A DNA stretch of 50,967 nt from Candidatus Hinthialibacteria bacterium OLB16 (GTDB taxonomy: Bacteria; Hinthialibacterota; Hinthialibacteria; OLB16), in assembly GCA_001567115.1 (NCBI GenBank), contig LMZT01000042.1, positions 1-50,967 on the forward strand. Direction: 5' to 3'. The notes beneath the pieces were generated by a model, which saw nothing but the letters and a program-made list of their open reading frames with translations, did no database searches and was not told the DNA's origin. A program made the translations under genes and the position numbers. Position 1 is the first letter of the stretch; every line of letters starts with the position of its first letter. Shown piece by piece: positions 1-50,967 of the stretch.

Positions 1-167
1 GTCCCTCCACCAGGGTAGACCTGGGGGGTTCTGTTGTGTTTCTTTGTGTACGTTCCAGAGCCTTGCGGACTGTCTCCCGCACCGCATCCGGAGCCATCGA
101 GGGCGGCTTCGGGATCCACAGGGCAAATGTTCCGCAATAAACCACCTGGTCCGGCAGCAGGCAGGGC
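1..167. repeat. Inverted copy of 377-543 at the contig edge
   Basis: Positions 1-167 are the reverse complement of 377-543. Only two one-base differences are visible: an extra G near 14 and a missing A near 50. The unpaired spacer is 168-376. The copy carries no gene of its own and breaks the aldolase/dehydrogenase gene that should extend upstream of position 168. The most likely cause is a fold-back chimera at a contig end (amplification or assembly artefact). A genuine inverted duplication cannot be excluded from sequence alone. Confidence 0.9.
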
Positions 168-170
168 CGA

Positions 171-1532
171 ATGATGCGGAGCATCGATCAGGCCATCGCA
201 AAGATCATTCGCCAGAAAGCCTCCGGGAAAAAACCTTCACCGGTGCGCTATGATCCATCTGTCGAGGCAGCGGTCATCCCCGCGCTTCGCTCGCAGCTGC
301 CCGATCCGGGCTGGCTTGTCAGAAGAATCGAAGAACCTGCATTGGACCGTATTCTGTCTGCATCGCTTGCAGAGCAGCCCTGCCTGCTGCCGGACCAGGT
401 GGTTTATTGCGGAACATTTGCCCTGTGGATCCCGAAGCCGCCCTCGATGGCTCCGGATGCGGTGCGGGAGACAGTCCGCAAGGCTCTGGAACGTTACACA
501 AAGAAACACAACAGAACCCCCCAGGTCTACCTGGTGGAGGGACTCGGAGCCTATGCCGGTGGCGGCAGCATCAAAGACCTGCGCAATACATCGGAAATGT
601 ATGCCTCTTCGATGCGGATCCATGCCAACACTCTGGCTTTTGGCGGTCCGAATCCACTGACCGAAAGGGAGTACCAATTCCTGGACACCTGGACAGTGGA
701 AAAGTACCGGCGGGGGCTTGCAGCCGGCTCATCCTCGCCAGGCCGGGCCGCCGGGAAGGTCGCCCTGGTGACTGGCGCCGGCCAGGGTGTCGGACGCGAA
801 ATTGCGGAAGGGCTTGCCGCACAGGGAGCACGCCTCGTGCTGGTCGATCTGAATGCCGGCACTCTGGAAAGCACAATCCAGGAGATCAACCAGCAGTTCG
901 GGCCTGAGACCGCTGTCGGTTTTTCCGCCAATGTCACTTGCGAGGATGCGATGCGAGAGGCGGCGCGCAGCGCAGTCAGGGCCTATGGAGGGCTGGATAT
1001 CGCCATTGCCAATGCGGGGATTCTCAAGGCTTTCAAAATCACCTCGTTTGCGGTTGAGACCTGGCGTTCGATCATCGATGTCAACCTGGTGGGATATTTT
1101 CTGTGCGCGAAAACCGCCGCCGAAATCATGCAGTATCAGAAATCCGGAAATATCATTCAGATCAATTCCAAATCCGGGAAGATCGGGAGCAAATACAACT
1201 CCGCTTATGCCTCTTCGAAATTCGGTGGAATTGGGCTGACCCAGAGCATCGCACTCGATCTGATCGAGGATGGGATCCGAGTGAGTTCCATCTGCCCGGG
1301 GAATTTTTTCGATCTGCCGCTCTGGTCCGCACCGGGAGGACTGTTCGACCAGTACCGCCCCAAGTTCAACAATGTGTCACGTGAAGAAGTGCGCCGCATC
1401 TATGAAGAAAAGATCCCGATGGGGCGCGGCTGCAGAGTTTCGGATGTTGTGAAAACAATTCTCTATATCCTGGAACAGGAATATGAAACCGGACAGGCGT
1501 ACAATGTGTCCGGTGGCCAGGAAATGCGCTGA
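171..1532 (+). CDS. Bifunctional class II aldolase/short-chain dehydrogenase, 5' truncated
   Basis: This is the C-terminal part of the fused aldolase-SDR family (rhamnulose-1-phosphate aldolase/lactaldehyde dehydrogenase type, normally near 680 residues). The first 185 or so residues are the end of the class II aldolase domain; the metal-binding His region is absent. An SDR domain follows, with the Rossmann motif TGAGQGVG near residues 200-207 and the catalytic pair Y346/K350 in YASSK. The frame is open leftwards to 168, where the inverted repeat begins, so the ATG at 171 is probably internal and the true 5' end is missing. The family normally cleaves a deoxysugar ketose phosphate and oxidises or reduces the aldehyde product. 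That fits the glycosidases nearby, but the actual substrate cannot be read from the sequence. Confidence 0.8.
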   Translation: MMRSIDQAIAKIIRQKASGKKPSPVRYDPSVEAAVIPALRSQLPDPGWLVRRIEEPALDRILSASLAEQPCLLPDQVVYCGTFALWIPKPPSMAPDAVRETVRKALERYTKKHNRTPQVYLVEGLGAYAGGGSIKDLRNTSEMYASSMRIHANTLAFGGPNPLTEREYQFLDTWTVEKYRRGLAAGSSSPGRAAGKVALVTGAGQGVGREIAEGLAAQGARLVLVDLNAGTLESTIQEINQQFGPETAVGFSANVTCEDAMREAARSAVRAYGGLDIAIANAGILKAFKITSFAVETWRSIIDVNLVGYFLCAKTAAEIMQYQKSGNIIQINSKSGKIGSKYNSAYASSKFGGIGLTQSIALDLIEDGIRVSSICPGNFFDLPLWSAPGGLFDQYRPKFNNVSREEVRRIYEEKIPMGRGCRVSDVVKTILYILEQEYETGQAYNVSGGQEMR

Positions 1533-1626
1533 GCCACTGCACATCATTACCTGAAATTTCGATCCCTGTTTATCGCACCGCCCACATGGATCGGTTTGGC
1601 AGACTACTCATTGAAAGGAGAATCTC

Positions 1627-3621
1627 ATGTCCTGGATTCTGTGCCTGCTGTCGACCCTGATTCTTGATGGGAACCTGTTAGTTTCCTCAGTTCAGACTCA
1701 AGAGAAACTGCTGTTGAAAGAGGCTTATGAAGACAAAGTCTATGCCTCCTGGCTCGGACAGTGTGTGGGGAACATTTATGGGCTTCCCCATGAAAACAAG
1801 TACATTGATCAACCCGGGCAGGAAACATTCCCGTATGGATATGGGCCGATGCTCGAGAATCTGCGCCAGTGTAATGGGGCCTTTTCGGATGATGACACGG
1901 ATCTCGAATACATGGATCTGGCCGCCATGGAGAAATATGGGCCGGAGCCTTCTTATGAGCAGATGGCCGGCATGTGGACCCACCATATTAAAACTTACAT
2001 CTGGATCGCCAATCGTGCCGCACTGGCGCTGATGAACTTCGGATATACACCACCGGTGACTGGCTATTCGACTTTGAATCCGCACTGGTTCCAGATCGAT
2101 CCGCAGCTGGTGAATGAGATCTGGGCGGTAACAGCGCCGGGGATGGTCCCTTATGCCACCGGAAAATCCGCCTGGGGAGCGAGCATCACCAACAGCGGCT
2201 GGGGGATCGAGCCGACCATGCATTATGGCGCCATGTATGCGGCGGCTTTTTTTGAATCCGATGTCCGCAAGCTGATCGATCTGGGGGTTGCCGCGCTGCC
2301 CGAAGGGTGCCGTTATGCGGAAACAGTCCGCAAGGTGGAATCGATTTATGACCAATACCCCAATGACTGGCGCAAAGGCCGTGAGGAAATGGCCCGGGTG
2401 TTTTACCATGAAGAGCCGGTGCCTACTCGCACGATCTGGAATGCCAACCTGAATGGCGCCTGCGGAATTCTGGCGCTTCTTTATGGCCAGGGGGATTTTC
2501 AGAAGACACTGGATTATGCCTGCGCGATCGGATTCGATGCCGACAACCAGGCGGCCACACTCTGTGGATTACTGGGAGTCGCCAAAGGAACAGCCGCGAT
2601 ACCGCATGACCTGCTGTATCCGATCCCTGAACTCGGCTGGAAAGAGCCATTCAATGATTTCTACAAGAACCGCACTCGCGAGGATCTGCCGGATGCCAGC
2701 CTGAAAGACCTGGCACGCAGGACTGTTCTGATGGGTGAAAAGGTCATGTTTTCGCATGGTGGAGCGCTGGTGCAGACACCTCAAGGGAAGACCTACCGGA
2801 TCAATTCCTCGGCTGAATACATCGCGCCGCTTGAAATTCCCAGCCAGCCGCTGCCGGTGCTCGAGGTTGGGAAGCCGGTTTCATTCGAGATCGCCCACTC
2901 CGGGGGCATCCAGCCCCAGAAATGGGCCTTGTATACCGGGATTATCCCGGATGGGCTGCGGATCGTCGATGGCCGGCTGGAGGGAACACCGAAAAAAGCC
3001 TGTGTGCGGCCGGTCGAAATTGCCCTGAGTGATGGCAGCATGACAGCCAGAAGGACCCTGCGCCTGCTGGTCCGAACCCCCAACCTGGCACCAACGGCTG
3101 AAAAGGTGCTGGCGCGAGTCGAAAAGAATGATCTCAAAAAGGCTGCAGAAAACACCTCCAGGTCTCTGGCTTCTTACATGGCGGAATCTGTGGAGGCCAT
3201 CCGGGATGGCAAGCTGGTGGGAGAGGGGTCCTGCTTCAACAGTTACTGGAATGGCCCGAGCGGGAAAGATTATTTCGGATATGAATGGAAAGAGCCGCAG
3301 AAGATCGGGCTGCTTGGATACCACACCGGCATGATGGATGGAGATGCCGGCTGGTTCCGGGACCTGGGTGTGGAATATCTGAATGACCAGGGCCAGTGGA
3401 AGGCAGTGGATGAATTGATCATCGAACCGCCACTGGTGGAGGGTCCGGAGCCGGAGAACAAACCCCACTGGGTGGAATACCTGCTGCATTTCAAAGGGGT
3501 GAGCGCACGCGGAATCCGGATCATCGGAGAGCCGATGGGGCATGGCGATGGTGAGGGAAGGCGGAGCTGGATTTCGATCACCGAACTCAGTGTGCATGGG
3601 CCGATCGAGTTGGGGCGCTGA
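1627..3621 (+). CDS. Secreted ADP-ribosylglycohydrolase-family protein with C-terminal Ig-like and sugar-binding-like regions
   Basis: 664 residues, with AAAGGAG about 7 bases before the ATG. A signal peptide covers about residues 1-22. The next 360 or so residues carry the two metal-binding signatures of the ADP-ribosylglycohydrolase (DraG) fold: SDDDTD from S87, and GFDADNQ with D304 and D306. After residue 400 there is a putative Ig-like segment (LPVLEVGKPVSFEIAHSGG to LEGTPKKA), then a C-terminal beta-rich region (about 500-664) resembling carbohydrate-binding discoidin-like modules. DraG-fold enzymes usually remove ADP-ribose inside the cell, so an exported version next to sugar genes probably acts on another glycosidic substrate. 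The fold is well supported; the substrate is unknown. Confidence 0.75.
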   Translation: MSWILCLLSTLILDGNLLVSSVQTQEKLLLKEAYEDKVYASWLGQCVGNIYGLPHENKYIDQPGQETFPYGYGPMLENLRQCNGAFSDDDTDLEYMDLAAMEKYGPEPSYEQMAGMWTHHIKTYIWIANRAALALMNFGYTPPVTGYSTLNPHWFQIDPQLVNEIWAVTAPGMVPYATGKSAWGASITNSGWGIEPTMHYGAMYAAAFFESDVRKLIDLGVAALPEGCRYAETVRKVESIYDQYPNDWRKGREEMARVFYHEEPVPTRTIWNANLNGACGILALLYGQGDFQKTLDYACAIGFDADNQAATLCGLLGVAKGTAAIPHDLLYPIPELGWKEPFNDFYKNRTREDLPDASLKDLARRTVLMGEKVMFSHGGALVQTPQGKTYRINSSAEYIAPLEIPSQPLPVLEVGKPVSFEIAHSGGIQPQKWALYTGIIPDGLRIVDGRLEGTPKKACVRPVEIALSDGSMTARRTLRLLVRTPNLAPTAEKVLARVEKNDLKKAAENTSRSLASYMAESVEAIRDGKLVGEGSCFNSYWNGPSGKDYFGYEWKEPQKIGLLGYHTGMMDGDAGWFRDLGVEYLNDQGQWKAVDELIIEPPLVEGPEPENKPHWVEYLLHFKGVSARGIRIIGEPMGHGDGEGRRSWISITELSVHGPIELGR

Positions 3622-3724
3622 CCTCAACCATACGGCCTGCATGAGGTTTTCTATTCCCGAGCGCGGGTGAGTGTGGTAGATTAGGATAGTTGTTTTCTGC
3701 CGTTGAATGAAGGAATAAACCAGT

Positions 3725-3801
3725 GCGCGTGTAGCTCAGCTGGATAGAGCGACAGCCTCCGGAGCTGTAGGTCACAGGTTCAAATCCTGTCACGCGTACC
3801 A
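3725..3801 (+). tRNA. tRNA-Arg (anticodon CCG)
   Basis: A 77-nt cloverleaf with encoded CCA. The acceptor arms GCGCGTG and CACGCGT pair fully apart from one terminal G-U. The D arm is GCTC...GAGC, the anticodon arm ACAGC-CTCCGGA-GCTGT gives anticodon CCG, and the T arm is ACAGG-TTCAAAT-CCTGT. It reads the arginine codon CGG. Confidence 0.97.
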
Positions 3802-4007
3802 ACCCAAATTCCTCATAATCCTTAAGTTATTTCAAGTTTTCCCCAACAAGTCTCAAGAAATCCCAATAGAGAAAATCCTTTGTTTTTCGCATTCCTGCCG
3901 ACTACCGCCTGGCACAATCCTGGCACCGCCTGGGGGATTTGCCTGTTTGCCATCCCCAGCCAGATCGGGGTTCCACTTATCAACCCGTCATTCCCAGCCC
4001 CCAACCC

Positions 4008-4079
4008 GTCATTCCCACGAAAGTGGGAATCCAGAAAGTGTGGGCGCTGGCCATGGATCCCCGCTTTCGCGGGGATGAC
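4008..4079. repeat. Palindromic repeat of the GTCATTCCC...GGGGATGAC type, with nested partial copies
   Basis: The left end GTCATTCCCACGAAAGTGGG and the right end CCCCGCTTTCGCGGGGATGAC are each small hairpins, and together they form inverted termini around a short spacer. Fragments of the same ends flank it: GTCATTCCCA at 3987-3996 and GCGGGGATGACAAAAGGGG just after 4090. Elements of this form are dispersed in many bacterial genomes as REP-like or MITE-like sequences. The flanking fragments suggest nested insertion or partial duplication. Confidence 0.8.
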
Positions 4080-4216
4080 AAAAGGGGGAGTGCGGGGATG
4101 ACAAAAGGGGGGGGCAATATCTCCGGGCGGTTTGAGGATCAGGTTATTAGGACACCATCCCCAGCTTGACCGGAGATAAAGGCCATGCCAGCTTGATGTC
4201 GAAAATACGGACCAAT

Positions 4217-4237
4217 CCGCTTTGAGCGGTTTTATTT
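4217..4237 (+). terminator. Terminator-like hairpin before the glycoside hydrolase
   Basis: A short stem CCGCT/AGCGG with a TTG loop is followed by TTTTATTT. The stem is only five base pairs, so this is a tentative intrinsic terminator. It could end read-through from the tRNA region. Confidence 0.35.
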
Positions 4238-4352
4238 GGCCCGAATTTCCTAAAATATCCAGGGCCGATCATTGTTCAAATGGCTCCGGGGAGGTCACCC
4301 GCCCGGCCTTTCCAAAAAGATTTCGCCACAGCACTTTTCCAGGAGGTTTGCC

Positions 4353-6682
4353 ATGCATGTTTTTCCCCTTTCTGCTGCACCACTTCTCCGTTGGATTCTT
4401 CCATCCTCCATCCTTCCCCTCTTGTCTCTGCTTTGCTGCATAGCCCTTGCCGCGGATTCACCCGCTCCGGAAATGAATGTGGACAGCCACTCCAGGTCCA
4501 AATTGAAAAAGATGAGCCTCGAACAGCTTTTCCAGCAGCCTCCTGCTGAATGCCGTATGCTGCAGATCATTCACCCATTTCCGGATGATCCGGAGGGCAA
4601 TCCCTACCGGGAGTTCGTGGCTCCCTATCGAGAGAAGCATCCGGACCATTCTCCAAGTGCCTGGCTGGCTGACTTCCTGAAGGATTATGGTTATGGCGGT
4701 GTTGTCGCCAATGTGTCCTTCGCGGACTACCTGCTGAGTGAAAAGGCCTGGGAGGTCTTTCTCCAGGGGCTTCGGGACTGCCGGGAGCGCGGGCTGCTGG
4801 TGTGGCTGTATGATGAAAAAGGATACCCCAGCGGCAAAGCGGGCGGCCTGACACTGCAGCAGCACCCCGAATTTGAGTGCCTGGGCCTGCTCTGCAGCCG
4901 GTCCGAAGGCCAGGGGGCGATTCACCATTCCTTCCCGCAGGGTGAGAGGTATGTGGGAGATCCTCTTCGTGTTGCCGCAGCCCCGTTGAAGGATGGGAAA
5001 CCGGATTTGAGCCGTTCGATCGATCTTCCGGACAGCACCTGGCGGGGAGCAGCGGAAGTGACCTGGCAGGCGCCGGATAGCAATGCCTGGGTGGTGATGT
5101 CGTTTCATGTCAAGCGCATGTATGAAGGGACTCACATTGTCACCAACCTTTCGGATCCGCTGCCTTATATCGACATCATGAACCGTGATGCTGTCGCACG
5201 ATTTATCGAGCTGACCCACCAGGCCTACTACAACCGTTGCGGCAAAGACCTGTGGAGCTGCATCGATGCCATCTTCACCGATGAGCCCTCGCTTATGGTT
5301 GGCTACCTGAGAGATGATCCGGGGCTGCTTCCGGCGCTTCCCTGGAGCCAGGATTTCGAAAAGGCATTTGCTTCGATGAATGGTTATGACCTTTCATCGA
5401 AACTGCCGGGCCTCTACTTTGAGGGTGGTGAGGAGAGCGCCTATGCCCGCCTGGACTTCTGGCGGCTTGTTTCGAAGCTGGTGGAGGAGAACTACTACGG
5501 CCAGATTCAGGACTGGTGCCAAGAGCATGGAATCGCATCCTCGGGGCATACCTTGCTCGAGGAGGGGCTGTATTACCATGTCCTGTTCGAAGGCAACCTG
5601 TATCAGAACCTTCGCCGCATGGACATCCCCGGCATCGATATCCTTAGCTCGGACCCGGAGGAACTGGCCCACTCCAATCAGCTCCCGGTGCCCAAGTTTG
5701 TCAGCTCGGTAACCCATGCCCTTGGAAAGAAAAAGTGCCAGAGTGAAACCTCCAGCCATGTGCAGCGTACAGGAAACAAGCCCTGCTCTTTTGAGCAGCG
5801 CCTCGGGACCATCAACTGGATGTTTACATTGGGGTTGAACACAGTGACTTCCTACTACTGGCCGGGAGAGTTCTCGGATTCCGAACGGCGTCTTTTCAAC
5901 GACCACATCGGAAGGCTGGCTGCGCTGCTTTCCGAAGGGCAGCATGTGGCCGATCGAGCGGTTTATTATCCTGTCCACAGCATGTGGGCCAGCATCACCC
6001 CGACCGCGGCGACAGCATGGCAGCCCCCTCTCGGGGAACGCGCCAGAAAAGTGGACCGCAATTTCAGCCTGGCCTCCCAGGACCTGCTGGCCAGGCAGCT
6101 GGATTACGATTTTGTCGATGATCAGGCGATCCTCGAAGCGGAGATCAAAGAGGGCACGCTGGCACTGCATGGAGAAGCTTTCAGCTGCCTGGTTTTGCCT
6201 GAGGCCTGGGTGATCCCTCTTGCAGTTTTTGAGAAGGTGCAGCGATTTGTCGAAGCAGGTGGCGCCCTTGTCGTTATCGGGGACCTGCCGGAATTGGCCG
6301 ATCAGTCGAAAGACACAATCCGTGTTCGAGAAATCACTCAGAACCTGCGCCAGTCTCCACGTGTCGCCATCTGTCCTGAAGTCAACACCCTGTCGGACAC
6401 TGTCGCAAAGATGTCGCAGGTCGATCTGCTGCTGGACAGCCCCTGCAGGGAAATGTTCTACCACCACTGCCGCTACCAGGGAAAAGACATTTATTTCATC
6501 TCGAATAATGGGCCTGCTGAAGTTCAGCGCAATGTGGCTTTCAGCTGCAGTGGAAAGGTTGAAAAATGGCACCCCTCGACAGGAATGATCGACCTTTGAC
6601 GGCATCTGGGGATGAAAAGGCAACCCTGCAGTTGGATTTCAAACCCTTTGAAGGCTACTTTGTGGTTTTCTCAAAGGGATGA
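4353..6682 (+). CDS. Secreted TIM-barrel glycoside hydrolase (GH106/GH42-like), one-base frameshift near 6590
   Basis: The start at 4353 follows AGGAGG by six bases and opens a clear signal peptide (hydrophobic to about residue 34, ending ALAADS). The mature part has features of large bacterial glycosidases: YDEKGYPSGKAGG, a probable catalytic acidic pair in FTDEPS (E311), SGHTLLEEGLYYH, and NTVTSYYWPGEFSDSE. A later segment near HVADRAVYYPVHSMW resembles a GATase-like accessory domain. The frame stops at 6597-6599, but codons for a matching C-terminal strand (TASGDEKATLQLDF) continue in another frame to TGA at 6680-6682. Restoring one base near 6588-6592 gives about 776 residues. The family assignment is tentative; the substrate is unknown. 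The restored 3' end overlaps the convergent RND pump gene by 12 bp. Confidence 0.7.
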
Positions 6683-9600
6683 AGTGCCATTCAGTTCCTC
6701 GGATAGATCATCCTTGCGGCGGAAGGCCAGCCGGGCACGCTCGAGATAAATGTAAAAGACAGGGGTGATGTAGAGAGTCAGCGCCTGTGAAAACAGCAGG
6801 CCGCCGACAACCGCCAGACCCAGCGGACGCCGTGCTTCAGAGCCAGCCCCGAGGCCCAGCGCGATCGGGAGAGTCCCCATCAATGCCGCCATGGTGGTCA
6901 TCATGATGGGGCGGAAACGAACGACTGCGGCTTTGTAGATCGCATCTCCCGGGGATAACCCTTCATGCCGCTGCGCTTCGATGGCGAAGTCGATCATCAT
7001 GATCGCATTCTTTTTGACAATGCCGATGAGCATGATGACACCGACGATCGAGTAGATGTTCAATTCCATTCCAAACAGCATCAGAGTGACCAGCGCGCCC
7101 ACCCCGGCGGAAGGAAGCCCTGAGAGAATGGTGATCGGATGGATAAAACTTTCGTAGAGGATTCCAAGGACAATATATATCACCACGATGGCGGTCAGCA
7201 GCAGCCATCCGGCTCCACGCAGGGAGGCCTGAAAGGCCTGCGCGGTCCCCTGGAAGCTGGTGCTCATCCCGGCCGGAAGCACCTCATCGGCCACCTCCTT
7301 GACCCGTGTGACTGCATCGCCCAGCGCATACCCCTGCTTGAGGTTGAAGGAAACAGTCACCGCCGGCAGCTGGCCGAGATGGTTCACAGAAAGCGGGCCG
7401 ACCGACTTAGTCACTGTCGCAATGGTATTGAGTGGAATGAGCTCGTTATCGCGCCCTTTGACATAAAGCAGCGACAACAATGAGGGATCCATCTGAAACT
7501 CGGGTTCTACCTCGAGGATCACCCGGTATTGATTGTTGGTGGCGTAAATAGTCGACACCTGGCGGGTGCCGAAAGCGGAATAGAGGGCATCCTCAATCTG
7601 CTGGACAGTCACCCCGAGAACCGAAGCGCGATCCCTGTTGATATCGATCTTAACCTCTGGATTGGTGATCTGAAGGTCGGTGGTGACATCGAGGAATCCC
7701 TCCAGCGCACGAACCTTCTCCTCGAGGATCGGGGCATATTGGTGCAGCTGGCCGATATCCGGCGACTGCAGGGTGAACTGATACTGGCTTTTGGTCTGCT
7801 GGCCTCCGACACGTATGGAGGGAGGGTTCTGAAGGAACACCCGGATGCCGGGGATCCGGGCGATTTGAACTCGCAGATCGTCAATGATGTCATCCACCTT
7901 TTTCCGTTCTTCACGCGGCTTGAGGTGGATAAAGAGCCGGCCGGCATTGGAGGATTGGTTCGGTCCGCCGGCGCCGACCGAGGACATGAAGCTCCTGACA
8001 GCCGGCTCCTGCATGACAACCTTCGCAACCTCCTGCTGGTGAATCTTCATGTCTTCGAAAGAGATGCCCTGAGCGGCCTCGGTAATCGCCAGGATCTGGC
8101 TGGTATCCTCACTTGACAGGAAGCCCTTCGGTATCACCTTGAAGAGATAGCCGGTCAGGATCAGCAGGGGAATCATCGAGAGGAGTGTCAGGAGCTTGAG
8201 GCGCAGCACCAGCCGCAGTGTGACCTCATAAATCCATAACATGCCATTGAAGATGGCCTCAAGCGAGTTATAGAAAAAGCCGTGCTTATCGCTGGGCGGG
8301 CGGAGGAAGCGGCTGCACAGCGCTGGTGTCTGGCTTAGAGAAATAAAGCCTGAGATGAGAATTGCGACACTGATGGTGACCGAAAATTCCCGCAGCAGGC
8401 GGCCCATGATTCCACCCATGAACAGCACAGGGATAAACACAGCCGCAAGAGAAACAGTCATCGATATGATTGTGAAACCGATTTCCCTGGAGCCTTTGAA
8501 TGCCGCCTGGCGCGGCTTTTCGCCATGCTCCATGTGGCGCACGATATTCTCGATCATCACAATGGCATCATCGACGACAAACCCCACTGAAAGGGTCAGG
8601 GCCATCAGTGACAGATTGTCCAGGCTGTACTCCAGCAGATACATGACTGAAAAAGTCCCGACTACAGACAGGATCAGCGCCAGGCTGGGGATGATTGTCG
8701 CGGTCAGGTTGCGGAGGAACAGAAAGATAACCAGGATCACCAGGGAAATGGTCAGCACCAGGGTGAACTTGACATCATCGACCGATTCCCGGATGGAGGC
8801 TGAACGGTCATACAGGATTTCGAGGTTCATCGCGGCCGGCATCTGCTCGCGGAAAGAGGGAAGCAGCTGCTTGATGGCATCGACGACTTCGACTGTGTTG
8901 GTTCCCGGCTGGCGTTGGACCGCCAGCACAATCGCACGGACATCACGGAGCCATCCGGAGACACGGTTGTTTTCGATGCTGTCGATCACCTTGGCGACAT
9001 CACGCAGCCGCACCGGTGATTTGTCCCGCCAGGTGACAATGACGGGTTCATAGGCTGCCGCGTTTTCGAGCTGCCCATTGGTCTGAAGAACAAAGGCTTT
9101 GTGTTTTCCCTGCAGATCCCCCGTGGGAAGGTTGACATTCGCATGGCGGATGGCATCGGCGACTTCATCCAGGCCGATTCGATAGGAAGCCAGGGCGCGA
9201 GGATTCGCCTGAACTCGGACCGCGTATTTCTGCGAGCCAAACACCTGAACCTGTGCCACGCCATTGATCATCGAAATGCGCTGGGCAATGAATGTGTCGG
9301 CAAACTCATTCACTTCGGACAGAGGGAGAATGGTGGAACTCAGGGCAAGGTAGAGGATCGGCTGATCGGCCGGGTTGACCTTGCGGTAAGTGGGAGGATT
9401 GGGCATATCCTGCGGGAGCTGCCGCAGGGTGCTTGTTATTGCCGCCTGCACATCCAGGGCCGCGGCATCGATATCGCGAGCCAGATTGAACTGGAGTGTG
9501 ATCTGGGTCAGCCCAAGGGTATTCACTGAACTCATGGAATCCAGCCCGGCGATAGTCGAGAACTGCCTTTCCAGAGGCATGGCGACCGAAGAGGCCATGT

Positions 9601-9772
9601 TTTCCGGATTCGATCCGGGCAGGTTCGCCGAGACCAGGATGGTCGGGAAATCCACATTGGGCAGGTCGCTGACAGGAAGGAGGCGGTACCCCGCCACACC
9701 GGTCAGGAAAATGGCCAGCATGACCAGAGTGGTCATCACCGGGCGTTTTATGAAAGGATCAGAAATTCCCAT
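6671..9772 (-). CDS. RND multidrug efflux pump, inner-membrane transporter (AcrB/MdtB type)
   Basis: 1033 residues, the full length for hydrophobe/amphiphile efflux RND proteins. It opens MGISDPFIKRPVMTTLVMLA, the usual first transmembrane helix. Two large periplasmic loops follow, and the TM4 proton-relay motif is present (GFVVDDAIVMIEN). It should exchange protons for drugs or other amphiphiles, working as a trimer with the adaptor encoded immediately upstream and an outer-membrane channel not found in this window. The adaptor stop (9773-9775) directly abuts this ATG (9770-9772), so the two are co-transcribed and probably translationally coupled. Confidence 0.95.
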   Translation of the reverse strand: MGISDPFIKRPVMTTLVMLAIFLTGVAGYRLLPVSDLPNVDFPTILVSANLPGSNPENMASSVAMPLERQFSTIAGLDSMSSVNTLGLTQITLQFNLARDIDAAALDVQAAITSTLRQLPQDMPNPPTYRKVNPADQPILYLALSSTILPLSEVNEFADTFIAQRISMINGVAQVQVFGSQKYAVRVQANPRALASYRIGLDEVADAIRHANVNLPTGDLQGKHKAFVLQTNGQLENAAAYEPVIVTWRDKSPVRLRDVAKVIDSIENNRVSGWLRDVRAIVLAVQRQPGTNTVEVVDAIKQLLPSFREQMPAAMNLEILYDRSASIRESVDDVKFTLVLTISLVILVIFLFLRNLTATIIPSLALILSVVGTFSVMYLLEYSLDNLSLMALTLSVGFVVDDAIVMIENIVRHMEHGEKPRQAAFKGSREIGFTIISMTVSLAAVFIPVLFMGGIMGRLLREFSVTISVAILISGFISLSQTPALCSRFLRPPSDKHGFFYNSLEAIFNGMLWIYEVTLRLVLRLKLLTLLSMIPLLILTGYLFKVIPKGFLSSEDTSQILAITEAAQGISFEDMKIHQQEVAKVVMQEPAVRSFMSSVGAGGPNQSSNAGRLFIHLKPREERKKVDDIIDDLRVQIARIPGIRVFLQNPPSIRVGGQQTKSQYQFTLQSPDIGQLHQYAPILEEKVRALEGFLDVTTDLQITNPEVKIDINRDRASVLGVTVQQIEDALYSAFGTRQVSTIYATNNQYRVILEVEPEFQMDPSLLSLLYVKGRDNELIPLNTIATVTKSVGPLSVNHLGQLPAVTVSFNLKQGYALGDAVTRVKEVADEVLPAGMSTSFQGTAQAFQASLRGAGWLLLTAIVVIYIVLGILYESFIHPITILSGLPSAGVGALVTLMLFGMELNIYSIVGVIMLIGIVKKNAIMMIDFAIEAQRHEGLSPGDAIYKAAVVRFRPIMMTTMAALMGTLPIALGLGAGSEARRPLGLAVVGGLLFSQALTLYITPVFYIYLERARLAFRRKDDLSEELNGTSSL

Positions 9773-11032
9773 CTAATTCGCTGCTTCTTCATCCGGGCGC
9801 GGAACATCGGCAATCTTTACACGCATCCCCGGAGCGACCCGGACATGGCCATCGGTGATCAGCTTCTCCCCGGGTTTGACTCCCTCTTCGATAACCATCC
9901 AGGTCTCCCGTGAAAGCCCGGTCTTCACAGGATGCATTTCAACCGTGGAATCCTCTTTGACCACATAGACATAAGAGCCGGCCTGGCCGGTCTGAACTGC
10001 CTGCGGAGGAACGACAACAGCATGTGGGATGCGGGACACAACGAGGTTGACAGTGACGAACTGCCCAGGCCAGAGGATGCGATCCGGATTGGCAAAGGTT
10101 GCTTTAAGACGGATCGTTCCGGTCCGCTGATTGACTGTGTTATCGAGAAAGGAGAGCGTCCCGGTCATCGCCTTGACATCGGTATTGGGGATGGCGGCCG
10201 AAACCTCAAGAGTTTTCTCTGCCATGGACTGCTGGAGGTCCGGCAGATTCCGTTCTGGCAGGGTGAAAGCCACATAAATCGGATCGACCTGATAGATCAT
10301 TACCAGAGCCTCGGTATCGTTGGCCTTGATCAGGTTGCCGCCATGGATGATCAGGCTGCCGGTCTTGCCGGTCAGCGGTGCACGGATCGTGCAGTAACCC
10401 AGTTCGATCCGGGCACGCTCGATGGCTGCTGAAGCTCCGAGGATGGCCGCAGAAGCGGACTTGATGGCAGCCTCATCGGCTTTGACCGCCGCTTCGAAAG
10501 ATTTTGAGTTGGTCGAGATGCGGTCGAATTCCTCGCGGGTCACCACACCACGCGAAAGCAGGTTGGAGTTGCGCTGAAATTCGGCCCGTGCGTTCTCCAG
10601 CTGAACCTGGTTCCGGACCAGGTTGGCATGTGCCACTTCGAGCTGGGCCTGCGATTTGGCGAGATCCGCATGTGCCTGGTTGAGAGCGACTTCATAGGGG
10701 CGCGCATCGATCGAGAAGAGTGTCTGCCCTTCCTGGACCTCTTCCCCTTCGTTAAACCAGACCTTGGTTATGATACCGGAGACCTGGGCTTTGACCGCGA
10801 TCGAGGAAAAGGGTTCAACAGAACCGATTGACAGAAGTTCAACCGGAACTTCCTTCTCGATGGCAGTGGCAATCCGGACCGGAACCGCCTCTTTCGGCAT
10901 AGTCGCAGCGGAGTGGTCGGGTGCTTCCTGATGGCAGCCCGAAATGAAGAGGATGCAGAAAGAGATAAAAAAAATCGAATAATACCCACGTTGAATGGGG
11001 GCAGGAGAAGGGGCGGACGGTATCATGGTCAT
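9773..11032 (-). CDS. RND efflux periplasmic adaptor (membrane fusion lipoprotein, MdtA/AcrA type)
   Basis: 419 residues. A lipoprotein signal ends in FISGC with the acylated Cys at about 33. The HlyD-type layout follows: beta-barrel/lipoyl segment (KAQVSGIITKVWFNEGEEV), a coiled-coil hairpin (about 110-200), a second lipoyl half (IRAPLTGKTGSLIIHGGNL) and a C-terminal barrel (VVVPPQAVQTG). It links the inner-membrane pump to an outer-membrane channel. It is the first gene of a two-gene operon, with a good promoter about 105-130 bp upstream. Confidence 0.95.
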   Translation of the reverse strand: MTMIPSAPSPAPIQRGYYSIFFISFCILFISGCHQEAPDHSAATMPKEAVPVRIATAIEKEVPVELLSIGSVEPFSSIAVKAQVSGIITKVWFNEGEEVQEGQTLFSIDARPYEVALNQAHADLAKSQAQLEVAHANLVRNQVQLENARAEFQRNSNLLSRGVVTREEFDRISTNSKSFEAAVKADEAAIKSASAAILGASAAIERARIELGYCTIRAPLTGKTGSLIIHGGNLIKANDTEALVMIYQVDPIYVAFTLPERNLPDLQQSMAEKTLEVSAAIPNTDVKAMTGTLSFLDNTVNQRTGTIRLKATFANPDRILWPGQFVTVNLVVSRIPHAVVVPPQAVQTGQAGSYVYVVKEDSTVEMHPVKTGLSRETWMVIEEGVKPGEKLITDGHVRVAPGMRVKIADVPRPDEEAAN

Positions 11033-11136
11033 TTACAGCTTCTTCGATGGATTTACAGTTGGATGAAATGAGGAAGTTCGCATTTTACTGGACGAAGGGT
11101 TTTTCGTGGTCTCCACTCCCACCCACACTGAATTGA

Positions 11137-11165
11137 ATTATAGGTGAAGTCCGGTTCCTGCTCAA
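11137..11165 (-). promoter_or_regulatory. Sigma-70-type promoter of the RND efflux operon
   Basis: On the minus strand TTGAGC (11160-11165) is separated by 17 bases from a perfect TATAAT (11137-11142). Transcription would begin near 11130, leaving an untranslated leader of roughly 95-100 nt before the adaptor ATG. No operator is evident by eye. Confidence 0.6.
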
Positions 11166-11264
11166 TCCAACCCGGCCACTGAAATTCCCATTGACCCTCA
11201 GATGAAGTGCATGTTAGCTTTGAAATGAAAGGCAACGCTCTGAAATGCGGGAGCCAGGAGCCTC

Positions 11265-11666
11265 ATGCGTATCATTCTGCTGATTGTTGCGGTTATTGCG
11301 ATTGGAATGGCGCTGGACTGGGTTCGCCAGGCCCAACAGGAAGAAACGCGCCGAATCGCTGAAACCCCTCATAAAGACAACTATATCCTCGGCAACCTCG
11401 AGAGAGGAAAAGCCGATGCCGCAAAGATCTCTCTGCACAATTATAAGCAGGCCTTCATGCTCTTCCGGATCAACAAGGGAACCAACCCGCCCTCCATCCA
11501 GGCTCTGATCGATGAAAACTACCTTCCAGCCGGCTCTGAAAAAGATCCCTTCGGCCAACTATTTGAGTTGAAATATGTTGGAAGGGAAGCCATGATTACA
11601 TCGCCGGGAGCGGATCATGTCCGAGGCACCCCGGATGATTTGATTGAACGGTTTGTGGTGGATTAG
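11265..11666 (+). CDS. Small membrane-anchored protein with a pseudopilin (GspG-like) C-terminal region
   Basis: 133 residues with CAGGAG seven bases before the ATG. Residues 2-18 form one transmembrane segment. A soluble domain follows (NYKQAFMLFRINKGTNPPS, then LPAGSEKDPFGQLFELKY and SPGADHVRGTPDDL). The wording 'DPFG...Y...SPGAD...GT.DD' is typical of the C-terminal end of major pseudopilins such as GspG. However, the N-terminus lacks an obvious prepilin cleavage site (G-F/Y-T-L-x-E), so it would be a non-canonical, membrane-anchored relative. It could be linked to the secretin cluster at 25-36 kb, but nothing in the local context proves that. Confidence 0.6.
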   Translation: MRIILLIVAVIAIGMALDWVRQAQQEETRRIAETPHKDNYILGNLERGKADAAKISLHNYKQAFMLFRINKGTNPPSIQALIDENYLPAGSEKDPFGQLFELKYVGREAMITSPGADHVRGTPDDLIERFVVD

Positions 11667-11753
11667 TTTGAGCGTCACTCCTCCAGGCTGATGGAGGCAA
11701 AAGAAAAAGGTCGAAGCGGGTGTTGAGAATCCTCCCGAGGAGGTCGAGCGATC

Positions 11754-12374
11754 ATGGCACCGTTCAACTCAACACAGGAACTTGCCAGGAAACAGGTGGC
11801 ACTCCTGGGCAAGATGCTGCTGTACAGTGTCGATCATCTGACCCAGGAAGACCATGAGGTCTATGACGAGCTGGTCGAGGAACTGGCCGCCCGTGCCGAT
11901 TCCAAGCGGGAAATTTCGGCAAAAGTCGCACAGGAAACCCGGCCAGGCGGAAGTGAAAAACCCGATCACAGCCAGGTCCCCCAGAACAGGAAACTGCAGG
12001 GGCTGAAGCCCGAAATGGTGGTCCGTCTGTTCATCGAATGCTGGGACAAACAGGACTTCAAACAGGAATTTTTCTGCCTGTCAGATCAGTTCCGCCAGGG
12101 GAACCGTTCACGGCAGCAGCTGGAAGAGTATGTCAACAGCCGGTATGAAAAATATTCCCAGCGGTTTATGACCGGCCCTATCAGCAAACAGATCGTGGAC
12201 ATCTCGGCTCCGGTGGTGGATGTGGATATGGGCACTGTCCAGGTGGCGGAACGCCATACCGGAAAAAGTGAGGATATGATTCTCTACCGCACCTACAGCA
12301 TGGTCTTCGAAAATACCGCCTGGAGAATCATCGATTTCAAAACCAATCAGAAACGGATTCGGAAGCGGGCCTGA
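11754..12374 (+). CDS. Hypothetical cytoplasmic protein with an NTF2/SnoaL-like C-terminal half
   Basis: 206 residues, preceded by GAGGAGG. The N-terminal 85 residues are charged and helical with a linker rich in K, E and P. From about residue 86 (KPEMVVRLFIECWDKQDFK) to the end (YRTYSMVFENTAWRIIDFK) the pattern of helices and strands resembles NTF2-like folds. No catalytic motif is visible and there is no signal peptide. The gene lies 87 bp after the pseudopilin-like gene and may share its transcript. Confidence 0.5.
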   Translation: MAPFNSTQELARKQVALLGKMLLYSVDHLTQEDHEVYDELVEELAARADSKREISAKVAQETRPGGSEKPDHSQVPQNRKLQGLKPEMVVRLFIECWDKQDFKQEFFCLSDQFRQGNRSRQQLEEYVNSRYEKYSQRFMTGPISKQIVDISAPVVDVDMGTVQVAERHTGKSEDMILYRTYSMVFENTAWRIIDFKTNQKRIRKRA

Positions 12375-12417
12375 AACCTGATCCATCGGCAGGACCGGCC
12401 GCCTTGCTGCAGGTGTG

Positions 12418-12444
12418 TTGCAGAAGGTGTGTTTCACGTATAAT
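12418..12444 (+). promoter_or_regulatory. Candidate promoter directly in front of the HAD phosphatase gene
   Basis: TTGCAG (12418-12423), a 15-base spacer and TATAAT (12439-12444). The proposed GTG start at 12454 begins only nine bases after the -10 box, so a transcript starting at the usual distance would have almost no leader. No ribosome binding site is visible. Confidence 0.45.
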
Positions 12445-12453
12445 TTCCCCCTT

Positions 12454-13330
12454 GTGACAAACATCAAACTGGTCGCCTTTGATCTGGATGGAACCCTGCT
12501 GGATTCCCATAAGCGGATTCGCAAGGATGCGGCCATCGCGATCGAGGATATTCAGGCTTCAGGGGTGTATGTCACCCTGGTGACCGGGCGAAGCTATGCG
12601 GCCACTGTGGGCTATGCGCGCCAGTTGAACCTGTCGGTTCCCTTTCGGCCTTTTCCATGGAGCTCTGGTCAAGGATTTGAATGGCCTGGAAATCGCAAAA
12701 CGGGCGATTCCCTCGGGAGGTGTGCGGGAGGCGATTCGGCAGGCAGGTGAATTTGAATGCATCCCGATGATCCTGGGCATTCAGCCAGAGGGTGGTGTTA
12801 CCTTCAGTGAGGAGGACCGCCACCACCCGGCTGTCCAATTTGTCATTAAACTGGAGCAACAGGAAAACCCTGAGAGCATCCTCCATTTTCATCCTCGCAC
12901 AGAAATCCGGCTTGATGCGTATACTGTCTATATCATGGGGCACAAAGCCCGCCTGATAGAGATGCTGGAGGCCATCCATCGCCAGCCAGTACGGGTCTTC
13001 AATGCCGAGAGGTTTCCGGTCTATACCGGGGGCCAGCAGGAAACGGGCCTCGAAGAATACGAGGTGGCGATGCTCTCCCCGATCGGTGCCGATAAGAAAT
13101 TCGCTCTTGAAACCATCGCCGACTCACTGGGTGTGGCGATGAAGGATGTGCTCGCTTTCGGGGATTGGCATAATGACATCCCCATGCTTCAGGCAGCCGG
13201 ATCGGCGGTGCTGATGGGGAATGCTCCGGCGGGTATTGTTGAAAAAATCCAGCATCCAAATCTCTACCGGACCGGTCCGAATGACGGTTCAGGAATTGTC
13301 GATGCCCTGAGGCGGTTCGGCCTGGGTTAA
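12454..13330 (+). CDS. HAD-superfamily Cof-type phosphatase, one-base frameshift near 12643
   Basis: Read across the break it encodes about 292 residues. Motif I is AFDLDGTLLDS, motif II VTGRS, and motif IV AFGDWHNDIPML, followed by the usual Cof ending (VLMGNAP, then NDGSGIVDALRRF). These enzymes dephosphorylate small sugar phosphates or cofactors in the cytoplasm. The upstream frame (from GTG 12454) and downstream frame join if one T of the TTT at 12643-12645 is removed, giving VPFGLFHGALVKDLNG, which is what the family has at this point. The GTG start is chosen because the -10 box lies just before it. The stop overlaps the convergent FG-GAP gene within a shared TTAA. Confidence 0.8.
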
Positions 13331-14412
13331 ATGGCTTTGCCCAGATTCCGGAACAGATAAAGCCCTTCTTTTCCCGGAGCGACAATGTCCTTCCAGCCAT
13401 TCCCATCCAAATCCGTGACCCAGAAATAAATTCCGGCCCCACTCGACACTTCGGGATCTCCATAATCCACTGTGAAGCGTTCAAACCGGCCCTTGTTTAT
13501 TTTGAAATAATACAGCCCGATCGGATCGAGTTCTCCGGGGTCGCGCCCACAGTGTGCCCGGTAACGCTGGCCGGTGATCAGCTCCAGTTCTCCATCATTA
13601 TCGATATCGGCCAATTGCAGATCATGATATTGGGAACGGTATGGATCGATATCATGTTTGATCCAGGAGCGTTCGCCTTTGGAATCGATCCGCTGCTCAT
13701 ACCAGGCAAGGCCATAATTGTGCGCCTGGCCGACAATCAGATCGGCAAGCCCATCGCCATTCACATCATGAACCAGAATCGGAACACTGGCGCATCCCAG
13801 ATCAAATTCGGGATGCCAGCTCCATCTGGCCTGGAAAGTTTCCTCAGGCGCTTTGAGCCAGCCGGTGGAGAGGATAATCTCCCCGCGCCCATCTCCATCG
13901 ATATCTCCAAACCCCAGGCCATGGCCGCTGGGGAAATCATTGATGACGAACTTGTCGAAAGCCTCGCGTCCCCTTCCCTGCTCGTCACGCTGGAGCTTGT
14001 AAATCGCCTGCGGGACGCCGGGGGTGTTCGGGACTATTTCGACATGGCCATCGCCATCGACATCCCAGAAACGGATGGTTTCAATGCTGCCGGGCCGGTC
14101 GATATCATGCACAGCCCATTCGCAATGCTGCCCATGGGGGTTTTCGATCCATCGCAGGGTCTCCCCCCACCAGCCACCGGTGATGATGTCCAGGTAACCA
14201 TCACCATTGACATCCATGGGATAGTCACAGAAATCATCATAATAATCCTCGACCTGCTGGATCGGGCGAATTTTATGTTTCTTTCTGAAATCCGGGCCTT
14301 CGAACCAATACTCTCCGGAAACGATATCCAGAACTCCATCGTGGTTGACATCAAAGACCGATGCCGCCTCACTGGTCACATTCCCGATCCGGGTCTTTTC
14401 AAAGCGCAACAT
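13327..14412 (-). CDS. FG-GAP/VCBS repeat protein (calcium-binding beta-propeller)
   Basis: About 361 residues if the ATG at 14412 is used; a GTG at 14430 would add six. There are at least six repeats carrying calcium-loop motifs: DVNHDGVLD, DVNGDGYLD, DVDGDGHVE, DIDGDGRGE, DVNGDGLAD, DIDNDGELE and DLDGNGWKD. Together they should close a propeller. No signal peptide is seen, which is unusual because most such propellers are extracellular. It is the third gene of an apparent operon (oxidoreductase, HEAT protein, this gene). Function is unknown; ligand or sugar binding is a guess from the context. Confidence 0.8.
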   Translation of the reverse strand: MLRFEKTRIGNVTSEAASVFDVNHDGVLDIVSGEYWFEGPDFRKKHKIRPIQQVEDYYDDFCDYPMDVNGDGYLDIITGGWWGETLRWIENPHGQHCEWAVHDIDRPGSIETIRFWDVDGDGHVEIVPNTPGVPQAIYKLQRDEQGRGREAFDKFVINDFPSGHGLGFGDIDGDGRGEIILSTGWLKAPEETFQARWSWHPEFDLGCASVPILVHDVNGDGLADLIVGQAHNYGLAWYEQRIDSKGERSWIKHDIDPYRSQYHDLQLADIDNDGELELITGQRYRAHCGRDPGELDPIGLYYFKINKGRFERFTVDYGDPEVSSGAGIYFWVTDLDGNGWKDIVAPGKEGLYLFRNLGKAI

Positions 14413-14439
14413 GGCGGCCTCACTTTCCACCCGAAAGGT

Positions 14440-16578
14440 TCAGGGTTTCTTTTGTGTAAACGAAACGGGCACTCCCTCCGGAGAGAGGATGCGGACACAA
14501 AATTCCCAGGGCATGGCATTCTGATAAACCTTGAGCAGGAGGGTGTTAATGCCCTTCTTGAGATGGACCGGTATCTTATCCCGATCGAGGACCAGGGCAC
14601 CCTGAGTAAAGTTATCGAGGACCAGGCTGCTGTTAAACCAGACCTTTTCACCGTCATCGACACCCAGGCAGAGGACCGCATCGGCTTCCTCCGAAACTTC
14701 AATCTCAGTATAGGCATAACACAGGCAGGCCTGGCAGTCGGCGACCTCCTTAAGGAGATCCACCTTGCCGATATCGGCGGATCCCTGAACCCGTTTCCAG
14801 GCGGCCTGTTTGTCTCCCGAGGGATAGGTCGCAGCCAGATCGACATTCGGTTCGCCAATCAAAGCCTGATCCCAGCCGGATTTATCCTCTCCGAGAGGGA
14901 ATGGGCCAACCACCCACCATTGGGTGACAAAGCCGACCATTTCGGCGACATTGAGTGAGGGATCGAGTTTCTGAAGGCCAGCGGCTGCGGCGGCAAGATC
15001 CTGGGCGCCGGGTGTGATTTCGAGGATTTTTTTGTAAACCACCATAGCTTTGTCCCCCTGGCCGGCAGCGACCAGTGTTCCTGCCAGAGCCTGCAGGGCT
15101 GGAAATACAACATCCCTGAGGCTTTCGACCTGCGCAGCTGCCAGGATGGAATCCAGGGACTCAGGAGAAGGGTTGGATGCCATGCCTTTGAGCGCTTCAC
15201 GACGCTGGGAGTCATCCTGCGCCAGCTGGTACAAGGTGTTCATTGCACGTGAGGCTTCGTTCCGGACTCCATGCGCCGAACAGGCCTGCCCGACTGTCAG
15301 CAACCCTCGCAGCGCCAGCTTCTTTTCTTCATCGTTGCCACTCCGTGCAAACTCTTCAAGGACCGGGATTGCCGATGGCTGGCCTGAAACACCGAGTCCT
15401 TCCAGCCCCGCTTTGCGGAAGGCAGGATCGGCAGATCGGGCGGCTGCCACCAGATGAGGCAGTGTGCTTTCATCATTCTTTGCTGCCAGAATCGGCAGCA
15501 GGGCGATTTTTGTGGGGGTGGCGGCCTGAGGGAAAAGGGAAACCATCCGGTGAGTGGCGGCTGCGCCACGCAGTTGTGACAGGGCATGCAATCCAATGTG
15601 GAAACCTTGCGGGTCACCTGGATCGAGGGACCCGAGGATTAGATCGACATGCCGTTCATCACCGATTTGGCCTAAGGCGGATATAACCGCCTGCCAGGAA
15701 GGCCCGCTTGAGGTTTTGAGCAGTTCGCCATATTCCCGGACCACCGCCTCCCAGTTTCCTCCCCTGGCTGTCATCGCTTCGAGCAGCCGGAGGGTTGCAT
15801 CAAAGGAGTCGAATCGGCTCTCGCCTGTCGCATTTTGGCGGACCGAACGTGCAAGCGCGAGATAAGAGGGGTCTCCTGTCCAGGACAGAGCACGAATCGC
15901 CGCTGCCTGAACCTCCGGAGTTCCAACAACCGCCAGCCGGATAATGATCTCCAGCCCTTCGGCATCTTTCATTTCTCCCAGCGAGTTGAGCAGGGCCACC
16001 TGGAAAAGAGGATCGGCGGATGCAACCGCGGACCGCAGGGCATTTCGAGCTTCCCCGGTGTTGATGCGCTGAAGGGCGGTGCGTGCTTTTTCGCGCAGGT
16101 TATTGTCGGCAAGAAGTCCGGCGATGGGCGCCACATCATACCCGGGCGGAACCAGCCGCTCGAGCAACCGCAATCCGGCCACCTTGTCCTTTTCGGATCG
16201 ATCAGGAGCAATCAGAGGAACCAGCTGATCGGCCAATTTCTTTCGGTCTTTCTCGCGTCCCGGAGCAGAGACATCATTGATCAGCTGGAGAATGATGTCA
16301 CAGGCGGCTTTGGAGAGTTTCTCATCCTTGCCCGAGAGAAGCTGAAGCATATCCGGAACCACGCGCAGCCCCAGACTCGGGAGCCGCTGGCGAGCCAGGG
16401 CCTGGGACTGGGGATTTCCTCCCTTGAAATCCTCGAGGAGATTCCGGAGAGGCGGCTCTGTGGCTTGAGCTCCCTGGATCGAGATGAACCATAAAGCCGA
16501 CAGGAATACCAGAGACTTTCCGGGTAAAGACCGGATTAACGCACCCGGCCCTTCAGGTAAAAATGATTTTACACGCAT
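14440..16578 (-). CDS. Secreted HEAT-repeat protein with C-terminal jelly-roll-like domain
   Basis: 712 residues, preceded by GGGAG. The signal peptide ends about residue 40 (IQGAQA). From about 45 to 530 there are many helical pairs of the HEAT type (for example RNAL, VQAAAIRALSWTGD, KKLALRGLLTVG). The last 160 residues (WWVVGPFPLGEDKSGWDQ, then LCLGVDDGEKVWFNSSLV and HLKKGINTLLLKVYQ) form a module common at the end of planctomycete-type exported proteins, probably carbohydrate-binding. It lies 15 bp after the oxidoreductase and about 27 bp before the FG-GAP gene, so the three are likely co-transcribed. It probably acts as a scaffold; no catalytic residues are seen. Confidence 0.75.
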   Translation of the reverse strand: MRVKSFLPEGPGALIRSLPGKSLVFLSALWFISIQGAQATEPPLRNLLEDFKGGNPQSQALARQRLPSLGLRVVPDMLQLLSGKDEKLSKAACDIILQLINDVSAPGREKDRKKLADQLVPLIAPDRSEKDKVAGLRLLERLVPPGYDVAPIAGLLADNNLREKARTALQRINTGEARNALRSAVASADPLFQVALLNSLGEMKDAEGLEIIIRLAVVGTPEVQAAAIRALSWTGDPSYLALARSVRQNATGESRFDSFDATLRLLEAMTARGGNWEAVVREYGELLKTSSGPSWQAVISALGQIGDERHVDLILGSLDPGDPQGFHIGLHALSQLRGAAATHRMVSLFPQAATPTKIALLPILAAKNDESTLPHLVAAARSADPAFRKAGLEGLGVSGQPSAIPVLEEFARSGNDEEKKLALRGLLTVGQACSAHGVRNEASRAMNTLYQLAQDDSQRREALKGMASNPSPESLDSILAAAQVESLRDVVFPALQALAGTLVAAGQGDKAMVVYKKILEITPGAQDLAAAAAGLQKLDPSLNVAEMVGFVTQWWVVGPFPLGEDKSGWDQALIGEPNVDLAATYPSGDKQAAWKRVQGSADIGKVDLLKEVADCQACLCYAYTEIEVSEEADAVLCLGVDDGEKVWFNSSLVLDNFTQGALVLDRDKIPVHLKKGINTLLLKVYQNAMPWEFCVRILSPEGVPVSFTQKKP

Positions 16579-16593
16579 GAATCGGACTCCCTC

Positions 16594-17859
16594 TTAGAGG
16601 TGCCAGGGGGCACGGTATGGGCGGTAGAGGTAACGATTGGCCTGCTCATCGCCAACGAATCTTTCATTCTCTCCATCCCACACCAGACGACGCCGAAGGT
16701 CAACCGCGATATTTCCCAGCAGGCAGACACTGGCTGAGCGATGGCCGATTTCGACATCTGCTGCGGGCAACTGCCTTGTTCTCATGCACTCGAAGAAATT
16801 GGTGTGGTGCTCCTCGAGCCGGATAAAAAACTCCCCTTCGGAACGGTAGCCGGGAGCGAGTCCCTCCGGTTCGAGCACCATGCTTTCCCGATTGACATAC
16901 AGGCTCCCCTGAGTGCCCCGGAACAGGGTGCCATATCCCTTCCCCGCATAACTTTCGCTGGACAGCTGGCTCCAGGTCAGAGTGCTTCCGGGAAACTCAT
17001 AGACCACCTGCAGCATCTGCTGGTCATCGCCCGGGAGAGAGAGCGGGCTGACACCTGTTCCCTGGATGCTGAGCGGGGCATCCTGCCCCAGCCCCCACAG
17101 GGAGATATCCATGAGGTGAACACCCCAGTTGGTCATTTCTCCACCGGCATAATCATCAAAGGCGCGGAACTTGCCGAAACGCTGCGGGCTGAATGGGACC
17201 CAGGGAGCCGGCCCCAGCCACAGATCCCAATCCAGGCCGGCAGGAGGATCCTGAGGAGTTTCCACCACATCGGTCCAGTGTTCGCCGACATTGGGAGACA
17301 CCCAGGCGCCGGAGTGGGTCACCTGGCCGAGTTTTCCTGAACGCAGAGTGTCGATGGAACGCTTGAAGACCTCCATCGAACGCTGCTGGATGCCATTCTG
17401 AACCACCCGTCCATAACGGCGTGCGGCCTGAACCACTTTGCGGCCTTCGAAGATCGTGGTGGTCAATGGTTTTTCGACATAGACATCTTTGCCGGCTTCG
17501 CAGGCATGAATGGTCATCAGGCCATGCCAGTGATCAGGTGTCACAATGAAGACGGCATCGATATCTTTGCGTTCGAGGATCCTTCGGTAGTCCTGATAGC
17601 CAGTGCAGCGTTCGCCGGTGCGTTTGACGAATTCCTCATAGCGCGGAATAAAGGCATCACAGACAGCCGCGACCTCGACATCGGGCCGTTTCACGAGGTG
17701 GGTCATGTGGGCGGTCCCCTGGCCGCCACAGCCGATCAGGCCGACCGTGATTTTTTCATTGGGGGAAATCGATCCGCGGGCGGCACGGGCATTCATGCCA
17801 TTCCAGGCAAGTCCAGCCGCCCCGAGGCCGATGGATTGCAGAAAGGAACGTCTTTTCAT
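16594..17859 (-). CDS. Gfo/Idh/MocA oxidoreductase with twin-arginine signal
   Basis: The ATG at 17859 is preceded by CAGGAG and starts MKRRSFLQSIGLGAAGLAW, a twin-arginine export signal. The NAD(P)-binding Rossmann motif follows (VGLIGCGGQG), with the family hallmark EKPLTTT and a C-terminal domain (WGVHLMDISLWGLG). Length 421 residues, normal for this group. These enzymes oxidise or reduce sugars or inositols, and the exported ones often keep their nucleotide cofactor tightly bound. First gene of the three-gene minus-strand operon. Confidence 0.9.
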   Translation of the reverse strand: MKRRSFLQSIGLGAAGLAWNGMNARAARGSISPNEKITVGLIGCGGQGTAHMTHLVKRPDVEVAAVCDAFIPRYEEFVKRTGERCTGYQDYRRILERKDIDAVFIVTPDHWHGLMTIHACEAGKDVYVEKPLTTTIFEGRKVVQAARRYGRVVQNGIQQRSMEVFKRSIDTLRSGKLGQVTHSGAWVSPNVGEHWTDVVETPQDPPAGLDWDLWLGPAPWVPFSPQRFGKFRAFDDYAGGEMTNWGVHLMDISLWGLGQDAPLSIQGTGVSPLSLPGDDQQMLQVVYEFPGSTLTWSQLSSESYAGKGYGTLFRGTQGSLYVNRESMVLEPEGLAPGYRSEGEFFIRLEEHHTNFFECMRTRQLPAADVEIGHRSASVCLLGNIAVDLRRRLVWDGENERFVGDEQANRYLYRPYRAPWHL

Positions 17860-18056
17860 AGAAGCTCCTGAAAATAACATTCTGGACAGAGGCCATCACC
17901 ATTCTTAACCATCTGTCTCCAATCATTCGAGAATAAATAACGATTCAGGTGGATGATTGTATCCCGGTTAATTGCATATCCCCGGAATGGAAAATCATTA
18001 TCCAGCCAGGGGTTCAGTTTTTCAACAGCCGCTTCCGGTGGGTGGCTCCGAATTGA

Positions 18057-18082
18057 AAGGCCCTCCACAAAGGGAGGGCCTT
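18057..18082 (-). terminator. Hairpin terminator after the E1 dehydrogenase gene
   Basis: A perfect 10-bp stem, AAGGCCCTCC paired with GGAGGGCCTT, around a six-base loop. On the minus strand it is followed by a short T-containing stretch. It begins about 30 bases downstream of the E1 stop. The weak T tract leaves some doubt about its strength. Confidence 0.65.
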
Positions 18083-18110
18083 GCTTGCCATACAGAATCC
18101 CGCAGGCCGG

Positions 18111-20258
18111 TTATACAGCTGCCGGGGACAGTTCCATGCAGCGGCGGATGCCATCGGCCACCCGGTTGGCATTGGGCACGAAAGCATCTTCGAGGTTTGC
18201 CGCCATCGGCATGACGCCATCCGGGGCGGTCACTGAGACAAAAGGCAGCTTGAAATCGACACGCTGCTGGACCTTGCTGTATACAGTGTGGACGATATTC
18301 CCGGAATCGGTTCCCTGGGAGACGCACACCAGGTGGCGTGTTTTCTTCACCGATTCGACAATGGTGTCCAGATCGAGAGGGACTGTGGTGCGCGGGTCGA
18401 TCAGCTCGACATTGATCCCTTCACGCTCGAGCCGGCGTGCGGCATTGAAAGCCACATGCAGCATCCGGGAATAGGCCCAGACAGTCACATCGGAGCCTTC
18501 TTTGATGATGCTGGCCTGCCCGAAGGGAATGGCATAACGCTCCTCGGGGACATTGGCGCCGAAAGTCGCGCCGCCATACAGCAGCTGGTGCTCGAAAAAC
18601 AGCACAGGATCCTCGCTGTAAATCGCCGAGTTGAGCAGCCCCTTGGCATCGAAGGGGGTGGCCGGCACACAGACAATCAGGCCGGGCATGTTGGAGTATT
18701 TGGAGACCAGCTCCTGGCCATGCTGGCAGGAATAGCCTTTGCCGCCACCGATGGTGGTTCGCACCACCATGGTGCGCTTGGCTTTGCCGCCATACATATA
18801 GCGTGCTTTGGCCGCCTGGTTCTGGATCTGGTCTTCAGCCTGAGCCAGGAAGTCATTGTACATGATCTCACACACCGGGATGACATAACCGGTCATGCTG
18901 GCTCCCAGGGCAAATCCGACAATGGCTCCTTCCGAAAGGGCTGTGTCGAAGTTTTTATCGAGGCCAAACTTCTCAGTCAGGCCCGCGGTGACTCCGAAAG
19001 CGCCGCCATAAGGGCCGACATCTTCCCCGAAGGAAATCACCCTCGAATCGGCTTCGAAAGCCTGTGCCAGGCTTTCATTGATGGCATCTTTTATGGAAAG
19101 CTTGCGCTCTGTGGCGGCTTCCGAAAAGTGGTTGTACTTTTTCAGGGTGTTGTAGACTGGATCGAAGTTATAGGAGTAGACATCATCCAGCATGGTTTCG
19201 ACTGGAGGTTCGGGGGACTTCCAGGCGAACTGGACGGCTTCATCGATTTCAGCCTGGATATCCGCTTTGACTTTGTCGATATCCTCTCGGGTCATCACAC
19301 CGGCATCGAGCAGCTGGGCTTCATACTTGCGGATGCAGTCCTGTTCCATCCAGATCTTCTCTTCTTCATCGCTGCGGTAGGTCTTGCAGGAATCAGAGAG
19401 AGAATGGCCTTTGTAACGCATCACCATCATGACCAGCAGGGCGGGGCCATTTCCCTTGCGGGCATAATCCACATAACGGTCATAGGCATCCCAGCAGGCC
19501 AGCACATCGGTTCCATCGATCACTTCGCCGGGGATGTTGTAGCCCCAGGCGCGCACTGCGCAGTTTTCAATGTTGGTCACATCTTCAAGGCGGCCGGTCA
19601 TGGCCGCGCCATTGTCCTCAACCACGAACAGGCAGGGGACCTTCATGGCCGAGGCCATGTTGAGGGTTTCATTGAAAACGCCCTCCTGGACAGCGCCATC
19701 ACCAATGAAGGAGATGACCACCTGGTCTTTCCCGCTGAATTTGACACCCATGGCAGCACCGCCGGCAATGGAGAGGCCGCCGCCGACAACCGCATTCGCA
19801 CCGAGATGATTTCGCTCAAACTCGGCCACGTGCATCGAGCCGCCCTTGCCCTTGCAGCAGCCGGCTTCGCGCCCGAACATTTCGGCCATCATCGATTTGG
19901 TGTCGGTCCCTTTGGCGATCGAGTGGCCATGGCCGCGATGATTTGATGTGATGAAATCATCCTCGCGCAAAGCAACCGAAATGGGGGCCTCGGCAGCCTC
20001 CTGGCCAACACACAGGTGGGTTGCGCCACGGTACTTGATGGTCTTGTCTTTATAGGCTTCGTTCTTGAGTTCACCGATGGTGGTATCGAAGGTGCGGATT
20101 CTCACCATCACCTCGAGCAGTTTTTTAGCCTGCTCGGGAGTCATACGCCCTTCGGCGAGGATCTCTTTCAACGGTTTGTGGAACTGATAAGTTGGAATCG
20201 GTGGAGCGGTCAAAAATCCTGGCTCATTCCGATAAGGACGAACATGCGTCTTCGGCAC
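18111..20258 (-). CDS. Thiamine-diphosphate 2-oxoacid dehydrogenase E1, alpha and beta subunits fused
   Basis: About 715 residues. The alpha half (to about 380) carries the heart of the ThDP-binding motif, GDGAVQEG near 185 and VVEDN about 25 residues on, plus HRGHGHSIAKG. The beta half (about 390 onwards) has ISFGEDVGPYGG, a transketolase-type pyrimidine domain and a C-terminal domain (LIDPRTTVPLDLDTI). Both normally separate chains are in one frame. It decarboxylates pyruvate or a branched-chain 2-oxoacid and passes the acyl group to an E2 lipoyl protein; acetoin dehydrogenase is an alternative. No E2 or E3 gene lies nearby. I prefer the GTG at 20258 over the TTG at 20264 because AAGGAG then sits eight bases upstream. 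Confidence 0.85.
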   Translation of the reverse strand: MPKTHVRPYRNEPGFLTAPPIPTYQFHKPLKEILAEGRMTPEQAKKLLEVMVRIRTFDTTIGELKNEAYKDKTIKYRGATHLCVGQEAAEAPISVALREDDFITSNHRGHGHSIAKGTDTKSMMAEMFGREAGCCKGKGGSMHVAEFERNHLGANAVVGGGLSIAGGAAMGVKFSGKDQVVISFIGDGAVQEGVFNETLNMASAMKVPCLFVVEDNGAAMTGRLEDVTNIENCAVRAWGYNIPGEVIDGTDVLACWDAYDRYVDYARKGNGPALLVMMVMRYKGHSLSDSCKTYRSDEEEKIWMEQDCIRKYEAQLLDAGVMTREDIDKVKADIQAEIDEAVQFAWKSPEPPVETMLDDVYSYNFDPVYNTLKKYNHFSEAATERKLSIKDAINESLAQAFEADSRVISFGEDVGPYGGAFGVTAGLTEKFGLDKNFDTALSEGAIVGFALGASMTGYVIPVCEIMYNDFLAQAEDQIQNQAAKARYMYGGKAKRTMVVRTTIGGGKGYSCQHGQELVSKYSNMPGLIVCVPATPFDAKGLLNSAIYSEDPVLFFEHQLLYGGATFGANVPEERYAIPFGQASIIKEGSDVTVWAYSRMLHVAFNAARRLEREGINVELIDPRTTVPLDLDTIVESVKKTRHLVCVSQGTDSGNIVHTVYSKVQQRVDFKLPFVSVTAPDGVMPMAANLEDAFVPNANRVADGIRRCMELSPAAV

Positions 20259-20325
20259 AGTCAAAACTCCTTCAATCTACCTGGGAAATGAATCCTGGGT
20301 GTGTTTTTTATGGGAACAACCGGTT

Positions 20326-20353
20326 AATGTACAATAAGAATGGTCGGAGTCAA
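20326..20353 (-). promoter_or_regulatory. Candidate promoter of the E1 dehydrogenase gene
   Basis: On the minus strand TTGACT (20348-20353), a 16-base spacer and TACATT (20326-20331). Transcription would start about 60 bases upstream of the GTG start. Confidence 0.45.
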
Positions 20354-20468
20354 GTTGACAGGCTTGTTGCGCGCATCCCCCACCAGCCTGTCCGGCTAGC
20401 ATAAAGCGGTGTAATCCACCTAAAATTAAGGAAAATCACCCATTTCCATTGAAAACCGGGAGAAAACT

Positions 20469-21320
20469 GTGACACACCAGCCAAATCCGCCCCAAGGGGC
20501 TGAAACTTATGAAAACATCCACCAGGCCATTGCCATCGCCTCAGGAAAAGGGGGAGTCGGGAAATCGACGGTCTCCGTGAATCTGAGTGTCGCACTGGCC
20601 GCCACCGGAGCACGGGTGGGCCTGATGGATGCCGATATCTATGGCCCGAATATCCCCATGATGATGGGAGTCCGCCAGGCGCCCCAGGTTTCTGATGGCA
20701 AAATCCAGCCGGTTGAAAAACACGGAGTCAAGATGGTGTCGATGGGCTTCTTCCTGCAGGAGGATGAGCCGGTGGTGTGGCGCGGCCCGATGATCCATGG
20801 GGCCTTGCGGCAGTTCCTCTCCGATGTGAACTGGGGAGAGCTGGATTACATGCTGATCGACCTCCCCCCGGGGACCGGCGATGCACAGATATCGCTGTCC
20901 CAATTGCTTCCGCTGACCGGCGCGGTCATTGTCACCACCCCACAGAGTGTCTCGCTGGCGGATGCCAAAAAGGCGATTATGATGTTTGAGCGGGTGCGGG
21001 TGCCGATCCTTGGGCTGATAGAAAACATGAGTTACTTCCTTGTTCCTGGGACCAATGAACGGCATGAGATCTTTTCCCATGGGGGCGGACGCCAGTTTGC
21101 CAGCCTGAGCGGGTACAATCTGCTGGGCGAAGTTCCACTGAATACAGCCATCCGTGAAGGCGGAGATGCGGGAGTTCCCATCACCCTTGGGGATCCTGAT
21201 TCGGAACCAGCCCGGGTTTTTCGTGAAGCCGCCGGGACTCTGATCCAGATCTGCGCATCGAATGCACCCACAGAGAGAAAAGAGCGCCAGTCTGTGGTTT
21301 TCCAACCACCAAAAGGATGA
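20469..21320 (+). CDS. mrp: Mrp/NBP35-type P-loop ATPase, probable Fe-S cluster carrier lacking the CxxC
   Basis: 283 residues from a GTG start with GGGAG eight bases ahead. It has the deviant Walker A GKGGVGKST near 26-34, DADIYGPNIP, WRGPM, DLPPGTGD and IENMSYF, all hallmarks of Mrp/ApbC proteins that load or transfer iron-sulfur clusters. The N-terminal DUF59/MIP18 domain found in many Mrp proteins is absent. The cluster-bridging CxxC that usually follows IENMSYF is replaced by LVPGTNERHEIF, with Val and Thr at the cysteine positions. So ATPase function is likely, but conventional 4Fe-4S bridging is doubtful. Confidence 0.88.
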   Translation: MTHQPNPPQGAETYENIHQAIAIASGKGGVGKSTVSVNLSVALAATGARVGLMDADIYGPNIPMMMGVRQAPQVSDGKIQPVEKHGVKMVSMGFFLQEDEPVVWRGPMIHGALRQFLSDVNWGELDYMLIDLPPGTGDAQISLSQLLPLTGAVIVTTPQSVSLADAKKAIMMFERVRVPILGLIENMSYFLVPGTNERHEIFSHGGGRQFASLSGYNLLGEVPLNTAIREGGDAGVPITLGDPDSEPARVFREAAGTLIQICASNAPTERKERQSVVFQPPKG

Positions 21321-21370
21321 AACCTCCGGGTTGAATTCGAGTACAATCAGTCCACTGAAAGGAGGCTGGC

Positions 21371-21511
21371 ATGTCTTCATTCCCGAAAACAACGATTGGT
21401 GATCTCGAAGTGCCCCGCCTGACTATTGGAACAAACTGGTTCCTCGGATACAGCCACACCACACGCGCTGAAAAAGTCCTGGCAGGCCGGGTTCGCTTCT
21501 TTGGCCGCTAG
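21371..21511 (+). pseudogene. 46-codon N-terminal fragment of an unidentified gene, joined to the peptide-binding protein gene
   Basis: AAAGGAGG lies six bases before this ATG. The product starts MSSFPKTTIGDLEVPRLT and continues GTNWFLGYSHTTRAE before stopping at TAG 21509-21511. The start looks like that of a larger conserved enzyme-like protein and the ribosome site is strong, but the body of the gene is missing. From about 21465 the DNA instead encodes the signal region of the next protein in another frame. This looks like a deletion or mis-join that fused two genes. Confidence 0.55.
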
Positions 21512-23099
21512 CAGGAATCGATCCGGATGGCTGCTGGTCTTCGGCTTCTTCTTCGCGGGTTGCCATTCTCAGCCCCCCCTTCCATCCCACCCCCCTGTGG
21601 ATGGTGTGATCCGTATCAGGACCCTCGAAAACCCCACCTCTCTTGATCCCGCCTATGCCACTCGTGCGCTGGATGGCCAGCTGGCCTGCCTGGTTCATGG
21701 CGGACTGGTCCGTTGCGGCTCTCAAGGCCAGATCCTCCCCGAGCTGGCTCATTCCTGGGAAAGCCTTGAAGGCGGAAAGCGCTACCGATTCAAACTCCGG
21801 GAGAATCTCCGCTTCCCATCCGGAGTTGCACTCACAAGTGAGGATGTTGTGTATAGCTTTTCACGCCTGAGTTCGAGAAAGAACGCCTCCCCCCATGCCT
21901 GGCTGTTTGAAGATGTGGCTGGATACCGGGAGGTTTATGAGGGTTCGAGTGAACGGTTGCCAGGCATCCATGTGGTCGATCTCCATGCATTCGAGATCGA
22001 GCTGGCTTCACCTTCAGCAACCCTGCCGGCGCGCCTGACCATGCCGGCCGCACGCATTGTGGATTCGAGGGCAGTCCTGAAAGAAGGGGATCGTTACGGC
22101 AGGCATCCGGCGGCTCTCGGAGCCTGGGAAGTTCTGGACTGGGCCGATGATTCACATATTTCCCTGCGGCCGAACCCCCTCTATCCCGGACACAACCACA
22201 ATGTGAAGGCGATCCGGTTCACTCTGTCACCCCAGGATTTTTCCGCCTGCGCGCTGTTCGAAACTGGCGGGCTTCATATTCTCCAGCCGCTTCCTTTGAC
22301 CCAGGCCGCCCGCTGGAAATCTTTCGCCGGCTGGCAGGATCAGATCATGCGCATCCGGGAAATGAATGTTTATTATCTCGGATTTGGCTGCCATCGCCCC
22401 CCTTTGAATGATGCCAAGGTTCGGCAGGCACTGGCGGCCTGCATCCACCCAGAGCCTTTCCGCAAGGCGCTGTTCGGCAGCCGGACTGAACCCGCTTATG
22501 GGCCAATCCCTCCCGGATTGCCGGGGAATCTCCTGGCAGATGCGCCTGGCTTGAAGAGGCCCGATCCTGAAGGTCTGGAACTGCTTCGCCAGAAGGAACT
22601 GGAGCTGTGGTTTATCGAGAGTGAGGCATCGATTTCACTGGCGATGGAGGCGATCCAGGCGGATTTGGCTGCTGCGGGAATCCGCTGCCGCCTGCGCAAG
22701 ACCGATGCGGCCACTTATGCTTCCTGGCGACGCGAAGGGAAATTCGACCTGTTCTTTGCCAACTGGTGGGCCGATTATCCCGATCCGGATAATTTCCTCG
22801 CTCCGCTTTTCAAGACCGCCTCCGCATCGAATATGACCCGTTATTCGGACCCGGAAACCGACCGTCTGATTGCGCGTGTGGCTATCGAGCCCGATTCGGG
22901 AAAACGCCAGAAGATCGCCCAGGAAGCGAGCCGCCGAATTGTTGAAGCGGCCCCGGCGGTGTTTTTGTGGCATCGAAATACAGAGATTCTCTATCAGCCC
23001 TGGGTCAAGGGGCTGGATCCTTCCCCCCTGTTTCATGCCAGCCTGCACCTCGACCTTCGGATCGAAGAACAGGCTTCACATCTCTTCGGGAGCCGATAG
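21426..23099 (+). CDS. Peptide/nickel-type ABC transporter substrate-binding lipoprotein (SBP family 5), native start unclear
   Basis: About 540-557 residues. The lipobox FFFAGC is near residue 46 counting from the TTG at 21426, an improbably late position. A native start may be near 21468 (CTG, KKSWQAGF) or may have been lost at the junction with the upstream fragment. The mature part is typical of family 5 binding proteins: TLENPTSLDPAYA, GQILPELAHSWE, LRENLRFPSGVALTSEDVVYS, VYYLGFGCHRPPLNDAKVRQAL, and FDLFFANWWADYPDPDN. It would capture oligopeptides or similar ligands at the membrane. No permease or ATPase genes are adjacent. The 3' end overlaps convergent argS by 24 bp. Confidence 0.85.
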   Translation: MEQTGSSDTATPHALKKSWQAGFASLAASRNRSGWLLVFGFFFAGCHSQPPLPSHPPVDGVIRIRTLENPTSLDPAYATRALDGQLACLVHGGLVRCGSQGQILPELAHSWESLEGGKRYRFKLRENLRFPSGVALTSEDVVYSFSRLSSRKNASPHAWLFEDVAGYREVYEGSSERLPGIHVVDLHAFEIELASPSATLPARLTMPAARIVDSRAVLKEGDRYGRHPAALGAWEVLDWADDSHISLRPNPLYPGHNHNVKAIRFTLSPQDFSACALFETGGLHILQPLPLTQAARWKSFAGWQDQIMRIREMNVYYLGFGCHRPPLNDAKVRQALAACIHPEPFRKALFGSRTEPAYGPIPPGLPGNLLADAPGLKRPDPEGLELLRQKELELWFIESEASISLAMEAIQADLAAAGIRCRLRKTDAATYASWRREGKFDLFFANWWADYPDPDNFLAPLFKTASASNMTRYSDPETDRLIARVAIEPDSGKRQKIAQEASRRIVEAAPAVFLWHRNTEILYQPWVKGLDPSPLFHASLHLDLRIEEQASHLFGSR

Positions 23100-24812
23100 G
23101 CCGAGCAGGTTCAAACCGATCTTCAGGAGAGTGGCCACACACGCCACCAGCAGCAGGCGTGTCGAGGCAATCTCCGGTTCCTCCACCAGGACATGATGGG
23201 CATTGTAAAAGCGGTTGGACTGGTCGGCGATATCCACCAGGGTCTGGGCGAGGATCGATGGTTCATGCTGGTCCGCGGCGCGTTGAAGGTGGCTCTCAAA
23301 CCCTTCGAGAACACGGATCAGATCTCTGGCTTCGGGATTGTCGAGAGCGGCGAAATCAATGTCTTCAATGGCTGGCGAGGGTGCCAGTCCCTTGTCCCTT
23401 CCCTTTCGCAGGATGCTGCGAAGGCGGGCATAGCTATACATGACATAGGGGCCGGTTTCACCATCGAAGTTCAGGATGCGGTCCCAATCGAATGCCCAAT
23501 CCTTGATGCGCCTTCGTGAAAGGTCATAGAAACGGATCGCACCGACGCCCACCTGTTCGGCGATCTCGCTGCGATTTTTGAGATCAGGATTTTTCTCAGC
23601 GATGATCCGGTCAACCCTTTCGACCGCCTGGTCAAGGACATCTTCCAGAAAAATCACTTTCCCTTTGCGTGTGCTCATGGTCCCTTCAGCGAAGCTGATC
23701 AGGCCGAAAGCCACATGCTCGCAGTCCCCGGCCCATGGTTCACCCAGCAGCTCGAGGGTTTTGAAGATCTGCCTGAAGTGCTCGTTCTGCTGTGTGGCGA
23801 CAAAATAAAGGTTCTTATGGAAGTGGAAGGTCTCCCAGCGGTAATATGCCGCAGCCAGATCCCGTGTGGCATACAGCGAGGCATCATCGCTTCTCTGAAT
23901 CAGGAGCGGAGTCAGGCCATAAGGTTCGAGGTCCACGATTCGCGCCCCTCTCGATTCCACAAGCAAGCCACTGGCCTGGAGCCGGTCGATGACCGCAGTC
24001 ATCTTGTCGTTGTAAAAGGCCTCCCCATCATACGAATCGAAATGGACCCCCAGGCGATGATACATGCGTTCAAACTCTTTCAGGCTGAGGCTTTTGAAAC
24101 GGGCCCAGATTTCGACCGCCTCCGAATCGCCATTCTCCAGCCTGCGGAACCATTCACGCGCCTGGTCTTCGAGTGAAGGATCCTCTTCAGCCACTTTATG
24201 GAAGCGGACATACAGTTCCAGCAGGGCTTTGATGGGTGATTCACCATCGAGATCGACTTCTCCGCCCCACAGGTGAAAAGCCACTATCAACTTTCCGAAC
24301 TGAGTGCCCCAGTCACCCAGATGATTGACACGCACACAACGGTATCCCTGGTAAGCGAGCAGGTTGGCGACCGCATGGCCAATGACAGTGGAGCGCAGGT
24401 GCCCGACACTGAAAGGCTTGGCGATATTGGGGGAGGAGTAATCCAGGACGATCGTTTTTCCCTCGCCATTGGTGCTCGATCCAAACCTTTCCCCCTGCTC
24501 CAGGATAGCCTGAAAGAGGAGTGAAGCGCGGTAAGAAAACTGGAACTGAATGTTCACATAACCCTTTACCGCTTCGATTTTTTCAATCTCCGGGAAATCT
24601 TCCTGCCGGCAGGCGGCGGCGATGGATTCGGCAATCGCGGCTGGAGATTTGCGAAGCTGGCCGGCCAGCTTGAAACATGGCAGCGCGAGGTCTCCCATGC
24701 GTGGATCGGATGGGATTTCGAGCAGGGACACAATGTGTCCGGCTTCCAAAGCCAGCTTTTCAGCGAGATATTGGCCGAGTTTCTCTTTTTCGTTGAGGTA
24801 AGGCATGTTCAT
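23076..24812 (-). CDS. argS: Arginyl-tRNA synthetase
   Basis: 578 residues, normal length for bacterial ArgRS. It has the N-terminal additional domain, the class I signature in the form SSPNIAKPFSVGHLRST (HIGH replaced by SVGH, a known ArgRS variant), MSTRKG as the KMSKS equivalent, and the helical DALR anticodon-binding end (SNRFYNAHHVL...GLNLLGLSAPEEM). It charges tRNA-Arg with arginine; a tRNA-Arg gene lies at 3.7 kb. It starts about 85 bp after the ferredoxin stop, with a terminator between, so it probably has its own promoter. Confidence 0.97.
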   Translation of the reverse strand: MNMPYLNEKEKLGQYLAEKLALEAGHIVSLLEIPSDPRMGDLALPCFKLAGQLRKSPAAIAESIAAACRQEDFPEIEKIEAVKGYVNIQFQFSYRASLLFQAILEQGERFGSSTNGEGKTIVLDYSSPNIAKPFSVGHLRSTVIGHAVANLLAYQGYRCVRVNHLGDWGTQFGKLIVAFHLWGGEVDLDGESPIKALLELYVRFHKVAEEDPSLEDQAREWFRRLENGDSEAVEIWARFKSLSLKEFERMYHRLGVHFDSYDGEAFYNDKMTAVIDRLQASGLLVESRGARIVDLEPYGLTPLLIQRSDDASLYATRDLAAAYYRWETFHFHKNLYFVATQQNEHFRQIFKTLELLGEPWAGDCEHVAFGLISFAEGTMSTRKGKVIFLEDVLDQAVERVDRIIAEKNPDLKNRSEIAEQVGVGAIRFYDLSRRRIKDWAFDWDRILNFDGETGPYVMYSYARLRSILRKGRDKGLAPSPAIEDIDFAALDNPEARDLIRVLEGFESHLQRAADQHEPSILAQTLVDIADQSNRFYNAHHVLVEEPEIASTRLLLVACVATLLKIGLNLLGLSAPEEM

Positions 24813-24836
24813 TCAGTCCGGGGGGTGGAATTCAAC

Positions 24837-24870
24837 AAAAACCCCCTTCCTCATTGATGGAGGAAGGGGG
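24837..24870 (-). terminator. Rho-independent terminator of the ferredoxin gene
   Basis: An 11-bp perfect stem CCCCCTTCCTC/GAGGAAGGGGG with a seven-base loop. On the minus strand it is followed by TTTTTGTTG. It lies about 28 bp after the ferredoxin stop and before argS. Confidence 0.85.
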
Positions 24871-24897
24871 GATATTGTATGTAAAGAACAGGAGGGA

Positions 24898-25200
24898 TCA
24901 ATCGGGGTTGGCCAGCTTCGGATCCCATTTCGGACCATGCGTGACCAGAGCTTTTTCGCTCACACGCTTGCTTTCATCAAAGGCAAAGCCAGCATTTTTA
25001 TCGATCCAATCCTGTGTTGTCTCAGAATCAGGGAAGATCGCCGCAACCGGGCACACAGGGACACAGGCATCACAGTCGATGCACTCTTCGGGATTGATAT
25101 AAAGCATATCGTCTCCCTCATAAAAGCACTCGACCGGGCAGACTTCGGCGCAATCGCCATATTTGCAATCAACGCAGGGCTCAGTGACAACGTAAGCCAT
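24898..25200 (-). CDS. fdxA: 7Fe ferredoxin (3Fe-4S plus 4Fe-4S, FdxA type)
   Basis: 100 residues. The N-terminal motif [14 protein letters not shown] and the second motif [12 protein letters not shown] supply the cysteines for one 3Fe-4S and one 4Fe-4S cluster. [16 protein letters not shown] between them is characteristic of FdxA. The C-terminal extension after about residue 60 ([14 protein letters not shown]) is typical for this subfamily. It is a soluble low-potential electron carrier. A ribosome site GGAGG sits near the ATG, and a strong terminator follows the gene. Confidence 0.95.
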
Positions 25201-25315
25201 ATTCTTTTCCTCCAGACATATTCTCCGGGATGAACCGGATGGAGCCGAATCAGCTCGATTTAATCTTATCTTTCTTCGATTTGGATTTCCAGACTTGGCT
25301 CCCTGGCAGACCCGC

Positions 25316-28300
25316 TCATTCTTCAGGAATGATTCGAGCGGTCACCAGGATCAGCAGGTTCTGAGTGGTCTCGATATCGCTCTTTTCGGTGAACAGAGGA
25401 GCCAGCCCCGGGATGAAGCCGAACAGCGGAGTTCTTCCCTCGACATGGTTGATCTGACGGCGGAGCAGGCCACCCATCACCAGTGTGGAGCCATCTTTGA
25501 CACGCACGCGCACCACGGCTTCACGGGTGTCCGTGGCGGGTTCGCCGATTGGATCAAGCCCGCCGGTAATCGGATTCGGAATCGGGAGGCGGTCTCCGGG
25601 AACAGTGAGTTCCGGCTGAAGTTCCAGCTCGATATGGCCATCCCCGGTCACTGTTGGAATGGTATCCAGGGTAAAACCAAACTCAGCCGATCCCGGTGTT
25701 GACTGGATCACAGGAGTGTTGCTGCCAGCCGGGAGGACCGCGGTCTGGCTTTCGATAAACGGAATAGTTTCACCCAGGAAGACATGGCCCTGGCGGCCGG
25801 ACACAACTGTCACCTTCGGAGCGGTGAGGATGCGGATATCGGAAAACTGCGCCAGGAAGTTGAGGGTTGCGTCGATGGTGGTGCGCCCAAGGGTGGCCAG
25901 TGTCAATGACGACCCAGCCGGGTTGTTCGGCCTGCTGACAAGATCCATGGCAGCATCGGCAAGAGTGAATCCGGGGCCTGGCTCATCATTGTCATCCAGC
26001 TCGAGGATATTGGAAATCGCCATGGTCACACCGAATGAATCGGTGGAATCATAGGACAATTCGACAAGGCGAACCTCAATTTCAACCTGGTCAACCGGAA
26101 CATCCAGCCGGTTGATGAGGTCTTCGGCTTTATCGAGGTCGGAGAGGCGGAAACCGGCGATAACCATCTGCTTGGTCTGGATGTCGGCGGTTATAATGAC
26201 TGGAATCATGCCAAGCATTCCATATTGTGTGCTTTGTGTGGACTGGCTCTGCTGCTGCTGGCGGTCGGTCTGGGTGGTCTGCTGCTGCCCATCCTCACTC
26301 ATTTCAGTTCCGACAGACTGGTTGATATAAACCTGGAGCACCAGGCCCTGCAGCGCATAACCCAGCTCGGCCACATCACGCCTCTGGACAATGACTGTGC
26401 GGGTCAGATTGGTGGTTTCGGTAATCCCCTGGAGGTACTCCTCGATTTTGCGGAGGTTTTCAGGGGTATCGACCACATCGATGGTTCCCGCATCGAGATC
26501 GGGATACATGACACGCCCTTCGGCGGCGGCTTCCTCGATGCTCTGGCTGCCATACAGCAGGCTCTGGAACACCTGTTTGGTGAACTGGACCTGTTTACGC
26601 CTGCGCAGCTGGGCATCCGGGGTATCCGAACGAAGGTCCTCGGCAGGAACAACCTTGTATTTGCGTGCCTTCAGCTCGCGCTCGGAAACCTGCGAAACGA
26701 ACTTCGAATCCCGCATGAGCCGTTTGACCAGCTCGAGTTTGTCCGGTGTATGACGGATGATGAGGATGTTGGTTTTGTCATCAAAGACGAGATAGGGCTG
26801 GTCATCCTTGAAATCGGATTTGAATTCAGCATCCCCGAACAGCCTCAGGCTGATGATCCGGGCCAGATTTTGCGCCCCGGCTTTCGGCAGGCGGAAGGTT
26901 TCCACGATCAGGGGTTTGTTCTCGACCTGCAGGTTTCCCTGTTTGTAGAGGTCAAGGAATTGCTGGACCATCTCGACATTGTGGCGGCTGTCACGAACAA
27001 CCAGCTCCTGAAGGTGCTTGCTCAGGAAGAACTTCCTTCCTGGCACGGTTGCATCGACATCCTTCGATTCCACTTTGCCGAGAACAACACCGCGCAGCGC
27101 CTCGGAGGAATCATCGGTTTCTTTGCCGCCCGAGGCATCCATGGCAAGGCGTTTGAGGGCCTGATACTGCTCCTCGGTCAATGGAAACCTCTTGGTGACC
27201 AGATCCCGGGTGACCTCGATGATATTGGTCCCCGGCTGCCTGCGCCATGTGTAGCCATTCAGTGAAAGCACCTTGTCGAGAACCTGGCGGTAAGTCATTT
27301 CAGTGGTGCGCAGGGCATGGATGTCGCCATCCACACCTTCACCGGTGATGATCTGCAGATCCGCAATCGCCCCCATGGTGGAAAGGATCGAGGAGATATT
27401 GACACTGGTGTCCTGCTCGAGGCGGAAGGTTTTTTCGTTGAGCACCTGCTCGACACGCTGGTCCATGTCGGTCAAACGGGTCTGTTCCGAACGGCGGCGC
27501 TTGGCCTCGGCCTGCTCATCGGCATATTTTTCCAGCAGGTCCTGGGCGGTCGCATTGTTGGGATCGAGCTGGATGGCTTTCTCCCACATTTCATAAGCGG
27601 TCAGGATATCCCCTTTTTCATTGGCGCGAAGCCCGACCTCGATATACTCCCTGACTTTCTCATCGGAGGTAGTGGGAATGTTATATTCAGCCTGGGGAGC
27701 CGCCGGAAGCGCTTCGGCTGCTGGCGCAGCAGAGGCAGCCTTTTCGATTACATTCTGGGCGGTCGAGCCGGTTGAAACCGGAGCCGCCTTGCGATTCACA
27801 GAGGACATCGGCAAGGGGGCTTCAGGCGTATTCAACGCCACACCAGTCCCGGTCGGCCAGGACTGCTGAGCCAGGCTTCCCTCATCGGAAATTTCACTGA
27901 GCGGCTGCCCTTTGCCCTCGGGATTCCACGCCGGCAAGGGATCGATGCTTTGCGCTTTGAGGCCGAGTGAATCCGAAGATGCACTGGAGGAACCCACTGG
28001 CTCCGCCCAGGGATCACTCTGAACGGGATCGCTTTCCGCGATCAACGCCCTCAGGCTTTCAGGTTCTCTCTGGCTGGAAGGCGCATGGGTGGCTCCACCA
28101 TCGATCCGCTTGAGGTAGACCTGCGCACCCGCATAATCATTGGACTGGGGAGGAACCTGTTCGAGCAGTTCTTTCGCCTGCTCGGTATTCCCCTCGGCAT
28201 AGAGGTCGCGCCCGATCTCAAAGGCGCTTTTCGGTTTCTGGGTAATTTCTTCAACTGCATAAGGGGCCGAATGGGATGATTTGTCAGCGATGGCGGATTC

Positions 28301-29230
28301 CTGTTCCTGAGCCTGATCGAGGGCGACGCACTGCTCCAGGTATTCCTTCGAAGGGGCATGATCCGGCGCAATGTTGAGGACATGCTCAAAATGCAGCCGT
28401 GCCGCCTTGTATTCACCGGCATTGAAAGACTGAACACCCTTGTCAAATTCCGGGGCGATGGCAAATACGATGTCTGTGGAGTCGCCGGTGTTCCTTGCCA
28501 GGGCCGGACGGCCCTGAGTGCTGGAGCCGCGTTTGCCTTCAATGGCAAGGAGCCTTCTCTTTGCATCTTCCGAGTTGGGGAACAGGCTCAGCACATCCGA
28601 GTAATATTTGGAGGCCTGGTCGTAATCACCATCCTGCTCGGCTTTGAAGCCTTTCTGAAACAGGTCGGCTGCCTGGGCAAGGGCGACATCTTCAATGGAG
28701 GACTGCTTGCTCCTGGCTTCCTCAGGAAGCAGGAGGGAAGCAGCGCTGCTGTCATTTGGGGGAGCCGTGGAACCGGCGGATGCTGCAGGAGCTGGAGGCG
28801 GCGGTGGCGGGGAGGCCGAGACTGTCCGTGCTGCATTCTGCTCGGCGCGGTGCAGTGCGAGGGCCTGGCCGGCATGTCCTTCTGCCTGATTGAACAGGCT
28901 GGCGGCCTGGCGTGACTTGGTGATGCGTCCGCGCAGATCGGCGACAATCGCCGCTTCACCGGGATTGCCGGCATGTTGGTTGAGAGCCGCTTCCGCTTCG
29001 TCGAATTTGCCGCTGCTGATGAGATCCTGAATGACTGTTATCGGAATCCCCGAAGAGATCTGGCTGCTTTCCGGCTGGAACCCCTGTGGTGAATCGGCTG
29101 CCTGCGCCGCAACGATGGCACTGAACAGGAACACAAACAGTCCCAGATCAGTCCACCATCGGGAACTGGAACTCAGGCAGAATTTCAATTTGGATTTTTC
29201 GGCAGTGCGGGTATCAATTGGGCCTTGCAT
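25316..29230 (-). CDS. Large outer-membrane secretin with N-terminal TPR region (GspD/PilQ family)
   Basis: 1304 residues from the ATG at 29230, preceded by GGAGG; an earlier in-frame ATG at 29269 has no such site. A signal peptide with a long charged n-region ends near 45 (AAQAADS). About 50-400 is tetratricopeptide-like ([24 protein letters not shown]). Pro/Ser/Ala-rich linkers follow, then another TPR unit ([22 protein letters not shown]). Next come STN-like and N-domain segments, and a Gln-rich insertion ([15 protein letters not shown]). The secretin domain ends the protein ([77 protein letters not shown]). It forms the multimeric outer-membrane pore of the secretion/pilus system. It is separated by about 450 bp from the rest of the cluster. 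Confidence 0.92.
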
Positions 29231-29720
29231 CCAACAGGACCTCCGGAATCGGCAAAGAAAAGTTATCACGCTCTCAAATCAGCCCGAATCGACATGGCGA
29301 TGACGGACTTTCCCCCTACCATTTGATTGAAAGACGCGGATCCACATCAGGACCCAGATCTCTTATCCCCACCAAGCCACATAAACCGTGAACTGAATGG
29401 GTACACGAAACTTTCTAACCTCTGGCAGGCAACAACTTTCCGGACATCCCTGGCTGAAGGGCAACACTCCCCTTGTCGAGGGATCTTGCTGGTTTACTGG
29501 AAGTTGCTCTGCCGCAGCTTCATTTCAAATGTCCATTTCCTGGACCAAAAAAAATAGCGCCCGTTACACTATAAATTGAGTCGGAGCAAAGTTAATTCAG
29601 AAACCCGACTCTGTCAATCTGAACCACACCAAATCTCGAAATCCAATTCCAGGAAATATTTTTATTCTTTCTCTGGAATTCACTGACCGCGATCTTCCGC
29701 TTCATGAATTCAATATGAAT
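29231..29720. other. Intergenic stretch between secretin and PilO-position gene
   Basis: No gene is supported here. A tentative minus-strand promoter is visible: TTAACT at 29590-29595, 16 bases, then TATAGT at 29568-29573. It could drive the secretin gene with a leader over 300 nt. The 8-A run near 29547 and AT-rich 29630-29680 are otherwise unexplained. Confidence 0.4.
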
Positions 29721-31109
29721 TCAGCGCATTTTCTGGCGGACCCGTTTCCAGTCATTGGATGCCGCGGTCCAGCGCTTGTTGGCTTCCGGGCCACCCGGGG
29801 CACGGCGCACGCTGGGTTTTTTGCGCATCTCGTCGAGCTGGTCCATATTATCCGTCACTTTTTTCACCAGCTCGGCAGTATCTTCCTTGGCTTCAATCTT
29901 TTTCTTGATTTCCTCAATGTCTTTCTCCACCGCATCGAGGATGCCATTCATCTGGGTGACAATTTCGGCTGCTTCGAGTTTCTGGACATACCCATCATAT
30001 TCGCGCCGGTCACCGGCCGCTTTGGGATCCCCTAATTTTTCCAGAGTATCGAACTCCTTGAGGATCTGGTCCAGGACTTCACGGTTTTCCTGAAACTTCT
30101 CGGTGGTGGTGAGGTTGGTGATGTTCTGGCGGACCTGGGTGATGCGGGACTCTTTGCCGCTTTCGACTTTGGTCTGGATTTCCTGGAGACGGTCCAGCCG
30201 TGCCTGATCGAGGATGGTGCCATCCGGATCCAGCTGTTTGATCAGCTCCCGGAAGTCCCGCATCCGCTGAAGGACCGAGGCAACTGCGGCGGCATCGCTC
30301 TGTTCATTGATGCCGCTCCCGGCCTGCATGAGGGATTCATATTCCTGCCGGATCATCCGCAGGTTCATGTTCTCACGGGTCTGGCCAAGGCTTTCGAGCA
30401 GAGTTTTGGCTTCGGACAAACGGGAGTCTCCCCCCTGAGACAGCTCGGCGCAGTCAGAAACCAGTGAGGCTTCATCGATGGCCTGCTTGAGGGAGTTATA
30501 GGCTTTGTTGAGGGAATCCAGGCCCTTCATGAGATCGGACTGGTCGGGAGCGGCTGCGGCTTGAGCCGCAGATTTGGCTGCATCCACACCGGCAAGAAGA
30601 ACCTGTGTGGTTTGTTCGCAGACCAGATTGTTGAGAATCGTCTGGGGTGTGCTTGGCCACTGGATGATGCGTCCCTTGGGATCATCTTTGCAGTATTGAG
30701 TCAGTTTATCCCGGGCAGTTTTGGCATCTCCGGCGGTAATGGCGTCCTGGTAGTCTTTTTTCAGAGCCTCAAGACGTGTTTTGAGCTCGGTGTAATCCCC
30801 GGCCCGTGTCCAGATGGGGTTGCTGGATATAGCTTCGATATCTTTGATTTGAACCTGTTTGAAAATATCTGCGGCATGGCTGGGAGCATTGAGTGGGTTT
30901 TTCTTGACACCTTCGGCGGCGGGATCAGCCGGGGGAGCCGGAGGAACGATATCTTTCCATTTATCCTGCCAGATCTGGTCGGGATTGAGTTGCTTGACCG
31001 CCTGGCCTCTCTGGACAAAAAAGAAAACCCCCAGGCCGACCAGGATCACCAGGAGATAATCCCGGTACTTCATGAATTTGTTCCATATATCCAGAAGATA
31101 AGTCTTCAT
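29721..31109 (-). CDS. Single-pass membrane protein with long coiled coil in the PilO position
   Basis: 462 residues. There is one N-terminal transmembrane helix at about 18-34 (YLLVILVGLGVFFFVQRG). A Pro/Ala linker follows, then a mostly helical, charged periplasmic region with heptad-like stretches, especially about 340-430 (MNGILDAVEKDIEEIKKKIE). It starts 39 bp after the PilM-PilN gene, where pilO or gspM/pilP would lie in known systems. The helix-then-coiled-coil layout fits a PilO-like inner-membrane alignment protein, but the length and sequence are not those of canonical PilO. Function is inferred from position only. Confidence 0.6.
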   Translation of the reverse strand: MKTYLLDIWNKFMKYRDYLLVILVGLGVFFFVQRGQAVKQLNPDQIWQDKWKDIVPPAPPADPAAEGVKKNPLNAPSHAADIFKQVQIKDIEAISSNPIWTRAGDYTELKTRLEALKKDYQDAITAGDAKTARDKLTQYCKDDPKGRIIQWPSTPQTILNNLVCEQTTQVLLAGVDAAKSAAQAAAAPDQSDLMKGLDSLNKAYNSLKQAIDEASLVSDCAELSQGGDSRLSEAKTLLESLGQTRENMNLRMIRQEYESLMQAGSGINEQSDAAAVASVLQRMRDFRELIKQLDPDGTILDQARLDRLQEIQTKVESGKESRITQVRQNITNLTTTEKFQENREVLDQILKEFDTLEKLGDPKAAGDRREYDGYVQKLEAAEIVTQMNGILDAVEKDIEEIKKKIEAKEDTAELVKKVTDNMDQLDEMRKKPSVRRAPGGPEANKRWTAASNDWKRVRQKMR

Positions 31110-31148
31110 CGCCTTCTCATTTCGTTTGTTTCGATCCTGTTTTCAGGC

Positions 31149-33278
31149 TCAGTCACCATCGCCCATGGGGGCGGGGCCGCCCATTCCCATTCCTCCATCC
31201 ATGCCCATGCCCATACCCATTCCCGCGCCCATTCCGGAGGCATCCATTCCCATCCCTTCCATGCCTGTGCCTTCAGTGGCTTCTTCGGTCACTTCGGGGG
31301 CTTTGAGGGTCAGGTCCTTGACTTCCATCTTGCCCTGAATGAGAGCCTGAATTTCTTCCTGCTCGAGATCGTAGCGGCCGGTTTCTTTGCGTTTGTTGTT
31401 CTGGAACACAATCGAAACACTTTTCTGCTCGAAGCCCAGCTGGGCTTCATCGATCGAGCGGAGAATTTTGAGTGTCAGATCATTGCGCTCGGTGACCTCG
31501 AAGGGTTCGATCACAACCACTTTGATGGCCGCTTTCTGTTTGGTGCCAGGCTCATCGCTGTGGTCTTCAAGGGTCACATCCAATGCCACAATTTTGCTGG
31601 CATCCAGTTTTTCACGCAGGCGGCTGAGTTCGATGGAGGGATTTTTTTCAACCTTCGCCGACATCAGGAATTTGACGCCCTCCGAGCCAAGGCGCTCGAC
31701 CTCCGGGACAGACATTTCGCGCAGGCGTGAGACCTCTTTCATCTGTTCCTTGAAGGGATTGATCGCATCTTCCCCATCGCCGCGCATGTTCAGTTTGATA
31801 TCGGTGGTATCGACATCCACCGAATCCACCCAGGTGCGCCCCAGGGGAAGTTTTTCGGCCACCTCAGACATGGTCTGGCTGATGACGCCACGAGTCAGCC
31901 CGATTTCACGAAGATAATCGACCCGCTCCTCGATCTTGCGGGTCGAGGTGATCAGATCACGGATTTCTTTGGCTGTATCACCTTCCCCATCGATATTGGC
32001 CTGCAGTTTGTTGGTGGCCTGCTGATAGGCTTTGATCGTCTGCCCCATGGTGACCACCGAGAAACCGATCAGGACCGCGATTCCGACTGCCTCGAGAGCA
32101 AGCAGGGGCCTGCGTTTCTGAAAATCCTTGAGATGAACAATCGGGGGCGGCAGGAAGTTCATCCGCAAGGGGACATCGGAAATGCTACGCTGGCATTGCC
32201 CGAGGAGGACCGCTGAGGTTGTCGATAGAATTTCCTCCAGGTCCGGATTCGGATTCCTGGCCAGGCTGTCGACATTCACAAGGGTCCCATTCATCGGGCT
32301 GCCGACTTCGCAGGCAATTCCGAGGCGGTTCTGAATAAAGGAATCGATCCCCCGCAACCGTGCGGTTCCACCGGTCAGCAGGAGTTTGCCGATCGGTTCT
32401 CCATCCGGCTGGGAGACATAGAAATCGAGGGTTCGCCGGATCTCATTGGCAATGGCATCGAAGGCTTTGGATAGAAACACCCGCGCACGGCCCGCCGGAT
32501 CACCCTCGCCATACGCCAGAGGGTCTGTGCGGCGGTCGATGGTGGAATCCAGCTCGCCGGAGTTGATCTTGAGCTGCTCGGCTTCATCCATCGAAAGCCC
32601 CATCTGGTCGGAAAGGACCTTGGTGAGCTGATCGCCAGCCTGGGGAGCGGTTCGGATAAACTCCACACGGCCCGATTTGCATACAATGATATCCGTGGTC
32701 GAAGCACCGATATCGGCAATGGCGATAACTTCTTCGTTTTCGCTTTTTAACTGGGGGTAGTAGGCATCGAAAAGTGAAAGGGTGGTGACATCCAGGACAT
32801 CCGGAACCAGGCCGGAGACTTTCAGGCTGGCACAGTACTGATCGATGATGGTCCGCCGGACAGCCACCAGGGTCACACCGAGTTCGGGGCCATCGCTGTC
32901 AAAAACATGCGAATCCAGAATGATATCTTCAAGTGGGAAGGGTATCTGCTGGCGCGCCTCATACTGGATCAGGCGCTGGAGGCGGTCACCGGAGACACGG
33001 GGGATCTTCAGCTGGCGCACAAAGCTGGCCCGGCCCGGGATTGAGAAAGAGACATGCCTGGCTTTGATGGAGTGTTTCTTGATGAGGTCCTTGAGGACCT
33101 CTCCCTGCCTTTCGATGACCTGGTCGGGAGTCATCTGGAGGGTTGCGCCGGTCGGGGCGGTATGGACCGCCTGCAGGCGTGCGGATTTCCCACGCGCTCC
33201 GATTGTCCCGACACCGACCTTCAAGGTATGACGGCCCGGATCGACGACCAATAGTGTTTTTGAACCTAAACCCAGCAT
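31149..33278 (-). CDS. PilM-PilN fusion (actin-like ATPase joined to bitopic assembly protein)
   Basis: 709 residues. About 1-380 is PilM-like: phosphate loops VVDPGRHTLKVG and AIADIGASTTDIIV, adenosine motif LLLTGGTARLRG, and IPFPLEDIILD typical of PilM. Then comes the conserved PilN-type cytoplasmic stretch (MNFLPPP), a transmembrane helix at about 395-416 (LLALEAVGIAVLIGFSVVTM), and a periplasmic PilN-like domain with coiled coil (LREIGLTRGVISQTMSEVAEKLP...WVDSVDVDTTDIKL). After 660 the tail is Met/Gly-rich (MGAGMGMGMGMDGGMGMG). In known systems PilM binds the cytoplasmic N-terminus of PilN; here they are covalently linked. It would connect the cytoplasmic motor to the envelope complex. 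Confidence 0.88.
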   Translation of the reverse strand: MLGLGSKTLLVVDPGRHTLKVGVGTIGARGKSARLQAVHTAPTGATLQMTPDQVIERQGEVLKDLIKKHSIKARHVSFSIPGRASFVRQLKIPRVSGDRLQRLIQYEARQQIPFPLEDIILDSHVFDSDGPELGVTLVAVRRTIIDQYCASLKVSGLVPDVLDVTTLSLFDAYYPQLKSENEEVIAIADIGASTTDIIVCKSGRVEFIRTAPQAGDQLTKVLSDQMGLSMDEAEQLKINSGELDSTIDRRTDPLAYGEGDPAGRARVFLSKAFDAIANEIRRTLDFYVSQPDGEPIGKLLLTGGTARLRGIDSFIQNRLGIACEVGSPMNGTLVNVDSLARNPNPDLEEILSTTSAVLLGQCQRSISDVPLRMNFLPPPIVHLKDFQKRRPLLALEAVGIAVLIGFSVVTMGQTIKAYQQATNKLQANIDGEGDTAKEIRDLITSTRKIEERVDYLREIGLTRGVISQTMSEVAEKLPLGRTWVDSVDVDTTDIKLNMRGDGEDAINPFKEQMKEVSRLREMSVPEVERLGSEGVKFLMSAKVEKNPSIELSRLREKLDASKIVALDVTLEDHSDEPGTKQKAAIKVVVIEPFEVTERNDLTLKILRSIDEAQLGFEQKSVSIVFQNNKRKETGRYDLEQEEIQALIQGKMEVKDLTLKAPEVTEEATEGTGMEGMGMDASGMGAGMGMGMGMDGGMGMGGPAPMGDGD

Positions 33279-33386
33279 GAGTTTTCAGACCTGTTTCTGA
33301 TGAAGATGGATTGATGTGTTGTGATCAACCTGTCTGATGATTTCTGCCCGTGTTCAAATATAACAAACCAGCAACACAACGACACA

Positions 33387-35168
33387 TTAATCCTGAGCGA
33401 ATTTCCCTTTCGCCTGTTTTTCCCCGGATTCCTGGGGTGATCGTGGGACAATCGAAACGATGCTTCCGCGGACTCCATCCCCCGCATCTTCGGTATCACC
33501 CAGGACATCGAGGCGTTTGCGGGTCAGCACTGTTCCCAACCGTTCAGTCACTTCCACCGGCATCCGAAAGGCAATCTGTGTCTCTGGAATGGGACGCAGA
33601 GCCTGGAAGTGGATGGTAGCCAAGGTCCCTCCCACTCGCAAGGGGCTTTTGAAAACTCCACATTCGAAAAGGATCTGGCCTTCATCATTGCGGACCATGT
33701 TGGTCCGGGTCCACTCAAATGGGAAGCGGTCATGGTAGGGGGCATCATGGATGTTCGTGCCCAGGGTGATCCAGTTCCCGTCATCTTCATCCACAACCTT
33801 GAGGAAACTGGGATCGAAGTGGATATCAAGCCGGATCTTGTCCCAGGGAACGCCTCGAGGATTGCTGATTTTGACATTCACCTGAAAGGTTTTTCCCGCC
33901 TGAATGACAGTGGCTTGAGGATCGAGATAAATCCGTGTGCCTGCCTGGCCTTTGGGAAGTTTTTCAGCCTCTTTTTCAAGGGCCGCCAGGTAATCACCCT
34001 TGAGTGTCATGTGGCCGCTGATCACTCCATCTTTGGCGGAAGAGGTGCTCCCGAGCAGATTCACCCATCCATCCGCTGAGCCGGCATCGGAAGTTTGCCC
34101 CCCGACAAAGGTCATTTCTTTCGGCCACTTCCAGGTCTGATCGGATTGAACCGGGGGCGCGAGGTTCTCCGGCCAGTCGGCGAACACAAAGCGGAGTCCG
34201 GTCTGTTCGATGGGAGCAAGGGCTTTGAATTTCATGGTGATTACAAAACCATGGCCGGTGGTTTTATCCCCGGTCGGGCAGCGTGCACGGTAATAGATCA
34301 TCCCATTGGCAGGGTCGACCATGTTGAGATAAAAGGGATCTTCGGCAGGATCCCGTACCAGAGGGAGGCCGGAGCGAATTTTTTCGGAGAGGTCATAGGC
34401 ATTCGGCACCCCCCGCATCCCGCCAGGAGGATCGATATATTCAAGGGTGCGCGGATCGAATGCCAGCGCCAGGGAGACCACTTCAAAGGGTTTATTTTTG
34501 GGATTATCGAGCCAGACATGCACAGGGAAAATATCACCCACATCGGCTTTCTGGTCCATCGGAGCGACACGGAGGGTGATCTGCCCTTCAGGTGGAATCC
34601 CGCCGGTTGGCTTGGCTTCCTGCCCCTGTCCGGGTGCGCCTTTGCCGGGAGCGGGTTTCCTTCCTGTTCCGGGCCTGGCACCAGGGACTCCCGGAGCACC
34701 GGGAACAACAGGTTGAGGAACACCTGGTTGGACGACGCCGGGTTGCGGCTGGAGAGGTTGTGGGGGTGGAACAGGCGGGGCATCCATTGCCGGAATATTC
34801 ATGATCTGCTGCTGTTGTGGTGGTGGAGCCGGGGGAGCCTGGACCGGAGCGGTCTGACGCGGTTCTTCACGGGTTCGGCCGGTGTTGCGCCGTCGATTGA
34901 AAATGGAATCCCGGGACCGCCCGGAACCGAACTGGGCCTCGGCAGGCAGGGTCAGAAGGACATCAATCCCTAAAAGTGAAATGATCAGCAGCAGGCAAAA
35001 CCAGCGTGATTTTTCCCGGGGGGAACCAGAGGCATTCCGGATAATTTCAGGGAAGGCCGCACCCCGGATTCCAGAATTCTTCTGCCAATAAAATAGTACA
35101 GGTTTCGAGGCCACTGCCCCCCTCGCTGGAAGCTTGTCGATTTCTTGAGACTGGCTTGGGAGGCTCAT
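33387..35168 (-). CDS. Exported protein with two cohesin-like domains
   Basis: 593 residues from the ATG at 35168, chosen because GGGAGGGGG lies five bases upstream; the frame extends to 35228. The single hydrophobic segment is at about 55-77 (WFCLLLIISLLGIDVLLTL), a late signal peptide or anchor. A Pro/Gln/Gly-rich linker follows (about 100-190). First cohesin-like domain: about 195-345 (DVGDIFPVHVWLDNPKNKPFE, LALAFDPRTLEYID, VITMKFKALAP). Second: about 405-560 (VIQAGKTFQVNVKISNPRGV, LDIHFDPSFLKVVDED, TLATIHFQALRP). Cohesin-like folds in secretin clusters are thought to bind partner proteins; they need not relate to cellulosomes. It lies 66 bp after the sigma-54 activator and 108 bp before PilM-PilN. 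Confidence 0.8.
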   Translation of the reverse strand: MSLPSQSQEIDKLPARGAVASKPVLFYWQKNSGIRGAAFPEIIRNASGSPREKSRWFCLLLIISLLGIDVLLTLPAEAQFGSGRSRDSIFNRRRNTGRTREEPRQTAPVQAPPAPPPQQQQIMNIPAMDAPPVPPPQPLQPQPGVVQPGVPQPVVPGAPGVPGARPGTGRKPAPGKGAPGQGQEAKPTGGIPPEGQITLRVAPMDQKADVGDIFPVHVWLDNPKNKPFEVVSLALAFDPRTLEYIDPPGGMRGVPNAYDLSEKIRSGLPLVRDPAEDPFYLNMVDPANGMIYYRARCPTGDKTTGHGFVITMKFKALAPIEQTGLRFVFADWPENLAPPVQSDQTWKWPKEMTFVGGQTSDAGSADGWVNLLGSTSSAKDGVISGHMTLKGDYLAALEKEAEKLPKGQAGTRIYLDPQATVIQAGKTFQVNVKISNPRGVPWDKIRLDIHFDPSFLKVVDEDDGNWITLGTNIHDAPYHDRFPFEWTRTNMVRNDEGQILFECGVFKSPLRVGGTLATIHFQALRPIPETQIAFRMPVEVTERLGTVLTRKRLDVLGDTEDAGDGVRGSIVSIVPRSPQESGEKQAKGKFAQD

Positions 35169-35234
35169 TCTCTCCCCCTCCCGTTTTGAGGCTGTCAAAG
35201 AGTTCACCTTTTGTTTGAACAGCCTCACTGGAAA

Positions 35235-36211
35235 TTATTCCCGCTTTAGCAAGTACTTGTCAATCTTCCGATCCAGAGTCGGGCGTGAAACTTTCAGAAT
35301 GTTCGCTGCGCGTGTTTTGTTCCAGCCTACATGATTGAGCACACGGCGGATATGTTTTGCCTCCATATCATCCAGCGGAATCATCACACTGCCCGGATCC
35401 TCCTCCTCATCACCATCCCGGGGGCGCAGGAAATAGCTCTGGGTCAAAGCCGCATTGGCAGATGCTCCACCCAGATTGTATCCCCTTCGGTCATGAGAAC
35501 CGCATGGTGGATCAGGTGCTCCAGTTCCCGGATATTCCCGGGCCAGGGGTGGCGGCGCAGGATTTCAAATGCCGCCGGAGATATCGAACGGACTGCCTTG
35601 CCATATTTGGTGTTGTAATAGGCAATGAAATGCCGGATCAAAGGATCGAGGTCATCTTCGCGTTCACGCAGCGAGGGGATCTCGATATTGACTTCATTGA
35701 GGCGGAAATAGAGATCCTGGCGAAAGGCGCCACGGTTGACCTCCTCGGCCAGCTTGCGGTTGGTGGCGCACAGCACACGGATATCGACTGGTATGAGGGT
35801 ATTGCCACCGACACGCTGAATGCACCTTTCCTGCAGGGCGCGCAGAATTTTCGCCTGGGCCTGGAGGCTCATATCTCCGATCTCATCGAGAAACAGGGTG
35901 CCATGATCGGCCTGCTCGAACCGGCCTTTTCGACTGGCGACCGCTCCCGTGAAAGACCCTTTTTCATGGCCAAACAGCTCCGCTTCAAGCAGGCTGTCCG
36001 GCATGGCGGCGCAGTTGATGGCAACAAAGGGGCCACCCGATCGGCGGCTTTCGGAATGGATAGCGCGTGCAAACAGTTCCTTGCCAGTCCCACTTTCCCC
36101 GGTGATAAGGATCACTGCTTCAGTCGGAGCGACCTTGCGGGCGAGAGAGATCAGGTTCCGCATGACCAGGCTGGTATGGATGATCTGATCGAAACTTAAT
36201 AATTCCGGCAT
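35235..36211 (-). CDS. Sigma-54-dependent activator with AAA+ and Fis-type HTH, one-base frameshift near 35449
   Basis: About 325 residues when read across the break. There is no receiver or other sensor domain: the AAA+ module begins almost at once. It has Walker A GESGTGKE, the sigma-54 contact loop as GSFTGA (canonical GAFTGA), Walker [10 protein letters not shown], and [11 protein letters not shown]. The frame then stops after EHLPMRL at 35444. The next 70 codons, in another frame to 35235, encode a Fis-type helix-turn-helix ([20 protein letters not shown], then [13 protein letters not shown]). Restoring one base near 35447-35451 joins them. The start MPELLSFDQ at 36211 is favoured over the longer frame from 36316. 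It lies at the head of the pilus-like cluster and probably controls it. Confidence 0.8.
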
Positions 36212-36297
36212 TGTTATGAATCCTGTGGCTCTATGGGTAAAGATGCTTGATAAAAAACCAGAAAAGGGACATGATAAATTGATTTCTATCGGGGGGA

Positions 36298-37842
36298 ATG
36301 TCTCACTTTTTTCCAATTATGTCAATTTCCATTATGACCTCACCCAGGCCGTATGGAGAGGTGTTGTCTTCTGATTTCCGAAGCCGGCTTTTTGGTTTTT
36401 TCTTCATCTGCCTGGTCATAATCTGTGAACTTTGTTCTGGGTCTTGTGCCCAGCAGGAGGAAATAAACCAGAGATTTCGCGCGATATTTCAACCCGGTGA
36501 TTGCTGGTTTGCAGCCATTGCGGAGGCGAAAACCGGTCGAATGATCTACAGGCAACGCGCCGATCTTCCCTGCCTTCCAGCCTCCAATCTGAAATTATTC
36601 GTTACAACCACAGCTTTCGAATATCTCGGATCTCATTTTCGTTATCGCACTCCTTTGATGGGGCATGGCAGCCTCGATGGACAGGGAGTCTGGCATGGCG
36701 ACCTGCTGGTGCGGGGAAGCGGCGACCCCACTTTCAGCGGACGGTTCGAGGCAAATGAGCTGGATGCCACCGCCGCCATGGACCGTTGGGCCGATCAGTT
36801 ATTGAGCCGTGGGTTTCGGGAAATTCGTGGAAACCTGTATGGCTTCGATGATGTTTTCGATGAAAATTACTGGGGAGCAGGCTGGCCGGAGAAATCCTGG
36901 ATGGATTGGTATACCGCTCCATCCGGCGGATTGATCCTCAATGATTCCTGCCTGGATGTGGGTATCTACCCCAACCGTCCAGGCCAGCCCCCTTCTTTGA
37001 GAACTGTACCCGAAACGAATTCGATCCCCATCAATAATGTGGCTTCCACCACAGCGAAACGAGGGCGGAACTCACTTAATTTATCACGGCCTTTTCTCGG
37101 CAACGATTTCAAACTGTCCGGCCAGATCTCCTCTGGAAATGGCCCGGTGCAGGTCACTGTGGCTGTGAATGATCCGACAAAGTTTTTCATCGAGGTGCTC
37201 AAAGAGGTTTTTGAAAAAAAGGGGATACGGATATCGGGAAAAGCCATGGATGCTGACCTGGCCGAGAACCTGCCCACACGGGGCTGGCATGTGCTGGCCT
37301 GGAAAGAATCGCCGACACTGATTCAGCTGGCTCAGGTGATCAATACACGCTCACAGAACCTGTTTGCAGATTCTCTGTTAAAAACCCTCGGACAACGCCG
37401 GGCGGGATCGGGATCCTGGAAGGGGGGAGAAAAAGTTGTCAAAGATTTCCTGGCCTCCCTCAAAATCGATAACACTGCCCTGCAGATGGAAGATGGTTCC
37501 GGATTATCCCGGCTGGACCGTGTCACAGCGCAGATGACACTGGATCTGCTGCTGGCAATCCAGAAGAAGGCCTGGTTTCGTGACTGGCGCCAGACTCTCG
37601 CAGTATCTGGCGGCACGGAAGGCTCTCTTCGCAAACGCTTGAACACACCTCTCCTTGAAGGCAAAGTATTCGCAAAGACGGGTTTTATCGATAATGTCTA
37701 TTGCCTGTCAGGATATGTATTATCCCAGAACAATCGGGTTTATGCCTTCAGTTTCATGTTCAATGGAGGAAGCCAGGGAGGCAAGCATCCGCATGATCGA
37801 ATGGAAGAAGCCCTGACTCTCCTTGCCCGGGATGAACCTTGA
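36298..37842 (+). CDS. dacB: PBP4-family D-Ala-D-Ala carboxypeptidase/endopeptidase
   Basis: 514 residues; M13 at 36334 is another possible start because the GGGGGG before 36298 is too close to act normally. A signal peptide ends about 50 (SGSCAQQ). The serine penicillin-binding motifs are S96-N-L-K99, SGLSR near 401-405 and K460-T-G462. The inserted domain typical of PBP4 lies between the first two motifs. It trims or cuts peptidoglycan cross-links in the periplasm. It is divergent from the sigma-54 activator across an 86-bp gap. Envelope remodelling would suit assembly of a secretin complex, but this link is only positional. Confidence 0.92.
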
Positions 37843-37858
37843 ATTTGAAAACTCCCAG

Positions 37859-37887
37859 TTGACCAACCAGTAAAAATCGGCTAAATG
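37859..37887 (+). promoter_or_regulatory. Candidate promoter of the HU-like gene
   Basis: TTGACC (37859-37864), 17 bases, TAAATG (37882-37887). The -10 match is poor. Transcription would begin about 70 bp before the start codon. Confidence 0.3.
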
Positions 37888-37963
37888 GCTTGCTGTTATC
37901 CGAAAAAAGTGGAATTCTAACATTCACTGGATTAAAAAAATTGGTGGAAAGGGGAACAAGCAG

Positions 37964-38266
37964 ATGACAAAGTCATCCGATAAAGCGATGTCCAAAACCC
38001 AGTTGATTGCAGAAATTGCCGATGTAACCCAGTTGAAAAAGCCTCAAGTTTCAGCCGTCATCGATCATCTTCTTCAGGTCGCGTATCGCGAAGCCAAATC
38101 TTCGGAAAAAGGGTTCAGCATTCCCGGGCTTGGCAAGCTGGTTGTGGTCGACCGGCCCGAGCGAATGGGGCGTAATCCTCAGACCAATGAAATTGTCAAA
38201 GTTCCCGCCAAGAAGGCTGTGAAGTTCCGCATCTCCAAGGCTGTCAAGGATGCCCTGCTAGGCTGA
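37964..38266 (+). CDS. HU/IHF-family DNA-binding protein
   Basis: 100 residues with GAAAGGGG before the ATG. It starts with a short lysine/serine leader, then MSKTQLIAEIADVTQLKKPQVSAVID dimerisation helices. The beta-arm region is GKLVVVDRPERMGRNPQTNE, with RMGRNPQTNE the family's DNA-intercalating arm signature. The C-terminal strand-helix is KAVKFRISKAVKDAL. It would bend and compact DNA. It is a single gene with no close partner. Confidence 0.93.
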   Translation: MTKSSDKAMSKTQLIAEIADVTQLKKPQVSAVIDHLLQVAYREAKSSEKGFSIPGLGKLVVVDRPERMGRNPQTNEIVKVPAKKAVKFRISKAVKDALLG

Positions 38267-38353
38267 GACCGCGCTGGACATACCCTCCGGTCCCAATCAC
38301 CAGGTTTTATCTTATCTGCTTCATCTCAGGGACCTGAATCAACCAGAGGACCG

Positions 38354-38962
38354 TTACTTGTGGAGTTCGAGAGGGCTCACAGGCAACGGTCCTTGTATTG
38401 ATTGATCCAATTCGGACTCAAGGCCAATGACAGGATCCTTGAGTTCCCTCGAACCTTGGGGTGGCCGGCCTGCTCCATTGAAAAGATCGGTCTTCACCTT
38501 CAATTCAAGGCCCGCTGGCCTGGATGGGCTGGCGGAACCAGCAGCAAGTGGTTTCGCGGGCAAACCGGCTTGAGGCGCTTCTGCCGGCTCCTGCGCCGCC
38601 AGAAGTGGCGTGGGTGAAACTTGGGTCCTCTGCTCCCCGTCTGTTTTACGAATCAGCATCCAGATCACAGCTGCAGCCAGGATGAGGCTGCTCACGATCA
38701 CGATGGTTTTCAGACGGGAATTCGCTCCTGGAACCTTGTTCATCAGGGGAGCGAGGACTTTTTCCGGGAAGTCCGGAGAAAAATCCCAATGACCGGTCTG
38801 GCGCAGCTGCTGGATCATCTCGAGGACCCTTTCGGAGTCAACGCGTGCATTGTCGTCCTGCGCCACCCGGGAAAGGATCGTTTCTTTGTCCTTTTCCGGC
38901 AGGAGACCGAGGTGATACTTCCATAATAAAAGCAGCCATTCTTTTCTTGATGGATCAGTCAT
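38354..38962 (-). CDS. Anti-sigma-like single-pass membrane protein
   Basis: 202 residues. An N-terminal cytoplasmic region of about 80 residues is helical and aromatic/leucine-rich (EWLLLLWKYHLGLLPEKDKE), which resembles the start of anti-sigma domains although no zinc-binding HxxxCxxC is present. A transmembrane helix covers 85-104, followed by a Pro/Ala-rich periplasmic tail of about 95 residues. No ECF sigma factor gene lies next to it, so the anti-sigma role is only a suggestion. Confidence 0.5.
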   Translation of the reverse strand: MTDPSRKEWLLLLWKYHLGLLPEKDKETILSRVAQDDNARVDSERVLEMIQQLRQTGHWDFSPDFPEKVLAPLMNKVPGANSRLKTIVIVSSLILAAAVIWMLIRKTDGEQRTQVSPTPLLAAQEPAEAPQAGLPAKPLAAGSASPSRPAGLELKVKTDLFNGAGRPPQGSRELKDPVIGLESELDQSIQGPLPVSPLELHK

Positions 38963-39302
38963 GATCTTATCAGGATAAGGAAATCAGGAAGCCGCGGCAA
39001 TTCGGGAAGCCGTTATCTGGCGTTTTGATATAAGGTCCCTCAGCACACTCAACGCGGCGACGGAAACCCCCGCCCGTGGCTTTCTATTTTCCGATGAGAA
39101 ACAGTTTGCCTTTCGGCGGCCATGCATCCATAAAGGGAGATCACCTGTTTTCGGTAGGGGCACAGCATGATGTGCCCAGGGAGATCATCCGTTTTCCGAA
39201 AGGGCACGTCACGACGTGCCCCTACTGAAAGGACGCTCTGTGGAACGAGAGTCTTATACCAAATAGCCAACATTTATCCAGGGAGTTTTTTTTTAGAGGA
39301 GG
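38963..39302. other. Non-coding interval with tandem hairpin repeat
   Basis: No gene is supported here. The stretch contains the 44-bp tandem repeat at 39134-39221 and the inverted ends described with it. Small open frames here read through the repeat and have no recognisable content. Confidence 0.55.
39134..39221. repeat. Two tandem 44-bp hairpin units (39134-39177, 39178-39221)
   Basis: Both units begin AGGGAGATCA, continue with a CCGTTTTC-like block, and end in a hairpin: GGGCAC...GTGCCC in the first and GGGCACGT...ACGTGCCC in the second. The pair is also framed by the inverted repeat GTAGGGGCAC (39154-39163) / GTGCCCCTAC (39216-39225). This looks like a small non-autonomous or REP-like element. 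Confidence 0.75.
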
Positions 39303-39530
39303 TCAGCAGGAGCTATCATGTCCTACTAAACGGCGGGCATATACCAGGCAAGCCTGAATGTCTTCGGGTTCAAGCCAGGAGTATCCCTGTAATATCGTTT
39401 CTGGGGTATCACCGGCAGCCAACATCCCGAGTACATGCTCCACTGCCAGACGACGCCCGCGTATGACCGGTTTTCCACCATAAATCTTCGGATTGTATGT
39501 AATCCGCCTAAGGAGTAATTGTTCAGCCAT
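39303..39530 (-). CDS. DUF433 (VapB45-like antitoxin-family) protein
   Basis: 75 residues with a strong AAAGGAGGAGG before the ATG. The DUF433 pattern is clear: ITYNPKIYGGKPVIRGRRL, LGMLAAGDTPETILQGY, LEPEDIQACLVYARR. Such proteins form a small winged-helix-like domain and are often the antitoxin partner of a DUF5615 PIN-like toxin encoded just downstream. Here the downstream minus strand holds the tandem repeat instead and no toxin gene is visible, so it is an orphan or has lost its partner. Confidence 0.85.
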   Translation of the reverse strand: MAEQLLLRRITYNPKIYGGKPVIRGRRLAVEHVLGMLAAGDTPETILQGYSWLEPEDIQACLVYARRLVGHDSSC

Positions 39531-39669
39531 TTTCCTCCTCCTTTCAGGAAACTTCCCTTGCGTGCATCATAGCAGAAATGTTGACCCAGCTCCTCAATTT
39601 CCCGAGAAGAAGAGAATAAATTGGCTTCGGCCTTTGTCTCGAAACAGCACAAGGGTTATTTTATCGAGC

Positions 39670-41380
39670 ATGCATGTCCATCCGCTGCTGAAGTTAAGGT
39701 ATGACCTGACTGCACGATCCTTGAAAACACTGGTTTCCAGGGAGTTTACCAAGCTTGTCGTCCTCGGATCCACGACAGTGCTGTTCCTCGGACTGGAGAC
39801 CCTTTTTTTTCTACAGGATTTTCGAATTTTTATTCCTGCGGACAGAACCAGCCCTGCATATCATCTCACGGGCTTTGTCACTGCAGCTCCTGAATATGGT
39901 TTTCCTGGTGTTTTCGGTCATGCTGCTGTACTCCAACCTGGTCACCTCGATATCGGTTTTCCTGACTTCGACCGATATGCGAATGTTGCTGGTGTGGCCT
40001 GTCTCCAGCGGGATCCTGTTCCTGAACAAGCTCCTGGAGACCCTGATCCGCTCTTCGCTGGTTCTCGCAGTATTTGTCATCCCGGTGCTGTGGACATACG
40101 GTCATGTGCGAGGGGCGCAGTGGTGGTATTACCTGGCCACCCCCATCTGGCTGGTTCTGTTTCTGTTTATCCCGGGAGCGGTTGCAACCCCCCTCATGCT
40201 TTTACTGGCGCGAATATTCCCGCTCAGACGCCTGCAGCAGGGGCTGGTTGCTCTCGGGCTGATAGCAATGACAGCAGGATTATTCGCATTCCGCCTGCTG
40301 AAAGTGGAAGAGGTTTTCTTCAATGCCGGGCGTCCGGACCAGCTGGTTCTCTGGGCTTCCTCATTTCATTTTCCGGAATGGTCCTGGGCGCCAGGGACCT
40401 GGCTGATCGAAGCGATTGACCAGGTGCTGGTGGGAGGGGCGAATGGGTTGAGGAGCGCAGCCCTGGGGAGGCTGCTGGTCGGCGCCCTGGGGCTTTCGGT
40501 TTTTTCAACCCTGATTGGAGCACCGCTCCTGCGGCGCACCTGGGAAAGATCCATGCCGGTGCCCCAGCGTAAGGCCGCTCATCGAATGCCTTTCGGATCA
40601 CCGCTGCTGGCAGCACTCGGGCTGGGCCGCGGCGATGCCGCGATCGTTCTAAAAGAGGCCAAGGTCTTCACTCGCGACCTGAGCCGTTGGAGCCAGGTGG
40701 CGATGATGATCCCCCTGATTGGTTTCTATCTGCTGAATATGCATCTTCTGCCTTTTCGGGATCAGTTCCGGGAGATCTATTTTCTGCTCAACCTGTTCAT
40801 GATCGCTTTTATCCAGGCGGCCATCAGCGCGCGTTACCTGTTCCCATCCATCAGCTGGGAAGGTCCGGCGCTCTGGCTGCTGCGGGTTTCTCCTTACCCG
40901 ATGTGGCGGCTGGTGGTGATCAAATTCGTTTTCCTCACAGTTCCGCTTCTGATCCTGACTGGAGTCTTATGTTATTTCTCTTTCTCGATGCTGGGATTCG
41001 AACAGAGGCATTTGCGGCCATCCCTGATTCTGGCTCTATCGACCACACTGCTTTTGACATCGATGGCCATGGGATTTGGGGCAGCACTGCCCCGTTTCCG
41101 TTATGAACACCACCTCGAAATTCCACTAGGGCCGGGTGGGGTCCTTTACATGCTTTCGGCGCTCTCATCCTCGATTGTCTATGTCATGCTGCTGGCGCTT
41201 CCGATGATTCGGAGTCTGCGTGGCGGTCTGTTCGAATGGGGGAACTGGGACTTTTCAAAAATTCACCCCCCGGATCACCTGACAATGATTGCATGGCCGG
41301 TTCTCTGTGCTGCCGGAACTCTGGCCTGGCTGCTGTTTGGAATCGCATGCCTGGGGCGCCGGCAGGAATTCGACCGATGA
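39670..41380 (+). CDS. ABC-2 type transporter permease, one-base frameshift in T8 at 39803-39810
   Basis: Read across the break it encodes about 569 residues. The first 47 codons from ATG 39670 (MHVHPLLKLRYDLTARSLKT) are in one frame and the remainder in another. Removing one T from the T8 run gives a continuous reading of the form LETLFFYRIFEFLFLRTEPALHI. The protein has about a dozen hydrophobic helices with the charged loop LKEAKVFTRDLSRWSQ typical of large two-half ABC-2 permeases (YhgE/ABC exporter class). No ATP-binding subunit is adjacent. No clear ribosome site precedes 39670. The exported substrate is unknown. Confidence 0.75.
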
Positions 41381-41398
41381 GATATCGCCGGGATTCCC

Positions 41399-44138
41399 TC
41401 ACACCAGTTTCAGGCAGCCGGTTCCATCCAGGCTCAGCCCGAGGAGAAGCACCTGGTCGTCATAGATCAGGAGGTCATGGATGGATTTGAGTCCATGCTC
41501 TTCCGGTGTGATCTCCCACAGGTCCACTCCGGAATTGCGTCCCAGAACAAGGATGGAATCCAGATCCTCATGGCGGATCAGCAGGGCGGCCTGGACCAGA
41601 TCCATCGCCACACGGACCGGCTGGCCTTTCAAGGCAAAGAAATCCCAGCGTAAGGAAAGGTAAGGCGTATCCAGAAAGAAGACCCCTTTGTCGTTCAACA
41701 GCACAATTCCATCTTCGAGCACATGCAGTGACAAAGGTTTTCCCAGATTTCCAGCCGATTGAGTGAGCATCGACCGCTGAGCCATATCCCAAGAGCACAC
41801 CTTCCAGAATTGCTCCTCACCCCTTTGAGGGCAGTAGAGGATATGATCTTTGATTCCAGCCGGCAGCGATTCAGCCAGGGATTCCGCAACACCGGGAAGA
41901 TTTCCCGGCAGTGTCCATCTTTTCTCTTCCGGTTCGATCCGGAGAGAGTCCCCCTGCCGTGTGACGCCAAGCACTGCATTGGCAGCCGCACTCAGATAAC
42001 AAATCTCGGTCTGTATCGGATTGTCCCAGGCACTGAAACTAAGATGACTTCCCTCATAATCCAGCCAGAAACCCTCCGTGGTGGCTGATGTCCGCGAAAA
42101 GGCAATGACATGATCTGTGACCCAGAGCCTCGGAATCCATGCTGAACCATCAGGGTTCGATTCAATCCCTGCGCTGTGTGGAAGGTCGATATGAATCTTT
42201 TCAGCCCAACAGCCTTCACTGAAGACATGGGCCGAAAGCACCTCCCCTTCCAGAATCCAGGCCTGATCACGATAAATGCAGCAGGCAGCCTGCTGTGGGT
42301 TGAACCTGGTGATGGAAAACAGTTCGGCCTGATCGCCGAAACGATCGAGAGCCATGATTTCGGTTTCGTTTTCATTGTGCGACTTCAACAGAAAAAGCCA
42401 GCGGCCAGCCTGGTGGAGGCTGAGAGGGATGCCTGCGGCAAGGGGAAAGCCCTCCTTGAGCCGGGCACGGCACTCAGCAGAACGGACTACCCTTGAAAGG
42501 ACTTCATCCGGAGGAGGCTGGCTCCAATCGGGAAAATCAATAGTGACCTGGAAGGGAGGCGCGGGAAACGGCGGGATCTCCTCAAAACTTTCGGGAAGGG
42601 ATGGAAGAGATTCCGCCAGGGGCTGCTCCGGAACAACCTCTGGCTCTGGTGCTTCTTGCTCCAGAAGAGGCTCTTCTTCCGATTCCTCAACCAGAGGCGG
42701 TTCACCAGTCAAGACATCTTCCCGTGGCAAAGGATCGGGAATCACTGTTTCGGTAGGTGGCATGGCTGGCGCGGGTTCCAGTGCCGGTTCAATCTGCGGA
42801 GTTATTTCCAGCGGGCTTGAAGCAGCGGGAATTTGAACCGGCGCAGGAGCCATGGGTGTTGGGAGTGCAGGCCGTGGAGTGCGACGGAACAGGCGGGCAA
42901 GCACCAGAATGAAGACCAATCCTCCCCCTGCTCCCAGAATCCACCAGGCCGCTTTGGCCGGTGCTGGACCTGCCCCAAGAAACCGGGCCATCCGGGCCTG
43001 CAGTGAGGCCAGCAGCCCATCTGCCTTCGAGAGCTGGCTTTGGCGGGCAGCGAGGGCGGCTGAGGCCATGGCGATTACTTTTTGAAGCCACCTGTTCTCT
43101 CAGCTCGGCCAGATGGGTGGATAATGCAGCCTGAGTCGGGCTTTCCGGGAACTGAGAGACCTGCAGGCGCAGGTCTCCGAGCTTTTTCTCAAGGGAACTT
43201 AAATCCGGAGAAGCAGAAGAGATCCGGGTTTCCGCCTGAGAAATTGCTTCTTCAAGTTTCTTCAATTCCCGCTTTTCCTCGAGCTGCGCATACTGTTGGG
43301 ACACGCTTTTTTGAAAGGCCTGGATCTCCTGAGACCATTTCGCCTTCAGTCCGGATTCCGGAATCGCGGCTGCAACCTGCTGAAGCTGTTGAAGACTGGC
43401 CTGCCACTGATCTCGGGTCAGTGTTCCATCCGCCAGCAGCCCCTCCACCTGATTCATCTGCTTCTGGATAGCGGCAACACGATCTTCACAGGATGAGCGG
43501 ATCCGATCTTTCAATTTCTGGATGTCTTTCCGGACCTTGGCAAGGAACTCTTTTTTTACTGTCGCAAAAGGAATCCCCCCGGCCCGTTGCTCGAGGCGTG
43601 CGAAAAACTCCTCCCAGTTCACATCGAGAGGAGTTCCAGCCTGAACCTGGGTGAGCATATTGTCATACTCACTCTGAACAGACAGAAAAATGGTCTGTGT
43701 CTGTTTGACCGGCTGGTCGGTTTGACGCATCAGCCTGGCGGTGGAAGAGGCCTCGGGAAGCAGCCATCCATACAGCAGCGAAGCCTCATCGATCCGTACC
43801 AGGATCTGTTCGAGCGAATCCGCGAGTTCGGAAAACTGTTTCAGATTCGATTTGGGAAATCTTCTGGCCAGAACAGATGCCTCTTCGACCAGGTGGCGAA
43901 CAGTGCTGCTGGTAGCGCCTTCGATCTCCCGGCGGGATATTTCGATCCTGTTGTTCCCTGCATCTTTGACCATGACCCGGTCCGGGTAGAGGCGTATCAG
44001 CTCATAAGCGGCCTGACGCCCCCCAAGGGTGATCTCGACCGGAATGGTGTCCGCTGCCTCCAGGACGGATGGAAGACCGAACACCCCCATGAGCAGAATG
44101 GGGAAAGAGAGATTTCTGTTATTTCGAGTGGATCGCAT
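41399..44138 (-). CDS. Large membrane-spanning coiled-coil protein, one-base frameshift in A5 at 43079-43083
   Basis: About 912 residues across the break. A signal peptide (1-29, ending VLEAADT) is followed by a small beta segment (VEITLGGRQAAYELIRLYPDRVMV) and a long extracytoplasmic coiled coil (about 70-350, for example AQLEEKRELKKLEEAISQAE). A transmembrane helix lies at about 398-417 (AWWILGAGGGLVFILVLARL), then RRTPR. Next is a Pro/Glu-rich linker, and then a C-terminal beta-rich domain of about 370 residues with repeated W/F-L-x motifs resembling a propeller. Removing one A (T on the plus strand) yields QVASKVIAMASAALAARQ. The topology predicts the coiled coil outside and the C-terminal domain inside. 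I do not recognise the family. Confidence 0.6.
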
Positions 44139-44214
44139 ATCTCAGAGTTAAGGATAAACCGGCCGGGCCGGGAATGTGAGACAGCCTGAGGTGTTTGGCC
44201 AACCGGCGGAGACC

Positions 44215-44244
44215 TTGAAGGCCCTGCTTGAGATCATTTAGACT
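44215..44244 (+). promoter_or_regulatory. Candidate promoter of sucCD
   Basis: TTGAAG (44215-44220), 18 bases, TAGACT (44239-44244). Transcription would begin around 44251, about 20 nt before the sucC ATG, leaving room only for the AAAGGA ribosome site. Confidence 0.45.
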
Positions 44245-44272
44245 GCAAACCTGTCAGTGAAAGGATGATTTC

Positions 44273-45436
44273 ATGAAAATTCACGAATACCAGGCCAAAG
44301 AGCTTTTCAAACGCCATGGGGTGCCGATCCCACGCGGCGAGGTGGCCTCAACACCTGAGGAAGCCCGGGCGATTGCCGAACAGCTGGGAGGGACCAAATG
44401 GGTCATCAAGGCCCAGATCCATGCGGGCGGACGCGGCAAAGGGGGAGGAGTCAAGCTGGCTGACAGCCTGGATGAGGTCACCAGCAAAGCGCAGGCGATT
44501 CTGGGCATGACCCTGATCACACCCCAGACTGGCCCCGAAGGACGAGTGGTCAAGAAAGTCCTGGTCGGTGAGGCCATTCCGATCGCCCAGGAGCTGTATG
44601 CCGCGATCCTGTTCGACAGAACCCAGGCCTGCCCGATCCTGATCGCTTCAGCTGCCGGGGGAGTTGAAATCGAAGAAGTCGCAAAAGTCTCACCCGAAAA
44701 GATCATCCGCATTCCGATCGATATCCGCAGCGGACTGCAATCCTATGAGGCGCGCAAAGCGGCATTCGATCTCGGACTATCCGGGAAAACCGCTCTGAAG
44801 GCGGCTTCCCTGCTCTCGGCCCTGTACCAGGTTTACATTCGTGAAGATGCCTCCCTGGTGGAGGTCAATCCCCTGATTGTCACCGAAAGCGGCGAGGTCC
44901 TCGCGCTGGATGCCAAGATGACAATCGATGACAATGCGCTTTACCGCCATCCGGATGTGGTGGCGTATCGTGATCTGGATGAAGAGGAGCCTCTTGAGAT
45001 CGAGGCAAGCAAATTTGACCTGAATTACATCAAGCTGGATGGGAATGTGGGCTGCATGGTCAATGGCGCCGGGCTGGCCATGGCGACCATGGATATCATC
45101 AAGCTGGCGGGTGGCGATCCGGCAAATTTCCTCGATGTCGGCGGCGGCGCAAGTGTTGAACGAGTGGCAGCAGCTTTCCGAATCCTGATGAGCGACCCGA
45201 ATGTCAAAGCGGTTCTGATCAATATCTTCGGCGGGATTGTCCGCTGCGACCGGGTGGCTGGCGGTGTGATCCAGGCGCTCGAACAGGTCAAGGTCGATCT
45301 GCCGGTCGTGGTCCGCCTTGAAGGCACCAATGCCGCCGAGGCCGCGAAGATGCTGGAAGATGCCCCGATTCAGTTCGGTGTGGCCCGCTCGCTGGAAGAT
45401 GCCGCATCCATGGTGACCCGCGCTCTGAAAAATTAA
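44273..45436 (+). CDS. sucC: Succinyl-CoA synthetase beta subunit (ADP-forming)
   Basis: 387 residues, normal length. It begins MKIHEYQAKELFKRHGVPIP and has an ATP-grasp fold (WVIKAQIHAGGRGKGGGVKL). Downstream are ALDAKMTIDDNAL and the CoA-ligase portion (VNIFGGI-like LINIFGGIVRCDRVAGG). It binds nucleotide and succinate and pairs with SucD to make ATP (or GTP) from succinyl-CoA in the TCA cycle. It is followed 47 bp later by sucD. Confidence 0.97.
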   Translation: MKIHEYQAKELFKRHGVPIPRGEVASTPEEARAIAEQLGGTKWVIKAQIHAGGRGKGGGVKLADSLDEVTSKAQAILGMTLITPQTGPEGRVVKKVLVGEAIPIAQELYAAILFDRTQACPILIASAAGGVEIEEVAKVSPEKIIRIPIDIRSGLQSYEARKAAFDLGLSGKTALKAASLLSALYQVYIREDASLVEVNPLIVTESGEVLALDAKMTIDDNALYRHPDVVAYRDLDEEEPLEIEASKFDLNYIKLDGNVGCMVNGAGLAMATMDIIKLAGGDPANFLDVGGGASVERVAAAFRILMSDPNVKAVLINIFGGIVRCDRVAGGVIQALEQVKVDLPVVVRLEGTNAAEAAKMLEDAPIQFGVARSLEDAASMVTRALKN

Positions 45437-45483
45437 AGCGGGCTGTGTTTCATGACTGAGTTGTCCGCGAAAGGAAATTTAAA

Positions 45484-46359
45484 ATGAGTATTTTACTCGA
45501 TGAGAAATCACGCGTGGTGGTCCAGGGCCTGACCGGCAAAGAGGGATCCTTCCATGCAGAACAGTGCCTTGCCTATGGCACCAACATCGTGGCCGGAGTC
45601 ACTCCGGGAAAAGGGGGAACCACCCATCTGGATCGTCCCATTTACGATACTGTCCATCAGGCGGTCGATAAACAGGGTGCGGATGTCTCCCTGATTTTTG
45701 TTCCAGCCTCGGTGGCTGCGGATGCCATACTCGAAGCGAAAGATGCCGGGATCCGCCTGGCGATTGTCATCACCGAAGGAATCCCGACCCTGGATATGGC
45801 GCGAGTCCATGCCGGATTTCAGGATGGCAGGTGCCGCTGGGTCGGCCCCAACTGCCCGGGAGTCATATCACCCGGAAAAGCCAAAGCGGGCATCATGCCG
45901 GGGTTTATCCATAAACAAGGCTCGATCGGTGTCATTTCAAGAAGCGGTACCCTGACCTACGAGGCAGTCAAACAGCTGACCGATGTCGGGCTGGGGCAGT
46001 CCACCTGCATCGGAATCGGCGGAGACCCGGTCATCGGAACCCGCTTTGTCGATGCACTGGCACTGTTTGCCAAGGATCCCGAAACCCGGGCTGTGGTTAT
46101 GATCGGTGAGATCGGCGGTGAGGATGAGGAAAATGCCGCCGAATGGATCCGCACCAGCGGTTTCGATAAACCGGTCATCGGATTCATTGCCGGGCGAACT
46201 GCACCTCCCGGACGCAGGATGGGACATGCCGGAGCGATCATATCCGGAGGCAAAGGAACCGCCGCCGCCAAGATGGAAGCCATGCAGGCAGCGGGCATTC
46301 ATGTCTGCGACAGCCCGGCTGTGATCGGTTCGACTACCGTACGCGCCCTCAAGGGCTGA
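45484..46359 (+). CDS. sucD: Succinyl-CoA synthetase alpha subunit
   Basis: 291 residues with AAGGA before the ATG. The CoA-binding Rossmann region is [21 protein letters not shown], followed by [21 protein letters not shown] and the phosphohistidine loop [12 protein letters not shown] (His about 248). It is cotranscribed with sucC and forms the alpha-beta enzyme. Confidence 0.97.
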
Positions 46360-46394
46360 GCACCATTCCAGTATCTCTATTCCGGGGGGCTGCC

Positions 46395-48620
46395 ATGCGA
46401 AAGATCTACCCATTGAACCAGAATTGGCTGTTCAACCACCAATTCGACCCGGCATTCAATGCGCTGGAATGCTCCGAAAAGGATTTCGAGCGGGTCATCC
46501 TGCCGCATACCAACCATCTGTTTCCGATCAGCGGATTTGATGACCGGGATTTTCAGTTTGTCTCCTCTTACCGTCGGCACATCCAGATTCCAGAGACACT
46601 GCGGGATTATGAGATCTTCGTGGACTTTGAGGGAGCCATGGCGGTCGCTCGAATCTTCCTCAATGGGAGATTTGTGTGCGAGCACTCTGGTGGATATACC
46701 CCATTCGCAGCGCGATTGACTCCTCATGTGAACTGGGGCGGAGACAATGTGCTGGCTGTGGAGCTGGATTCCAGCGAACGCCCCGATACACCACCCTTTG
46801 GCGGTCAGATCGACTACCTGACATTTGGCGGCCTGTACCGTGAGGTGAATCTGCGTGTGGTCAATCCGCTTTTTCTCGAAAATGTTTTTATCAAACCCCG
46901 CCAGGTCCTGAAACAGGATCCCCATCTCGAGGTGCTCGGATTTCTCCAGAACTCACAGCAGGTCAAAGGTGAGGCCACTCTTGAATTCGAAGTGACAGAT
47001 GGTGAGCGGAGTGTGCTGAAACACAAAAGCAGGTTCAGCCTCGATGGGAACTCCCAGCAGACTGTCCAGATGACAATCGAGGGGGCCGGCCAGCTGACCC
47101 CCTGGGATCTGGACCATCCCCACCTTTATCAAGCTTCAGTCACTCTCCACTCAGAAGGTGTGGAGGTGGATCGATATCCGGTTCGGTTCGGCTTCAGAGA
47201 ATGTCTCTTTACCCCGGAAGGGTTCACGCTGAATGGCAAACGAATCCAGCTGCGCGGCCTGAACCGCCACCAGACCTACCCTTGGGTCGGTGGAGCCATG
47301 CCTGCGCGTGTCCAGCGGATGGATGCGGATATCCTGCGCAAGGAATTCAAGGTCAATATTGTCAGGACCTCCCATTACCCGCAGTCGCCGCACTTCCTGG
47401 ATCGATGCGATGAACTCGGGCTTCTGGTATTCGAAGAGATCCCGGGCTGGCAGCACATCGGTGACCGGAGCTGGCAGGATATCTCCTGCGAAAACATCCG
47501 CGAGATGATCCGGCGGGACTGGAACCATCCCTCGATCATTCTGTGGGGAACCCGAATCAATGAATCCCGGGACAACGATGAGTTTTATGCACGGACAAAT
47601 TCGGCGGCGAAGGAGCTGGATGATACCCGCCAGACCGGCGGAGTCCGTTACCTGTTCGATTCCCACCTGATTGAGGATGTTTTCACTTTCAATGATTTTG
47701 ATCCGGTCAAACTGCAGACACCGGTGCACCCGCTCCACCTCGTGACCGAGTTCTGCGGGCACATGTATTCGACGAAACATGTGGATAACACGGAAAGGCT
47801 CACCGAGCATGTGCGTCGTCATGCACATATCCAGAGCCTGGCAGCAGCGACCCGAGGGATCGCGGGAGCAATCGGCTGGTGCGCTTTCGACTATAATACT
47901 CACAAGGATTTTGGCTCCGGGGACCATGTCTGCCACCATGGAGTCGCCGATATGTTCCGGATTCCGAAATTTGCCGCGATGGTTTACAAAGCCCAATGCC
48001 CGCCCGGAGAGGAAGTGGTGCTCGAGCCGGGCTTTCACTGGTGCCTCGGAGACAAAGCCGCCGCCGGCGGTGTGGGAGAAGCCTGGATCAACTCCAATTG
48101 CGATTCATTGAAGCTTTACCTCGGAGAGGATTATGTCGGAGAGATTTCCCCATCCAAGGACCTGTTTCCCGGGCTTCCGCATCCCCCTTTCAAGGTGGGG
48201 AAAGAGCTCGAAGGCATCTGGGGAGAGCGCTGGAAACCGCTTCGCATCGAGGGCTGCCTGCAGGGCCAGCCTGTCATTTCACGAACACTCTCAGAGAGGG
48301 GAGTCGATGCTGTCCTGAAAATCCAGGCCGATTCCTTTTCACTCAACGGCGATGGTTCCGATGCAACACGAGTCTGGTTCATGGTGACTGATGAATTCGG
48401 AAACCACCGCAACTTTGCGCTCGGTTCGATACAATTCGAAATCGAAGGTCCGGGTGAAATCATTGGTGATAATCCCTTTGCGCTGACCGGAGGGTGTGGC
48501 GCTGTCTGGGTTCGTTCAAAAATCGGATCCGGCCCAATCCATCTGAAAGCCACTCATGGCTGGCTGGGGACACATGTTGTAACGATCGATGTCAACAATG
48601 AGTTCCACGAAAGCCTTTAA
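46395..48620 (+). CDS. GH2-family glycoside hydrolase (beta-galactosidase/glucuronidase-like)
   Basis: 741 residues, with no signal peptide and a GGGGGG-type ribosome site before the ATG. The N-terminal sugar-binding jelly roll is present (YRRHIQIPETLRDYEIFVDFEGAM). It is followed by an Ig-like domain and a TIM barrel with the GH2 acid/base in GTRINES (E390) and the nucleophile in LVTEFCGHM (E452). RGLNRHQTYPWVGGAMPARVQRMDADILRK is also characteristic. The last 170 residues are another beta-sandwich. A cytoplasmic enzyme of this type would hydrolyse imported beta-linked disaccharides. It starts 36 bp after sucD and could be read from the same transcript. Confidence 0.9.
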   Translation: MRKIYPLNQNWLFNHQFDPAFNALECSEKDFERVILPHTNHLFPISGFDDRDFQFVSSYRRHIQIPETLRDYEIFVDFEGAMAVARIFLNGRFVCEHSGGYTPFAARLTPHVNWGGDNVLAVELDSSERPDTPPFGGQIDYLTFGGLYREVNLRVVNPLFLENVFIKPRQVLKQDPHLEVLGFLQNSQQVKGEATLEFEVTDGERSVLKHKSRFSLDGNSQQTVQMTIEGAGQLTPWDLDHPHLYQASVTLHSEGVEVDRYPVRFGFRECLFTPEGFTLNGKRIQLRGLNRHQTYPWVGGAMPARVQRMDADILRKEFKVNIVRTSHYPQSPHFLDRCDELGLLVFEEIPGWQHIGDRSWQDISCENIREMIRRDWNHPSIILWGTRINESRDNDEFYARTNSAAKELDDTRQTGGVRYLFDSHLIEDVFTFNDFDPVKLQTPVHPLHLVTEFCGHMYSTKHVDNTERLTEHVRRHAHIQSLAAATRGIAGAIGWCAFDYNTHKDFGSGDHVCHHGVADMFRIPKFAAMVYKAQCPPGEEVVLEPGFHWCLGDKAAAGGVGEAWINSNCDSLKLYLGEDYVGEISPSKDLFPGLPHPPFKVGKELEGIWGERWKPLRIEGCLQGQPVISRTLSERGVDAVLKIQADSFSLNGDGSDATRVWFMVTDEFGNHRNFALGSIQFEIEGPGEIIGDNPFALTGGCGAVWVRSKIGSGPIHLKATHGWLGTHVVTIDVNNEFHESL

Positions 48621-48803
48621 TGGCGGAGATACGAGGCTTGCGCCGGATCAAACACTTTCCTAAAGTATTAAAAGAACTTGAAAAGTTGAGTGCCCTCACG
48701 AAATGCGCCTGTAAGTTTCTCCATTCATGGATGTCTTCAGAAAACACATCGCGGCTCGTTCATGAGAATGGATGAGAAGCATCCCCCGAGGAGGAACTGA
48801 CTG

Positions 48804-49970
48804 ATGGCGCAGATCAAATCACCCAATTACCATTTCCCTGACCGTTCCGGGCCGAAAGAGCTCGGCACCCCATTCAAAAAAATTGTCCTGGTTCAGGTTC
48901 TGCCCCCAACAATCAGCGGATTTGAATCCGAAGACCGTTTTGAAGAACTCTCCCGCCTGGTGGAAACACTGGATGGGGAGGTGGTCGGGCACATTGTCCA
49001 GAGGCGGCCGAACCCGCACCGGGAGTATTATGTCGGCCCAGGAAAAGCCGATCAGATCGGCTCTCTGTGCGACCAGACCGAGGCGGATACAGTGGTGATC
49101 GATGGCCAGCTGACTCCCACCCAGATCTCACACCTCGAACACGAAACCGGTTCGCACATCATGGACCGCACCGAGCTGATTCTCGAGATCTTCGCACGCC
49201 GTGCACAGACCGCCGAAGCCAAGCTGCAGGTCGAGCTGGCTTACCTGAATTATTTCCACCCCAGGCACGACCAGTCCACCCAGAAAAGAGCCTATCGTGG
49301 CGGTGTGCGCGGATTCGGAGAATCCGCCCTGGGCAAGAAAATACTGGCTACTCGCGCACGGGCTGACCTGCTGAGAAAAAAAATCGACAAGATGAAGAAG
49401 CAGACCGAAAGCAGGCTGCGCCAGAGATCGGACCAGTGGACTGTGGCGCTGGTGGGCTACACCAATGCCGGCAAGAGCACCCTCCTGAATGCCCTGACCG
49501 GGGAGAGCCTGTATGCCGATGACCGGCTGTTCGCCACGCTGGACACCACCACACGGCGCGTTTTTCTCAAGGAAAATCGAGTCGCTCTGTTCAGCGACAC
49601 AGTCGGATTTATCCGACGCCTGCCCCATGAGCTGATCGCGAGTTTCCATTCCACACTGTCCGAGGCGCTCGGGGCGGATCTGCTGCTGCATGTGGCGGAT
49701 GCCTCCGCTCTCACCCTGAAGGCACAGATGGAAACTGTTCAGGAAACCTTGCAGCAGCTGGGGGCGGATGAAGACCGTGTGCTCATCGCATTCAACAAAG
49801 TCGATGCCGCCGACCCATCCCGGATCGAGGAACTGAAGAGCCATTACCCTTCAGCGGTTTTCATCTCCGCCTGGACGAAAGCCGGACTGGGGGATCTGAG
49901 GAATGCTGTTTTCGAATACCTGGCGCTCAAGGCACGATCCAGCCAGAACTTTGCCGAAGCCGGGGTTTAA
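48804..49970 (+). CDS. hflX: HflX-type ribosome-associated GTPase
   Basis: 388 residues with GAGGAGG before the ATG. The N-terminal HflX domain includes ISGFESEDRFEELSRLVETL and YYVGPGKADQIG. The GTPase domain has P-loop GYTNAGKST (218-226), G3 DTVGFI, G4 NKVD and a C-terminal ISAWTKAGLGDL. The usual glycine-rich loop between them (GGIGxRGPGETQLE in classical HflX) reads RGGVRGFGESALGKKIL here, so the ribosome-proximal segment is divergent. HflX splits or rescues stalled ribosomes. The stop TAA overlaps the stop of convergent manA in a shared TTAA. Confidence 0.9.
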   Translation: MAQIKSPNYHFPDRSGPKELGTPFKKIVLVQVLPPTISGFESEDRFEELSRLVETLDGEVVGHIVQRRPNPHREYYVGPGKADQIGSLCDQTEADTVVIDGQLTPTQISHLEHETGSHIMDRTELILEIFARRAQTAEAKLQVELAYLNYFHPRHDQSTQKRAYRGGVRGFGESALGKKILATRARADLLRKKIDKMKKQTESRLRQRSDQWTVALVGYTNAGKSTLLNALTGESLYADDRLFATLDTTTRRVFLKENRVALFSDTVGFIRRLPHELIASFHSTLSEALGADLLLHVADASALTLKAQMETVQETLQQLGADEDRVLIAFNKVDAADPSRIEELKSHYPSAVFISAWTKAGLGDLRNAVFEYLALKARSSQNFAEAGV

Positions 49971-50943
49971 TCTTCAGCGATTTCTTTCGTGCCTGACATC
50001 AGAACAATCATTGGCACCTTGTGGGTGGAAAGACACACCTTTTCAGTTGAAGCAGGAATGAAGAAAGTGCTGCCGACCGCAAGTGGCTGGCCATCCAGGA
50101 AGCCGGTTCCGGAAACCCCATTCAGGATGGCCCCCATTTTTCGTGCGGGCAGTTCCAGGCTTTCCCCGACTCCCAGCAGGATTGCTTCGACTTCAAAAAA
50201 CTCATTCGAAGTGAGAGGAATGCGGAGGATGCCCTGATCGGGCGGAAGCGGAACCTGAATCGGTTCGGCTTGGGGGGGGCCGCCGAACTGGATCACCTCC
50301 AGGGATTCTTCCACATGGATCTTTCTTTCAGGCTTGCGGTTCCAGTCCCACATTCTGAAGGTGAGGTCGGAGGATTGCTGAATCTCGCAGATCAGTGTTC
50401 CGCCGAGAATGGCATGGACAGTCCCCGGAGGCACGAACAGGAACAGGCCGGGCTGGATCGGCAGAAAACGCACACAGTCCTGGACCCTTTTCTCGTTGAT
50501 GGCCTGGTGGAGGTCCTCGCGTGTGACGCCCGGAAGCAGGCCATGGATGATCCGTGTTCCCGGCTGGCAATCGACCACATACCAGCATTCGGTTTTGCCG
50601 CGGTCATTCAAGCCCCGGGATTGGGTGTAGGCATCATCGGGATGCACCTGGACCGAGAGATCCAGAGCTGCATCGATGTATTTGATCAGGAGCGGGTATG
50701 CAGGCGGGGGATTGGCGCACCCAAGCAGCACCCGTGGGCAATTCTGAACCACCTCATGAAATGAACGGCCCTCATGACGGCCATCGAGAATCCTCGAGGA
50801 TCCTTCAGAGCGGTCGGACAGAACCCAGCTTCGCCGAATTTCTCACGCTCAGGGGAATGAACCCCAAACATGGTTTCCAGGCGGGTTCCGCCCCAGGGGC
50901 GGGGTGCAAGATAAGGCGCCAGTTGAAAGGGTGATATCGACAT
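49967..50943 (-). CDS. manA: Mannose-6-phosphate isomerase class I, one-base frameshift near 50827
   Basis: About 325 residues when read across the break, the size of short (Bacillus-type) ManA. The N-terminal frame from ATG 50943 (SPFQLAPYLAPRPWGGTRLE, then EKFGEA) continues in the other frame as VLSDRSEGSSRIL; one missing base near 50824-50827 would make GEAWVLSDR, the family signature. Metal ligands appear in SVQVHPDDAY, GKTECWYV and PGTVHAILGG. It interconverts mannose 6-phosphate and fructose 6-phosphate. The contig ends 24 bp before its start, so any promoter is not covered. Confidence 0.85.
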
Positions 50944-50967
50944 AGGGAAACAGGCGGGGGAGGGTTA

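Follow-up and report, generated by a model that had tools for sequence, protein, structure and literature searches.

A recurring Gfo oxidoreductase–HEAT/jelly-roll–FG-GAP gene set and its possible role in oxidative glycoside breakdown in Candidatus Hinthialibacteria bacterium OLB16

Planctomycetes, Verrucomicrobia and relatives are rich in genes for Gfo/Idh/MocA oxidoreductases (Gfo), 3-keto-disaccharide hydrolases and FG-GAP proteins, few of which, to our knowledge, have an assigned role. What, then, might a tight cluster of a Gfo, a HEAT-repeat and an FG-GAP gene do in Candidatus Hinthialibacteria bacterium OLB16? The window analyzed here is the 50,967-nt stretch of contig LMZT01000042.1 that carries this trio, which an initial annotation had read as a dedicated extracytoplasmic sugar-processing or sensing unit that could be matched to no named pathway. 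As detailed below, that reading found support in part.

Gene layout and domain content of the trio

The three closely spaced genes announced for positions 13327–17859 were recovered at these coordinates, on the minus strand in the order Gfo, HEAT, FG-GAP (FG), with gaps of 15 nt (Gfo–HEAT) and 9 nt (HEAT–FG) and in one shared reading frame. The features discussed in this study are as follows, with Gfo residues counted from the ORF opening at 17880 and FG residues from the ATG at 14412.

17997–18025, minus strand: weakly supported promoter-like site (TTGAAA-17-GATAAT) ahead of Gfo
16594–17859, minus strand: Gfo/Idh/MocA-type oxidoreductase with putative twin-arginine signal (MKRRSFLQ...); ORF opens at 17880
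17470–17472, minus strand: Gfo Lys137 codon (EKP motif); Lys in 50/50 other paired Gfo proteins
17128–17130, minus strand: Gfo Asn251 codon; Asp in 33/50, Asn in 17/50 other paired Gfo proteins
17116–17118, minus strand: Gfo His255 codon; His in 50/50 other paired Gfo proteins
14440–16578, minus strand: HEAT-repeat protein, 712 aa, with putative Sec-type signal peptide at the N-terminus and jelly roll at the C-terminus
14461–14934, minus strand: predicted jelly-roll domain of GH2 sugar-binding/PA14-like fold (HEAT residues 549–706)
14440–14442, minus strand: TGA stop of HEAT; the FG gene is next, in unchanged frame
13327–14412, minus strand: FG-GAP/VCBS propeller protein without signal peptide, 361 aa from the ATG
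14368–14370, minus strand: FG Glu15 codon; conserved in 23/23 aligned relatives
14080–14082, minus strand: FG Glu111 codon; 23/23, aligns with His155 of aldos-2-ulose dehydratase
13921–13923, minus strand: FG His164 codon; 21/23, aligns with His215 of aldos-2-ulose dehydratase
13624–13626, minus strand: FG His263 codon; 23/23, aligns with His337 of aldos-2-ulose dehydratase

The ATG at 17859 is the likelier start of Gfo compared to the ORF opening, as is the ATG at 14412 for FG over a GTG at 14430 that would yield 367 aa. Promoter-like sites were not enriched in the region relative to shuffled sequence (3 found, 4.0 expected). That HEAT and FG lie in frame, and that relatives carry HEAT–FG fusions, would also fit a single gene broken by the HEAT stop codon. 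We keep this as a minor possibility because the three relatives with the exact trio encode separate genes with signals.

The Gfo protein surpasses the Pfam cut-offs for an N-terminal Rossmann domain (GFO_IDH_MocA, 1e-23, 84.7 bits; cut-off 24) and a C-terminal alpha/beta domain (GFO_IDH_MocA_C2, 2.5e-25, 89.9 bits; cut-off 23.3), which assigns it by sequence to the Gfo/Idh/MocA family. Together with the twin-arginine motif RRSFLQ, seen by eye at the N-terminus, this bears out the earlier description of a Tat-type oxidoreductase. Lys137 and His255 we take to be the EKP lysine and the catalytic histidine of the family. The closest solved structures are 8tdf (E 4.8e-31), which has Asp at the place of Asn251, and 8tdh (E 2.2e-29); other solved relatives match much more weakly (2ixa, 7.4e-12; 6t2b, 6.6e-6; 5a02, 5.2e-11; 1ofg, 2.6e-8). 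The protein scores below the cut-off of NF058561, the glycoside 3-dehydrogenase family of BT_2158 (158.1 vs. 750 bits). On a quick tree, paired Gfo proteins clustered, with 8 label changes compared to 26.2 in shuffles (0/500 shuffles as low).

In the HEAT protein, Pfam detected HEAT_2 (1.4e-21), inspection by eye revealed a Sec-type signal at the N-terminus, and the C-terminal domain was modelled confidently (pLDDT 95). Its fold resembles GH2 N-terminal sugar-binding domains (GH2 enzymes among the best 50 matches, Z 11.4–13.1) and PA14 lectin domains, the latter among the Foldseek matches, at 10–16% identity; a Pfam search at E 0.1 returned neither PA14 nor GH2 for this protein. The model identifies the domain as a jelly roll of PA14/GH2 sugar-binding type, and glycan binding is predicted; the secreted repeat scaffold with a binding module that had been proposed thus holds as a Sec-type HEAT protein with a modelled jelly roll. 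The jelly-roll alignment comprised the window and 65 of 78 regions. Domains fused to HEAT in 56 proteins (the window and 55 of 65 ORFs) were ThuA (nine), 3-keto-disaccharide hydrolase (three), AP_endonuc_2 (one) and FG-GAP_3 (one).

Fold, conserved residues and export of the FG-GAP propeller

FG-GAP_3 repeats (Pfam, 1.1e-27) and the propeller fold of its model identify FG as a VCBS/FG-GAP propeller. By Z score, the best structural match was aldos-2-ulose dehydratase/isomerase (4a7k, 4a7y, 4a7z; Z 27.9, rmsd 3.7, 333 residues aligned), followed 2.3 lower by CRTAC1 (9etn; 25.6), with integrins close as well. CRTAC1 came first by Foldseek E-value (3.6e-11 vs. 3.0e-9 for the dehydratase) and by sequence profile (1.2e-13 vs. 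3.9e-7). A weak match to TcdB_toxin_midN, below its cut-off, is due to a propeller repeat in common, and no toxin reading was drawn from it.

The dehydratase propeller holds a central zinc site and is followed by cupin and lectin domains. FG has the VCBS propeller in common with it, and E111, H164 and H263 align with its His155, His215 and His337; the E111–His155 and H164–His215 pairings come from one 9.9-bit segment. It differs in its 18% identity, in a Glu in place of His155, and in consisting of a propeller only (361–367 aa), whereas the dehydratase is a 900-residue protein with extra domains. CRTAC1, for which we know of no enzyme activity, has Arg (Ile in the other segment) at the place of E111 and Thr at that of H164. 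Across 23 sequences, E15, E111, H231, H263, R283, H287 and K348 of FG were conserved in 23/23 relatives and lie outside the calcium loops. FG may act as an enzyme.

Only nine codons separate the HEAT stop from the FG ATG and thus leave no room for a signal peptide, confirming the propeller without signal peptide of the initial annotation; none was seen by eye in another frame either. The FG genes of the exact trios at L212, L214 and L215 encode hydrophobic N-termini, and in the window the FG signal peptide was apparently lost. The extracytoplasmic placement of the unit is therefore doubtful for the window's FG. On a tree of 87 of 91 FG rows (one duplicate and three short rows dropped), the window copy falls in an 11-row clade with seven HEAT-linked rows (support 97/94). 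Its membership in a mostly signal-less clade (L055, L203–L207, one of the two L208 FG genes, L213 and L216) was rejected, that clade being the sister group.

Recurrence of the trio, its pairs and its fusions

Among 55 ORFs with HEAT repeats and jelly roll found with the HEAT query, 46 had an adjacent same-strand Gfo gene, 40 of these upstream; for jelly-roll-only ORFs, the figures were 5/33 and one upstream. We surveyed FG in 47 genomes selected for holding a HEAT locus, and 20 of 71 FG places adjoined HEAT (within 2.5 kb) or were fused to it. Gfo accompanied 32/71 and ThuA, 3-keto-disaccharide hydrolase or TIM-barrel partners 14/71, while none of the sought partners lay near 30/71, some of whose contigs end close by. 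These counts are lower bounds because some of the 71 neighborhoods run into contig ends and the profiles used to detect partner genes were home-made, each built on few seed sequences.

All three genes occurred together or fused at 17 of the 71 places, in 14 of the 47 genomes (including L211, where FG is on the opposite strand), supporting the notion of a dedicated sugar-processing unit; for a sensing unit, we found no support. The exact gene order recurred in L212, L214 and L215, and in L223, which is cut at both contig ends. On the FG tree, HEAT–FG fusions appeared in five places; the HEAT match in L228, L244 and L246 was weak and confined to the repeats (1e-14 to 5e-9). FG was fused to 3-keto-disaccharide hydrolase in L068–L072 (by Pfam for L070). 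A scan of 71 of 98 neighbor genes (leaving out Gfo-like, very short, duplicate and some other genes) detected AP_endonuc_2 in nine and 3-keto-disaccharide hydrolase in five.

Absence from related genomes, which the initial annotation had named as evidence against its reading, was found in part. Within the window's own 14-genome phylum, the trio occurred in the window alone and a HEAT–FG fusion in G004 alone, as judged from 21 of 22 strong FG places (the remaining one being G013:C767), but the Gfo–HEAT pair was present in 6/14 genomes. The titles and abstract openings listed in literature searches yielded no description of the trio or the Gfo–HEAT pair. Separately, PMC10434189 contains the terms DUF1080, gfo and HEAT repeat.

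A possible oxidative route and its alternatives

Contrary to the lack of any pathway match stated initially, the partners and fusions do point to a kind of pathway: fused or neighboring ThuA, 3-keto-disaccharide hydrolase and TIM-barrel domains, present in part of the related loci, suggest C3-oxidation (3-keto-glycoside) chemistry. Beside the window trio itself, no gene for any of the three was found, and the window's genome has 16 matches to the hydrolase family and seven to ThuA, of which two ThuA matches are fragments on a single contig. The B. thetaiotaomicron genes BT2156–BT2160 constitute a C3-oxidation glycoside pathway. Such pathways resemble the related loci in combining a Gfo-type oxidoreductase with a TIM-barrel, 3-keto-disaccharide hydrolase or ThuA partner, but in the trio loci the conserved companion is a HEAT/jelly-roll protein of exported type, and the place that an eliminase could take is occupied by an FG-GAP propeller. 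According to excerpts of PMC10628242, another such pathway, an A. tumefaciens operon for oxidation, elimination, hydration and reduction (GlycDH-OGE-HYD-Gfo), uses a flavoenzyme for the first oxidation and Gfo for the last reduction.

We see an even chance that the trio represents one form of a widespread cassette that breaks glycosides by oxidation, not hydrolysis, in the following steps. The Tat-type Gfo, carrying NAD(P), would convert a sugar by oxidation into the keto form, C3 being the most likely position, with the HEAT/jelly-roll protein binding the sugar and keeping the partner enzymes together. The FG propeller would then act on the keto-sugar: with a central metal polarizing the carbonyl, beta-elimination of the kind catalyzed by aldos-2-ulose dehydratase would remove a hydroxyl or break the glycosidic bond. 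Given the apparent loss of its signal peptide, the window's FG would work in the cytoplasm or leave the cell with a partner.

That the genes lie side by side by accident is hardly credible. Gfo genes abound in these genomes, with 37 to 120 first-look candidates in each, and the trio was not seen elsewhere in the window's phylum, but chance adjacency was rejected on the HEAT–Gfo (46/55) and FG–HEAT (20/71) linkage counts; fusions recur, and the binomial tail for 20/71 is 1.8e-10 at a 5% background, the rates used (0.6%, 2% and 5%) being assumptions, not measured HEAT or Gfo densities. A more serious, if still unlikely, alternative has FG and HEAT as non-catalytic, the propeller being a calcium-stabilized lectin or protein-interaction scaffold presenting glycan to the oxidoreductase and other enzymes. 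CRTAC1 tops two of the rankings and, like integrins, is close by Z; fusion to 3-keto-disaccharide hydrolase would be possible for a binding module; and excerpts of Pereira and Lupas (PMC8023676) describe one VCBS supercluster that includes lectins, integrins and aldos-2-ulose dehydratase. The Glu, His, Arg and Lys residues that are strictly conserved away from the calcium loops, and the three positions aligned with dehydratase histidines, argue otherwise.

It is rather improbable that Gfo cleaves glycosides alone, in a GH109-like redox-neutral cycle with bound NAD, and that HEAT and FG are accessory binders. GH109- and GFOR-type enzymes share the Gfo fold and are exported with their cofactor, and GH109-type relatives have solved structures (2ixa, 6t2b), but these match far more weakly than 8tdf and 8tdh, and the linked partner families suggest separate-step enzymes. 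An extracytoplasmic Gfo running in the reductive or transhydrogenase direction, like glucose–fructose or aldose–aldose oxidoreductase (5a02, 1ofg), with no glycoside cleavage, would suit the Tat-type signal and the fold; we regard it as very improbable, as it leaves the linkage of HEAT, ThuA, hydrolase and FG unexplained.

Extending the oxidative cassette to the whole FG family is a tentative step, with the chances leaning against it. The family would then be a new kind of enzyme: metallo-lyases built on a propeller, mostly extracytoplasmic, whose reaction is the cleavage of 3-keto-glycosides or the dehydration of keto-sugars. A Gfo oxidase would be their partner and a HEAT/jelly-roll protein the scaffold, and this oxidative glycan-breaking route would run beside classical hydrolases, or replace them, in the window's bacterium and in Planctomycetota, Verrucomicrobiota, Lentisphaerota and Hydrogenedentota. 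In other phyla, comparable gene sets occur, a number of them as single fused genes, and these may first oxidize the sugars that they cut. A recurrent scaffold–oxidase–propeller unit offers a testable function for three such families together and hints at an oxidative breakdown of glycans that may be widespread beyond the gut. If FG-GAP proteins are lyases, the meaning of many 'VCBS repeat' annotations would change.

The three-gene set and its surroundings

The initial annotation had described three closely spaced genes for an oxidoreductase, a HEAT scaffold and an FG-GAP propeller. This observation was right: the set lies on the minus strand from 17859 to 13327. All three genes share a reading frame and are separated by 15 and 9 nt, and each product has Pfam support.

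The trio and its neighbours
First gene of the trio, minus strand: Gfo/Idh/MocA oxidoreductase (Gfo), twin-arginine signal
Second gene of the trio, minus strand: HEAT protein (HEAT), 712 aa, Sec-type signal
Third gene of the trio, minus strand: FG-GAP propeller (FG), 361 aa, without a signal peptide
18111–20264, minus strand: fused E1 alpha/beta dehydrogenase of the pyruvate-dehydrogenase type, 717 aa, 230 nt upstream of the Gfo ORF
12415–13330, plus strand: HAD phosphatase gene, downstream of FG and convergent with it

By eye, the phosphatase gene is apparently divided over two frames near 12700. Elsewhere in the window, genes for a secretin with TPR repeats, a PilM-like protein and a cohesin-domain protein are grouped at 25316–35228 (minus strand) as a type II/IV pilus-like system, and GH106-like rhamnosidase and GH2 genes occupy 4272–6599 and 46395–48620 (both plus strand). 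The genome is a 4.05-Mb draft of 181 contigs, from a phylum represented by 14 genomes.

The Gfo–HEAT pair across genomes

Scanning the genome collection with a HEAT profile yielded 80 named loci. A same-strand Gfo gene was found within 200 nt of 46/55 ORFs combining HEAT repeats with a jelly roll (upstream in 40 of the 46) and of 5/33 jelly-roll-only ORFs (one upstream). Three of the nine HEAT–jelly roll ORFs without an adjacent Gfo (loci L110, L119 and L121) represent split HEAT genes with Gfo one gene further away. Taxa with the pair include Planctomycetota, Verrucomicrobia, Lentisphaerae, Hydrogenedentota, Armatimonadetes, Abditibacteriaceae, KSB1, Calditrichia and Nitrospiraceae; within the window's phylum, pairs occur in genomes G000 (that of the window; twice), G001, G002, G007 (twice), G008 and G013. 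Paired Gfo proteins cluster on a quick Gfo tree (8 label changes vs. a shuffled mean of 26.2; 0/500 as low), and 39/47 with a complete start match a simple Tat-like pattern.

At window-protein position 251, four residues before a conserved His, paired Gfo proteins carry Asp (33) or Asn (17 of 50), possibly reflecting two activity classes. The second pair in the window's genome (contig C14, locus L033:8810–12331) has apparent frameshifts in both genes and is thus decayed or mis-assembled. Downstream of the G002 pair lie two genes (L029:10356–12964) without a Pfam match at 1e-5, the first of which resembles, on visual inspection, a PHP-type metal enzyme.

The C-terminal domain of HEAT (residues 549–706), which has no Pfam match of its own, was modeled with a mean pLDDT of 95 (66 sequences). 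All 50 structural matches listed were GH2-type enzymes, with the alignment falling in the sugar-binding jelly roll at their N-terminus (Z 11.4–13.1, rmsd 2.4–4.1, 121–136 aligned residues), and Foldseek matches also included sugar-bound PA14 lectin domains. The 'binding module' of the initial annotation is thus predicted, by fold, to be a sugar-binding-type jelly roll.

Linkage and localization of the FG propeller

Of 47 genomes chosen for holding HEAT loci, 34 contained FG relatives (E <= 1e-25), at 71 places in total. Examination of all 71 neighbourhoods revealed at least 20 within 2.5 kb of HEAT or fused to it, 32 with Gfo, 17 with both, and 14 with a 3-keto-disaccharide hydrolase, ThuA or TIM-barrel gene; 30/71 had none of these five partners nearby. 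The order Gfo–HEAT–FG recurs in L212, L214 and L215, as well as in L223, where contig ends cut both end genes, while FG–Gfo–HEAT is found in L208, L228, L244 and L246 (in the latter three with a weak, repeats-only HEAT match). HEAT and FG are fused in single genes at L054, L217, L218, L221, L222 and L257, and with an intervening hydrolase at L219 and L220; fusions containing both occupy five places on the FG tree. The HEAT-linked label changes 12 times on this tree vs. a shuffled mean of 18.2 (0/500 as low).

Co-occurrence of the trio families in other genomes thus held outside the phylum, but within it the exact trio was seen in the window only. Of 22 strong FG places in the phylum (E 2e-61 or better), 21 were examined: one is the window, one the HEAT–FG fusion of G004 (L054), and five are 3-keto-disaccharide hydrolase–FG fusions (L068–L072, Pfam confirmed for L070), found in five genomes from the same class as the window; the remaining examined places had no HEAT within 2.5 kb. 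With only the window trio and the G004 fusion among these 21, the exact trio is no fixed trait of the phylum.

Hydrophobic N-terminal segments are present in the FG proteins of the exact trios L212, L214 and L215 and in L209, the nearest relative of the window's FG (71% identity), and the residues directly preceding the window's FG ATG (ESEAA) resemble the L209 stretch after the signal (EEEA). Judged from these sequences, the window's FG appears to be a secreted form that has lost its signal region up against the stop codon of HEAT. Such a protein would either act inside the cell or be exported together with a partner. Production as a read-through HEAT–FG protein, for which the single-gene fusions offer a parallel, is unlikely as it requires suppression of one TGA; an assembly error is a possible source of the signal-less start. 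Membership of a mostly signal-less FG clade was rejected, this clade being a separate sister group. The clade itself is well supported (L055, L203–L208, L213, L216); most of its members show no signal peptide, with starts such as MPLK. An intracellular Gfo–FG version may exist, given that a Gfo gene lacking a Tat signal lies close to FG in L055 and L216.

Sugar chemistry and FG as a candidate enzyme

Among 56 HEAT proteins, fused non-repeat domains comprised ThuA (9), 3-keto-disaccharide hydrolase (3), AP_endonuc_2, FG-GAP and ERAP1_C (one each), and the most frequent families among 71 scanned neighbours were AP_endonuc_2 (9) and 3-keto-disaccharide hydrolase (5). For instance, L105 encodes consecutively Gfo, a HEAT–jelly roll–hydrolase protein, a second Gfo, a TIM barrel and FG, and at the G007 locus a ThuA match follows the HEAT match by ~465 nt. 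The best solved relatives of the window's Gfo, 8tdf and 8tdh, are both named just 'dehydrogenase'; we take them to belong with glycoside 3-dehydrogenases. Against the glycoside 3-dehydrogenase model, the window's Gfo scored 158 bits, far under the cut-off of 750. In an A. tumefaciens operon, a flavoenzyme glycoside dehydrogenase is encoded together with two 'sugar phosphate isomerases/epimerases' and a Gfo oxidoreductase; this operon degrades glycosides through C3 oxidation followed by beta-elimination on a Mn2+ TIM barrel, then hydration and finally reduction (PMC10628242).

The FG model (pLDDT 86.5, five sequences) had its highest Z, 27.9, against the propeller of aldos-2-ulose dehydratase (rmsd 3.7 over 333 aligned residues, 18% identity); CRTAC1 came next with 25.6, then integrins with up to 24.9. 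Ranked by Foldseek E-value, CRTAC1 (3.6e-11) preceded the dehydratase (3.0e-9) in the top two places. A profile built from 23 FG sequences recovered both, CRTAC1 at 1.2e-13 and the dehydratase at 3.9e-7. Six residues before the calcium-loop aspartate, four blades carry conserved E15 (23/23), E111 (23/23), H164 (21/23) and H263 (23/23). Alignment pairs E111 and H164 with dehydratase His155 and His215 in one 9.9-bit segment and H263 with His337 in a 14.6-bit segment. In CRTAC1, Arg (Ile in its other segment) occupies the position of E111, and Thr that of H164. The dehydratase reportedly holds zinc in its propeller, with His155 catalytic, according to a 2012 paper. Mainly because of these conserved residues and their pairings, we infer that FG may be catalytic.

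Among the papers listed in literature searches, no title or abstract opening describes the trio or the Gfo–HEAT cassette. Two points seem new: the pairing of Gfo with a HEAT/jelly-roll companion as a cassette in several phyla, and the proposed role of FG-GAP propellers as keto-sugar lyases. The trio itself is one variant of a recurring unit, which probably functions in oxidative glycoside breakdown.
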